From contig WTXG01000096.1 in assembly GCA_022496185.1 (NCBI GenBank), positions 62,001 through 126,000 of the forward strand: DNA of 64,000 bases, read 5' to 3'. Within the stretch, counting starts at the first letter, position 1. Each line of letters opens with the position of its first letter. This document shows, piece by piece, positions 1-64,000 of the stretch. Position numbers and translations under genes: made by a program. The stretch comes from Multifurca ochricompacta (Eukaryota > Basidiomycota > Agaricomycetes > Russulales > Russulaceae). Below the pieces are notes generated by a model. The model ran no database searches. It saw only the letters and a list, made by a program, of their open reading frames with translations, and had not been told where the DNA came from.

Positions 1-201
1 TCTGTGAAGATGGGAGGGTTAACAAGGAATGGGCAGTGATTGCACGAGGTGGTCTCCCAGTAATCAGCAGTCCACAGGTATTCAATTTGTATTCCTTCTG
101 TCTCTACAAGGCACCAGCCAGAAGGAGAGGGAGCAGAGTGAAGATGGATCTTGTCAAAGGTAAGGTTGATTCTTGTATGGTCTAGATGAAAGGTAGAAAG
201 G
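1..201 (-). pseudogene. left remnant of the G3 internal ORF
   Basis: On the minus strand this stretch has one open frame over about 60 codons (containing LVETEGIQIEYLWTADYW) that runs off the window edge. It joins the G3 sequence at 23983 once the X LTR and one copy of its AAAGG duplication are removed, so it is the continuation of the unknown ORF at 23983-25553. I recognise no protein domain. The assignment rests on the insertion geometry rather than on homology. Confidence 0.45.
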
Positions 202-278
202 TGATAAGATTATGGGGGCCAGATAGGGGTACACACATGTAAATCTTTTTTTGCAAGGAAAAAGAATACAATGCTCAC

Positions 279-625
279 TATAGAACAGGTATGGCGCAGC
301 CTACACTAGATACTACATTACTGCTAGCTATCTCACCTTTGTTTTACTTTGAGACTTAGATGCAGTCGTTAATGTGATAGCAACTGCTTAATCTATAGCA
401 GTTATACAGTAGTTTATATACAATTTAATGTACTATATCGGCTACTTAATTATACAAGTGCGTTATCTTGTTATTGATGTGATTTGATCACATGCCCAAT
501 CTTAGATGTATATTCTAAGTAATCTAGCTAATTATGAATGCGTTCTTACTTGCGTTATCTATGCATGATCACAATCATGTCATACCGCTATCCCGGAGCC
601 TCTGTACCGGTATCTTGGTTCAACA
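279..625 (-). repeat. copia-3 3' LTR
   Basis: 347 bp; reads TGTTGAACC...CTGTTCTATA on the minus strand, so it ends in TA rather than the usual CA. The adjacent purine-rich tract on the minus strand (GCAAGGGGGAG, rc of 626-636) is the expected polypurine tract. The partner LTR is 23317-23663; the few differences seen are again mostly CpG transitions. Confidence 0.9.
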
Positions 626-671
626 CTCCCCCTTGCTAAGTGCCGCTGCTAAGCGTGCTAAGCAATTATCC

Positions 672-895
672 TTACTTAGGCAAGTTAATCTCTAGCCCAA
701 GTTGACTCCTGAATTTCAGGAATTTGACGCATCCCAAATTCTTGGTGAACATGTCTGCAGGATTTTCAGAGCCTTCTATAAAGAATAGCTCGATTTTCTT
801 CTCCTGTACAATTTGTCTAATGTAGTGGAAGCGGATATCAATATGTTTTATCCGTCGCTCTTGTACAGGATTAGAGGCCATAAAGATGGAGCCTT
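672..895 (-). pseudogene. copia-3 RNase H, C-terminal end
   Basis: This is the last part of the copia-3 polyprotein, downstream of the gypsy-A insertion. It reads SIFMASNPV, then KHIDIRFHYIRQ, then ENPADMFTKNL, the usual C-terminal signature of Ty1/copia RNase H, and stops at 672. It continues the frame that ends at DNQG near 9503. Joining the two across gypsy-A restores the conserved DNQGSI stretch, which fixes the gypsy-A insertion point. Codons upstream of 896 in this frame are gypsy LTR sequence and are not part of the gene. Confidence 0.88.
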
Positions 896-1484
896 TGTTA
901 CGTCCGGTGCGAGACGTTCTGCACGACTTGTGCGACAGCTTCGTTCGTATGTTCAGATAAGAGATCAATAAGACCTCTTGGAGTGCAAGTGGATGAGTCA
1001 AAGTCAACGGGGCTGTTCCCGAGTGACAATGTTGAGCGGAAAGTGCCAAAAGCACTGAGACGATCGAGTCAGAGGGTTCAAGGGGAAGTCCAGAAGACAA
1101 ACACCGATATATTCAATAAGTTGAGTCTGAGGTCTACATTGTAGTTACAGCGGACTTATATACGTAATCGAATGGGCGTCTACGAGATAAGAGAACGGAG
1201 TCATGTGGGCCCAAATATATGAAAGTGAAGGGTGTAAAGCCTAGCTTCTGATAGGGAACTAAGTAAGTGTCCGGTCGTACGATAAGGGATAAGAGATAAG
1301 GGAAAAGGAGGCACTCATAGACAAAGCGAGGTAAACAGAGACAAAGTCAATCACGGGGAAGGAAGCAAGGCATGTGACGGATCCCAGGAAGGGGACGTGA
1401 TCAGGAAATGTAAAGTAGGGGGACGGGTAGGGTCGTCGCTGGGGATCGTGAAGAAAATCGGGTTGCTAGGCAGGGGTCGTAACA
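896..1484 (-). repeat. gypsy-A 3' LTR
   Basis: 589 bp, TGTTACGACC...CGGACGTAACA on the minus strand. The adjacent purine tract (AGAAGAGGGGGTGA on the minus strand, just right of 1484) is the polypurine tract. Confidence 0.93.
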
Positions 1485-1515
1485 TCACCCCCTCTTCTGG
1501 CTCTAGCTGACCCAG

Positions 1516-2721
1516 CTAGAAACGACTCGTACCATCATCGTCCTGCACCAGATCCAGGTAATCATCAGCTACATTACAATCGTCCATGGTGTAATCTTCC
1601 TTGTCCTCATCCTGGGGACACCTATGGGCGCGAAGGAAGCCATAGGGGCCGCGCTGTCCACACGAGTGACAGAGGTCATGGACAGGGCAGTCCAACTCGC
1701 GATGCCCAGCGTTGTGACACAGGCACTTGCCGCACCAGCTGGACGGATTGATAATTGTCGGGGGAACGCCTATACGGCGGAAAATACAGAACTGGCTCCA
1801 GTGCAGGTTACTGCGGCAGTGGCGACACCACTTGCGGTTGAGGGGACAGTTCCAGCTGATGTGGTACTTACTGTCACACTGCCAACAGGTTTCCCCACGG
1901 GGGTTCTCATGCATCCGCGGCATCTCGAACCGATTGGGTAACAGCCTTGGTGCAGCCCCCAACGATCGTGGGGGGAGGGGTTGTGCATACATGTCAGTGT
2001 ACCTTTCAGCGATGGTCTGGTACGCATCCCCCGTTTCCAACCTCTTTCGGATCTCTACCAGCTCCTGCTTGACCTGGAACATCCCACTGGTCAACCTCGT
2101 CATCATCTTTGCGTGTTCCTTGTACTGCTTATTGAGAGTCGTACGCAGTGTCAGGTTCTTCCGCAGCCTCATTACCTTGGCTTTGAGGCGCAGGAGACGC
2201 ATGTCGTTCAGTACTTCATTGATTGCAAAGGCGCGAGAATCTTCAGCGGCTAAATGTCCTAGCTGCTCATCGCTCATGGTGTGATGCAGTCGTCCTGTGT
2301 AGCGTTCTTCCAAATAGACCGGGGCCCCATAAACGGGACCATTCTTCTTCATACATCCTGCGACATCCATCCCTCCGTTGGTATAAAAGATGTACTTAGC
2401 TATTGCTTTAGTGCCATCCGCCATGGTGATCTCGAGTGGGAAGTACATCGACGAGTTTGGATTGTTGGCGAAGAACGGGAACTCGGGGACATCGTCGTCC
2501 ATTTCCATGCCCACGAGGTCATTGGGATGTGGCTCCTCGCAGTGTTCAAAGTCGTTGTTGGGGTTGGGGGATTGGTTCTTAACGTGTTCTTCCGCAGCTT
2601 CATAGTCGATAGGGGAGGAGGGACGAGTGGAGGGGTGAGCGGAAGGGAAGGCTTCCACAACCACAGTGGTGGCGGTGAAGGCATCAATGGCGGCAGAGGC
2701 AGTGACGAAGGAGGAAGACAT
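1516..2721 (-). CDS. gypsy-A ORF3, zinc-knuckle protein, intact
   Basis: Complete 401-residue ORF between pol and the 3' LTR. I chose the ATG at 2721 because the MSSSF start is shared with gypsy-C and closely matched in B; the open frame extends upstream to 2838. The N-terminal third is Ser/Pro/acidic, followed by a conserved block around residues 75-150 (YFPLEITMADG, then TNGGMDVAGCMKK) and a charged, probably coiled-coil stretch (about 170-250). The C-terminal part holds three clear CCHC knuckles: CX2CX4HX4C at about 279-292 and 299-312, and CX2CX6HX4C at 330-345. A fourth Cys/His cluster is at 351-368. No signal peptide or membrane segment is visible, so it is not an envelope gene. Nucleic-acid binding is inferred from the knuckles. 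I do not recognise the protein. Confidence 0.85.
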   Translation of the reverse strand: MSSSFVTASAAIDAFTATTVVVEAFPSAHPSTRPSSPIDYEAAEEHVKNQSPNPNNDFEHCEEPHPNDLVGMEMDDDVPEFPFFANNPNSSMYFPLEITMADGTKAIAKYIFYTNGGMDVAGCMKKNGPVYGAPVYLEERYTGRLHHTMSDEQLGHLAAEDSRAFAINEVLNDMRLLRLKAKVMRLRKNLTLRTTLNKQYKEHAKMMTRLTSGMFQVKQELVEIRKRLETGDAYQTIAERYTDMYAQPLPPRSLGAAPRLLPNRFEMPRMHENPRGETCWQCDSKYHISWNCPLNRKWCRHCRSNLHWSQFCIFRRIGVPPTIINPSSWCGKCLCHNAGHRELDCPVHDLCHSCGQRGPYGFLRAHRCPQDEDKEDYTMDDCNVADDYLDLVQDDDGTSRF

Positions 2722-2818
2722 GTTTAAAGTGTGGTAGGACGTTGCTGGTGAAGCGTTGTTCTGGGGGAAAAGTCTGGAGTTGGCCTCCCTTTTAACTGTT
2801 CTTGGGCACTTGGGGATG

Positions 2819-4556
2819 TCATAAATGGAACTCCGCAATCAGGTCCGGGGCAGAGATATCCCCGGCTGGTTCCCACGAGTTGTCAGAGTCTGGGAAACCT
2901 CTCCACTTGATCAGGTAATACAACTTGCGCCCTCGGCCTTGTCGCTTGGAGTCTAGAACGCGCTCCACTTCCCATTCTTCTTCGCCGTCGATAAGGTCAG
3001 GCGGGGGTCTCGGGAAGTTCTCTCTGTGAATGGAGGTTTCCTTGTAAGGGGTCAGAAGCTTGGCATGGAAGACTGGATGGATCTTCCATTTCGGCGGCAA
3101 CTGCAGTTTGTAAGAGATGTCTGACAGCTTCCTTGTGATTTGGAAGGGTCCGTGACGTCGGGGCGCTAATTTGGCCGAGGGGTGTGACGTGTGAATATTC
3201 CTACCCTCGAGCCATACCCAGTCATTGGTCTGATAAGGTGTGAATGTGCTTGGCTGTGCTGCCAGATGCTGTTGCGCCTTTACCAGATTCTCATTGGCTG
3301 ATCGCCGCAGCTCTTCCCATTGGCCGATCCGTTCGGTTACTGACGGGACATTGATGGGCTTCTCTGTCCATGTGGTGCATGGAGTCCAGCCCATGATAAG
3401 GGAGAAAGGGGTGGATTTTGTTGTTCCATTGGGCCATGAATTGTGAGTGAACTCTGCGGTCGACAGCCATTCTGCCCAGTCATCTTGCCTGCCATTGCAC
3501 CAAAACTGGAGATACTGTTCCAACCATTGGTTCGTCCGCTCAGACTGTCCATCTGTCTGTGGATGGTATGCCGTCGAGATATTCTGCGTGATGTCCAGCG
3601 TCTTGCACAAGGCTCTCGCAAATGCCGATGTAAAGCGGGTATCTTGGTCAGAGATGATCTTTTTAGGGAGTCCGTAGTGACGGTATATGTGGTTCAGGTA
3701 TAGTTTCGCCACTCCTTCAGCTGTGATAGTTTCATTGCAGGGAATGAAGAGGGCCGCTTTGGAGCAATCATGGTCTGTGATCGTAAGGATAGTGTCGAAG
3801 CCTTGTGATTTGGGCAGCTTGACAATGAAGTCCATGGCGATGGTCTGGAAAGGGGTCGATGTAATGGGGGTAATGGGGAGCATTGGTGGAACTTTCGGGT
3901 GCGTGTTCACCTTGTTTGCTTGACATGATGCGCATCCTCGTACGTAGTTCTCGATGTCCTTTTTCATATTGGGCCACCAATAGTCTCGTTTGGCCAAGGC
4001 ATAGGTGTTTGCGATGCCCGGATGGCCAGCAGAGGGAAGGTCATGATGAAAATGGATCACCCCCTCTTAATGTTGTCACCACCGGTGACAACGAGTCGGT
4101 CCCCATCTTTCCACCAGAGACCGCTGATTTTCTTCAAATTGTGAGTGTTGGCCCATGAAAGGCACAGGTCCTGGTTCATGTTTTGGGAAACTTGAGCCCA
4201 AAGGTCCATGTCATGGAGACTAACGACAGCCGCCTTGGCAAACACCTCCTCTGGGAGGACAGTGATGTCGTTATTGTCGTCTTCTCCTGTATGCATGTCT
4301 GGTCTGCACGATAATGCATCCGCTCTAGCATTTTGACTCCCAGCAATGTGTTTCAGCGTGAAGTTATATTCTTCTAATTCCAAGACTTCTCGTGCTACAC
4401 GCCGGCTGATTTTGTGGGGTTCCTTCCAGTATAAGAGGTTGGATTGATCAGTGTGAATGACGGTCTTATGAGGGGTGCCTGCCAAATAGGGTCGCCAGTG
4501 TCGCAGCGCCTTGACTATGGCTAAAAGCTCCCTATCCCAGATGTCGTAGTTCCTCT
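2819..4556 (-). pseudogene. gypsy-A pol, RNase H end, integrase and chromodomain
   Basis: Continues pol left of the hAT-1 insertion. The first frame (4556-4057) holds the RNase H core (NYDIWDRELLAIVKALRHW) and the connection region. A single-base loss in a G run (five G where elements B, C and D have six, near 4066) shifts the frame just before the integrase zinc finger. The second frame (4060-2819, about 413 residues) carries HFHHDLPSAGHPG and CX2C of the HHCC finger, then the catalytic core with AMDFIVKLP, SDQDTRF and the TDGQSERTNQW segment. It ends in a chromodomain (EWEVERVLDSKRQ, then YYLIKWRGFP, then SWEPAGDI). The chromodomain marks it as a chromovirus whose integration is probably guided to modified histones. 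Confidence 0.92.
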
Positions 4557-5019
4557 TAGGGCCTAGCACGAGTGCACTCGTGAGTTACCCGGATCCGAAC
4601 TCGCGGGTATTTAGATTAGATAATCCCATACTCGGATCCACACGAGTATGTTCCCACGGATCACCCGGAGCCGCGAGTCCTATACTTGCACGGATCCGAG
4701 TACTCGTGGGTATACTTGTAGGTTTACTTGTAAGGTTTGAGGCAGCCAGAGATCTTCATCTTGCATACACAGAAAGAATATATATATTACTACAATCCCA
4801 CGAAGTTTCAAGTCAGATCATGCATCCGATCCAAAATAAAACAAGAATCAGTTACAATATCTATAGAAATGCGAAAAAACGCGAAAAAACGCGAAAAAAC
4901 ACAAAGTGTGGGGCGCGCCGATCAGACCGTGCATTGCCTTCCTATCTAGGAAGGTAGGCTTAAGAATGCACGCGTCGGCACGCATCGGTACAGAGATGCC
5001 AGGATCACGCCTAATTGAC

Positions 5020-5305
5020 AAGATCAAAAACGCGTTCACAATTAATTAGATACTTAGGATATACATCTAAGTGATAAGATCAAAAACGCGTTCACAGTTA
5101 ATTAGATACTTAGGATATACATCTAATACAAGTGATAAGATCAAAAATGCATTCACAATTAATTAGATACTTGGGATGTACATCTAAGTGATAAGATCAA
5201 AAATGCGTTCACAATTAATTAGATACTAAAGATATACATCTAAGATAATACAAGTGATAAGATCAAAACGTGTTCACAATTAATTAGATACAAGTGATAA
5301 AATCA
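5020..5305 (+). repeat. minisatellite in hAT-1
   Basis: About five head-to-tail units of roughly 50-66 bp, each with the core GATCAAAAACGCGTTCACA followed by ATTAATTAGATACTTAGG and ATACATCTAA, with variable spacers. The unit resembles part of the copia-3 LTR in reverse orientation (around 485-545). Confidence 0.85.
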
Positions 5306-5352
5306 ATTCTGCATAACCCTATATATAATATATTGTGTGTCTTTACTAGTGA

Positions 5353-5428
5353 GGCTGGGTGGCTTAGTGGTTAGAGCACCGGACCGAGCTTGTTCCCAGA
5401 GGTCTTAGGTTCAATCCATGTTTCAGCC
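5353..5428 (+). other. tRNA-like sequence with pol III A and B boxes
   Basis: 76 bases. The 5' strand GGCTGGG can pair with TTCAGCC at the 3' end (five Watson-Crick and two G-U pairs). A-box-like TGGCTTAGTGG is at 5360-5370 and B-box-like GGTTCAATCC at 5408-5417. A TTTT tract lies about 40 bases downstream (5467-5470). The D stem pairs, but the anticodon and T stems do not fold well, so it is a degenerate tRNA or a tRNA-derived SINE head, not a working tRNA gene. Confidence 0.55.
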
Positions 5429-5666
5429 ATTTCTGTTCTAGGTTGAGGAGCCTATTAAAAAAATAATTTTATATAATAATATTCCCACGAGTATTCCGCG
5501 AGTACCCGTGCGGGTACCCGGGGTGCCAAAATGAATACCTGGATCCGCATGAGTATTTTCCCACGGATCACCCGGATCCGCGAGTATCAATACCCGTGAG
5601 TTTTCCCACGGCTCTACTCAAGAAACTCGTGAGTTACCCGGACTCGTGCTATGCCCTAGTTCCTCT

Positions 5667-7379
5667 CAGCAGGGGAGAAGGTTTCGGAATAGTACGCCAC
5701 TGGGTGGAGTACTTGTGCGGCGTCTCTCTGGTATAATACTGCCCCATTCGCAAAATGCGAGGCGTCCACTTCTACTTCAAAGGGGCGACCTAGGTCTGGC
5801 TGGATGAGTACTGGCTCTGAGCCAACGAGGGCCCTAATCTGTTCAAACGCCTGCTGCTGTGCGGCATCCCAATGCCATGGTACATCCTTTTTCAGCAGGT
5901 CGTTCAGTGGTTGTGCGATGCCTGAAAACCCCTTGACGAATTGTCAGTAAAAGTTACAGAATCCAATGAATGATCGGACATCCTTGACACAGGTCGGCAC
6001 AGGCCACTCCCGGATTCCCTGTACTTTAATGGGATCCATGTGTACTTGTCCTCCTTCCAGGATGACCCCTAGGTATTCAACGCTCTGCTGTTCGAAGGAG
6101 CATTTGGCAGGCTTGAGATAGAGGTCATGTTCATGCAGTATATCCAACACCTGATGTACACGACTTCGGTGGTGGTCCAGGTCATCTGGGGTGGCTACTA
6201 GAATGTCGTCCATATAGACCACTACTTCTCCCGTGAGAATGAGATCACGGAAGATGTGGTTCATCATGGCCTGGAATGTTGCCGGCGAGTTCGTGAGGCC
6301 AAAGAACATAACATTGGGTTCGAACAACCCTTGATTTGTTTTGAACGCCACTTTGCACTGGTCACCTTCCTTAATCCTGACGTTGTTATAACCCCATCGC
6401 ACATCCATCTTTGAGAAGAGGGACTTATCCCTCATGGTGTCAATAAGCTCGGAGATGAGCGGTAGGGGGTAGGCGTTTTTTACGGTGTATGTGTTAATTC
6501 GCTGATAATCCTGGACTGGTCGCAGCTTGCCATCCTTCTTTTTGATGAAGAAGAAGGGTGAAGCATACTGCGACTTGGATGGGCGAATGTATCCTTTTGC
6601 CAAATGTTCTTCCAGGAACTCCGTCAATGCCACCTGCTCAGACTGGGACAGCGGATAGATTTTGCAATCTATTGCTGTTGGCGTATCAGGGAGTAAGTCG
6701 ATGGCGTGGTCCCATGGTCTGGAAGGTGGAAAACGCTGGGATTCTTCCTCGGAAAACACCTTCCAATGCCAATGGTAGGCACTTGGCACTACATCACTGT
6801 ATGTTTTCTCTGCCTGCCCTTGTACTGCCTTTTGGGCTAGTTCCAATGCTTTAGTAGCGTAACAGCGTCCTGGGTCTTCCCCTCCCGTGTTCGTGGCTTT
6901 TATTACTGGATGTCTGACTGCATAGTCATAGCCTATTGATGTGATGATAGTGGGATATGATTCTCTATCCATTGTTGCATCAGCCCAGTTGATCTTGGGC
7001 TCAAACGCGGCAAGCCACGGATACCCTAAAATAAGATCTTCGTCTCCCAGATCCGTAATCAGGAAACGAATGTTCTTCATGGTCTCTTTAACCTGGACCT
7101 TCAGATCCGTGTAATGAGTGATTTTTCCAGCGCGGTTGGCCGTTCCGTCAATGTTCCAAATGTTCTTTTCCTGGGGAAGTGCCAGCTGTCCCAGACCCAT
7201 CGTCTTGATTAGTCGTGGGTGAATAAAATTGTCTGTGGCTCTGGAGTCCACTAAAATATCTCGATCGGCCGTCCTCTGTGTAGTTTCAAAATGGACTGGT
7301 ATTTTCAATGATTTGAATCGACTAGCATACACAGAGGTAACATGGAGTGCTCGTGCCCAGGCCGATGGGTTTGAGCCTA
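5667..7379 (-). pseudogene. gypsy-A pol, protease and reverse transcriptase
   Basis: Pol starts in the -1 frame after gag with no ATG of its own near the join. The protease site reads DSRAT, where gypsy-C has DSGAT; the lost glycine should inactivate it. Then come the region with WAGKITH-type residues, the retropepsin flap/ILG-like stretch (LILGYPWLAAF), and a reverse transcriptase with [15 protein letters not shown], the GYNNVRI block, the FGLTNSPATFQ block and an intact YMDDIL centre. A stop follows CNFY at about 5950 (TGA for the arginine codon in B and C). The frame then continues through the start of RNase H (VDASHFANGAVLYQRD) to the hAT-1 insertion at 5659. Confidence 0.92.
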
Positions 7380-8890
7380 ACAAAAATCCTTCTTTGCAAA
7401 CGCCTTTTCTACTAGTATGGCGCGCACTTCCTCACTTTCCTTCATCATGTTGGCCCATATATCCTGAGCCTTCTCTTCTTTTGACCGCTTGTCCACGGTG
7501 GGGGGGTTGTTCTGAATGGGGTGTTCCGGTGCCACTGTGGCGACAGCAACTCGTACTCCCTTCTTGGGACAGTCTCGGGACATATGTCCCAATGCTCTGC
7601 AACAGAAGCAGCGCCCTTCTTTCATTAGCGTCTGCCGCTCGTCTTCCGTAAGTGCTGCCCGAGCTCAGGCCCGATCTGCAGAGGTATCCATGGCGTTTGG
7701 ATCCCTCTGGCCATGTGGCGCGGGCTTCACTCTGAACGCTGCCTTCCACTGGTCTCGGGTCTTTCCTCTTTTGGTGTCAACTCCAAACCTTGTCTGGAAG
7801 TCAAGGTAGTCTTGTTGCTGCCTCCGAGCAGCGTCAACCCAAGTATCCCAGTCATGGGGGTGATGGAACTGAATAATATTTTTGACCAGGGGATTGGGCA
7901 AACCTTGTGAAAAGAGGTCTAACGTTGCCTCTTCGTCCGTGTCATAGCCGGCCCTGTTGGCTAGACTTCTGAACTTGGTGACGTATGCGTCAAGTTCTCC
8001 CTTCTCCATTCTGAGGGACTTTAGCTCCCGGGCTGCCTTCTGCTTGGCCTGCCCGTCCGTGAAGGCATCCTTAAACCGCTCAGCAATGGTCTCCCAAAGA
8101 CCTTCACTAGTGGTACGACGCCCACTTTCGATCTGTTCATTCAGCCACTCCAGCTGTTCCATGGTCCAGTTGTCAACCGCATCCCCCCGAATCAGGGAAA
8201 GGAACAGATTGGCTCGTTGAAATGGATTGACAATCTGCGGGACATCATGGTTGAAGTTTTTAAAGGTTGTGAACTCCAACATGAATTTTTTGCTTTGTGA
8301 GCGGTCCCCAGTGAACGTTTGGGGGAGCACTCCTGATAATCGTCCAGACGGGGGAGGAATGTTTGGTGGTGGCGCCGCCATGGGGCTGGTGGGGCAGGGT
8401 CTGGAAGCTGGGCGGCAATGGTGGACATGTTCTGGTAAAACGGGGTGACGGTGTTGGTGGATTGTATAGAGATCTGGGGAGTTGTCAAAGCAGGGGCTCT
8501 GATCGTGACAACTTCGGGTGCAACTGGGGCTGTAGACGACGCTAATACCAGTGCTTCTTCGCTGTGTTCTTCTACGTACTCCTCTGGTTCAGAGTCAGTG
8601 ACAATGGCCGGAGGGTTTTCTCTCCACGGGCCTAGTCCAAATTCAGGTGGGGCAGGTCTGGTTGTAACCCAAGAGTTTCGACTGTCTGAGTATCAGATAC
8701 AATACCAAACTCTTTTCTCTTCATCGTATTCTACCGGTTGGTATCTTCTGTCGTGATAGACGTAGTATCCAAACTCGGATTCAAAGTCTTTCCAGGCGGC
8801 AGAGCCAAGTACTTGCTGTGAAAGATTATTCTCGTCTCTGCGTTCGATGAGTTCTTCCCGGAAGAGGGTCTGACTGTGGCTGGAAGCCAC
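7377..8890 (-). pseudogene. gypsy-A gag
   Basis: Starts at the ATG at 8890 (MASSHSQTLFREEL), 7 bases after the self-priming site. A TGA at about 8696 replaces arginine of gypsy-B. A single-base loss near 8385 shifts the frame, and the capsid-like region then reads through 8381-7668 (FMLEFTTFKNFN, then WTMEQLEWLNEQ, then LFSQGLPNPLVKNII), typical of Retrotrans_gag. A second TGA (7665-7667) lies at exactly the same codon as in gypsy-C. Beyond it is the nucleocapsid knuckle CFCCRALGHMSRDC (CX2CX4HX4C). Gag ends at the TAG near 7377 within a T5-plus-stop junction to pol. Confidence 0.9.
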
Positions 8891-8896
8891 TGTGAG

Positions 8897-8907
8897 AGAC
8901 TCGACTT
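8897..8907 (-). other. self-priming PBS of gypsy-A
   Basis: Minus-strand AAGTCGAGTCT, three bases inside the 5' LTR border. It is the complement of the LTR segment AGACTCAACTT (rc of 9132-9142) except for one base at a CpG. In gypsy-C the two match over all 11 bases. The site does not begin with TGG as tRNA 3'-end primer sites do. Confidence 0.75.
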
Positions 8908-8909
8908 GA

Positions 8910-9498
8910 TGTTACATCCGGTGCAAGACGTTCTGCACGACTTGTGCGACAGCTTCGTTCGTATGTTCAGATAAGAGATCAATAAGACCTCTTAGAGTGC
9001 AAGTGGATGAGTCAAAGTCAACGGGGCTGTTCCCAAGTGACAATGTTGAGCGGAAAGTGCCAAAAGCACTGAGACGATCGAGTCAGAGGGTTCAAGGGGA
9101 AGTCCAGAAGACAAACACCGATGTATTCAATAAGTTGAGTCTGAGGTCTACATTGTAGTTACAGCGGACTTATATACGTAATTGAATGGGCATCTACGAG
9201 ATAAGAGAACGGAGTCATGTGGGCCCAAATATACGAAAGCGAAGGGCGTAAAGCCTAGCTTCTGATAGGGAACTAAGTAAGTGTCCGGTCGTACGATAAG
9301 GGATAAGAGATAAGGGAAAAGGAGGCACTCATAGACAAAGCGAGGTAAACAGAGACAAAGTCAATCACGGGGAAGGAAGCAAGGCATGTGACGGATCCCA
9401 GGAAGGGGACGTGATCAGGAAATGTAAAGTAGGGGGACAGGTAGGGTCGTTGCTGGGGATCGTGAAGAAAATCGGGTTGCTAGGCAGGGGTCGTAACA
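8910..9498 (-). repeat. gypsy-A 5' LTR
   Basis: 589 bp. On the minus strand a TATATAAG promoter motif precedes the 11-base segment complementary to the PBS. Differences from the 3' LTR are mostly CG versus TG/CA. Confidence 0.93.
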
Positions 9499-11995
9499 CC
9501 TTGGTTATCACCACAGAGGGGAATGGGTCCTAGATCAATGCCAATTTCGCTTAGAAGCGATTTGATCCATACAATCTGTCGCGTTGTGTCAGAAAGCGAC
9601 ATGTATTCTGCTTCAGTGGATGAGAGCGCTGTGGTCTTTTGCGCTCTAGAATTCCAGCTGAATATCCCATTCGCTATTTTCACCATATATCCAGTAGTAG
9701 ATTGGCGATCTATTGGGTTTGATGCCCAATCAGAATCAGCGCACGCGATCAATCCGCCATTTGATCTGCCATTGTAGATAAGCATGTAATCGGATGTGCC
9801 GGCTAAATATCGGCAGATATACAGCACTCGATCAAGATGATCTTGAGATGGATTAGCGGCAAATTGAGATAGCCTTGTAACTGCAAAGGCAATATCTGGT
9901 CGCATGCCCAACATAATGTAAAGTAATGAGCCGATTACTTGTTGGAACTTTGAACGAATGGAAGGATTGGCAGGTTCAGTGTTAGGCTCTGGATGATAGC
10001 CTTCTGGGAGAGGAGTGGGCACAAATTTCGCATTGAGCATCCCAAAGCGTTGCAGCACTTTAGTTAGGTATGGCTGTTGATCAAGTAGAATTTTGCCATC
10101 CTTCCTAGTTATGTGCATTCGCAAGAACTCCTTTGTATCTCCTAGATCCCTGCACTCCCATTTGTTCATAAAGTCAGTTTTTAATTTTCTGACTAGGACT
10201 TCGTCATTCCCCATGAATAACACATCATTGACATATACAATAATGACAACGATTGACCCATTATTAGCCTTATATAGAAATAGGCCTGAGTCTGAGAGTA
10301 GGTGTTTACAGCCCATCGCTGCCATGGATTTATCCAGTGCCTTCCACCATGCTAAGGCAGCTTGTTTAAGACCATAAATGGCGCGTTGTAGTCGTAGCAC
10401 TTTGGTTTCTTGTCCTTTAATTTTGAAACCTTCAGGTTGTTCCATGTATAGCTCTTCATCTAGTTCACCATACAGGAAAGCACTTTTGACGTCTAATCCA
10501 GTGATGTGCCAATCCTCAAGCGCTGCAAGTGCGAGCATCAACTGGACAGTCTCAAACCTTACAACAGGCGAGAATATTTCATTAAAGTCAACGCCTTCAA
10601 CCTGAGAAAAGCCTTTGGCAACAAGCCTAGCTTTCTTATGACCATCAGGTTTTTGGTCAAAGACCCATCTGTTTTTAATTGTCTTCCTCCCTTTGGGAGG
10701 GTCCACAAGTGTAAAGATGTTCTGTCTGCAAAGTGCCTCAAGTTCTTTGTGACAGGCAGTCTTCCATTCCTTTTGTTGCATGTCAGGCATGCGCAAAATA
10801 TCTCTATATGTCCACTCTCGTATATTGGACATGTCTAGTGGCTGTGAATCATGTGGAACTGCTTTGGCGAGCAGATAATTCACAAATTCTCCTCCCCCTT
10901 CCTGGGCTAGTTGAGATACGAGATCTACTAGATCCTCAACTTCATCATCACTCCCCCTTATGGGTGTAAGCGGATCATTGCTAGTGCGGGCCGGAGTGTT
11001 GAGACTAGGACCAGGAACCTGTCTCAGATGCGTGGATGGAATCGGGGAGCTACCCCAAGGTTCCACTGCTCGTCTCCATTGCCGCATCTGCTGAATGTCT
11101 GTAATCTGATCGATGGGGTGCCTGTTATCCCCATAGACATTCCCAGGGCAAAGTGCAACTTTCCTTTCCCATGTAGAGCACCGCAAAGGTGCTGGTTGTT
11201 GTTCTGGCACAGGAGAAGGCAAGGGTACCTCTGGCTGTGAAGCGCTAGGTTCTTTGTCAAGAACCTGAGGTCCTTCTATTTGTTTGGAAGGTGGAAGGTG
11301 AGATGGTAGGAAATCATCATCATCCACTAAAGGAATGGGCTGTGTATCTGGCCCTTCAGTATGTAGAGGCTCATTCAGTTTTGTAACTCCACACCGTCTG
11401 GTGGAATCACACTTAGGGAAGAGATTCTCATCAAAGAGGGCTGTAGCTTGTGTGTATAATTGATTATTGCTAAGCCTCATGAACAGATGGCCTTTAATGC
11501 CATCTGCCTGCCCAATGTACACCATAAGTTCTGACTTAGGTGCTAGTTTATTGCTGCGACGTTCTTCAGGAATGTAGACATACGCACCACATCCAAAGAC
11601 GTGCAAATGAGATATCTCTGGTGCCTCTCCATGTAGTTTTTCATAAGGTGTCTGCCATTTCAGGCGACGTACAGGAGTCCTATTGTAGAGATGCACCGCA
11701 TGCAATACAGCAAATTCCCACCAAGAGTCTGGAAGACATGACTCAATGCGCATCGATTGCACTTTATCCATACAAGTGCACATGAAGCACTCCGCACAGC
11801 CATTTTGTTGGGGAGTATAAGGCATGCTCTGTAGGATTTTTATCCCTTCATCTTTTAGTACATTCATAAATACATCAGACTTGTATTCGCCACCAGCATC
11901 AGACATCCACTCTTTAATGGTGGTGTTATGTTGATTTTTGATCATGGCAAGGAATTGTCGCAAAGCGTTTATTGCAGCAGACTTAGTGCGCAAAC
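9499..11995 (-). pseudogene. copia-3 integrase core, reverse transcriptase, RNase H
   Basis: One open frame of about 830 codons between LTR Z and gypsy-A. It opens with the second half of the integrase core (SDAGGEYKSD, then QQNGCAECFMC, where GRAERFMR is usual). The acidic linker follows, then the copia reverse transcriptase (ARLVAKGFSQVEGVDF, DVKSAFLYGELDEE, IYGLKQA). Its active centre is YVND instead of YVDD. RNase H follows (ADSDWASN, SSTEAEYMS) to DNQG at the insertion point. The Arg-to-Cys changes and the Asp-to-Asn change each fit CpG transitions (CGN to TGN; GTCGAT to GTCAAT). Long and open, but catalytically dead. Confidence 0.93.
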
Positions 11996-13261
11996 TGTTA
12001 CGACCCTACTCTTTTTCCTGACCCTGCACACCATGCCTTATTCTTTGCACCATCCTTGACTTTCCCCTTCTCTGGACCACTCCCTGATGCCCTTGGTATG
12101 CTGCCTTGGGACCTTCTTGATGCCTGTGGCCTGTATGCCCAGGACCTTACCCTGATGCCTGTGACCTGTTGCTCACAGGACCAACCTCCCTTACCACCAT
12201 TTACACCTAACCTGATGGTAGTTCTGCTGCTATACTGTTGGATGTACATCACCCTTCCTTATTGCCTTGGTTTATGCCTTGGCCAGTACCCCTGTCCCTG
12301 TGCTTGACACCCATAGGATCTCTGACACTGTCCCTGCCAAACCTGACTCTGCACACAAGACAACTTTGGCTTGCATTTGCCCCTCCAGACCACATGACCT
12401 GTAGGCACATGACATGGACTCAAAGCCATGACCTATCATGTGACCCTTGACCACATGACCTCAGACCATGTGACCCCCTTTGACCATGTGACCTTGGGCT
12501 TTGATCATGACCCCTTAGATCATCTGACCCATCAGTCACTTGACCCTCTTCTCTGATTCCTGTGGGAGTATTCCCACACTGATCTGACTCCTGTGGGACC
12601 TGTCATTTCCCCATTTACCCCTGACCCTGGTGGGAATCCTCCCACACTGATATGACTCCTGTGGGGCTGTCCCACATGATTATGCTTCTGATAAGGCTTA
12701 TCCTTATCATGGACTATATTTGACATCTTATCTGCTATTGGATGATAAGGACTCTGACCCTGTTCCTGATTAGCTACAAACCAGATCCCCATACAGTATA
12801 TAAGACCCTGTAGACAGTTTGTACAACCCTAGATTTGACCTCTTGGGCCTTCAGCCTAGAGACCTTAGACCCCAGAATCTATCACAGCCTTTTCCCCTTC
12901 TTTTGCGCCTTTGAGATCCTTACAGGGACCCCCATTGCCTCTGGCAATGGGTGTGTACCCTTCCTTTTGAACCTTCTTGCCGCTCTATAGGGCTTCAGCA
13001 CACTCAGCTTGACCCTGTTCCCACTCAACAGCCTTAGGGGATTAGCTCCCTTTGGCTGACTCTTCCTGTCTTCCTCTGTGCTTGGTTATGGCACATTTTC
13101 CTATCCATCCTGGAGCTAAGAGGCTAGCCCTGTTGTGCTAGGCCTGTTGTAGATCCCGGACCCACAGTGTCGGGTGCCGCGGATGTGGCTGACTAGTGCC
13201 GGACTGGTGGACTCAAGCCGATCAGGTGCATGTCGCACAGAACGCCCCGCTGAGCGTTACA
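11996..13261 (+). mobile_element. solo LTR Z, 1266 bp
   Basis: TGTTACGACCC...GAGCGTTACA, flanked by TSD CAAAC (11991-11995 and 13262-13266), within copia-3 integrase. The plus strand has a TATATAAG motif near 12796. A 12370-12560 block is packed with imperfect ACATGACC/ATGTGACC repeats. The terminal sequence of its complementary strand resembles solo LTR W (44677), so both probably belong to one gypsy-like family whose internal part is absent here. Confidence 0.85.
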
Positions 13262-13266
13262 CAAAC

Positions 13267-14536
13267 AGACAATCCACGCAAATGACATATAATCATCAAT
13301 AAAGCTGATAAAATATTTGTATTTATGATAAGATTCTACCGGGAAGATCTTCAGATCTGAATGAATGCGCTCAAATGGCTTTGAGGCACATGTTTCAGAC
13401 AGGAGACAAGATTGCGAAGGCATCTTGCCTTGTGCGCATCCCGGGCATAAGGGAGCTGTCTTTGGATAAGATAGATCTCAGGGGAATCCCTTAGTGTGAT
13501 CTTTAGCATGACGTAAGACTTCCTTTGAAGGATGTCCCAGGCGCTTATGCATTCGATCATAATCTACAGTGTAGATTGTGGAGTAAGATCGTAAATTAGC
13601 GATCTTAGAATGAAGCCAATAGATAGTTTGGCCAGGAATTGCTGGATGGCATTGAATAACAGGGACTTTTGATCCCTTATTGCACAAGGTTAATTGGTGT
13701 TCGTCCCCATAGACGTTCAGCCCTTGCTTAAGAAATTCTCCGACACTCAGGAGTCTCCCAGTAATATCAGGAATGTAATATACTGGATATAAGCGCGTAG
13801 TGCGCGTTCTAGTGACTCCATTGTATGTGACATCGTGTTCTAGTAGAACTGTACCCTTCCCTTTGATATAGATTGGCTTAGAAGCCGTTTTAACGGGCTC
13901 AGGGTTCGCCATGTCCTCATACTCAATGAAATCGTTGAGAGAAAAGGTAAAGTGCAATGAAGCACCTGAATCTAAGAGCCATGTTATATGGCTATCGTCC
14001 GTAGTCTTTCCTTTACATTTAGCACACAGGCAATTATGCCGCAACTCAAATATATTGGTACATGACCTAAAGTCATGTACTGTGCTGTTTACTCCTGCAT
14101 AACAACGGCTCTCAATGGGGGGTTCCCTAGAAGCGCGAACTAAAGAAGCATAAATGCATCTATGAGCTTTGCAGGGTAGAAGGAAAGGAGGGACGTACAC
14201 ATCTTGATCGTCGTCCTCATCTAGACCAGCCAGATCAGCCAACTGATCATCAAGATGATCAGAACCCCAGTCCAGAGGATTATTGGGGTCCTCCTCCTCG
14301 TCTTCTGAATCAACGTCGATAGGTGAGGGGGATCTGGTTTTCTTGCAGGGCGGCTCATCTCCATCCTCTTCAAGGTCCTCCAGTTTGGTCTTACTGGACG
14401 ATGCTCTTGAGAATTGGTCAGTGATGCGGGCCTCAAGTGGTTTAATGTTACAAGAGGTCCCTGGCACACCTATATCATCGCATAGATCCAAGGCTTGGTT
14501 AAACACTTGATAGCGGCCAGGGATCTGCTCCTTAGG
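13267..14536 (-). pseudogene. copia-3 protease and integrase N-terminal part
   Basis: Continues copia-3 between gypsy-B and LTR Z. An acidic segment (EEDPNNPLDWGSD) is followed by the protease site WLLDSGASLHF, the GAG-pre-integrase region, and the integrase finger (MHKRLGHPSKEVLRHAKDH, then CPGCAQGK). A TGA after TKGFP (about 13479) again replaces an expected arginine. The frame resumes with HSDLKIFPVES and FISFIDDYMSFAWIVCL, the first catalytic aspartate region, up to the Z insertion. Reading joins 11995 in frame after one CAAAC copy is removed. Confidence 0.9.
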
Positions 14537-15116
14537 TGTTACGAACCCCATCCTTGCCTGTATTCTTTTTCCTACCTAACGACAACCCTTCCCTGCCGCC
14601 TACTCTCCACTACCAGATCACGTCTCCATCGTGGGACCCGTCACATGCTCTTCGCCCGTCCCCGTGACTTACTTGTTTATATGTCTTTGGTTGCCCTTAT
14701 CTCTGCTTATCGCTTATCTTCTTATCATACGACCGGACACTTACTTAATTCCCTATCAGTGGAAGCCAGGCTCTACGCCCTCCGTTTCCGGCTATTTGGG
14801 CCCACTTGACTCCGTAGTTCTTATCTTTAGACGCTCATTCGATTACGTATATAAGTCTGCTGTAGCTACGATGTAGACCTCAGACTCGACTTATTGAATA
14901 CATCGGTGTTTGTCTTCTGGACTTCCCCTTGGAACCTTTGAACTCGACTGTCTCAGTGCTTTTGGCACCTTCCGCTCAACATCGTTACTAGGGAACAGCC
15001 CCTTTAACGTTGACTCACCCATTCGAACTCCAAGAGGTCCTATTGACCTCTTATCTGAATAACACGAACGAAGCTGTCGCACAAGTTGTGCAGAACGTCT
15101 CACACCGGACGTAACA
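14537..15116 (+). repeat. gypsy-B 5' LTR
   Basis: 580 bp, TGTTACGAACC...CGGACGTAACA. TATATAAG is at 14848-14855 and the PBS-complementary segment AGACTCGACTT at 14882-14892, 34 bases from the TATA start, where transcription would be expected to begin. Confidence 0.95.
14848..14892 (+). promoter_or_regulatory. gypsy-B TATA box and predicted mRNA 5' end
   Basis: TATATAAG at 14848-14855 and AGACTCGACTT at 14882-14892. The spacing fits a pol II start at or near the first base of the 11-mer, as needed if the mRNA 5' end folds back as primer. The start site is inferred, not seen. Confidence 0.5.
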
Positions 15117-15118
15117 TC

Positions 15119-15129
15119 AAGTTGAGTCT
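15119..15129 (+). other. self-priming PBS of gypsy-B
   Basis: AAGTTGAGTCT, two bases after the LTR. It pairs along its whole length with the LTR segment AGACTCGACTT (14882-14892), with one G-U wobble. Confidence 0.78.
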
Positions 15130-15135
15130 CTCACA

Positions 15136-16642
15136 GTGGCTTCCAGCTGCAGTCAGACCCTCTTCCGGGAAGAACTCATCGAACGCAGAGACGAGCATAA
15201 TCTTTCACAGCAAGTACTTGGCTCTGCCACCTGGAAAGACTTTGAGTCCGAGTTTGGATACTATGTCTATCACGACGGAAGATACCAACCGGTAGAATAC
15301 GACGACGAAAAGAGAGTTTGGTATCGTATCCGATATTCGGACAGCCGACACTCTTGGGTCACTACAGGACCCGCCCCACCTGAATTTGGATTAGGGCCGT
15401 GGAGGGAGAATCCCCCGGCCATCGTTACGGACTCTGAACCAGAAGAGTACGTAGAAGAACATAGTGAAGAAGCACTGGTATTAGCATTGACTACAACCCC
15501 AGTTGCACCCGCAGTTGTCACGTCCAGAGCCCCTGCTTTGACAACTCCCCAGATTTCAATACAGTCCACTGACACCGTCACCCCACTTTACCAAACATGT
15601 CTACTATCGCTGCCCAACTCCCAGACCCAGCACCGGCACCCCCGCCAGCCACGCTCCCACCCAATATTCCCCCACCATCAGGACGGTTATCGGGAGTACT
15701 ACCCCAAACATTCACCGGGGAACGGTCACAAAGCAAAAATTTATGCTGGAGTTCACGACCTTTAAAAACTTCAACCATGACGTCCCCCAGATCATTAACC
15801 CCTTCCAACGTGCAAACCTCTTCCTCTCTCTGATCCGAGGGGAGGCTGTGGATGATTGGACCATGGAACAGCTGGAATGGCTGAACGAGCAAGTTGAAAG
15901 TGGCCGTCGTACCACTAGTGAAGGGCTTTGGGAAACCATCGCCCAGCGATTTAAAGATGCATTTACGGATGGGCAGGCCAAGCAGAAGGCTGCTCGAGAA
16001 CTTAAGTCCCTCAGGATGGAGAAAGGAGAGCTTGATGCTTATGTAGCCAAGTTCAGAAGCTTAGCCAACAGGGCCGGCTACGACACCGATGAAGAGGCCA
16101 CATTGGACCTCTTCTCCCAGGGGTTGCCCAACCCACTGGTGAAAAATATTATCCAGTTCCACCACCCTAATGACTGGGACACGTGGGTTGACGCTGCTCG
16201 ACGACAGCAGCAGGACTATTTGGACTTCCAGACATGCTTTGGAGTCGACACGAAGAAGGGAAAAACCCGTGACCAGTGGAAGGCCGCTTTCGGAGTTAAA
16301 CCCACACACGCCAGTCAGAGGGATCCAAACGCCATGGATACCTCAGCCGACAGAACAAGAGCACGGGTGGCCCTTACGGAAGATGAAAGGCAGACCCTGA
16401 TGAAGGAAGGACGGTGCTTTCGCTGCAAGACACAAGGGCACATGTCTAGGGAGTGCCCAAAGAAAGGGGTACGGGCCGCGGAAGCAACTGTCACACCGAT
16501 CCATAACAACCCACCAACTGTCAATAAAAAGTCAACGACGAAAGAAGAAAAGGCGCAGGAAATATGGGCAAATATGATGAAGGAGAGTGAAGAAGTGCGA
16601 GCTATCTTGGTAGAAAAAGCATTCGCAAAAAAGGATTTTTAA
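15136..16642 (+). pseudogene. gypsy-B gag (two frameshifts)
   Basis: ATG at 15136 (MASSCSQTLFREEL), 6 bases after the PBS. Compared with A and C, one base is lost before ATGTCTACT near 15591 and one A in an A run near 15738, so three frames cover the protein. The capsid-like region (FNHDVPQIINPFQRANLF, then LNEQVESGRRTTSEGLWE) is followed by the knuckle CFRCKTQGHMSRECPKKG. At the codon where A and C have TGA, this copy has AGA (Arg). Gag ends with KKDF and TAA inside the T5-plus-stop junction. The role is capsid formation and RNA packaging, by homology to Retrotrans_gag. Confidence 0.92.
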
Positions 16643-19600
16643 TTGGCTCAAACCCTTCGGCCTGGGCACGAGCACTACATGTAACCTCTGTGTATACTAG
16701 TCGCTTCAAATCTTTGAAAATACCAGTACATTTCGAAACTACACAGAGGACGGCCGATCGCGACATCCTGATCGACTCAGGAGCTACGACAACTTCATCA
16801 GCCCGTGAATGGTGAAGACCATGGGATTAGGGATGCTGGCACTTCCCCAGGAAAAAAATATCTGGAATATTGACGGAACCGCCAACTGGGCTGGAAAAAT
16901 CACACATTATACCGACCTCAACGTCCAAGTAGGAGAAAGGACAAAAGTCATATGCTTCCTAGTCACTAACCTAGGCGGAGAAGATTTGGTCTTGGGATAT
17001 CCCTGGCTTGCCGCATTCGAACCAAAGATTAACTGGGGCGATGCGACAATGGATAAGGACTATTACCCTGTGCTCATCACGTCAATAGGGTACGATTACA
17101 CAGTCCGACATTCCTTGGCATACAAGGCAGAAGTAAACAAGGAAGACTCGGGATATTGTTTCACCACCAAAGCATCAGAACTCGCGCAGAAAGCAGTAGA
17201 AGGACATGCAGAAAAAACATTTGAAGAAGTGGTGCCAGCGGAATACCATCGACACTGGAAAGTGTTCTCGGAGGAGGAATCGCAACGTTTTCCCCCTGTA
17301 CGACCATGGGACCATGCCATTGACTTCATACCCGATACCCCGTCAGCAATTGATTGTAAAATCTACCCATTGTCACAGGCAGAACAGACCGCGCTCACGG
17401 CATTCCTCGAGGAACATCTTGCAAAGGGATATATCCGTCCATCGAAATCACCCTACGCATCGCCATTCTTCTTCATTAAAAAGAAAGACGGCAAACTTCG
17501 ACCTGTTCAGGATTACCGACGGATAAACGCCCACACTGTAAAGAATGCCTACCCCTTGCCACTCATCTCCGAACTTATTGACACCATGAGGGATAAATCT
17601 TTGTTTTCCAAAATGGACGTCCGTTGGGGTTACAATAACATTCGGATCAAAGAAGGGGATCAGTGTAAAGCGGCTTTTAAAACCAATCAGGGACTCTTTG
17701 AACCGAACGTTATGTTCTTCGGCCTCACTAACTCCCCTGCCACCTTCCAATCGATGATGAACCACATATTCCGTGACCTCATTCTTACCGGCGAAGTAGT
17801 GGTTTACATGGATGACATACTGGTGGCCACTGAAAACGATCTGACCCATCACCGAGAGCGAGTACACCAGGTGTTAGAGATCCTACACGAACATGACTTA
17901 TACCTCAAGCCCGCCAAGTGCTCATTCGAACAGTCAAGTGTGGAATACCTGGGAGTCATATTAGAGGGAGGACAGGTCTGAATGGACCCCGTAAAGGTGC
18001 AAGGAATCCGGGAATGGCCAGTGCCTGCATGTGTCAAGGACATGCGATCTTTCATCGGGTTCTGTAATTTCTATCGACATTTTGTCCGAGGTTTCTCAGG
18101 AATCGCTCAACCACTAAACGGATTACTGAAGAAAGATGTTCCCTGGCATTGGACAGAAGAACATCAAATGGCTTTTGAACAAATTCGCGACATTATTGGT
18201 TCAGAACCGGTTCTGTTACAACCAGATTTGCAGAAACCCTTTGAACTTGAGGTTGATGCATCCCATTTTGCAAATGGCACCGTATTAAATCAGCGGGATA
18301 CGGCGGGACTCCTTCACCCGGTGGCCTTTTACTCAGAGACATTCTCGCCGGCGGAACGGAATTATGACATTTGGGACAGGGAATTACTGGCTATTGTGAA
18401 AGCATTGCGACATTGGCGACCATATCTAGCGGGAACTCCTCACAAGACTATTATTCACACCGATCACTCCAATCTACTGTATTGGAAGGAACCCCACAAG
18501 ATCAGTCGACGAGTTGCTCGCGAAGTCTTAGAATTGGAAGAATACAACTTCGTACTTAAACACATTGCAGGAAGTCGCAACGCACGAGCAGACGCACTGT
18601 CACGACGGCCGGACTTGAACGATGGCGGGGAGGATAACACTAATATCACAGTGCTCCCCGAAGAGGTCTTTGCAAAGACGGCGGTTGTCAGTCTTCATGA
18701 TATGGATCTATGGGCCCAAGTGTCCCAAAATATGAATCAGCAGTTATGCAAAGCATGGGCCGATGCACACAACCTGAAAAAGATTGACGGCCTGTGGTGG
18801 AAGGACGGGGATCGACTCGTTGTCACCGGTGGCGACAACATTAAGAGGGGGGTGATCCATTTTCACCATGACCTCCCCTCTGCAGGACATCCTGGCATCG
18901 CCAACACTTACGCTCTTGCCAAACGCGACTACTGGTGGCCAAACATGAAAAGGGATGTGGAGGAATATGTGAAGGGATGCGCAGACTGCCAGGCCAACAA
19001 AGTGAACACGCACCCGCAACTACCGGCACCATTCCCAATTATGCCGACAGCCTCACAACCATTCCAGACCATTGCCATGGATTTCATCGTCAAGCTCCCC
19101 ATTTCCAGAGGTTTTGACACAGTCCTGACCATCACCGATCACGACTGTTCAAAAGCGGCACTGTTTATACCCTGCAAAGAGTCTATCACAGCAGAAGGAG
19201 TGGCCAAACTTTATCTGGATCACGTCTACAGACACTATGGCCTCCCTGAAAAGATCATCTCAGACCGCGACCCACGCTTCACGTCAGCGTTTGCTAGAGT
19301 GCTCTGTAAAACGCTGAATATCGCTCAGAACATCTCTACAGCGTATCACCCACAGACAGATGGACAGTCGGAAAGGACAAACCAGTGGCTCGAACAGTAT
19401 CTTCGATTTTGGTGCAACGGACGACAGGATGATTGGGCGGACTGGCTAGCGACAGCAGAGTTTGCCCACAATTCTTGGCCCAATGGTACTACGAAACACT
19501 CCCCATTCTCGCTTATCATGGGATGGACACCCCGAGCCACATGGACAGGAAAGCCGACGAATGTCCCTTCGGCTACACAACGTATCGACCAATGGGAAGA

Positions 19601-20120
19601 GATTAGGAAATCAGCCAATGAAAACCTGTTGAAGGCGCAAAGGACCCTGGCTGAGAAGTCCACAAGGTTCACACCTTATCGAACCAATGACCTGGTATGG
19701 TTAGAAGGGAAGAACATCCACACGTCACACCCGACCGCCAAGTTAGCGCCCCGACGTCACGGACCCTTCAAGATAACAAGGAAGCTGTCAGATGTGTCAT
19801 ACCAACTTGAGCTCCCCCCCACATGGCGCATTCACCCAGTCTTCCATGCCAGACTGCTTACACCCTACAAGGAGACACCGCTGCATGGAGAAAACTTCTC
19901 GAGACCCCCACCTGACCTTATCGAGGGAGAAGAAGAGTGGGAAGTGGAACGCATTCTAGATTCCAAGCGACAAGGCCGAGGGCGCAAACTGTATTACCTG
20001 ATTAAGTGGAAGGGATTCCCAGCCTCTGACAATTCATGGGAACCAGCCGGCGATATCTCTGCCCCGGTCCTTATCTCGGAGTTCCATGTCCGACATCCAG
20101 AAGCACCCAGGAATAGTTAA
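16638..20120 (+). pseudogene. gypsy-B pol: protease, RT, RNase H, integrase, chromodomain
   Basis: Nearly intact pol in the -1 frame relative to gag. The protease DSGAT site is followed by a lost base (near 16793). RT has [28 protein letters not shown] and an intact YMDDILVAT. A TGA at 17979-17981 lies between GGQV and MDP, where gypsy-C has Cys and CGA is the likely ancestor. From 17982 a 712-codon frame carries RNase H (LEVDASHFANG, YDIWDRELLAIVKAL, HTDHSNLLYW), the integrase finger (HFHHDLPSAGHPG, then CADCQANK), the catalytic core (AMDFIVKLP, ISDRDPRFT, DGQSERTNQW) and a chromodomain (EWEVERILDSKRQ, YYLIKWKGFP, SWEPAGDIS). It ends 83 bases before ORF3. Confidence 0.95.
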
Positions 20121-20203
20121 AAGGAAGCAATCTCAACCCCTAGACGATTTCCCCCCAGTATATGCCCTCCCAGCAAATTACTACCACTACCGAACTATCA
20201 ATC

Positions 20204-21397
20204 ATGTCTTTCATCACTGCCTCCGCTGCCATCGACGCCTTCGCCTCCCCAATGACCGTCGTCGAAAACTTCCCTTCCGCTCACCCCTCCTCTCGTCCCT
20301 CTTCTCCCATCGACTACGACGCTGCCGAGGCCCATGTCAAAAATCAATCCCCTAACCCGAACAATGACTTCACCCATTGTGAAGAGCCCCACCCCAACGA
20401 CCTACTCAACGGGGAGATTGATGATGAAGCCCCAGAGTTCCCCTTTATCCCCAATAACCCTAACTCGTCAATGTATTTCCCCCTAGAAATCACAATGGCA
20501 GATGGTTCCAAGGCCATTGCGAAGTATATCTACTACACCAACGGGGGGATGGACGTGGCGGGATGTATGAAGAAGGATGGGCCGGTTTATGGAGCCCTGG
20601 TCTATTTGGAGGAAAGGTATACAGGACGACTTCACCATACGATGACTGACGAACAACTGGGCCACCTTGCGGCGGAGGACTGTCGTGCCTTCGCGATCGA
20701 CGAGGTAATGAACGACATGAGGTTGCCACGCCTCAAGGCGGAAGTCATGAGGCTGCGGAAGAATATCACCCTACGGAGGACGTTGAACCAGCAGTACAAG
20801 GAGCACGCGAAGATGATGGCTAGGCTGACGAATGGAATGTTCCAGTTGGAACAGGAGATTGTGGACATTAGGAAGAGGTTGGAGGCGGGAGATGCGTATC
20901 AGACGATCGCTGAAAGGTACACTGACACCTATGCACGGCCTCTCCCTCCTCGTACACTTGGAGCCGCCCCGACACTGCTACCAAGCCGGCTCGAGATGCC
21001 ACGGTTGCATGAGAATCCGCGCGGGGAAACCTGCTGGCGTTGTGATAGCAAGTATCACATCAGTTGGAACTGCCCTCTCAACTGCAAATGGTGCCGACAT
21101 TGCCGCAGCAATCTTCATTGGAGCCGGCACTGCATCTTTCGACGTGTAGGGGTGGCCCCAACAATCAACAATCCGTCAGGCTGGTGTGGCAAATGCCTTC
21201 GTCACAACGCCGGGCATAAAGAAATTGACTGCCCCGTCTACGACCTGTGCCGCGCCTGTGGTCAGCGTGGCCCGTACGGCTTCCTTCGCACCCATGCATG
21301 CCCACAGGAAATGGAGACGTACCGAATGGACGATTGTAATGTAGCTGATGACTACCTAGAGCTGGTGCAGGATGATGATGGTACGAGTCGTTTCTAG
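20204..21397 (+). CDS. gypsy-B ORF3, zinc-knuckle protein, intact
   Basis: 397 residues; the ATG at 20204 (MSFITASAAIDAF) is chosen by alignment with A and C. It ends 31 bases before the 3' LTR, leaving room only for the polypurine tract. Layout as in gypsy-A: Ser/Pro-rich start, conserved MYFPLEITMADG and YIYYTNGGMDVAGCM, a charged helical stretch, then CWRCDSKYHISWNC, CRHCRSNLHWSRHC, CGKCLRHNAGHKEIDC and CRACGQRGPYGFLRTHAC. It lies in a different frame from pol, so it needs its own initiation or a separate mRNA. Function unknown; RNA or DNA binding is inferred from the knuckles. Confidence 0.87.
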   Translation: MSFITASAAIDAFASPMTVVENFPSAHPSSRPSSPIDYDAAEAHVKNQSPNPNNDFTHCEEPHPNDLLNGEIDDEAPEFPFIPNNPNSSMYFPLEITMADGSKAIAKYIYYTNGGMDVAGCMKKDGPVYGALVYLEERYTGRLHHTMTDEQLGHLAAEDCRAFAIDEVMNDMRLPRLKAEVMRLRKNITLRRTLNQQYKEHAKMMARLTNGMFQLEQEIVDIRKRLEAGDAYQTIAERYTDTYARPLPPRTLGAAPTLLPSRLEMPRLHENPRGETCWRCDSKYHISWNCPLNCKWCRHCRSNLHWSRHCIFRRVGVAPTINNPSGWCGKCLRHNAGHKEIDCPVYDLCRACGQRGPYGFLRTHACPQEMETYRMDDCNVADDYLELVQDDDGTSRF

Positions 21398-21428
21398 CCG
21401 GGACTGCTAGAACCAGAAGAGGGGGTGA

Positions 21429-22008
21429 TGTTACGAACCCCATCCTTGCCCGTATTCTTTTTCCTACCTAACGACAACCCTTCCCTGCCGCCTACTCTCC
21501 ACTACCAGATCACGTCTCCATCGTGGGACCCATCACATGCTCTTCGCCCGTCCCCGTGACTTACTTGTTTATATGTCTTTGGTTGCCCTTATCTCTGCTT
21601 ATCGCTTATCTTCTTATCATACGACCGGACACTTACTTAATTCCCTATCAGTGGAAGCCAGGCTCTACGCCCTCCATTTCCGGCTATTTGGGCCCACTTG
21701 ACTCCGTAGTTCTTATCTTTAGACGCTCATTCGATTACGTATATAAGTCTGCTGTAGCTACGATGTAGACCTCAGACTCGACTTATTGAATACATCGGTG
21801 TTTGTCTTCTGGACTTCCCCTTGGAACCTTTGAACTCGACTGTCTCAGTGCTTTTGGCACCTTCCGCTCAACATCGTTACTAGGGAACAGCCCCTTTAAC
21901 GTTGACTCACCCATTCGAACTCCAAGAGGTCCTATTGACCTCTTATCTGAATAACACGAATGAAGCTGTCGCACAAGTTGTGCAGAATGTCTCACACCGG
22001 ACGTAACA
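21429..22008 (+). repeat. gypsy-B 3' LTR
   Basis: 580 bp; five CpG-type differences from the 5' LTR. Preceded by the polypurine tract AGAAGAGGGGGTGA (ends 21428). Confidence 0.95.
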
Positions 22009-22013
22009 TTAGG

Positions 22014-22941
22014 TGTGGTATGCATCACGATGCGAGGCCTTCCGTTCCTGTAATGAGATTTAAACGCAGGAGGTGAGGGAATGGATGGCATGGTCATGAG
22101 ATGAGGAGGAGGGAAGAACGCCTGATTGGCGATGTGAGAATGCTGCTGTCCCTTGGACTGCTGATTATCTCTGTACTTCTTCCCAGCACAGCGCCTGCAC
22201 TGGAATTTCTGATCTGACTGTTTCTCCGCTTGCTCCGGCTGCTTGCCACCGAAGTGTTTCATGCTGATTAAAGCAAGGGTCACCCCGCTTCCATTTGATT
22301 GCCGAGAGCTTATTAGCTGCATGAGGGTTCTTACCCCTGGATCGATCTTGCTCCCACTGAGCAAGCACGGCATCATGGATTACGGCTAGATTAATGTTGG
22401 AAGGAGATCTTCTGACAAGGATGGTGGGGATAAGGGCCTCCCATTTGGGAGGGAGCGTATGGAGCAGGAGCATGCCCTGCAAGACATCAGGGATGGTGAC
22501 ACTATTGGTCTCAAGGCACTCAAAGGCGACCTCAAGGTGGTTAATCTGAGGCAAGGGGTGCTTGGCAGAGTCCAGGCGAAAGTTTAGGGCTTCTTTGAAG
22601 TCCCTAAAGATTGCAGCGGGCCCCACTGAGCCATACTTGCTCTTTAGACTGATCCATATAAGGAAGGAAGAGCCAGTTGAGGTATGTTCGTGCTGGATCA
22701 CAGTGGACAGCCTCAAGATTATAGTGCCGATCGCCTTGTTATCAGCGCGGTCCCATTCCTTCTGAAGTAATTTTTCATCTTCAGTAGGGTTCTGTTCATC
22801 CTTGGCATTAGGACGAGGGTCGGAGCCATTCGTGACCTCCCAAAGCCCACTAGACATAAGGAAAGCCCTCATCACATTGGCCCAAGCGGAATAGTTAGAT
22901 CTGTCAAAGACGGGAACGGCAATTGTCAGTTGAGACGACAT
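22014..22941 (-). pseudogene. copia-3 gag
   Basis: Starts at ATG 22941 (MSSQLTIAVPVFDRSNYSAW), the typical N-terminus of copia Gag (DUF4219/UBN2 type). It continues through LSTVIQHEHTSTGSSFLIW, LDSAKHPLPQINHLEVAFE and LLHTLPPKWEALIPTIL. A frameshift near 22250 moves the reading to a basic segment with CRRCAGKK, a remnant of the RNA-binding knuckle. It reaches the gypsy-B insertion site at VMHTT and continues at 14536 (KEQIPGRYQVFN). Role: coat protein and RNA packaging of the copia particle. Confidence 0.88.
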
Positions 22942-23073
22942 TGTTAAGATTTGAGTAAGTGTTTTTGGAAGCGTGAGTAAATGGTTTCTGTAAAAGAAGC
23001 CATAGTCAGCATTGAATGCGACAAAAGATACTCAGAGCACAAAACAGAACTCAGGCTCTTAGAAACCATAGAT

Positions 23074-23292
23074 GCGGCCATAAAGGCGCAATGGTGAGCT
23101 TAGTAGTTTTTATGCAGCCTTAAAGGCGCATTAGCAGTGCAGCCATAAAGGCGCATGAACGTTGCGTTCACTGGTAGCATCTACTTTTGCAGCCATATAG
23201 GCGCAGACACTTATCGCAGCCATTGAAGGCGCAGAAAATGTTTATTGCAGCCATTAAAGGTGCAGAGTGTGTATTGCAGCCATAAAGGCGCA
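23074..23292 (-). repeat. seven 17-18-mer repeats in the copia-3 leader
   Basis: Plus-strand consensus GCAGCCATAAAGGCGCA at 23074-23090, 23114-23130, 23139-23155, 23189-23205, 23216-23233, 23247-23264 and 23276-23292, separated by 8 to 33 unrelated bases. All lie between the PBS and the gag start, so in the transcript they read TGCGCCTTTATGGCTGC within the 5' untranslated leader. Position suggests a packaging or regulatory element; no function is shown. Confidence 0.9.
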
Positions 23293-23304
23293 AGATGCCC
23301 ACCA

Positions 23305-23316
23305 GGGCCCATAACC
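23305..23316 (-). other. copia-3 PBS (initiator tRNA-Met anticodon arm)
   Basis: Minus strand GGTTATGGGCCC directly after the 5' LTR. It is the complement of GGGCCCATAACC, the anticodon stem-loop of eukaryotic initiator tRNA-Met, as in Drosophila copia, which primes from a cleaved half tRNA. Confidence 0.85.
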
Positions 23317-23663
23317 TATAGAACAGGTATGGCGCAGCCTACACTAGATACTACATTACTGCTAGCTATCTCACCTTTGTTTTACTTTGAGACTTAGATG
23401 CAGTCATTAATGCGATAGCAACTGCTTAATCTATAGCAGTTATACAGTAGTTTATATACAATTTAATGTACTATATCGGCTACTTAATTATACAAGTGTG
23501 TTATCTCGTTATTGATGTGATTTGATCACATGCCTGATCTTAGATGTATATTCTAAGTAATCTAGCTAATTATGAACGCGTTCTTACTTGCGTTATCTAC
23601 ACGTGATCACAATCATGTCATACCGCTATCCCGGAGCCTCTGTACTGGTATCTTGGTTCAACA
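23317..23663 (-). repeat. copia-3 5' LTR
   Basis: 347 bp, flanked on the outer side by TSD CTCAC (23664-23668). Matches 279-625. Confidence 0.92.
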
Positions 23664-23982
23664 CTCACTTGATTCGCTTTTTCAAGCCTTTTTTATACAA
23701 TTTACACTACAGTTAATTTCAATACAAGTATAAGAGTTTTGTAAATAGGGGTTAAGTAAATGAGACATTTTGTCTTGTGACTTTTTCAATTTGTCATGCT
23801 TGTATCAGTTAGATAAAATAATCAAAATAAAATAAACATTAATCTTGTAAAAGATCGAAGTTCATTGCCCCTGAGGGGCGCGCCAAAAATTAATTGTTCT
23901 AGCCCAAGGCTAGAACTTTTGACAACTGTGGTGTGCTTTTGCGCTCCTCCAGGTCGTCGATGGATCGTAATCCATCAAAAGG

Positions 23983-25553
23983 TAGTAGAGGTGTTCTCCT
24001 CTGAGCAAGAGTGCTTCAAGTTCTGGGATTCGAGGGGGGATGTGTTCTTTCCAAAGGTATTCGTTGTTGACACAGACTAAGAGTGTTTCAAGGGGGTCCC
24101 CTGTGGAATGGGTGAGCTGAGCAAGGTGCCAGTAAATACATTGGTGCTGGGAGTCTCAAGGAATGGCCTGGCAAGGTCCAGACAGGAACTGGTTGTACTG
24201 GGTTTGAGAGAGAACTTGTCCAAAGGGGAGGAGAAGTTGAAGTGGGAGATAGATGGTATCTACATCACACCAGCCTTCTGCTTGTCCATCATTGTGGAGG
24301 GTGCTGATGAGTGGTTCTGGGTAGAGGAGGGCAAGCTGTGCTTCTCTGTAGAGCTGGAAGAGGTGGTTGAACTGTCTTTGGACATGCTGGAGACATTCTT
24401 CTCTTTCTGTGGGGAAGGACACTATTTTTCTGGACCAAGGAACTCTTTTATTTACAAGGGGCCTCTACAGTTATGTGCACAACGTACTGTTTTAGAGGTT
24501 GATATCAAATCTATGCCTTCAAAACAAGGGTACCCATCTGAAGGGTGTATAGGAAGGGCAGGGAGGGGGTTGGTGGGTAGACGAACAGGGGAAGTGAAAG
24601 GGACAAGCTCCAGGTGGTCTCTAAGTATGTCTTGTACTGTAAAGTACCTTTCTTCTACTAGAACCCCAATGTCAGTGAAGCTAAGGGTGCCAAACAAGGA
24701 GATAAAGCATCTGTCCAGAAGATCAAAGCCTTGAAGCAGTACTCTAGCCCCACTGAAGATGTCCTGGAGTTCTGGGGAAAGGGAGCAATGAAGATGGGCA
24801 ATGGAAGCATTCCAGGAATAGACAAGAAGGCCTTTAGGGAAGGTAAGAATGTTGGGGGCCAAATACCCTACTTTGGCACAGAGGTTGATATTTACAAAGT
24901 GGGAGGGGAGGTAATGAGTGGAGTGAAGGAAGCAATCAATGCAAGGGTGAATAGTAACAATATGGAAGTGAGGAAAGCAGAAAGAAATGAGCACACCAGG
25001 AAGATAATTAGCTCTATGCTCAAGCACATCCAGGAAACAGGGATACTGGTCAAAGAAGCTGGCCTCCCTAGAAAACTGGCTGGGCACCCAAGATTCCTGA
25101 TTACTGTCAATTAAATGGTAGATAAGAAACTGGTGAGGGTTGGTTGGATGATCAAGGCACACAGGATGATGAAGGTGAAGAGCAGAAGGTGCTGGAAGAT
25201 GGTCAGGGCCAGGGTGGTGGGGGGAAAGGGCATTTGCAGTGGTGGGAGGGGGTGGGGCAGGGGTTGGAAGACAAATATAACAAGGGGGGGGGGGTGCCAA
25301 AGGTGTTGGACATGTTCAGGAGGCCTGGGGGAACAAGGGGAGGCAGTTGGAGGGTGGGGGAGGGCACAGGGAGAGGGTGAAGCTCTGGGAGCTCAAGAGG
25401 GGGCAAAACCAATGAAGGGGGAGCTGGGGATGCTGTGGCAGCTGCCTCTACTAGGGCAGTGAAGTTTATGGTGTGCTGAGCACCAGGGAAATCATAGGGG
25501 GGGGAGGCTGCTTGGTCCAAAGATGGGGACAAGGAGAAGCTGTTCTGGGACAC
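23983..25553 (-). pseudogene. unknown ORF in the gag position of G3
   Basis: Begins about 47 bases inside the 5' LTR border at 25553 with MSQNSFSLSPSLDQAASP and a very proline-rich segment. A frame change near 25250 leads into a roughly 280-codon frame (25300-24452), and a further change into frames covering 24422-23983, joining 201-1. Visible features are the Pro-rich N-terminus and a leucine- and aromatic-rich middle (SWNASIAHLHCSLSPEL, LDRCFISLFGTLSF). I see no zinc knuckle, protease or RT motif. By position it should be Gag or a Gag-Pol start, but I cannot confirm that by homology. Plus-strand open frames here (24108-25114) show nothing recognisable. Confidence 0.5.
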
Positions 25554-26106
25554 TGGGGCACTTGTCAGTCACTGTCTACTGCAAAGGAGACTGTCCAAAT
25601 GTTACAACTCACTGTCAACTGCCTGGACAGTGGGTTGTATATGAAGGGGATGATTTGGAAGTGGGGGAAAAGGATGAGAGTGAGGGTGAAAGTGCAGGGA
25701 GACAAAGCAAACAGCTCAAGGACAAGGGGTGAGAAGCCTTCCACAAGGTGGGGCTAGTCTCCTAGGCAATAAGGTACCAGATCACAAGTCAACAGTCTGG
25801 AGCTGTCCATTCTATTCCCAAAGGGTTTATATACATAATTACAACCAGGACTTTGGTCTGTGCACTACTTTAGGGAAGGTTAACTTTGCTTTAACTCCCC
25901 ACTAGCCACCAATGAGAATAGCCCCACTTTTTGGGCTTAGAAATCCACAGTCTGCAGTCTGCAGTTTGTGGACTGCTGTTTAGGCACTGTGGGGTTCTGT
26001 TAGTACTCTTCCCACAGGTCTCCAATTTGGCAGGAGTCTGGCCCTGGTCCAGACCAGCCCTTCTCTGGTCTTAATCTAGGGTTATCTTTGTTTCTGAGGG
26101 TTCTGC

Positions 26107-27554
26107 TAGGGATCAGCAAGGGTTTTCATACCCACGTGGGTAAGTGCCACGGGTTTTGATGGGTACGGGTACGGGTATACAACTCCCAACCCGCCAGAAA
26201 CCCATACCCGCGCAGCGGGTTTGGCGGGTATAAGTGGTCATCAGTCATTGACAAGATCAGCAGAAATGTAATGATAAAATACATCTGTAGCAAACAAATA
26301 ACAAGATTTAATTTGATGTATGCTACAGGGTTTCTGTAAATATATTCTAGTGTTATCCTATGAAATATCAAAGCAGATCAACGGTGCGATGTAAAATAAA
26401 AGTGTTATCAGTGATCCACTCTCTTGAAAATCATGATGCAACTGTTTTATTAACACGCGATCAATTCTGCCAGTCTGGCACTATCTAAAATACACTCTAG
26501 ACTACTTTAGACTATTCTATAATCTAATTATCAAATTAGTTTACTGAAACAAGGCCCGCGTGTATCTACAGGCTGCATAGAGCAGCGACTACATTGCATT
26601 GCATGGACCAGCATATTGGTCTAATCTCCTTCCTATTAAGGAAGGTTGACTTAACAATCATGGCTTTGATTTTCCATTGGTCCAACAAGATTGTGATCAC
26701 GCATAGATAACACAACAGAAACACATTCACATACATAGAATATACATCTAAGATCTGACATATGATCAAATCACATCATTAAATGAGATAACGAGATAAC
26801 GCGTTCATTTAATCTAGTAGCTGATATAGTACATCTAAAGTACAAGCCTGTGCCATGCCTGTTCCACAAAATGAAATAAAATAATAATGTAAATAAAGAA
26901 TAAACTTAATCTTCTGAACATAAATCAGCAATTATTGAGGGATCCTGAGTAGCCACAAATGAATGCATTGTATCCAAGTGTGTATCTCCTTGACCGGGAT
27001 GGACCAGGCCGAGTGTCTGAATTGCGCGATGCAAGTAAAGAACTTGCATGCATTTCATTTTATGGGTAACCTGTGTATCAAAACAAATATCCAGGGGTTA
27101 CCCCTGCCAATCACTATGCATTTGTCAATTATTTTTGCATTCTATGCGGTTATCTGACAGGCTTTTCATCAATGTTCTATAACATCTATCTAATCATCTT
27201 TGTATATTGGGGTGGATTTTAGTTGCGCTTGTATAAAATTGAAAGCAGAATAATAAAATAACAATAGAATAATGAATTATCTTAATCTTATGAATATAAA
27301 ACAGGAATCTTTGAGGGATCCTGAGTAGCCACAAATGAACATGTTGTGTATCTCCTTGACCGGGATGGCCTGGGCCGGTTATCCGAAATGCGCGATGCAA
27401 GCAAAGAACTTGCACACGTTTACACAGGTAACCCCCAGGTGACCTGCAAGTAACCCGCAGGTGACCCGCGGGTTACCTGTACCCGTAGCAATGGGTACGG
27501 GTATGGGTACAGGTACCAATGAAGATACCCAGGGGTTACCCCTGCTATTCACTA
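26107..27554 (+). mobile_element. non-autonomous hAT-like element hAT-2
   Basis: 1448 bp in the G3 LTR, with 8-bp TSD GGTTCTGC (26099-26106, 27555-27562). Imperfect termini TAGGGATCAGCAAGGG and TAGTGAATAGCAGGGG. Subterminal regions are rich in ACGGGT/ACCCGT repeats. An internal segment with GAACTTGCA is present twice (about 26940-27180 and 27290-27420). There is no transposase frame. It is closely related to hAT-3 (57508-58769), from which it differs by an extra copia-LTR-like block. Confidence 0.85.
26690..26867 (+). repeat. copia-3-type LTR relic inside hAT-2
   Basis: Reads GATTGTGATCACGCATAGATAAC, then ATATACATCTAAGAT, then GCTGATATAGTACAT, and ends TGCCATGCCTGTTCCACA. It follows the copia-3 LTR in its coding orientation (reverse complement of 279-625) with the middle deleted. 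hAT-3 lacks this block at the same place. Confidence 0.6.
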
Positions 27555-27629
27555 GGTTCTGCAGGGTCTCTGGGAGCATCCAGAGATTTCTAGGGGGTCA
27601 GGAGGTCTCTAGGGTGTCAGTTAATGACA

Positions 27630-27858
27630 TGCACCATCATCATCCTGTACCAGGTCCAAGTAGTCATCTACTACATTACAATCATCCAAGGTGTGGTCAT
27701 TCTTGATCAGGCATTGGTGGGTGCAGAGGAAACCATAAGGGCCACAGCAGCCACACTGGTCACACATGTCATAGACAGGGCAATTGATCTCCTGATGCCC
27801 AGCATTGTGGGTGAGGCACTTGCCACACCATGCTGATGGATTGATGATGGAGGGTAGG
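27630..27858 (-). pseudogene. gypsy-E ORF3 fragment (zinc-knuckle end)
   Basis: About 75 codons open on the minus strand: INPSAWCGKCLTHNAGHQEINC, then CDQCGCCGPYGFLCTHQC, ending DDYLDLVQDDDGA where the G3 LTR interrupts it. This matches the last two knuckles and the acidic tail of ORF3 in gypsy-A to -D. It is all that remains in the window of an older gypsy element, cut on the right by hAT-A at 27859. Arg-to-Cys and Arg-to-Gln type replacements fit CpG decay. Confidence 0.85.
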
Positions 27859-28204
27859 TAGGGCCTAGCATGAGTGCACTCATGAGTTACCCAGATCTGA
27901 ACTTGTGGGTATTTAGATAAGAAAATGTCATACTTGGATCCACACAAGTATGTTCCCACAGATCACCCAGAGCCATGAGTCCTATACTCACACAGATCCA
28001 AGTACTCGCAGGTTTACTTGTACTCTTACTCCTTTTTTCCACTCTGGGCCTCCACTTTCTCTCAGATAGCAGACAATGACTTTCGGGCTCTTCTTCAGAG
28101 GCAATTCAACCCAGATATCTCTCCTAGTAATGCCTATAGAATGTCCATGACAATGGTGATCCTTCAAAGACAGTTTATTGGCTCTGGTCCCTCCCCTGCT
28201 ATTG

Positions 28205-28740
28205 AGTTATAACAGCTGCCCTGGCCCTCCTATCACCAATGACCTTGTTTCTCTTTCCATCAGTCAACAAACAACATCAATGAGCAAGAATGTCACAAAC
28301 TCAAGTGCAGGATTAAGGATGCTTTGGAGGATGGGAATGGCCTCATATAGGTACATCTTTGTTTGCATCCCTTTCACACAGCTGCCCCAGCCCTCCTATC
28401 ACTGATGATCTCCTCTCTACCTCTCATTGTCATTCAACAAACAACATCAATGAGCCAGAACATCATAAGCTCAAGCAGCTCAAGCACAAGGTTAATAACA
28501 ACACTTTGGAGGATGGGAATGGCCATCACTTAGGTACATCCCTGTTTCACACAGCTGCCCCACCCTTCCTATCACTAACGATGTCTTTCTTTCATCTGTC
28601 AGTCAACAAGCAATGTCAATGAGTGAGAATGTCATGGGCTCAAGTGCAGGGTCAATGCCAACACTTTGGAGGATGGGAATGGCCATCACATGGGTACATC
28701 TTCCTTCAAATCTATTTCATGCAGCTGCTGAGGCTTTCCT
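28205..28740 (+). repeat. tandem repeats of about 170 bp in hAT-A
   Basis: At least three head-to-tail copies, recognised by AGCTGCCC (near 28210, 28380, 28553), AACATCAATGAG and GGAGGATGGGAATGGCC at matching offsets; a fourth is partial near 28725. No coding frame. Confidence 0.8.
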
Positions 28741-28919
28741 CAGCTAAAAAGTGTCTTATCAAAATTCTGTGGGTGATCCTTCTCAGGTGCCATCCAACAC
28801 TCTTGTGTTACATTCAAGTGCAACTATATAAATTTTACAATATTCTATAACTAGGTAGAATCACTGTCATCAATAATATCTATAATAGCCTTTGCCTTCC
28901 CTGTCCACTTCCCTTTATC

Positions 28920-30373
28920 CTAAAAAGCAGCTATTATATCATTGTAAGGAATAAGATCAGGAATATCACACCATGACCCAAGTACTGTAGCTGCTCACAT
29001 AGACTCATCCAAGAGAGAATGTCACATTTTTGAGACTGTTAAACTGCCTTTTGAAAACATGTGTTCAACATCAGTTGAGGTTGCTGCCATGTATATTCAG
29101 CACCACAAAAATGATAGTGATTAATAACCCACCTGGAATGGAAAGGAAGTTGATAGCCATTTGTGCAAGTGGATGGCCTGTTGCCTTCATTGCTGTCCAG
29201 TGTGTGATCGGATCAGTGTTGGTGACAGTGGGCACATTAGACAGCCATTCATCCAGGGTGTTGACAGGTGTAAACTTGTCATGCAGTGTGCCAAAATATT
29301 TTCCTGAAAGGCTAGTCAGTTCCTAATTAAACACAGAGTGAGCAATTGCCAATTGCTCCTTGACATATATTTGAAATCTTACCTTTGATGTGATGCTTGA
29401 TGCTGCTGTTGATGTCATAGATGTCATAGATAGCACTTCTGGCTTGTATGCTTGCCATTCCTGTTGTGCAAGGTCTTCTGCTGCCTTGATCCACTCATGT
29501 TTTCATCCTGCCTTGATGAAGTATGAAGTCTTGTGTCAAGGGTGAAGAACTAAGATGATTAGATAAGAAAAATAAGAAAGCAAATCTTGACTTACTCATA
29601 GCAATGCAAAATACCAAGGAATCATCAGTAAGTGTGTAATACTTACTCATTAGCAGTGACCCTCAAAGCATGGCTCCCCAGACAGTTAGGTGGAGTGACT
29701 TATTATCAATGAAGTCATCCATTGCAGTAGTTAGAATGTCAACAATTGGGATGACATCATGTATAAGAGGGGTTTTGTTTTGAGAAATCTTCTTTGTTGT
29801 GTTGAGGAACAGATCTAAGAGAGGGTGCAGCTGCTTGAGTATCTTCCACTCTGCCTCTGACAACTGAAACCTCTTCAAGCAGACGCCATGTACTTTGTTG
29901 TGCTTGCACATTACAATGAGCAGTTGAAGCACTGGCTGAAGTTGAAGTGCGCAGCTGATGAGTTCTGATGTGCTGTTCCATTGAGTAGCTACATCTTGTA
30001 CCATAACTTTCAGTTTGATTTGGCTTTGCAAACAGCATTCTTTGAGATCAGCCTTGATGGTTGGGCTGTGGACTATCTTTGTTGCAAGCCACTGAAGCTA
30101 TGTAAAAAATGATGTAAATAATCTGACAGTTCTGATTAATGATGTCACTGACCTTGAAGACTGAGAAGTGTCCTAAATTGACCTCTGTGCAAGAAAGTGT
30201 TGGGATCCTGCCACTATAACCAACATCCTCTATGGCTTCCTGGATCATGGCCTCATCACTTGCCTTGACTGCAGGGTCCACTTCATCATTGTCCAGTTGA
30301 AAATCTATATCTTCATTGTCCTGATTGTCCTCCTCAATGACATCATTGACATCTATGTCTTTGAAGAGGTTGG
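28920..30373 (-). pseudogene. hAT transposase, C-terminal half, with three introns
   Basis: DDE transposase of the hAT superfamily. Exon order on the minus strand: an acidic stretch to HFSVFK; intron 30152-30098; then KIVHSPTIKADLKECC and DVATQWNST; AEWKILKQLHPLL; KYYTLTDDS and IAM; intron 29595-29550; then LHP, KTSYFIKAG and HEWIKAAEDLA; DPITHWTAMKATGHPLAQMAINFLSIP; intron 29132-29084; then ATSTDVEHMFSKGSLTVSKM, the hATC dimerisation motif, ending at TAG 28920. All three introns begin GT and end AG and are 46-55 bases long. Several in-frame TGA and R-to-H/Q changes fit CpG decay, so it is inactive. The N-terminal zinc finger and first catalytic residues are outside the window. Confidence 0.88.
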
Positions 30374-30946
30374 TGTTACAACTCACTGTCGACTGCCTGG
30401 ACAGTGGGTTGTATACAAGGGGGAAGGATTTGGAAGTGGGCAAGGGATGAGAGTGAGGGTGAAAGTGCAGGAAGATGAAGTGAACAGCTCAAAGGCAAGG
30501 GATGAGAAGCCTTCCACAAGGTGGGGCTAATCTCCTAGGTAATCAGGAACCAGATCACAAGTGGACAGTCTGGAGCTGTCCATTCTATTCCAAAAGGGTT
30601 TATATACATAATTACAACTGGGATTTTGGTCTGTGCACTACTTTAGGGGAGGTTAACTTCACTTTAACTCCCCACTGATCCACCAATGAGAATAGCCCCA
30701 CTTTTGGGCTTAGAAATCTGCAGTCCACAGTCCACAGTTTGTGGACTGCTGTTTAGGCATTGTGGGGTTCTGTTAGTACTCTTCCCACAGGTCTCCAATT
30801 TGGCAGGAGTCCAGCCCTGGTCTGGACCAGCCCTTCTCTGGTCTTAATCTAGGGTTATCTTTGTCTTTAAGGGTTCTGCAAGGTCTCTGGGAGTGTTCAG
30901 GAATTTCCAGGGGGTCAGGAGGTCTCTGGGGTGTCAGTTCATGACA
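30374..30946 (-). repeat. G2 3' LTR
   Basis: 573 bp, TGTCATGAACTGACACC...GTTGTAACA on the minus strand. A purine tract (AGAGGGGATAG, minus strand) adjoins at 30947. Same family as the G3 LTR. Confidence 0.92.
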
Positions 30947-31035
30947 CTATCCCCTCTTTAGGGCCTTGCTGTGCCATGGCAAGTTTGTCAGAGGTTTGGG
31001 GGTCTAGGCAGGGTGGGGTGTCAATGATGGAAGTC

Positions 31036-32218
31036 TCAAAGCAGGGTCATGGCATTCTTCATTTCAGTGAAGGGGACCCAAGAGTTTTGTGAGGCAGGGT
31101 AGCCTTTCCATTTGACAAGGTAACAGATGCCCTTTCTGTTAGGGGTGTGAGCAGACTGTAGGATGGTCTCTATCTCATAATGGTCTTCTTCCCCATTTAC
31201 AAGTTCTGGTGGTGGATGAGTGAAGTTGGGTCCATGGACTGGGGTTTCTTTGTAATGGGACAGGAGAGAGTTGTGAAAGACTGGGTGGATGTGCCATGAC
31301 TTAGGGAGTTCAAGTTTGCAGTTAACAGGGCCAGAGTGTATGACTTTAAAAGGACCATGGTGTTGGGGGCTGAGTTTGGCTTTTGGGTGAGTGGTGCATA
31401 TATTTGTCCCTTCCAACCAAACCAGCTCTCCTGTTTTGAAAGCATGGAGGGGTCCATCTGGTCTTGACTGTTTCATGAGTTCTGCAGCCACCTGGAGGGC
31501 AGCAGCTACTTCACTACAGATAGTTTCTAGGGTGTGGAGTCTTTCTTCAACTGACAGGATAGGGGTGGCAAAATGGAGTGGGGGAATAAACTCTGGTTGG
31601 AAGCCATACCAGATTTCAAAGGGAGATCTTTTAGTAGCACTGTGAGTTCTAGCATTGTGGGTGAACTCCATAAAGGGGATCAGTTCTGCCCAGTCATCTT
31701 GTTGGAAGTTGCAAAAGACACGGAGGTATTGTTCTAGTTCTTGGTTGACTTGTTCAGTCTCTCCATCAGTCTGGGGGTGATAGGCAGTGCTCAGGGATGA
31801 TTGTACTCCTAACTTGCTCCACATTTCTTTCATGACTTTGGATGCAAATTGGGGGCCTTGGTCAGAGATGACTTGGTCTGGGAGGCCAGTGTGTCTCCAT
31901 ACATGTTCAAGGAATAGTTTGGAGGTTTCTGGAGCAGTGATATCTCTGGTGCAAGGAACAATGATGGTGGCTTTGCTGAGCTGGTCCACCACCACAAATA
32001 GGGAGTTGTATGACTGAGACAGGGGTAAGTCTGTGATAAAGTCCATGGTGATTGTTCCCCATACTTGAGCTGGAACTTGGTTGGGTTGCAAAGGGATGGG
32101 TAGTTGAGGTCAAACTTTGGTTTCTTGGCAGGTGGCACATCCATCCACATATTCTTTGACAAAGGAGGACATCCCTGGCCACCAAAACTCTCATGATACT
32201 AGTTCATAGGTCTTCCAT
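31036..32218 (-). pseudogene. G2 integrase core and chromodomain
   Basis: Starts at the X insertion with YELVS, a TGA, then EFWWPGMSSFVKEYVDGCATCQ, the second half of the HHCC finger. The integrase core follows (TITMDFITDLPLSQ, VISDQGPQFASK, AYHPQTDGETEQVNQ), then the GPF/HPVFH region (HHGPFKVIHSGP, WHIHPVFHNSLL). A chromodomain closes it (DHYEIETILQSAH, CYLVKWKGYPASQNSW), stopping at 31036. All three catalytic acidic residues are visible. Most of this segment is open (351 codons from 32091). Confidence 0.92.
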
Positions 32219-32431
32219 TGATGGATTGCAATCCATTGATGAGCAGGAGGAGCGCAAAAGTGCACCACACTTGTCTATGATTCTAGCTTCAGGCTAGAAT
32301 GACTAATTTTTGGAGTGCCCCTCAGGGGCAATGAACTTCTTATTCATCCTGTTGAAATAAATCTTTCATATGATTTTACAGACTATGGCCTCTTGTCTTG
32401 ATTATTCTATGTTGCTGATTCAAGCATGACC

Positions 32432-32945
32432 TGTCAAACAATCATGCTGCTGGTTATACTGACTGTGGTTAGTAGCGGTGAGGCTAGAAAACAAGTAGTA
32501 CTTCAGAGGTTAGAATAACTCTGTATTAACTATACTACTGACCTAGAAAACAAGTAGTCTACATAAGATGGTTAGTTAAAGGTAAAAGACAGTATAGTAA
32601 AGAAGGAACTTACACTTCAGAGGTTAGAAGAACTCTGAAGTGAAAGAGACGAAACAGACACCCTTATATACCCATAGGGGCCAGGGGAAATGGTCTGTGC
32701 GCACTGGGAATAAGTCCACAAGTGCCGGACAATAAACAGAGAGGGGTAAAGGCCATTGGCCAAAGAGATATCACATGCTTACTGCGCATTACTAAGTCCA
32801 TCACTAATCAGCTGAGTAAAGTGAGAAAGAAATGTAATAAAGATAACATAAAAAGTCCGAAACTGCGGAACCTAATCTAATCTTATCTACAGCTGAAGCG
32901 ATCCTTAGATGCCTGAAGCATCTCCAGACACATCCTGTGTCAACA
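32432..32945 (-). repeat. copia-1 3' LTR
   Basis: 514 bp, TGTTGACACAGG...GTTTGACA on the minus strand, preceded by the purine tract ATGGAGGGA. Between it and the Gag-Pol stop (32946-33196) is 3' untranslated sequence with no other feature. Confidence 0.93.
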
Positions 32946-33196
32946 TCCCTCCATGGTGAAGGCATTGATCATAAATGGAAATGAATTGAATGAGCACACT
33001 GCTGTTCACAATTAAACGAACATGTCACCAGCCAGAGATCCAACTTCTCTAACTCTTTGTGAGCTTTGCATACGAGTTGTAGATTCGCTTATGCAAGTCT
33101 ACACACCTCTTGCGTCACTCTCGAGGTTGAGAACATGCTCATGTGGCATGGTGGGAAAGTGAGACTGGTGTACAAAGTCTCCAGATTCCAGCTCCT

Positions 33197-34981
33197 TCAT
33201 TCCAGCACTAGTCCAAATCCAGTTACCATGTGATCAAAAGATGATCTAGGCAGAGACTTTGTGAGGCCATCTGCCAGCATCTCTCCAGTGGGAGTTCGCA
33301 CCAGGTCTATCTGGTGTGATTCTACATACTCCCTAATGGCATGGTACTTTATTGGTATGTGCTTTGATTGCCTTCCTGTGACAGGGTTTAATGCAAGATC
33401 TACTGCACCCTTATTGTCACAGTGCAGTTGTATGGGTGAAGTAACTTCATATCCCAACTCCTGCATGAACGTCCTATACCACACTGCCTGATTTGAAGCC
33501 TCAGCAAGGCTCATATACTCAGCTTCAGTGGTGGACTGTGCTACTGTCTTCTGTTTCCTGGAACACCAACTAATGGCTCCATTGGCAAGGAAAAAGACGT
33601 AGCCTGAGGTGGAGTGGTGGTCCTCTTGATCTCCCCATGAGGAGTCCGCAAAGCCATGAAGGCCAACTTCACCATTCCCTCCAGAATAGTGCAACCTGTA
33701 GTCTTTTGTAGCATTTAGATAAGCTAAGACATACTTTGCTAGTCGCATGTGCTGCTGGGAAGGGTTGGAAGCAAATTGGCTAAGGCGTGCAACAGCAAAA
33801 CTAATGTCAGGTCTGCTTCCAATCTGCACCCAAAGCAGAGACCCCATTAACTGCTGATACCTCTTAATATCAGAGGTAGATGCCTGGTCTTCAAACTTGA
33901 CCAGATGAACATCCACACCAGAGGGTAGAGGAGTATATACTGGGTTGGAATCCCCCATTCCAAACCTCTCAACTATTGAAGATACATAGGCTGTCTGGTC
34001 AATATCCAGTGTCTTGTTAGGATGATCCCTGGTGATGTTAACACCAAGGTATGACTGGATTTCGCCAAGATCAGTCATCTCATATCGGCTAGATAGAGAG
34101 TCCTTCAGCCATTGAATCTTCTTAGTGGAGGACCCAAGTATAGTGATGTCATCAACATATAGAATGACGAAAAGTGAACCATCCCCCTCTTGGTGATGAT
34201 ACACATATACTCCTGCATCAGAGTATGTCCAAGTAAAGCTCAGTTCATTGAGAACTGCATGGAATTGCAAGTTCCATGCCCAGGAAGCTTGTTTGAGGCC
34301 ATACAGAGCCTTCTGTAGCCTACAAACTTTGGACTCTTGTCCAGCAATGACAAAACCAACAGGTTGCTCCATATAGATCTCCTCATCCAGATTGCCATGT
34401 AGGAATGCCGATTTGACATCCATTTGGTGGATTTCCCAATCCTCAAGCGCGGCCAACGCTAACAATAGTCTAAGAGACTCAAATCTGGCGACTGGGGAGA
34501 AAGTTTCGTCAAAGTCCACCCCCTCTATTTGGGTGAACCCTTTTGCTACAAGCCTAGCACGAAAGCGTCCATCTGCTTTCAATTTAAAGACCCACTTGGA
34601 CTTTACAGCCTTTCTACCTTCAGGAAGGTCTTCAAGGTGCCACACCTTAAGTTTTTCTAAGGCATCAATTTCATATTGACATGCCTCAAGCCAATCATTG
34701 GCATTATCAGACTCCATTGCTTCTTCAAATGTAAGCGGATCCCTGTAAGGCGATCCTGCAGCATTGAGTAGATCCATCTGACCAAGTCTGGAAGAACCTT
34801 GCACAAACTCTGCATTATCCTCGTTGTAGAACCGAGGATTCGGACGACAATTGCGATTGGGACGTGCAGTATCCAAGTCTAAATCTTCTTGGATTGCCCT
34901 ATCTCGTCGTTCAGAGCATGGACTTGTCCTCTGAAAATTAGGTTGAGGAATTCTGTCTGCAATCCTTTGTGATTTTCTGAT
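33197..34981 (-). CDS. copia-1 Gag-Pol, C-terminal part: reverse transcriptase and RNase H
   Basis: Continuation of the 41513-44055 frame beyond copia-2. After a short basic linker the RT begins with YEIDALEKLKVWHLEDLPEG. It carries ARLVAKGFTQIEGVDFDET, DVKSAFLHGNLDEEIYMEQ, LYGLKQASWAW and the catalytic VILYVDDITILG, then SLLWVQIGSRPDISFAV. RNase H shows FADSSWGDQEDH, STTEAEYMSLAEA, HCDNKGAVDLALN, KHIPIKYHAIREYV and DGLTKSLP, stopping at 33197. With one CTGAT copy removed the two segments total 4323 bp, exactly 1441 codons, with no internal stop that I can find. The catalytic YVDD is intact. Confidence 0.93.
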   Translation of the reverse strand: MRKSQRIADRIPQPNFQRTSPCSERRDRAIQEDLDLDTARPNRNCRPNPRFYNEDNAEFVQGSSRLGQMDLLNAAGSPYRDPLTFEEAMESDNANDWLEACQYEIDALEKLKVWHLEDLPEGRKAVKSKWVFKLKADGRFRARLVAKGFTQIEGVDFDETFSPVARFESLRLLLALAALEDWEIHQMDVKSAFLHGNLDEEIYMEQPVGFVIAGQESKVCRLQKALYGLKQASWAWNLQFHAVLNELSFTWTYSDAGVYVYHHQEGDGSLFVILYVDDITILGSSTKKIQWLKDSLSSRYEMTDLGEIQSYLGVNITRDHPNKTLDIDQTAYVSSIVERFGMGDSNPVYTPLPSGVDVHLVKFEDQASTSDIKRYQQLMGSLLWVQIGSRPDISFAVARLSQFASNPSQQHMRLAKYVLAYLNATKDYRLHYSGGNGEVGLHGFADSSWGDQEDHHSTSGYVFFLANGAISWCSRKQKTVAQSTTEAEYMSLAEASNQAVWYRTFMQELGYEVTSPIQLHCDNKGAVDLALNPVTGRQSKHIPIKYHAIREYVESHQIDLVRTPTGEMLADGLTKSLPRSSFDHMVTGFGLVLE

Positions 34982-35483
34982 TGTTGAACACAGGAGATGT
35001 TCGGTGATGCTTCAGGCATCAGGTGATTAGATTAGCTACTTTGAAGATTAGATTAGATACCGGAGTTTCGGACTATTTACATTATCATTATTACTTTCTT
35101 TCTCACATTCCGCAGTAGCTGACTGATGAACCATGTAACATGTGATTCCTGTATTGGCCAATGGCCTTTCTCCCTCATGTTTGTTGTTTGGACTTTGTCC
35201 GGCACCTGTGGACTTATTCCCAGTGTGCACAGACCATCCCTTGGGGTATATAAGGGTGTCTGTTTCGTCTCTTACACTTCAGAGTTTCTTCTACCTCTGA
35301 AGCGTAAGTTCCTACTATGCTATCTATCATACCTTAAGACTAACTCTTGTATATAGAACTTGTCTTTGTCTAGGTCAGTAGTATAGTATTATAGAGTTTC
35401 TTCTACCTCTGAAGCAACTTGTCTTTGTCTAGCCTAACCCGCTAACTTCACAGTCAGTATGCTGCGCACATGCCTGTTTTACA
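34982..35483 (+). repeat. copia-2 5' LTR
   Basis: 502 bp, TGTTGAACACAGG...CTGTTTTACA; TATATAAGG near 35248. Related to the copia-1 LTR (shared GATGCTTCAGGCATC). Confidence 0.95.
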
Positions 35484-35495
35484 GGTTATGGGCCC
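35484..35495 (+). other. copia-2 PBS (initiator tRNA-Met anticodon arm)
   Basis: GGTTATGGGCCC directly after the LTR, the same as copia-1 and copia-3. The roughly 920 bases from here to the gag ATG (36417) are leader without a recognisable gene. Confidence 0.85.
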
Positions 35496-36416
35496 TGAGC
35501 ACGCTTTACTGATCTGTTATTTGTTTTGATCAGTCCAAACCTTTCTTCAAGCTCACTAGCTTCAAGACTTCATCCTTTTTCCAATCAGTCTCACAGTGAG
35601 CTTCGATTCTTTCTTTCTTGCCCTTAACTGTCCACAAGGTGGTGCGCTTTATGTGCCCACCTTGATCTGTCTGGCTAGTCCCTCAGGGGATTCTTGCAAG
35701 AGGTGATGAGGGACCCTAAGCGGGTGAAACACCTTGAGTTCCTCATGTGCGCTCTAAGTAAATAGTATTCATAGTTGTAGCTGGGTTTTCGTCCCATCCA
35801 TAGACTTAGTAGGCCACTTGCCCAGAAGGCTTGAGGCTATAGGTTCAGTCAATGCTTGGCTCGATCCGTAAGCCGGGTTTAGCGACCCGCTGGTAGAGTT
35901 TAGGGTCTAGAACAAGGCATGGGTAGTCACTCCCATGACGCTTGGGCTCGATACAAGTAGGCTTGAACTACTATAGTATTTACACAGTAGCTAGAGGTTT
36001 TGTCTCTAGGCAGGAGTACCCGCTGCTTTCATTGGGGGTCCGCCCCAACTAGAGGAAACCTAATAGTCTACTATAGTCATGGCCCCAATCATCTAGGGCT
36101 TAATCATGGACTCCACCACCAGCACTAGAGGAAGGGCTCTATACCCTTTGTCTCTAGTGGAACTTGCGGTTGGCTCCTCCATGACATGACTCCCCTTCTA
36201 TTTACACAGTATCCGCCTGATGTGGCTTGGGATCTGTTGTAGAATGGGGTTAGACAGCCTACTATACTACTTAGAAGTCGCACATCAGAGGCAGGACTTT
36301 CTTAAGTTCTGAAGCATAGCGCCACAGATTGGATGGGCCCTCTTAAATGAGACCTGGACAACTGGTTCTAACTGCTCCTTGGAACCAGGATCAAACCTTT
36401 TTAAAAATCATCTCAA

Positions 36417-39400
36417 ATGTCTTCCATCGTCTTCCCCCCACTTTCAAGTTCGACAAACTCGACGGCTCCAACTGGCAGCAGTGGTCGGTGTCCTTCACTG
36501 CCCTGCTAAGGATCAATGGAATGAAGAGGCACATCACGCATGATGTCCCTGAGTTCCTGAATGCTCCGAAGCCAGAAGATGGAGAAAGGATGACGATTAT
36601 GCCAAGCGTTTGCGCTTTGGTCTGAGCCTATTACCAGAATGGAACAGGGTGGAGGAAGTCCTCATGGGAGTTCTGGTGATGGTCACATCACCGGAGACAT
36701 ACTCCCAATTGCCTCTGACAGAACTTACCCTCTGTCAATGCCAAGTATGAGCGTTTGGAATCGCTCTACGGCTCAGTAGGTAGCATGGCCACCTACAACT
36801 TGTGGTGTTCTGTATCCTCCTTCCGCTTGGAAGAAGGAAAGCAATTCAGACCCCAGTTGCAGCGTGTGTTGGATGTGAGGAGTACCCTCAAGGAAAATGG
36901 GATGGAGATCTCTGATCTCCAGATGAGCTTTATTTTGCTCCAATCCCTACCTCCATCCTACTCAGCCATTGCTGGCTCAATCCTGGCGTCAGGTCCTCCT
37001 GACCGCCTTTCCCCTCAGGACCTTGTACAAAGGTTCCTAAATGAGGAAAGCCGACTTGCCGGCCCCGCAGGAAGTGGTGTTGGGGCTGCCCTTAACAAGG
37101 CAGCCCATGTCAACAAAAACAAAAATAAAAAACAAGTATCTTTCACGCCACCTCCTGCAGGTGCATCATCGTCCAATGATGTCACCTGCTTCTATTGCCA
37201 GAAGCCGGGCCACAAGGCAAATGAATGTCGGCAAAGGAAACAGGACAGAGCCAATGCTGATGCAGGCAAAAAGGGCAACAAGAGGAAGGGGCAAGGCCCC
37301 AGTGTACATAATAACTCCACACAAGTAGCTACCGTAGTTAATGGTAGCGGCAGAATACAGGAGGTGCATGAGACACCTCGCATTTCACTTTATATGATGA
37401 CCGAACATACGCAAGAAGTCGATGATGGCAGCAACCTTGGATGATGGACAGCGGAGCCACCACTCATTTACACCATACTTAGAGATTTCTCTGAGTATTA
37501 CCCTCACAAGGGGCACTCGGTGACAATTGGTGATGGCTCAGTAGTCCAAGTCGAAGGAACAGGCAAAGTCATTCTCAAAACTCGGAATAATTATGAGTTA
37601 GAGTTAAATAATGTCTTTTACATGCCTGGCAGTGAAAGAATACTGTCGACTAGCTGCATCACAGACAAAGGTGGTTCAGTGGAGTTCTCTCCATCTGAGG
37701 TCAAAATAAAGTACAATAATGCAATTATAGCGGAAGGTGTCAAGGCTATGGGACTCTATTGGGTCTTTGGGAAAACTATGCAGAATCTAAATACTGCTCC
37801 CACAAATCTGCATCAAGTAGCCTTGACACCTGGCATTTGCGAATGGGTCATATGTCAAAAGAGGCCCTCAAAAGACATGCTCCTAAGGCTGTAAAAGGCC
37901 TTAGTATGATAATAGCCAAGTGGAAGACAAGCCGTGTTATGGCTGTGAAATGGGAAAATCACACCGTCTTCCATTCCCTCCCTCTCAAAAGAGAGCTTCA
38001 GCACCCTTGGAAGTCATTCATAGTGACCTAGTTGGTCCTCTGCAATGTACTTCAATTCAAGGGAACCTATACTTCGCCACTTTCATAGACGACTTTAGCA
38101 GAACTGCTCTAGTTGTTGCTATGAAAGCAAAAGTGATTTTACATCGACGTTCTGTAATATTAAGGCATTCTTGGAAAATAAAACAGACAAGAAAATAAAG
38201 ACCTTACACACAGACCGAGGTGGCGAATTGTAATAGGGAGCTGAAGTCAATACTTGAGCAGGCTGGCATAGAGCATAAATTGACAATGCCATATTCCCCA
38301 CAACAGAACGGAAGGGCTGAAAGGTTCAACAGAACCATCATGGAAAAGGCCACCAGTATGTTGCATCATGCTGGTCTTTCCCTTGGTTTCTGGGAATGTG
38401 CAGTGCGAACAGCCTGTCACATATACAATAGAACCCTATCTGCTCTAACAAGTGGAGGACACCGCTTGAGCTTCTGGATGGGGACATTCCAGATGTCTCA
38501 TACTTTAAAATATTTGGCTGCTTAGCCTATTATACTGTCCCAGAGGATAAAAGACGTAAACTGGATCATAAAGCCAGGGAGACAGTCTTTGTCGGGTATG
38601 CACCCCACTCTAAAGGATATCTTCTTTGGGACATGCATACTCGATCCTTCGTATTGTCAAGAGATGTGACATTTGATGAAGGGTCCTTCCCATCCAACCT
38701 TGCCAAGGACAGCAAGGGAAACAAAAGGAAAAAGTTACGCCTTTTGTCTAGAAGTTGAGAGGCCTGTCCAGCCTCAACCAGCAATAGCCACAGTTCCTCA
38801 GGCTCCTGAAGACAAGGACGCCGAGGTTGAGGAACAGGAGGTAGTGGAACCTCCTCAAATAAATCCTGAGCCTACCACACCCGAAGAATGAACACACGAT
38901 ATAACCATCTATCAGACGCCTCCATCCCAAATCATGGAACCATCTGAACTCCCCAGAGAACTCGTGCAAAGAGACAGTCTAAGAAAAGACTGGTGGCAAA
39001 ATTTCCCAACCAGTATTTACTAGGGAAAGTCCACGATCTCAGCAACGTGACCAGGCTGTGCAGGAAGATTTAGATCTTGATACTGCCCGTCCTAGACGTT
39101 CACGCCGCATGAATCCTCGTTCTACAATGAGGATAATGCAGAGTTTGTACAAGGTTCCTCCAGACTTGGGCACATGGAGTTACTATATGCCGCAGGTGTC
39201 TCTTATAGAGATCCCCTGACTTTTCAGGAGGCAATGCAGTCTGATAATGCCAGTGAATGGCTTGAGGCGTGTCAATATGAAATTGATGCCTTAGATAAAC
39301 TAGATGTGTGGCGCCTTGAGGATCTTCCAAAAGGAAGAAAGGCAGTAAAATCTAAATGGGTTTTTAAGCTGAAACCAGATGGACGGTTTCGTGCTAGGCT

Positions 39401-40748
39401 CGTGGCAAAAGGGTTCACCCAAGTAGAAGGAGTGGACTTCGACGAAACATTTTCCCCAGTCGCCAGATTTGAGTCACTTAGACTATTACTAGCATTAGCT
39501 ACGCTAGAGGATTGGGAAATCCACCAAATGGATGTCAAATCGGCATTCCTACATGGCGATCTGGATGAGGAAATTTATATGGAGCAACCAGTTGGTTTCG
39601 TCGTTGCTGGGCAAGAGTCCAAAGTTTGTAGGCTACAAAAAGCATTATATGGCCTCAAACAAGCCTCCCGAGCATGGAACCTTCAATTCCATGGTGTTCT
39701 TAATGAACTAGGCTTTACTCGGACGTACTCTGATGCAGGAGTATATGTGTTTCATCAAAAGGAGGGGATGATTCACTCTACGTCATTCTCTATGTAGATG
39801 ACATTACTATACTTGGATCTTCCAATGATAAGATAACGTGGCTGAAGTCATCACTATCTAATCGATATGAGATGACTGACTTGGGAGAGATCCAGTTGTA
39901 CCTTGGAGTTAACATCACCAGGGATCGTCCTAATAAGACGATGGAGATTGACCAAGCAGCCTACGTTTTATCTATTATTGAGAAGTTTGGGATGAGGGAT
40001 TCCAACCGAGTATATACTCCTCTTCCTCTGGCGCTGATGTACATCTGGTCAAGTTTGATGGCCAGGCATCTACTTCTGAAATAAAGAAGTACCAACAGTT
40101 GATGGGGTCTCTGCTATGGGTGCAGATTGGAAGCAGACCTGATATCAGTTTTGCTGTGGCGCGCCTTAGTCAGTACGCTTCCAACCCTCTCAAGATCATA
40201 TGCGACTTGCAAAATATGTCTTAAAGTATCTTAATAGTACAAAAGACTGCAAGTTACGGTATTCTGGAGGGAATGGGGAGAGCGGCCTTCATGGCTTTGC
40301 AGATTCCTCATGGGGAGATCAAGAGGACTGCCGCTCTACCTCAGGCTACGTGTTTTTCTTAGCAAATGGTGCCATTTCATGGTGTTCCAGAAACAGAAAA
40401 CAGTAGCACAGTCCACCACTGAGGCCGAATATATGAGCCTCTCCGAGGCTGCAAATCAGGCAGTGTGGTATAGGACTTTTATGGAGGAATTAGGGTATGA
40501 GGTATCCTCCCCTATACTACTCCATTGTGACAATAAGGGTGCCGTGGATTTGGCATTAAACCCAGTCACAGGAAGGCGGTCAAAGCATATACCATCAAGT
40601 ACCATGCCATTAGGGGGTACATAGAACGCACACAATTGAATTAGTGCGAACCCCCACAGGTGAGATGCTGGCAGATGGCTTTACTAAGTCTCTACCAAGA
40701 GCATCGTTTGAAACCATGGTCAATGGACTTGGGCTTATGCTGGAATAA
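36417..40748 (+). pseudogene. copia-2 Gag-Pol (multiple frameshifts)
   Basis: Starts MSSIVFPPTFKFDKLDGSNW (ATG 36417). Gag continues through YGSVGSMATYNLW and the knuckle CFYCQKPGHKANEC, with a stretch missing near 36560-36740 compared with copia-1. Protease DSGATTH (near 37448), the integrase finger and core (HSDLVGPLQCTS, SPQQNGRAERFNRTIME), RT (ARLVAKGFTQVEGVDFDET, YVDDITILGSS) and RNase H (FADSSWGDQED, STTEAEYMSLSEA, DGFTKSLP) all appear in order but scattered over different frames. Catalytic motifs are intact where readable. It cannot make a full-length polyprotein as sequenced. Ends at TAA 40748; 40749-41010 is 3' untranslated sequence with a GGAGGGA purine tract. Confidence 0.93.
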
Positions 40749-41010
40749 GGAAGCTGGAATTTGGAGACTTTGTATACCAGTCTCACTTTCCCACCACGCC
40801 ACATGAGCACGTTCTCGACCTCGAGAGTGATGCAAGAGGTGTGAGTTTGCATAAGAGAATCTACAACTCGTATGCAAAACTCACAAACTCGCGCTCAGAG
40901 AGTTAGAGAAGTTGGATCTCTGGCTGGCGATATGTTCGTTCAATTGTAACGACATTGTGTGCTTCCAACTCATTTCCCATCCATGACCAGATGCCTTCAG
41001 CATGGAGGGA

Positions 41011-41512
41011 TGTTGAACACAGGAGATGTTCGGTGATGCTTCAGGCATCAGGTGATTAGATTAGCTACTTTGAAGATTAGATTAGATACCGGAGTTTCGG
41101 ACTATTTACATTATCATTATTACTTTCTTTCTCACATTCCGCAGTAGCTGACTGATGAACCATGTAACATGTGATTCCTGTATTGGCCAATGGCCTTTCT
41201 CCCTCATGTTTGTTGTTTGGACTTTGTCCGGCACCTGTGGACTTATTCCCAGTGTGCACAGACCATCCCTTGGGGTATATAAGGGTGTCTGTTTCGTCTC
41301 TTACACTTCAGAGTTTCTTCTACCTCTGAAGCGTAAGTTCCTACTATGCTATCTATCATACCTTAAGACTAACTCTTGTATATAGAACTTGTCTTTGTCT
41401 AGGTCAGTAGTATAGTATTATAGAGTTTCTTCTACCTCTGAAGCAACTTGTCTTTGTCTAGCCTAACCCGCTAACTTCACAGTCAGTATGCTGCGCACAT
41501 GCCTGTTTTACA
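41011..41512 (+). repeat. copia-2 3' LTR
   Basis: 502 bp, identical by eye to the 5' LTR. Confidence 0.95.
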
Positions 41513-44055
41513 CTGATTGCTTTGGTTCTTTTGGGAGGGGAGGATGGTTCCATGATTTGAGATGGAGGGGTCTGATATATAGTCTGGGGTTGTGTGGTGT
41601 CCACATTACGTGTGGGTGTGGTAGGCTGTGGTGCTAATTGAGGAGGTACAGTGTCCTCCTGTTCCTCTTCTAGGTCTTCCTCATCTTGAGGAGCCTCAGG
41701 AACATGTGTAGCAGTTGCTGGTGGTGGCTGGACTGGGCCACCAGGTAAGGTAAATGAGCCACCTTCAGTAGGTTGCTCTATAGATTTATCTGCTCTGCTG
41801 TCCTTCACAGAGCAGGATGGGAAGGATCTCTCATCAAATGTAACATCTTGTGAAGAGATGAGAGACCAGGTACAACTATCCCAAAGTGTATAGCCCTTAG
41901 AAGTGGGCTCATACCCAACAAAGACGGCCTCCCTGGCTTTGGGATCTAATTTACACTGCTTGCCCTCTGGAACATGATAATAGGCTTTGCATCCAAAGAC
42001 CTTAAAATACGAGACATCTGGTTTGTTCCCAACCAGAAGCTCAAGTGGAGTTTTCCACTTATTAGAACGGATGGGAGTTCTGTTATAAATATGACATGCT
42101 GTTTCAACAGCACACTCCCAGAAACCAAGAGACAGGCCAGCATCGTGCAGCATGCTAGTGCCTTTTTCCATAATGGTTCTATTGAATCTCTCGGCCCTTC
42201 CATTCTGTTGTGGGCTATACGGCATCGTAAGTTTATGCTCTATGCCATAATCTTCAAGCGTTGCCTTCAGCGCCTTGTTCACATACTCGCCACCACGATC
42301 TGTATGAAGACACTTGATTTTATGATTGAATTTATTTTCAAGTAGTGTCTTCAGTTTATTAAAAACTGGTGTGAACAGATCTTTAGACTTCATTGGAACA
42401 ATTAAAGCGTATCTGCTAAAGTCATCCAAGAAGGTGGCAAAGTATAGATTCCCTTGTATTGAACTGCACTGCAAGGGACCTACGAGATCACTATGAAGGA
42501 TCTCAAGGGGGGCTGATGCGCGCTTTGAAGATGGGGGAAATGGAAGACGATGGGACTTGCCCATTTCACAGCCATAACATGGCTTGTCTTCCACTTGGCT
42601 ATTATTAATTTTGAGGCCTTTTACCACCTCAGGAGCATATCTTTTAAGGGCCTCTTTTGACATATGGCCCATCCTTTGATGCCAGATTTCTAGTGAGGCA
42701 GATGCAGATGCATGGATACTACTTAGGACGTGTTTGCCTAGTACCCAATACAATTTGCCAAACTTCCATGCTTCCGCTATAATATTGTCGCCATATTTAA
42801 TTGTTGCCTTCTTGTTATCAAAGAACACAGTTGCCCCTTTTTCTACTAGGGCACTGGCGGAGAGTATTTTATGTCCTCCAGGCATGTGGAGCACATTACT
42901 TAATTCCAAGTCAAAACCTTGATCAGTCCTGATGACCACAGTCCCAACTCCACTTGTTTTGACTATGGAGTTGTCACCTAGTGATACTTCATGGGTGGTG
43001 TCGACTTTATATGTATCAAAGTCTTCAAGGTTTGGACTGAAGTGTGCCGTTGCTCCACTATCAAGCATCCAATAATCTGAGTTGATATCCAGATTATAGG
43101 TGTGAACATAAAGGCGAATGTGAGGTGCTTCTTGCACCTCCTCTATTTTGCCACTACCATTAACTACAGTGGCTATAGTGTTTACATGTTGGGCCTCAGC
43201 CCTCTTCTTGTTCCCTGCCTTGCCCTTTTTGGCATTCTCCAGGTCCTTCTTCTTCTTTGCGCAAGCATTGGACTTGTGTCCAGGCTTTTGGCAATAGAAG
43301 CAGACCACCCCTTGTGAACCAGGGGCAGCAGCGGGAAGTGGTGATAAATTTGTTTGTTTTTTAGTCTTGACAGGTGCAGCCTTAGACAGGACTGCACTAC
43401 CACTTCCCGAGGGACCCGCCAGGTGACTCTCCTCATTCAGGAACCTCTGCACAAGGTCCTGAGGAGAAAGACGCTCTGGATCGCCAGAGGCCAGTATGGA
43501 GCTGGCAATGGCACTGTAGGAGTCTGGGAGAGCCTTCAACAATATGAAGCTCATCTGGAGGTCATTGACCTCCATCCCATTCTCCCTAAGGGTACTCCTG
43601 GCATCCAGAACCTTTTGTAATTGAGTTCTGAATGTCTGTCCTTCATCAAGACGGAAGGACACCAGGGCAAGCCACAAATTATATGTGGCCATGCTACCTA
43701 CAGAGCCATATAGCCGTTCCAACTTATTATACTTCTCACTTAGAGAAGGATAATTGGCATCAGAGGCTACCTGAGAGTAGACCTCTTGGGTGACGTTAAG
43801 GAAGAGGAGCCCAATTAGCATTTCCTCTTCTCCCATCCATTCCCTAAGGATGGGATCAATGACTTCCTTCTGCATTTTCTCCTTTTCCTCCTTGTCCTCT
43901 GGAAGGAGGGGCATATCAGGGTAAGGCGTAATTATGTGCCTTCTGAGCCCATTCATCCTCAAAAGGGCATTAAAGTTGGCAGACCAGACCTGCCAGTTGG
44001 AGCCATCAAGATGCTCCATTTTGGAGGAGGGAGGGAAGATGATTGAAGATGGCAT
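41513..44055 (-). CDS. copia-1 Gag-Pol, N-terminal part: Gag, protease, integrase
   Basis: ATG at 44055 (MPSSIIFPPSSKMEHLDGSNW). Gag domain (about residues 1-230) has YGSVGSMATYNLWLALVSF and LSPQDLVQRFLNEESHLAG; the knuckle CFYCQKPGHKSNAC follows at about 255. Protease WMLDSGATAHF is near 330. The GAG-pre-integrase and HHCC finger (IWHQRMGHMSKEAL, then CYGCEMGKSHRLPF) are near 465-520. Integrase core: HSDLVGPLQ, TDRGGEYVN and GRAERFNRTIMEK hold the D, D and E. The frame enters copia-2 LTR sequence after KAIS and resumes at 34981. Best preserved coding unit in the window. Confidence 0.95.
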
Positions 44056-44676
44056 TGTGAGATGTTATATAAGTGTTCCTGGTTCCAAGGAGCAGTTAGA
44101 ACCAGTGCCCAGGTCTCGCTTAAGAGTGCCACCCCACACTGTGGCGCTATGCTTCAGAACCTAAGAAGGTCCTGCCTTTGTTGTGCAACTTTCTAGGTAT
44201 AGTAAAGCTGTCTAGCGCAATCCTGTAACTAGACATAAGCTCTGGTAGACTAGCCAGAGTGTCTAGTGTAAACAAGACTGGGAGTCATGTCATGGAGGAG
44301 CCAACTGCAAGTTCCATTAGAGACAAAGGGTGTATAGCCCTTCCTCTAATGCTGGTGGTGGAGTCCATGATTAAGCCCTAGATGATTGGGGCCATGACTG
44401 AGTAGATGTCTAGTCTGTCTCTGGTAGGGCATGGTTACCCTACAAAGGCAACGGATACTTATGCCCAGAGATGAAGACTATATCTACTATGTATAGACTA
44501 TAGTAGTGCAGCCTACTTGTATCGAGCCCAAGCGTCATGGGAGTGACTACCCATGCCTTGTTCTAGACCCTAAACTCCACATGCGGGTTGCTAAACCCGG
44601 CTTACAGATAGAGCCAAGCATTGACTGGACTTAAAGCCACAAGCTTCTGGCTATAGGCCTACTAAGACTATCTATG

Positions 44677-45281
44677 TGTTACGCTCAGAGGGGCGTACGC
44701 GGTCGAGTGCGGGCGGCTAGGTCACAGAGACAAGGTCGGGACGATCTTGGGTCGATGCGGAAGACAATAAGTCCAACGCTACGCTCAGTCACAAGCCAAT
44801 CAGTGTACAAGGCCCCAGAAGGACAAAGTACCAAAGAGAGGAGTCCGGGTGGTGAGACGCAAGGAAGGAAGTTAAAGGTCCACAAGGCTACTGATTGTCA
44901 CAGGAGCTCAAGATGGGGAACCATCTGAGCGAGACTAGCTAGGGTATATATACATGCTGGTACTAGCTTAGTCATCCGTTCTTATCATGCTTATCTAGAC
45001 GCTTGTGGTTCTGGACGTGTGACTATGGAACCTTCCATCAGAACCAGTGCCACCGTCTTCCCACGTCAACTAAGGTTCAGGGTCCTTCTGTACACGAGGC
45101 ATCAAACCTTACTGTCACGTGATCTGCTTCTGTACCTCATGCCGTATCTGTCTTCTGGACTTCGGCGTGGGACATCATGACTAAGCCGGCGATGTCCTTG
45201 CGGACCCCGCGCGGCTACTGTCACTGCTTGTGTGTCCCCCACATCTTGCCGTCTGTCGGGTACGCTGGGTAGTTCGTAACA
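44677..45281 (+). mobile_element. solo LTR W in the copia-1 leader
   Basis: 605 bp, TGTTACGCTCAGAGG...AGTTCGTAACA, TSD CTATG (44672-44676, 45282-45286). TATATATAC-type promoter motif near 44945 on the plus strand. Its 5' end resembles the complementary-strand end of LTR Z. The rest of the copia-1 leader (44056-44671, 45287-45595) holds no gene that I can see. Confidence 0.85.
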
Positions 45282-45595
45282 CTATGGGACGAAGACCCAG
45301 CTACAACTATGAATGTTACTAATACCTAGTGCGCACTCAAGGAGCTTAAGATGTTTCACCCGCTTAGGGTCCCTCATCATCTTTTGCAAGAACCCTGAAG
45401 GGCTAGCCAAACAGTTCAGGATGAGCAGTAAACTGCGTCATCCTGTGGGGTGTTAAGGTGCACAGACGGTAAATAGGAAAGCTCACAGGAAGAAAGCGGT
45501 GGGAAAAACTTTGAAGCTTTTTGTGAGCTTGTGTGCAAAAAAGCGAGTTGGGCTGTAATGAACAAAAGGGAATTTACAGATCAGTATGAGCGGCA

Positions 45596-45607
45596 GGGCC
45601 CATAACC
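45596..45607 (-). other. copia-1 PBS (initiator tRNA-Met anticodon arm)
   Basis: GGTTATGGGCCC on the minus strand, directly next to the 5' LTR. Confidence 0.85.
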
Positions 45608-46121
45608 TGTCAAACAATCATGCTGCTGGTTATACTGACTGTGGTTAGTAGTGGTGAGGCTAGAAAACAAGTAGTACTTCAGAGGTTAGAATAACTCTGT
45701 ATTAACTATACTACTGACCTAGAAAACAAGTAGTCTACATAAGATGGTTAGTTAAAGGTAAAAGACAGTATAGTAAAGAAGGAACTTACACTTCAGAGGT
45801 TAGAAGAACTCTGAAGTGAAAGAGACGAAACAGACACCCTTATATACCCATGGGGGCCAGGGGAAATGGTCTGTGCACACTGGGAATAAGTCCACAAGTG
45901 CCAGACAATAAACAGAGAGGGGTAAAGGCCATTGGCCAAAGAGATATCACATGCTTACTGTGCATTACTAAGTCCATCACTAATCAGCTGAGTAAGGTGA
46001 GAAAGAAATGTAATAAAGATAACATAAAAAGTCCGAAACTGCGGAACCTAATCTAATCTTATCTACAGCTGAAGCGATCCTTAGATGCCTGAAGCATCTC
46101 CAGACACGTCCTGTGTCAACA
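45608..46121 (-). repeat. copia-1 5' LTR
   Basis: 514 bp; outer flank TGACC. Partner 32432-32945. Confidence 0.93.
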
Positions 46122-46295
46122 TGACCAAAATTTAGCCCCTATATTACAAAGATCTTGTGTTCATATTGAAATAAGCTGTAGTGTAAAATGTATAATAAAG
46201 CTCAAAAATCGAGCAAGAAATAAGTAACGAATAAAAATTGTTTTCTTTGCATGCATCTACAAAGCCTATCTCATGCTCATAACTATACCATCCAT

Positions 46296-47514
46296 CTGCC
46301 TGGATGTCCTGTGGCAATGGAGTCATGATGTAACTTTACAATGTCTCTTCATAGTTCTTGGGATTTGGGGATGTAGACTTGGCCTTTATGTAGGATTAGG
46401 CCATTCTCTAGGTTCCAGTCCTCCAGTCCTTTGGCAAGGGAGCATGGACCATTGTGCAAGATGGTGGTCAGGGCTTGGGTGACTTCATTGTCATGGTCTT
46501 GGCAGTCTTTGATTCTGTGGTGTAAGGTGGAGTCATGAGTTGTTGTGACTGTGGTTTTCATGGCCTGAATGCAAAAAAACTTAGAGTCCAGGGGTATGTG
46601 CTCATCATTATCATGCTCTATCCCCTCTTTATGGTCTGGACACTGGGACAGAGCATCAGATTTGTTGAAAGAGCCAGGTTTGTGAACAATAGTGAAGTTG
46701 TACCAAGACAGTTCAAGGGCCCACTGTGCTTGGCGGCAGGAGAGTTTCTGCTTGGAGCAGAAGTAAGTCAGGTTGTTGTGGTCAGTCCACACCTCAAAGG
46801 GAAGGGCTGCACCCTCAAGGTAGTGTCTCCAGGTGTCCAGAGCACAAACAATGGCAAGAAGTTCTTTGTCATGGATGTCATAGTTGCATTCAGCATCCAG
46901 CATGGACTTGGATAGGAAAGCAAGGGGGTGGTAGCAATTGAGTTCATCAGGTTGTTCAAGGATAGCACCAATAGCAAAGTCACTGGCATCAGTGATGACA
47001 CAGAAGGCTTTAGTATGGTCAGGGAGGGTGAGGACAGGGGCAGTGGTGAAAGCATTCTTTAGGGTGGAAAAGGCAAGGTCATGGTCAGAAGTCCAGAGGA
47101 AAGGGGTGTCTTTCTTGGTGAGATCATGGAGGGGGCAGGCAATAAGGGAGAAGTCTTTGATAAAATGTTAGTAGAAGTTACAGAATCCAAGGAAGGCTTG
47201 GAGCTGTTTCAGGGTGCATGGGGAAGGCCATTTCGTAATACCTTCCAATTTAGCAGGGTCCATCTGGACATGGCCAGCTGTGATGACTAGGCCAAGGTAG
47301 TCAATGGTTGTTTGAGCAAAGGTACATTTCTCAGGCTTTAGATATAAGTCGAACTGTTGGAGGTGCTGGAGGACTTGGTGAGTAAGTGTTCTGTGGTGTT
47401 CCATGGTGTCTGTAAATATCAAGATGTCATCCATATAGATGACAACATGGTTGGTGGCAAGGAGATCTTCAAAGGCTCTATTCATGAAGGCTTGGAATGT
47501 GGCAGGGGAGTTAC
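46296..47514 (-). pseudogene. G2 pol: RT C-terminal part, RNase H, integrase finger start
   Basis: On the minus strand from the Y insertion: SPATFQAFMNRAFEDL, the RT centre VVIYMDDILIFTD, LYLKPEKCTFAQTTIDYLG, then a stop after CNFY (TGA where arginine is expected). RNase H follows (CVITDASDFAIGAIL, NYDIHDKELLAIVCALDTW, VWTDHNNLTYF), the linker with KSDALSQCPDH, and the start of the integrase finger (LHHDSIATGHPGRW), where X is inserted. One further TAG/TGA-type stop lies just before RDIVKLHHD. Otherwise open. Confidence 0.9.
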
Positions 47515-48625
47515 TGTGACACTTTCTTGCTATTATTTCATGTTTTCTCTCTTTTTCTGTCTGCTATGTCCCTTTCTTTCACCATATACCTTATCAGATC
47601 CACTTATCTGATGGCCATAGTCTGGACAAGGGATTCAACTCCCATGTCATCTGGTTGATGATCTCATAGTTGATGTCATAGACCTTGTGACCTTAGGATG
47701 ATCTCATAGATGATGTCATGACCATTGTGACTTAGTATGATATCATTTGTACAAGACTCTAGACTATGACTTCATAGTAGATACATTGTATTTAAGGACT
47801 ACAATAAATCTTAGGACAGACTAAGTCTGTTCTCCTTGTACCAATCAAAGGTCCTTAGGAAGTCCCTTCAGCCCTCTTCCAAGATGTGACTTGAGAGGGT
47901 TTGGCTTGTTGACACAGGATGTGTCTGGAGATGCTTCAGGCATCTAAGGATCGCTTCAACTGTAGATTAGATTAGATTAGATTTCGGAGTATCGGACTTT
48001 TTACGCTATCTTTATTACACTTCCTTTTCTTCTTACTCAGCTGATTAGTGATGGACTTAGTAATGCGCAGTAAGCATGTGATATCTCTTTGGCCAATAGC
48101 CTTTATCCCTCTCTGTTTATTGTCCGGCACTTGTGGACTTATTCCCAGTGTGCACAGACCATTTCCCCTGGCCCCTATGGGTATATAAGGGTGTCTGTTT
48201 CGTCCTTTACACTTCAGAGTTCTTCTTCCTCTGAAGTGTAAGTCGTCTTTAGTTTACTTTCTACTTTTCCTTTGACTAACATTCTCTGTGTAGTTAACTT
48301 GTCTTTTAGGTCAGTAGTATAGTATTATAGAGTTCTTCTTCCTCTGAAGTTTAACTTGTCTTTTAGCCTAACCCGCTACTAACCACAGTCAGTATAACCA
48401 GCAGCATGATTGTTTGACATGGCTCACCAGTAGCTCCAGCAAAGGCTCTTGCCTTGCTATCTGAACACCCTGACTTCACATGCAATGTTCAGACTCATTG
48501 CCTTGATCCACACCAGCTGTGCGCTGTGATGTCTTGACCTGACTTGACACTTCTATCTCTTGACTGCCTTGATTGACTCTGACCTGAACCTGAACCAACG
48601 CACGCCAAAGGACCTGTGTGTGACA
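47515..48625 (+). mobile_element. solo LTR Y (593 bp net)
   Basis: TGTGACACTTTC...CTGTGTGACA with TSD GTTAC (47510-47514, 48626-48630) inside the G2 RT. Removing it restores LVMFFGLCN followed by SPATFQ. It contains a copia-1-family solo LTR. A TATTTAAGG motif and AATAAA near 47790-47810 suggest plus orientation. Confidence 0.85.
47907..48419 (+). mobile_element. copia-1-family solo LTR
   Basis: 513 bp, TGTTGACACAGG...GATTGTTTGACA, TSD TGGCT (47902-47906, 48420-48424). It matches the copia-1 LTRs along the whole length in the opposite orientation; no internal copia sequence accompanies it. Confidence 0.93.
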
Positions 48626-48630
48626 GTTAC

Positions 48631-49167
48631 AGAGTCCAAAGAACATGACAAGGGGTTCAAAGAGACCTTGGTTGGTCTTAAAGGTGGCTTTCCATTCATC
48701 TCCTTCTTTGATGCGGATATTGTTATATCCCCAGCAGATATCAAACTTGGTGAAGTAGTGAGCATGGTGAAGTTTGTCAATGAGTTCTGGGATCAAGGGT
48801 AGGGGGTAGGCATTCTTTACTGTGATTTCATTCAAGGCTCAATAATCTTGGACAGGACATAGTTTTCCATCCTTCTTTTTTACAAAGAAGAAGGGGCTAG
48901 CAATGGGGGACTTGGATTCTCTGATATACCCCTTGGCAAGGTGGTCATTTAAGAAAACGTCCAGGGCTTTCTGTTCTTCAGGGGTGAGCTTGTAGATGCC
49001 GCAGTCTCGCACTTTGGCATCTGGTTTGAGTTCTATGGCATGGTCCCATGGTTGGTGCTGTGGCAAATGTTGAGAGGCTTTCTCTTCAAAGACAGATTGG
49101 TATGCAAGGTATTCAGGAGGGAGTTGTTCTTCTAAGGATGTAGGGGTCTTTACTTGATCTGCAGCAA
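48631..49167 (-). pseudogene. G2 pol: reverse transcriptase N-terminal half
   Basis: From the gypsy-C junction: ADQVKTPTSLEEQLPPEYL, WDHAIELKPDA, AKGYIRESKSPIASPFFFVKKKDGKL, a TGA after PVQDY (about 48839), then [38 protein letters not shown] and LVMFFGLCN, where Y is inserted. Standard Ty3/gypsy RT blocks 1-4. Confidence 0.9.
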
Positions 49168-49747
49168 TGTTACGACCAGGGCCCAGCAGCCCTATTTTCT
49201 TCACTCTTCCCAACCAGGACCCCACTCGTCCACCAACCCTTCACTTCCTCATTACGTCTCCCTCCTGGGACCCCTCGCATGCATTGCTTCCATCCCCGTG
49301 ACTATTGTTTGGACTTGTGTACTTACTATTTGTCTATGCTTGTCTTTTCTTATCTCCTTATCTTTACGACCAGACATTTACTTAATTCCCTATCAGAAGC
49401 CAGGCTTTATGCCATCCGCTTTCGGATCTTTGGGCCCACATGACTCCAATACTCTTATCTATAGGCGCTCATCTATTTACGTATATAAGTCCATCTTAGC
49501 TACGCTGTAGACCTTAGACTCGACTTATCGAATACATCGGTGTTCGTCTTTTTGACCTCCCTTCGTAAACTCTGACTTGTCTGTCTCAGTGCTTTCGGCA
49601 CTTCCCGCTCAACATCGTCTTAGGGAACAGCCCCTTTGACTTTGACTCACTCCCTTGAACTCCAAGAGGCCTTATTGACCTCTTATCTGACACCTTGACC
49701 TACGCTGTCGCACAAGTCGTGCGGAACGTCCCACACCAGACATAACA
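49168..49747 (+). repeat. gypsy-C 5' LTR
   Basis: 580 bp; TATATAAG at 49482-49489 and PBS-complementary AGACTCGACTT at 49516-49526, again 34 bases from the TATA start. Confidence 0.95.
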
Positions 49748-49749
49748 TC

Positions 49750-49760
49750 AAGTCGAGTCT
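49750..49760 (+). other. self-priming PBS of gypsy-C
   Basis: AAGTCGAGTCT, two bases after the LTR, a perfect 11-base complement of LTR positions 49516-49526. Confidence 0.8.
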
Positions 49761-49766
49761 CTCACA

Positions 49767-51281
49767 GTGGCTTCCAGCCACAGTCAGACCCTCTTCCGAG
49801 AAGAACTCATCGAATGCAGAGACGAGAATAATCTTTCACAGCAAGTACTTGGCTCTGCCGCCTGGAAAGACTTTGAAACCGAGTTTGGATATTACGTCTA
49901 TCACGACAGACGATACCAACCAGTAGAATACGACGACAAGAGAAGAGTTTGGTATTGTATCCGATATTTGGACAGTCGAAACTCTTGGGTCACGACCAGA
50001 CCTGCCCCACCCGAATTTGGACTAGGCCCGTGGAGAGAAAACCCTCTGGCCATTGTCACGGACTCCGAACCTGAGGAGTACGTAGAAGACCCTAGTGAAG
50101 AAGAAGCACCGGCATTAGCAGCGACTACGTTTCCGGTTGCACCCGCAGTTGTCACGTTCAGAGCCCCTGCTTTGACAACTCCCCAGATATCAGTACAGTC
50201 CACAGAAACCGTCACCTTACCTCACCCACACATGTCTACCATTGCCGCCCAACTTCCAGATCCTGCCCCACCAGCCCCTGTGGCACCCCCACCAAACATT
50301 CCTCCCCCATCGGGACGACTGTCGGGAGTATTACCCCAGACGTTCACAGGAGACCGCTCGCAGAGCAAGAAATTTATGTTGGAGTTCACGACTTTCAAGA
50401 ACTTCAATCACGATGTCCCACAGATTGTCAACCTGTTCCAGCGTGCCAACCTGTTTCTCTCCTTGATCCGAGGGGATGCGGTGGATGACTGGACCATGGA
50501 GCAACTGGAGTGGTTAAATGAGCAAGTAGAAGGCGGGCGTCGTACCACAAGCGAGGGTCTTTGGGAGACCATCGCTGAAAGGTTCAAAGATGCCTTCACA
50601 GACGGGCAAGCCAAGCAGAAGGCAGCCCGGGAGTTGAAGTCCCTCAGAATGGATAAAGGCGAATTAGATGCATATGTCGCCAAGTTCAGAAGTCTGGCCA
50701 ATAGGGCCGGTTATGACATGGATGAGGAGGCCACGCTGGACCTCTTCTCGCAAGGGCTGCCCAACCCCTTGGTCAAGAACATCATACAGTTCCATCACCC
50801 CCACGATTGGGATACCTGGGTTGATGCTGCCCGACGACAGCAACAGGATTATTTAGACTTCCAGACACGGTTCGGAGTCGATACCAAGAAGGGAAAAACC
50901 CGAGATCAGTGGAAAGCCGCCTTCAGAGTAAAACCTGCCCATCATACTCAGCGGGATCCAAATGCTATGGATACTTCTGCGGATCAAGCCTGAGCCCGGG
51001 CAGCACTCACAGAAGACGAGCGGCAGACATTGATGAAGGAAGGACGATGCTTCCGCTGCAGAGCATTGGGACATATGTCTCGAGATTGTCCCAAGAAAGG
51101 AGCACGTGCCGCTATGGCAACTGTCGCACCAGAAAGCCCCGCTCAGAATAACCTGCCCACTGTAGACAAAAGATCAAAGGAAGAAAAGGCCCAGGATATA
51201 TGGGCTGGTATGATGAAGGAGAGTGAGGAAGTACGCGCCATTTTGGTAGAAAAGGCTTTCGCAAAGAAGGATTTTTGTTAG
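49767..51281 (+). pseudogene. gypsy-C gag (open except for one TGA)
   Basis: ATG 49767 (MASSHSQTLFREELIECRD). A 408-codon open frame covers the N-terminal region, a proline-rich linker (NIPPPSGRLSGVLPQTF) and the Retrotrans_gag capsid-like domain (FMLEFTTFKNFNHDV, WTMEQLEWLNEQVE, LFSQGLPNPLVKNIIQFHH). A single TGA (50991-50993) follows SADQA, at the same codon as in gypsy-A. The frame then continues through ALTEDERQTLMKEG and the knuckle CFRCRALGHMSRDC to KKDFC and TAG at 51279-51281. Either a CpG-derived nonsense change or a readthrough stop. Confidence 0.92.
51272..51281 (+). other. gag-pol junction of gypsy-C (candidate -1 frameshift site)
   Basis: T5 run, G, TTAG: gag reads TTT TGT TAG, pol is open in the -1 frame reading TTG TTA GGC. 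Gypsy-A has the same sequence and gypsy-B T5 then TAA. No ATG opens pol nearby. The site does not match the canonical XXXYYYZ heptamer, so the mechanism is uncertain. Confidence 0.45.
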
Positions 51282-54200
51282 GCTCAAACCCATCAGCCTG
51301 GGCACGAGCACTCCATGTTACCTCTGTGTATGCTAGTCGATTCAAGTCGTTGAAAATACCAGTACATTTTGAAACTACACAGAGGACGGCCGACCGAGAT
51401 ATCTTAGTGGACTCAGGAGCCACAGACAATTTCATTCATCCACAACTAATACGAACAATGGGCCTGGGAAGGCTGGCACTACCCCAGGAAAAGAACATCT
51501 GGAATATCGATGGAACGGCCAATCGTGCCGGAAAGATCACCCATTATACAGACCTAAAAGTCCAGGTTGGAGAAACAATGAAAACTATTTGCTTCTTGAT
51601 TATGGATCTAGGCGATGAGGACCTCATCTTGGGGTACCCATGGCTTGCAGCCTTTGAACCAAAGATTAATTGGGCTGATGCGACCATGGATAAAGACTTG
51701 TACCCAACCATTATCACGTCGCTGGGTTTTGATTACGCGATCAGGCATCCGGTAATCAGAACAACACGAACAGAAGAGAGGGAAGACCCTGGTCAATGTT
51801 ATGCCACCAAGGCGTCAGAACTGGCCCAGAAGGCTGTGCAGGGACAAGCCGAAAAAACTTATCATGAAGTAGTGCCAAGTGTCTATCAGCGGCATTGGAA
51901 GGTATTCTCCAAGGAAGAATCACACCGCTTCCCCCAGAGCGACCATGGGACCACGCCATCGACTTCCTCCCCAACACGCCAGCTGCTATAGACTGTAAAG
52001 TCTATCCATTGTCCCAAACTGAACAGGTGGCACTTACTGAATTCCTTGAGGAACATTTAGCCAAGGGATACATTCGCCCATCCAAGTCGCAGTACGCCTC
52101 ACCCTTCTTCTTCATCAAAAAGAAGGACAGCAAGCTGCGACCAGTCCAGGACTACCGGAAGATCAACATGTATACTGTAAAGAATGCCTATCCCCTGCCT
52201 CTCATTTCTGAACTCATCGACACCATGCGGGATAAATCCCTCTTTTCAAAGATGGATGTACGATGGGGTTACAATAACGTTCGAATCAGGGAAGGCGACC
52301 AGTGCAAAGCGGCATTCAAAACGAACCAAGGACTGTTTGAACCAAATGTTATGTTCTTCGGGCTCACGAATTCACTGGCAACATTCCAGTCCATGATGAA
52401 TCACATTTTCCGAGACCTCATCCTCACTGGCGAAGTGGTAGTTTATATGGACAACATCTTGGTTGCCACCACCAACGATTTGAACCACCACCAAAAACGA
52501 GTACATCAGGTGCTAGACATATTACATGAACATGACTTGTACCTCAAACCCGCAAAATGCTCCTTCGAACAACTAAGCGTTGAGTACTTGGGAGTGATTC
52601 TGGAGGGAGGACAAGTGTGTATGGACCCTGTCAAGGTACAAGGAATTCAGGAATGGCCAACGCCAACTTGTGTCAAGGATGTCTGATCCTTTATTGGGTT
52701 CTGTAACTTCTACCGGCATTTCGTTAAAGGATTCTCAGGCATAGCACGACCCCTAAATGACCTCCTGAAGAAGGATGTACCATGGCATTGGGACACCGCA
52801 CAACAACAAGCATTCGAACGGATTCGAGACCTGGTTGGCTCAGAACCAGTACTCATTCAACCTGACCTGAGTCGCCCCTTCGAGCTAGAAGTGGACACCT
52901 CCCACTTTGCAAATGGAGCAGTATTGTACCAGAGGGACAACTTGCAAGTACTACACCCAGTGGCATACTACTCAGAAACCTTTTCATCTGCGGAACGAAA
53001 TTACGACATTTGGGACAGGGAGCTCCTAGCCATAGTCAAGGCACTACGACATTGGCGACCATACCTTGCCGGGAACCCCCACAAAACCGTCATCTACACT
53101 GATCATTCTAACCTACTGTACTGGAAAGAACCCCACAAGATCAGCCGGCGTGTAGCATGAGAGGTCCTAGAGCTTGAGGAATATGACTTTACCTTGAAAC
53201 ACATTGCAGGAAGTCAGAATGCGCGAGCGGATGCACTATCACGAAGGCCAGACATGCATACAGGGGAAGACGATAATGACCACGTAACTGTCCTCCCTGA
53301 AGAGGTGTTCGCGAAGACAGCCGTAGTCAGCCTCCATGATATGGACCTGTGGGCACAAGTCTCACAAAATATGAACCCAGACCTATGCCGCACATGGGCT
53401 GATGCCCACAACCTGAAAGAGATCAATGGTCTCTGGTGGAAGGATGGAGATCGACTTGTTGTCACTGGTGGCGACAACATTAAGAGGGGGGTGATCCATT
53501 TTCACCACGACCTCCCTTCTGCTGGTCACCCAGGCATTGCCAATACTTATGCCCTCGCCAAACGCGATTACTGGTGGCCCAACATGAAAAAAGACATTGA
53601 AGACTATGTGAAGGGGTGCGTGGACTGCCAAGCTAATAAAGTGAATACACACCCACACCCTCTGGCAATGTTTCCCATCACTCCTACCATGTCCTTGCCA
53701 TTCCAAACGATCGCCATGGATTTCATCGTTAAACTACCCAACTCCAGAGGCTTTGACTCCATTTTGACCATCACTGACCATGACTACTCCAAAGCAGCGC
53801 TCTTCATACCATGCAAGGAGTCCATCACAGCGGAGGGAGTAGCCAAGCTCTATCTTGACCACGTTTACCGACACTATGGTCTCCCAGAAAAGATCATCTC
53901 TGACCGAGACCCATGCTTCACTTCGACGTTCGCCAGAGCATTATGCAAGGTTCTGGACATACAGCAAAACATCTCAATGGCCTACCACCCCCAAACAGAT
54001 GGACAGTCGGAACGCACCAATCAATGGCTAGAGCAATACCTCTGATTCTGGTGCAACGGACGACAGGACGACTGGGCAGACTGGCTGGCAACAGCGGAGT
54101 TTGCACATAACTCCTGGCCTAATGGCACGATGAAAACCCCCCATTTTCCCTTATCATGGGCTGGGTACCACGCACCACATGGACTGATAAGCCAACAAAT

Positions 54201-54758
54201 GTCCCCACGGCCACACAGCGACTCAGCCAATGGGATGAGATCCAGAAATCGGCCAATGAGAACCTGTTGAAAGCACAGCGGACCTTATCGGATAAACCCT
54301 CAAAATTCACACCTTATTGAGTCAATGAACAGGTTTGGCTGGAAGGGAAGCACATCCATACATCACATCCCACGGCTAAGTTAGCACCCCGACGTCACGG
54401 ACCCTTCCGAATCACAAGGAAATTATCGGATGTGTCATATGAACTCAAACTCCCCCCTACATGGAAGATTCATCCAGTCTTCCATGCGAAGCTTCTAACA
54501 CCATACAAGGAAACATCCATTCATGGGGAAAACTTCCCGAGACCTCCGCCGGAACTAGTCGATGGAGAAGCAGAGTGGGAAGTGGAGCGGATTATGAACT
54601 CCGCTTATCGAGGCCGAGGGCACAAATTACATTACCTGATCAAGTGGAAGGGATTCCCAGACTCTGACAGTTCGTGGGAACCAGCTGGGAATATCTTTGC
54701 CCCGGACTTGATCGCAGAATTCCACTTACGACATCCTCAGGCGCCCAAGAGCAGTTAA
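51273..54758 (+). pseudogene. gypsy-C pol: protease, RT, RNase H, integrase, chromodomain
   Basis: Protease DSGATDNFIHP intact. A base lost in a C run (near 51930) shifts the frame before [12 protein letters not shown] has [17 protein letters not shown] and [11 protein letters not shown], but the centre reads YMDN (GACGAC to GACAAC), which should be inactive. TGA stops at 52684, 53158 and 54043, and one near 54318, all replace arginines of gypsy-B. RNase H (YDIWDRELLAIVKAL), the integrase finger (HFHHDLPSAGHPG, CVDCQANK) and core (AMDFIVKLP, ISDRDPCFT) follow. A second base lost in a C run lies near 54137. The chromodomain (EWEVERIMNSAY, HYLIKWKGFPDSDSSW) ends at 54758, 72 bases before ORF3 and in the same frame as it. 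Confidence 0.94.
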
Positions 54759-54830
54759 AAGGAGAGCAAACCCCTGGCTTTTCTTCCCCAGAACAAAGCC
54801 TCACCAGCAATGTCCTAACCACACACTACT

Positions 54831-56024
54831 ATGTCTTCTTCCTTCATTGCCGCCTCTGCTGCCATTGACGCCTTCACTGCCACTACTGTGGTCGTGGAAG
54901 CTTTCCCCTCCGCTCATCCCTCTACTCATCCCTCCTCTCCCATCAACTACGACGCTGCTGAAGAACGCGTTAAGAACCAGTCACCCAATCCAAACGACGA
55001 CTTCACCCACTCCAAAGAACCCCATCCAAACGACCTCCTCGGCATGGAACAAGATGATGAAGTACCTGAGTTTCCATTCTTCGCCAACAATCCAAACTCC
55101 TCCATGTACTTTCCACTCAAGATCACAATGGCTGATGGAACAAAGGAAATAGCTAAGTACATATTCTACACCAATGGAGGAATGGATGTCGCAGGCTGTA
55201 TGAAGAAGGACGGGCCCGTTTATGGAGCCCCGGTTTATTTGGAAGAGCGGTACACAGGTCGCCTTCACCACACGATGAGTGACGAACAACTGGGACATCT
55301 TGCGGCTGACGACCCCCGAGCCTTTGCAATCAATGAGGTGTTAAACGACATGTGACTCCCGCGTCTTAAAGCCGAAGTAATGAGACTGCGGAAGACCCTT
55401 ACACTCCGCACCACACTCAACACCCAGTACAAGGAGTATGCGAAGCAAATGACAAGGCTCACAAGAGGCATGTTCCAAGTTGAGCAGGAATTGACGGAGA
55501 TTCGAAAGAGGTTGGAGATAGGGGATGCATATCAGACCATTGCAGAGAGGTACACTGACACATACGCCTGACCCCTTCCCCCACGATCGTTAGGAGCAGC
55601 ACCACAACTGCTGCCGAACTGGTTCGAGATGCCATGGATGCATGAGAATCCCCGAGGAGAAACTTGCTGGCGATGCGATAGCAAGTACCATATTAGTTGG
55701 AACTGCCCCCTCAATCGCAAGTGGTGTCGTCATTGCCGAAGCAACCTCCACTGGAGCAGGTTCTGCATCTTTCGACGACTGGGAGTCGCTCCCACCATTG
55801 TCAACCCTTCGGGATGGTGTGGGAAGTGTCTGCAACATAACGCGGGACATCGCAAGCTCGACTGTCCAGTGTACAATTTGTGCCGTCAGTGCGGACGGCG
55901 CAGCCCATACGGTTTCCTACGCACACACCAGTGCGCGACAGATGAAACTTACACTGTGGAGGATCGAAATCTGGCAGATGATTATGTGGACTTGGTACAG
56001 GATGATGATGGTGCGCATTTCTAG
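54831..56024 (+). pseudogene. gypsy-C ORF3, zinc-knuckle protein with two TGA
   Basis: Single frame of 397 codons from MSSSFIAASAAIDAFTATTVV. Two TGA codons (55353-55355 and 55569-55571) stand where gypsy-B has arginine; at the second, gypsy-A has CAA, so an ancestral CGA decayed on different strands. Conserved blocks MYFPLKITMADG and YIFYTNGGMDVAGCMKK and all four Cys/His clusters (CWRCDSKYHISWNC, CRHCRSNLHWSRFC, CGKCLQHNAGHRKLDC, CRQCGRRSPYGFLRTHQC) are kept. Apart from CpG damage the protein is intact. Ends about 30 bases before the 3' LTR. Confidence 0.88.
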
Positions 56025-56055
56025 CTGGGTCAGCTCGAACCAGAAGGGAGGGTGA

Positions 56056-56635
56056 TGTTACAACCAGGGCCCAGCAGCCCTATTTTCTTCACTCTTCCCA
56101 ACCAGGACCCCACTCGTCCACCAACCCTTCACTTCCTCATTACGTCTCCCTCCTGGGACCCCTCGCATGCATTGCTTCCATCCCCATGACTATTGTTTGG
56201 ACTTGTGTACTTACTATTTGTCTATGCTTGTCTTTTCTTATCTCCTTATCTTTACGACCAGACATTTACTTAATTCCCTATCAGAAGCCAGGCTTTACGC
56301 CATCCACTTTCGGATCTTTGGGCCCACATGACTCCGATACTCTTATCTATAGGTGCTCATCTATTTATGTATATAAGTCCGTCTTAGCTACGCTGTAGAC
56401 CTTAGACTCGACTTATTGAATACATCGGTGTTCATCTTTTGGACCTCCCTTTGTAAACTCTGACTTGTCTGTCTCAGTGCTTTCGGCACTTCCCGCTCAA
56501 CATCGTCTTAGGGAACAGCCCCTTTGACTTTGACTCACTCCCTTGAACTCCAAGAGGCCTTATTGACCTCTTATCTGACACCTTGACCTACGCTGTCGCA
56601 CAAGTCGTGTGGAACGTCCCACACTGGACGTAACA
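56056..56635 (+). repeat. gypsy-C 3' LTR
   Basis: 580 bp; preceded by purine tract AGAAGGGAGGGTGA. Confidence 0.95.
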
Positions 56636-56640
56636 AGCAA

Positions 56641-57415
56641 TCTGAGTAGACATGGTGGTCTTGGCATGGATGTGGATGATGAATTTGGGAGGCACTTCTT
56701 CTGGAGTGATCATGGGGTGATCTGTGATTAGGGCTGCAAAGGTTTCTGCTGCTGCTATGAGTGTCTGGTCCATCAGGGGTTTCACTGTGATTGTAGACAG
56801 AGAGGGGCAAGAGGGGTGTGTTGAAGCAAAGGTCAGAGGGGTCATGGTAAGGGTGCAGGATGTGGGGCAATGTTTCAAGGTCAGGGTGTCGTCTTTCCAG
56901 TTTACTTCTGGGTTGTGGCAACATAGCCAGTCAGTTCCTAAGATAATGTCATGGTCCCCTATATTAGTGACATAGAACTCTGCAAGTTCTTCATGGTATT
57001 GGTCTTGGAGGGGTAGTCATAGGATTTGGGTTGTGGTGTGGTAAATGGCTCCATTAGCATTACTAGTTCCATCCACATTCTTGACTCAGAGAGGCTTGGC
57101 AAGGGTGCTCAAGGTTAGGTGATGTGCTTTGGCATAGTCTTGGTGGATTATTAATCCTTCTGCCCCACTATCTATTTAGGGCACGTGCACTGATTTTCTT
57201 CCTAGTGTTTTGTCCAATGAGTTCTGCTTTGAGCACAATAGAGGGTGATCTAGCATTTCTAGTCACTAACAAGGATACATGCTCAAAACCAAGGTTATCT
57301 AGGACTGCAGAGCAGCTCGTACAAGGAACACTGGGGGTACAAGAAGTCCTCACAGACAGTGCAGCTGTAGGACATGTTAAAAATCTGAAGGTCCATCTTT
57401 GTCCATCATGTATGG
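56641..57415 (-). pseudogene. G2 protease region
   Basis: On the minus strand from the gypsy-D junction: LVTRNARSPSIVLKAELIG, then the retropepsin site DSGAEGLIIHQD after a one-base shift near 57175. Further on comes GDHDIILGTDWLCCHNPEVNW, the conserved second half of gypsy proteases. A low-complexity Thr/Pro-rich stretch reaches the gypsy-C insertion at TTMSTQIA, which joins ADQVKT at 49167. One stop lies at about 57088. Gag would be upstream, beyond gypsy-D and the window. Confidence 0.85.
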
Positions 57416-59281
57416 TGTAACGCCTGGTGCGGGCATTCAGCACAACATGTGATGAAGTCACATAGCAAAACTATGAAGTCAAGTGTACACTGTCTTTCAG
57501 ATGCATGTAGTGATTGTCAAGGGTTTTCATACCCGCGCGGGTAAGCGCCACGGGTTTTGCTGGGTATGGGTACGGGTATATGGCTCCCAACCTGTGGAAA
57601 CCCGTACCCGTGCGGCGGGTTTGGCGGGTATAGGCGCCGATTATCCATTGACAAGATCAGTGGAATTTCCAAGATAAAACACATCTGCAGCCACAAAAAT
57701 ACAAGATCTCGTCTGATGTATAATACAGGGTGAATGTAAATATGTTCTAGTGTTATCCTACAAAATATCAAAGCAGATCAACGGTGCGATGTAAAATAAA
57801 AGTGTTATCAGTGATCTACATTCTTGAAAATCATGATGCATCTGTTTTATTAACACGCGACCAATTCTGCCAGTCTGGTACTATCTAAAATACTCTCTAG
57901 ACTACTTTAGACTATTCTATAATCTAATTATCAATTTATTTTACTGAAACAAGGCCTGCGTGTATCTACAAGCTGCATGGGGCAGCGACTATATTGCATC
58001 GCATAGACCAGCATATTGTCTGATCTCCTTCCTATTAAGGAAGGTTGACTTAAACGCGCAGAATTGTGCATCCAGGGACCAGGACAGTCGCGCTTGTATG
58101 AAATGAAACTATAATAATAAAATAATAATGTAAATAAAAGATCCTTTTAATCTTCTGAACATAAAACAACAATTTTTGAGGAATCTTGAGTAGCATAAAT
58201 GAATGCGTTGTGTCCAAGTGCTTATCTCCTTGACCGGGATGGCCCGGGCCGATTGTCCGAAATGCGCGATGCAAGTAAAGAACTTGCACGTGTTTCATTT
58301 TATGGGCAACCCAGGTATCAAAACAATTATCCAGGGGTTACCCCTGCCAATGTCTATGTGTTCATTAAATTTTTTTGCATTCTGTGTGGTTATCTGACAG
58401 GCTATTCATCAATGTTCTATAACATCCTATCTAATCATCTCTGTATACTGGATTTTAGTTGTGCTTGTATAAAATTGAAAGCAGAATAATAGAAAAATAA
58501 TGGAATAATGAATTATCTTAATCTTCTGAACATAAAACAAGAGCCATTGAGGGATCTTAAGCAGCCACAAATAAATGCGTTGTGTATCTTCTTGGTCCGG
58601 GAAGGCCCGGGCCGGTTATCCGAAATGCGCGATGCAAGTAAAGAACTTGCACGCATTTTCACGGGTGACCCGCGGGTAACCCGCGGGTTACCCGTACCCG
58701 TAGTGACGGGTACGGGTACGGGTACGGGTACCAACGAGTATACCCCAGGGTTACCCCTGCCAATCACTAGATGCATGGAGGTTGGATGAGGAGTCAACAC
58801 CAAGGAGCTAATCCCTTAGTGTTGGTAAGTGGAAGAGTGCCAGAAGCACTGAGATGATTCGAGAGTCGAGTCTTAGAGATCACCCAGAAGGTAATGCACC
58901 AAGTCAATTAAGAAGCTGAGTCTAAGGTATACAGGCTATCTAGACAGGCCTTATATACATAATAGAAGTCGGAGTCTGAATCAGAGTAACGTACTTGATG
59001 TATCAACAAAGTTGTAATCTAGCTAAATGGGGAAGCAGAGTAGAGGTGGGCCAGGTGCAAATATACATAGACAGATCTGGTATAGTTGTGATTCTGGTGG
59101 GAAAATATGTAAGAGTTCATATGTAAAGTATGAGTCAGAGATAAGCAAGAAGTTGAGTCATAGATAAGGAACAAACAGGCACAAAGCCAGCCATAACACA
59201 GTCAACAAAGATCAAATGAGGCCAAACAGCATGTCATGTGAAGGGGAAAAGAAATGAAATGATGTAGCAGGGTTTGTAACA
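57416..59281 (-). repeat. gypsy-D 3' LTR (596 bp net)
   Basis: 57416-57507 plus 58778-59281, TGTTACAAACC...GCGTTACA on the minus strand; aligns with the gypsy-A LTR. Contains AGACTCAGCTT at the position of the self-priming segment of the sister elements. Adjacent purine tract AGAGAGGGGGTAA right of 59281. Confidence 0.88.
57508..58769 (+). mobile_element. non-autonomous hAT-like element hAT-3
   Basis: 1262 bp with perfect 8-bp TSD GATGCATG (57500-57507, 58770-58777) and termini TAGTGATTGTCAAGGG and TAGTGATTGGCAGGGG. Right subterminal region has (TACGGG)n-like repeats near 58690-58735. A segment with TGCGCGATGCAAGTAAAG occurs twice (58265 and 58625). No transposase frame. Sister of hAT-2. Confidence 0.88.
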
Positions 59282-59312
59282 TTACCCCCTCTCTAAGTCC
59301 TAGCAGAGCCAG

Positions 59313-60503
59313 CTAGATCAGCATACCATCATCATCCTGAACCAAGGAGAGGTAGTTGTCTGCTACGGTGTAGTGGTCAGCGTCATAGTTCTCCTTGTCT
59401 TTGTCCATAGGGCAAACATGTGTTTGTAGAAAACCATAGGGCCCTCTCCTCCCACATCAAAAGCAACCATTGTAAACATGACAGTCGATTTCTCGGTGAC
59501 CTGCATTATGGGTAAGGCACTTGCCACACCATCCAGACAGGTTGGTGATGTTGGGGGCCTGCATAAGCCATCGGAACAGACACTGATGGCTCCAGTGCAA
59601 GGTGCTTTGGCAGTGCCGACATTGTTTCTTGGTGGTAGGGCAGCACCAACTAAGGTGATACTTGCTGTTGCAGCACCAGCAAAGCTTACCATCTGGATTT
59701 TCATGAAGGTGTGGCATTTCAAGGCAACTTGGATTGAGTCAGGGCGCAAGGTCGAGGCAGCAATGGGGGAGGGGTCAGGCAAAAATGTTGGCATACCATT
59801 CAGATATAATTTGATACACCTCCCCTAACTCCAATCATGTCCTAATGCTCGCCAGGTGCTGCTCTATGTCAAGGACCCCTCAGTTGATCCTCACCATCTG
59901 TTGTTCATAGTCATGGTGCTGCATCTCTAGATTGTCTCAGAGTGCCTGGAACTTATGCAGCTGTGCGACCTTGGCAGTTAGTCGCAGCATGCACAAATCC
60001 TGGAGCACCTTGTTGATGGCAAAAGCATGGGGGTTGCTGGCTGACAAGTGTTGGAGATGTTCTGGCCCTAGGACATAATGGAGTTGATCGACTTTCTTCT
60101 CCTCTAAGTACACTGGAGCTTCATAGACTGGCCCCCCCTTTTCCAAACACCTGGCTACATCCATACCTTTGTTGGTGTAGTAAATATACTTGGCCACTTC
60201 AGTTGTACCGTTGTTTCTGGGTGTCAGAATCATGAGTGGGAAGTAAAATTGAGATCCAGGGTTGTTTGGGAAAAACAGAAACTCAGGGGCCTCATTGCCA
60301 AAGTCAACATCAATCAGGTCATTTGGGTGGGGGTGCTCGGGCAGACTAAAATCTTCATTGATATTGGTGGCTCTGATCCCTTTGGCCACTTTGGTGGCAG
60401 CATTGTAGTCAATAGGAGATAGTGGGCAAGAAGGAGGATGCAAAGGAGAAAGTAGGGGAAATGCATCAATGGTGGCTGAGGTGTGAATGCTGGAGGGAGA
60501 CAT
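59313..60503 (-). pseudogene. gypsy-D ORF3, zinc-knuckle protein, decayed
   Basis: From MSPSSIHTSATIDAF (ATG 60503). N-terminal part open to about 59937: SPIDYNAATKVAKG, HPHPNDLIDVDFG, then TTEVAKYIYYTNKGMDVARCLEKGGPVY. Then stops and a shift, followed by the knuckle block CWCCNSKYHLSWCC, CRHCQSTLHWSHQC, CGKCLTHNAGHREIDC, GRRGPYGFLQTHVC and the acidic tail SLVQDDDG with TAG at 59313. All Cys/His ligands of knuckles 1-3 are kept despite heavy divergence elsewhere, evidence of constraint while the family was active. Upstream, the frame is continuous with the end of pol. Confidence 0.85.
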
Positions 60504-63500
60504 GGACTTTGTTCTGGGTTGCTGTGGGGAGGGAAGTTGTCCAATTGAACATATAGCCATCTGCTCTTTATCTGCCTCAGGATGGCATCTATAGAAGTCT
60601 TTGATAAGCTTGGGTGCAAAGACATCTGCAGCAGGTTCCCACAAGTTATCAACATCAGGGAATCCCTTCCATTTGATCAGATAGTGGAGTTGGTGTTTGT
60701 GCCCTTGGCCTTTCCATTTTGCATCAGCGATACGTTCTACCTCCCACTCTGGTTCTCCATCAACTAATTCAGGAGGGGGTTGTGGGAAATTCTGGCCATG
60801 AATGGGGGTTTCTTTGTATGGTGTGAGAAGACTGGCATGGAAGACAGGGTGAATCTTCCATGTGGATGGCAGTGTCAGCTTGTATGTAATATCTGACAGC
60901 TTCTGTTCGATTGTGAATGGGCCATGGCATCTAGGAGCTAGTTTCGCTGTTGGGTGAGAGGTGTGGATGTTGTGTCCTTCTAGCCAGACTTGATCTCTGA
61001 CTTGATAGGGTGTAAACTTTGTGGGCTTCTCAGCCAGGGTCCTTTGTGCCTTCTGAAGATTCCTGTTGGCTGATTCTCATATCTCTTCCCATTGGCCAAT
61101 ACACTGTGTTACAGATGGCACATTGGTGGGTTTGTCTGTCCAAGTAGTGTGGGGGTTCCATCCCATAATAAGGGAGAAGGGGGAGATTTTTGTTGTCCTG
61201 TTTGGCCAGCTGTTATGTGTGAACTTGGCTGTCGCCAACCATTCTGCCCAGTCATCCTGTTGCTCGTTACACCAGAAGTGGAGATACTGCTCTAACCACT
61301 GGTTCATTCATTCTGATTGACCATCTGCCTGTGGGTGGTATGCTGTAGAAATATTTTGCTGGATATCAAGGTGTTTGCAAAGGGCCCAGGTGAACATAGA
61401 TGCGAATCGCAGGTCTCGGTCAGAAATGATTTTCTGGGGGAGTCCATAGTGCCAATATACATGATTCAGGTAAAGCTTGGTGACTCCTTCAGCAGATATC
61501 GTCTCATTGCAGGGGATGAAGAGAGTGGCCTTTGAGCAATCATGGTCCATGATAGTGAGTATTGAGTCATATCCTTGTGACTGTGGCAGCTTGACAATAA
61601 AGTCCATGGCGATAATTTGAAAGGGAGCTGTTGCGATTGGCGTGATGGGTGAAAGTGCCAGTGGTCTTGGGTGCATGTTTACTTTATTTGCCTGACACTC
61701 CATGCATCCCTTGACATATGCTTCTACATCCTTCTTCATGTTCAGCCACCAGTAGTCATGTTTAGCAAGAGCATATGTATTCGCAATGCCAGGGTGTCCT
61801 GCAGAGGGGAGGTCATGGTGAAAATGAATCACCCCCCTCTTAATGTTGTCACCACCGGTGACAACCAGCCTGTCTTCATCTTTCCACCAAAGACCATTCT
61901 TCATCTTCAAATTGTGGGGTTCCACCCAGGATCTGCACAATTCCTGGTTCATATTCTGTGTCACTTGGGCCCACAAGTCCATGTCATGAAGGCTGACAAC
62001 TGCTGTTTTTGTGAAGACCTCCTCCAGTAAGACTACAATATTGTCATTGTCATTCTCTCCTTCATCACTACCGGTTGGTCTGGACAGGGCGTCTGCACAT
62101 GCATTATGAGCTCCAGGGAGGTGTTTGAGCATGAAGTTGTATTCTTCAAGCTCCAAAACTTTGTGTGCCACTTGTCAACTAATTTTATGGGGTTCTTGCC
62201 AGTAAAGGAGGTTGGAGTGGTCCATATAGATAATAGTTTTATGCAGAGATCCAGCCAGATATGGTTGCCAGTGTCATAATGCCTTCACAATAGCCAATAG
62301 TTCTCTGTCCCATATATCATAGTTTCTTTCTGCTGATGAAAAGGTTTCTGAATAGAATGCAACAGGGTGGAGAATTCCTGTATGGTCATGTTGTGAAAGG
62401 ATGGCCCCATTGGCATACATGGAGGCATCGACTTCAAGTTTGAATGGCTTTTCTAGGTCAGGCTGGATAAGGATGGGTTCTGAGCTAATGATCACTTTTA
62501 TCTGGTTGAAAGCCTCCTGTTGTGGTGCATTCCAGTGCCAAGGTATGTCCTTCTTCAATAGATCGTTGAGTGGTCGGGCTATGGCAGAGAATCCTTTGAC
62601 AAATCATCAATAGAAGTTGCAAAAACCAATGAATGATCAGACATCCTTGGTACACTGGGGGGTAGACCATTCCTGAATTCCTTGTACTTTTACAGGGTCC
62701 ATGCATACCTGCCCTCCTTCCAGGATGACACCTAGATATTCGATGCTAGTCTGCTTGAAGGAACACTTGGTGGGCTTCAGGTAAAGGTTGTGTTTCATCA
62801 GGATGTCGAGTACTTCATGAACTCTGGCTCAGTGATGGTTGATGTCATTTCCTGTGGCCACCAATATATCATCCATATATATGACTACCTCCTCCATAAG
62901 GATCAGATCTTGGAAGATGTGGTTCATCATCGACTGAAAGGTTGCTGGTGAATTGTCAGGCCAAAAACATGACATTGGGTTCAAAAAGTCCTTGATTGGT
63001 CTTGAAGGCAGCTTTGGGTTGGTCACCTTCACAGATACAAATGTTGTTGTAACCCCAGCAAATGTCCATTTTCGAGAATAAGGCCTTGTCACACATTTTG
63101 TCAATAATTTCAGAGATCAGGGGAGGGGGTAGTTGTTTTTCACCATGAGTTCATTAATCCATCTGTAGTCCTGTACCAGTTGTAACTTTCCATCCTTCTT
63201 TTGATGAAGAAGAAAGGCGAAGTGTAGGGAGAGTTTGATGGTTGGATATACCCTTTAGCCAAATGTTCTTCCAAGAAGGTCAAAAGTGCCTCCTTCTTGG
63301 GCTGAGACAGTGGATAGATTTTACAGTCAACTGCCTGTGGGGCGTTCAGGATGAAGTCAATGGTGTGATCCCATGGCTGAGAAGGGGGAAAGCATTGTGA
63401 CTCTTCTTCTGAGAAGACTTTTCGATGCCAATGATATTCTTTGGGGACCACCTCTTTGAATGTCTTTTCTGGATTTTTCTGTGCCTCTGCCTGAGCCAGC

Positions 63501-64000
63501 TCTGAAGCCTTCATCACATAATAATACACCTGATCCACAGGTTCCACATCACTCCAGGTGACTGCTGACCCCATAACTATAGCATGGGTAAGGGGGTGTC
63601 ATGCGGTGTAATCATATCCCAAGGATGTAATAAGAACCAGATAGAAATCCTTGTCCATGGTTGCCTCTGCCCAGTTGATCTTTGGTTCGAATGCTGCAGC
63701 CAAGGATATCCTAAGACCATGTCTTCATCTCCTAGATCTGTAATGAGGAAATGAAGTTGTTTAGTTCACTCCCCAACCTGTACTTCCAGGTCACAGCAAT
63801 GCGTAATCTTTCCCACTTTGTTAGCAGTTCTGTCTATGTTCCATATGTTCTTTTCTTGGGGAAGTAACTGCGTCCCCAATCCTAATGTCCTCTGGAGCCT
63901 TTGACTGATGAAATTGTTGGTAGCTCCCGAATCAATCAAGATTTGTCTGTTGCTGTCTTCTGTCTGTTTCAAAATGGTCTGGTATTTTCAGGGACTTGAA
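60504..64000 (-). pseudogene. gypsy-D pol, protease to chromodomain (5' end outside)
   Basis: From the window edge leftwards: protease DSGATNNFISQ and EKNIWNIDRTANKVGKITH; RT entry WDHTIDFILNAPQAVDCKIYP and AKGYIQPSNSPYTSPFFFIK; RT centre VVIYMDDILVATGND; RNase H LEVDASMYANGAILSQ and YDIWDRELLAIVKAL. The integrase finger (HFHHDLPSAGHPG, CMECQANK) and core (AMDFIVKLPQSQ, IISDRDLRFAS, DGQSE) follow, then a chromodomain (EWEVERIADAKW, HYLIKWKGFPDVDNLW). Several frameshifts (near 63200, 62960) and stops (62173, 61312, 61075 and others). No stop separates the chromodomain end from the ORF3 frame. Confidence 0.9.

What the first reader, a model, noticed from the sequence alone, without database searches (positions are those of the whole stretch)
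20204..21397. A third gene in a chromovirus clan: a four-knuckle protein between pol and the 3' LTR
Gypsy-A, -B, -C and -D and the gypsy-E fragment all carry an ORF of about 400 codons filling the space between pol and the polypurine tract (1516-2721, 20204-21397, 54831-56024, 59313-60503, 27630-27858). It is open in A and B, has only two CpG-type TGA in C, and keeps its Cys/His ligands in the old D and E copies. The end holds three CCHC knuckles plus a Cys/His cluster, while Gag already supplies one CCHC knuckle. It occupies the env position but shows no signal peptide or membrane segment. It could be a second nucleocapsid, an RNA chaperone, an anti-silencing or a targeting factor. I do not recognise it from described Ty3/gypsy elements.
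Basis: partly seen in the sequence, partly recalled or inferred. Interest (0 to 1): 0.86.

Follow-up and report, generated by a model that had tools for sequence, protein, structure and literature searches.

The report
Extra gene in a fungal retrotransposon
A large family of mobile elements in this probably fungal genome carries a conserved third protein, built of a small barrel, a long coil and four zinc-finger-like modules, which in one branch is a separate gene and in a sister branch is read on from the polymerase; a similar core ends the polymerases of a number of related elements, so it looks like a real working part whose job is still unknown.

Summary
ORF3 lies between pol and the 3' LTR of chromoviruses A, B and C; D and E are decayed relatives. 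It is under strong purifying selection (dN/dS about 0.03-0.08 within clans; pol 0.07). It lay behind pol in 18 of 18 pol copies fetched because no ORF3 had been listed for them, 8 of these full length in one frame. All 16 Cys/His ligands are invariant in 17 of 17 aligned intact proteins.

(1) ORF3 is not always a third gene. In the D clan it continues in frame from pol (75 of 79 pairs in phase). In the B clan (A, B, C) it follows a pol stop, in any phase (22, 13 and 10 of 45). Its own AUG is kept in both clans. (2) It is not unique. Its barrel-plus-coil core is homologous to C-terminal tails of other chromovirus Pols (34 of the 120 listed relatives), and one of these has three of the four zinc modules.

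Most likely it is a self-associating, nucleic-acid-binding accessory protein working with Pol or integrase in the particle. That function is inferred. Nine paper searches showed only 'additional ORF with unknown function' in a figure legend.

The parts
20162..21397 (+). ORF3 of element B (397 aa from AUG 20204; 411 aa from the in-frame AUG 20162), separate from pol
20444..20932 (+). ORF3 residues 81-243: small beta barrel, two short helices and a long coil helix; the part shared with Pol tails of other chromoviruses
   Evidence: models (core model mean pLDDT 90.3); homology
21032..21073 (+). knuckle 1, C277-x2-C-x4-H-x4-C290
   Evidence: invariant in 17 of 17 rows
21092..21133 (+). knuckle 2, C297-x2-C-x4-H-x4-C310
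   Evidence: invariant in 17 of 17 rows
21185..21232 (+). knuckle 3, C328-x2-C-x6-H-x4-C343; also in P0008, P0026 and P0072
   Evidence: relatives read by eye
21248..21301 (+). Cys/His cluster 4, C349-x2-C-x11-H-x-C366; also in P0008 and P0026
   Evidence: relatives read by eye
21308..21394 (+). acidic C-terminal tail (net charge -8)
16591..20120 (+). pol of element B (protease to chromodomain); broken by a frame change near 16810 and an in-frame stop just before 17982
15743..16642 (+). gag of element B, capsid and one CCHC knuckle; the Gag AUG lies upstream in another frame
14537..15117 (+). 5' LTR of element B
21429..22009 (+). 3' LTR of element B, preceded by a purine-rich tract
1516..2721 (-). 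ORF3 of element A, open, own AUG at 2721
54831..56024 (+). ORF3 of element C, two internal TGA
59313..60503 (-). ORF3 of element D, six internal TGA, fused in frame behind pol
59940..61076 (-). one frame without a stop in D: integrase end, chromodomain, linker, ORF3 residues 1-188
27630..27858 (-). ORF3 fragment of element E (knuckles 3 and 4, acidic tail)

Best explanation
ORF3 is a conserved accessory protein of a chromodomain Ty3/gypsy lineage. SHOWN: it is selected as protein; it has a less conserved acidic N-terminus, a core modelled as a small barrel plus long coil, four zinc-finger-like Cys/His modules in a basic stretch and an acidic tail; its core is homologous to C-terminal Pol tails of other chromoviruses; its own AUG is kept whether the frame is fused to pol (D clan) or cut off by a stop (B clan). 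INFERRED: it associates with itself through the coil, binds element RNA or cDNA with the knuckles, and acts with Pol and integrase inside the particle or the pre-integration complex as a second nucleocapsid or chaperone beside the single Gag knuckle. In fused lineages it would travel in the Pol polyprotein; in the B clan it would be made from its own start codon (route unknown), free of the Pol dosage.
For: Selection: pooled dN/dS 0.033 among 8 loci picked by pol; 0.039 B-B, 0.080 D-D, against pol 0.074 and 0.067. Core and knuckles are the tightest parts (B-B pN/pS 0.095 and 0.088, against 0.173 and 0.203 for the two ends). 16 ligands invariant in 17 of 17 intact rows. Fusion: 75 of 79 D pairs in phase, 72 with the same gap, against 22 of 45 in B (Fisher p 4.5e-9). 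Own AUG: 41 of 41 D loci, while linker codons -19 to 0 have a median residue conservation of 0.46; 31 of 31 B loci within 3 codons; all 18 pol-picked copies align from ORF3 residue 1. Homology: the ORF3 profile finds P0008 at E 2.4e-27 among 120 proteins; a profile of 26 other tails finds ORF3 of B at 38 bits, best of 300 shuffled sequences 3.8; hhalign probability 95, E 3e-8, five column shuffles 0.1. Knuckle stretch net +9 in B; long helix of 54 residues. PDB sequences nearest to the knuckles are Lin-28 and retroviral nucleocapsids, all above E 0.05.
Confidence: 0.5

Rival explanations
1. ORF3 is an anti-silencing factor: a free protein that binds RNA or a silencing protein of the host and shields the element.
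For: Own AUG and separate cistron in the B clan; zinc-finger-like modules and coil; element DNA shows transition-type decay, as in silenced repeats (12 of 12, 5 of 5 and 15 of 16 LTR differences are transitions).
Against: In-frame fusion to pol in the D clan and in relatives would tie a suppressor to Pol dosage and to the particle. No Pfam match to ORF3 better than E 0.014 in any of 17 members, none a known suppressor.
Confidence: 0.2
2. ORF3 steers integration: barrel and knuckles read chromatin or a host protein and extend the chromodomain's targeting.
Against: The fold matches are far below significance (Foldseek E above 1 in the PDB). In the B clan it is cut off from integrase.
Confidence: 0.2
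3. ORF3 is an env-like protein.
For: Position between pol and the 3' LTR; the N-terminus is mildly hydrophobic.
Against: No hydrophobic segment of usual membrane strength; homologous to Pol tails; zinc-finger-like modules.
Confidence: 0.02
4. ORF3 arose by duplication of the Gag nucleocapsid.
For: Short knuckle-to-knuckle similarities (blastp E 0.002 to 0.65).
Against: Outside the CCHC motif only short stretches aligned, at E 0.019 or worse; the core matches Pol tails instead.
Confidence: 0.05

Closest known systems
C-terminal Pol tails of other chromoviruses (unnamed proteins, such as P0008, P0072, P0109)
   Same: same place behind the chromodomain; homologous barrel-plus-coil core in 34 of 120 listed relatives; 29 of 34 have a Met followed by S, T or N in the first 100 tail residues (shuffles mean 9.8, largest 20; many rows are near-identical)
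   Different: those listed are fused to pol (the search could not show separate ORFs); most have no knuckles; P0008 has knuckles 1, 3 and 4, P0026 has 3 and 4 without the core, P0072 has the core and a partial array
[quoted passage not shown] section 5 and passages read, figure not held)
   Same: extra ORF in elements of a fungal chromovirus survey
   Different: neither sequence, domain nor position is given in the text read, so identity with ORF3 cannot be judged
Accessory ORF3s of bdelloid rotifer LTR retrotransposons (PMC5408684, passages read)
   Same: non-env accessory proteins in the third-ORF position
   Different: DEDDy, GDSL or env-like there; the words zinc and CCHC do not occur in its main text; other host group
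Retroviral nucleocapsid and Lin-28 double knuckles
   Same: two CX2CX4HX4C modules close together (recalled for the named proteins)
   Different: similarity only at E 0.065-0.93; ORF3 has four modules and a coil, and is not part of Gag

Membership tests
[quoted passage not shown]
   (integrase zinc-binding, SH3 and chromodomain above cut-off; integrase core 29.1 bits, just below its 32.6)
Ty3/gypsy chromovirus (the element) | paired LTRs and short target-site duplication | tested here: met
   LTR pairs; 4-base repeats at the flanks of A, B and C read by eye
Chromovirus Pol C-terminal tail family | homologous core behind the chromodomain | tested here: met
Chromovirus Pol C-terminal tail family | reading frame continuous with pol | tested here: inconclusive
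   met in the D clan (75 of 79 pairs), not in the B clan (any phase, pol stop before it)
Nucleocapsid | CCHC zinc knuckles in a basic stretch | tested here: met
   sequence pattern and charge; zinc itself not tested; Pfam zf-CCHC does not reach E 1 in ORF3 of B
Nucleocapsid | part of or derived from Gag | tested here: not met
   blastp only, outside the knuckle motif
Nucleocapsid | binds genomic RNA in the particle | not testable with these tools
   needs experiment
Retroviral or errantiviral Env | membrane segment or signal peptide | tested here: not met
   hydropathy; no dedicated signal-peptide program was available
Tudor or SH3-like barrel | significant fold match | tested here: inconclusive

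The most novel reading that the evidence does not exclude
Chromoviruses carry a widespread, undescribed third gene with a conserved start codon of its own, which moves between two states over evolution: overlapping the end of pol in frame (so that one stretch gives both a Pol fusion and a free protein) and standing alone. In this lineage it became a four-knuckle nucleic-acid-binding protein, in effect a second nucleocapsid made outside Gag.
Probability: 0.45. Interest if true: 0.78.

Novelty: new variant of a known kind. Interest (0 to 1): 0.62.

Why it matters
Fungal chromoviruses are usually drawn as gag-pol. A conserved extra protein with its own start codon, in more than a hundred copies of one genome and traceable as a Pol tail in a good share of the listed relatives, means that part of their coding capacity has been overlooked. 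The paired clans, fused and split, both in one genome, make a testable question of why an element would free a protein from Pol dosage, and what a second zinc-knuckle protein does that Gag does not.

Tried and rejected
Direct searches with ORF3 alone in 5.8 billion proteins (B; fused D ORF3 part) gave nothing at E<=1e-3. The control with the pol part gave 5295 proteins among the 7994 candidates scored (120 listed), so relatives are held; the two ORF3 searches missed even P0008, which shows the limit of their sensitivity (and one search excludes proteins of its length). The homologues came from reading the tails of those 120. The viral-contig scan with the ORF3 alignment found no relative. Pfam, PDB by sequence, Foldseek and VIA-align: no significant match for ORF3. 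Rfam: none in the window at gathering scores. An ad hoc DNA pattern in the window matched no more often than chance.

Programmed frameshift or read-through as the expression route of B-clan ORF3: rejected, as its phase to pol varies freely. Gag duplication: not supported. Low dN/dS as an artefact of picking by ORF3 similarity: checked with 8 loci picked by pol. dS is near saturation in many comparisons, so the ratios are rough, those between clans (0.12-0.13) above all.

Rows left out: one search used the 45 loci with both ORF3 (coverage at least 0.95; 59 loci) and pol (at least 0.85; 52 loci). One search used 8 of the 18 pol-picked loci, those with full-length unshifted ORF3, which favours intact copies. 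One search used 103 of 104 pol and 88 of 104 ORF3 rows (ORF3 rows not starting at residue 1 dropped; 11 of those start at residue 2) and paired 45. One search used the D ORF3 rows that start at residue 1 and left 25 of 104 pol rows unpaired; these were not looked at further, though some have ORF3 rows that begin later. The D loci were found with a query that starts at that Met, so 41 of 41 is favoured by how they were found, by my count, 4 rows start at residue 2 to 5 against 133 at residue 1. L001 and L021 are the window's own B and D; one search counts B twice, too; leave the doubles out.

Full report
What was checked. No host name is given; that it is a fungus rests on the kind of elements, not on a call. 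The five ORF3 places of the finding are real. A and B are open; C has two internal TGA; D has six; E keeps the last part. The elements are chromoviruses by Pfam, with paired LTRs and 4-base flanking repeats (read by eye). The gag and pol frames of A, B and C overlap by about 50 bases with pol in the -1 frame. B has broken gag and pol but an open ORF3.

Copies in the genome. A search with ORF3 of B scored 104 copies, a lower bound; 68 have no internal stop by my count. A search with the open N-terminal piece of D scored 150. To avoid choosing by ORF3, a stretch of B integrase was searched (104 rows) and 18 copies without a listed ORF3 were fetched: all 18 have ORF3 behind pol, aligned from its first residue; 8 are full length in a single frame, 10 are in pieces or cut by a contig end.

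Selection. With Nei-Gojobori counts, dN/dS of ORF3 is 0.039 (276 B-B pairs), 0.080 (210 D-D pairs) and 0.12-0.13 between clans, where dS is saturated; for the pol stretch of the same loci it is 0.074, 0.067 and about 0.07. For the 8 pol-picked loci it is 0.033. By region (B-B), core and knuckles are most constrained (pN/pS 0.095 and 0.088), then the coil 0.112, linker 0.160, N-terminus 0.173, acidic tail 0.203.

Fused or separate. In the D clan no stop need be crossed between chromodomain and ORF3. L051 has one open frame of 889 codons from integrase to the ORF3 end, and the window's own D shows the same over 379 codons. Pairing D-pol and D-ORF3 rows gives 79 pairs out of 104 pol rows, 72 with the identical gap and 75 in phase. 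In the B clan, 20 of 22 distinct loci have a pol stop 77-86 bases before the ORF3 start; the other two have shifted pol frames there. 45 pairs fall into the three phases 22, 13 and 10; Fisher p 4.5e-9 for in-phase D against B. So B-clan ORF3 cannot depend on read-through or a fixed frameshift, while D-clan ORF3 can be read with Pol. The linker in D has an in-frame stop in 1 of 32 rows but no clear amino-acid constraint.

Its own start codon. In 41 D loci the AUG is present in 41. In the twenty linker codons before it the commonest residue holds in 0.24 to 0.88 of rows (median 0.46); the AUG holds in 1.00 and the next residue in 0.98, while later N-terminal positions range from 0.39 to 1.00. 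The loci were found with a query starting at the AUG, so this is favoured. In 31 of 31 B loci an AUG lies within three codons of the ORF3 start. Many also have one 39 or 42 bases upstream in frame, but A, C and several related copies do not, and in C and some of those a stop lies between. In the tails of relatives a Met followed by S, T or N occurs within 100 residues in 29 of 34 core-bearing tails (shuffle mean 9.8, largest 20) and in 50 of 65 tails of at least 150 residues (mean 20.4, largest 33), though many of those sequences are close kin. The simplest reading is that the start codon is old and used, also where the frame is continuous with pol; this is inference.

Relatives. ORF3 itself finds nothing in the protein collection. 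The pol part finds 5295 proteins among 7994 scored, 120 listed. Of 118 that reach the chromodomain end, 63 have at least 150 further residues and 41 at least 300. A profile of 17 ORF3 proteins, run against these 120 only, hits P0008 (E 2.4e-27), P0026 (8e-11, knuckles 3 and 4) and P0072 (1.7e-5), and others weakly, many over the same stretch. A profile of 26 other tails hits ORF3 of B at 38 bits and of the D clan at 25-29, against 3.8 for the best of 300 shuffled sequences, and 34 of the 120 relatives at E<1e-5 in a set of 430, 26 of these being the rows it was built from; those rows had been chosen after earlier hits, and the tails for hhalign by a motif resembling ORF3. The alignment runs through barrel and coil, with one extra heptad in ORF3 and P0008. 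So ORF3 belongs to a family of Pol tails; the zinc array is present in few of those listed.

Mechanism. Coil plus knuckles plus basic charge suggest a self-associating nucleic-acid binder; fusion behind integrase in the D clan suggests a place in the particle or the pre-integration complex. A chaperone or second-nucleocapsid role is the best bet (0.5), with anti-silencing and targeting at about 0.2 each. Nothing here shows expression.

Literature. Nine full-text searches of open-licence PMC papers were made (listings seen). Read: section 5 and passages of PMC2864245, passages of PMC3248453, PMC2774666 and PMC5408684. [quoted passage not shown] the figure is not held. No description of this protein was found by these searches; repeat libraries were not available.

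Noticed in passing
15115-15510 (B), 49746-50141 (C), 8516-8911 minus (A): A stretch right behind the 5' LTR, upstream of the Gag AUG and without an AUG at its start, is conserved as protein in A, B and C (pN/pS 0.13-0.30 in that frame, 0.8-2.9 in the other two; A has one stop in it). In C it runs in frame into Gag. Gag may start at a non-AUG codon or after a splice.
   Followed up: partly
9480-14551 (minus), 22165-22941 (minus), 31036-34876 (minus), 41458-44055 (minus): Copia-type pieces (RVT_2, SH3_retrovirus, Pol_BBD, gag_2) surround the gypsy elements, plus a further chromovirus integrase at 31036-32091.
   Followed up: no
LTR pairs of A, B, C: 32 of 33 differences between paired LTRs are transitions, which suggests methylation- or RIP-like decay.
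   Followed up: no
genome G000: B-clan copies differ strongly at synonymous sites (mean dS above 1 in ORF3 and pol), while LTR pairs in the window are 97-99% alike, so several old lineages seem to have moved recently side by side.
   Followed up: no
P0078, P0085, P0109, P0119, P0122 (proteins): These related Pol tails stop at the same place, right after the coil (...ERGRLP), where ORF3 goes on to its knuckles; whether a separate knuckle ORF follows there could not be looked at.
   Followed up: no
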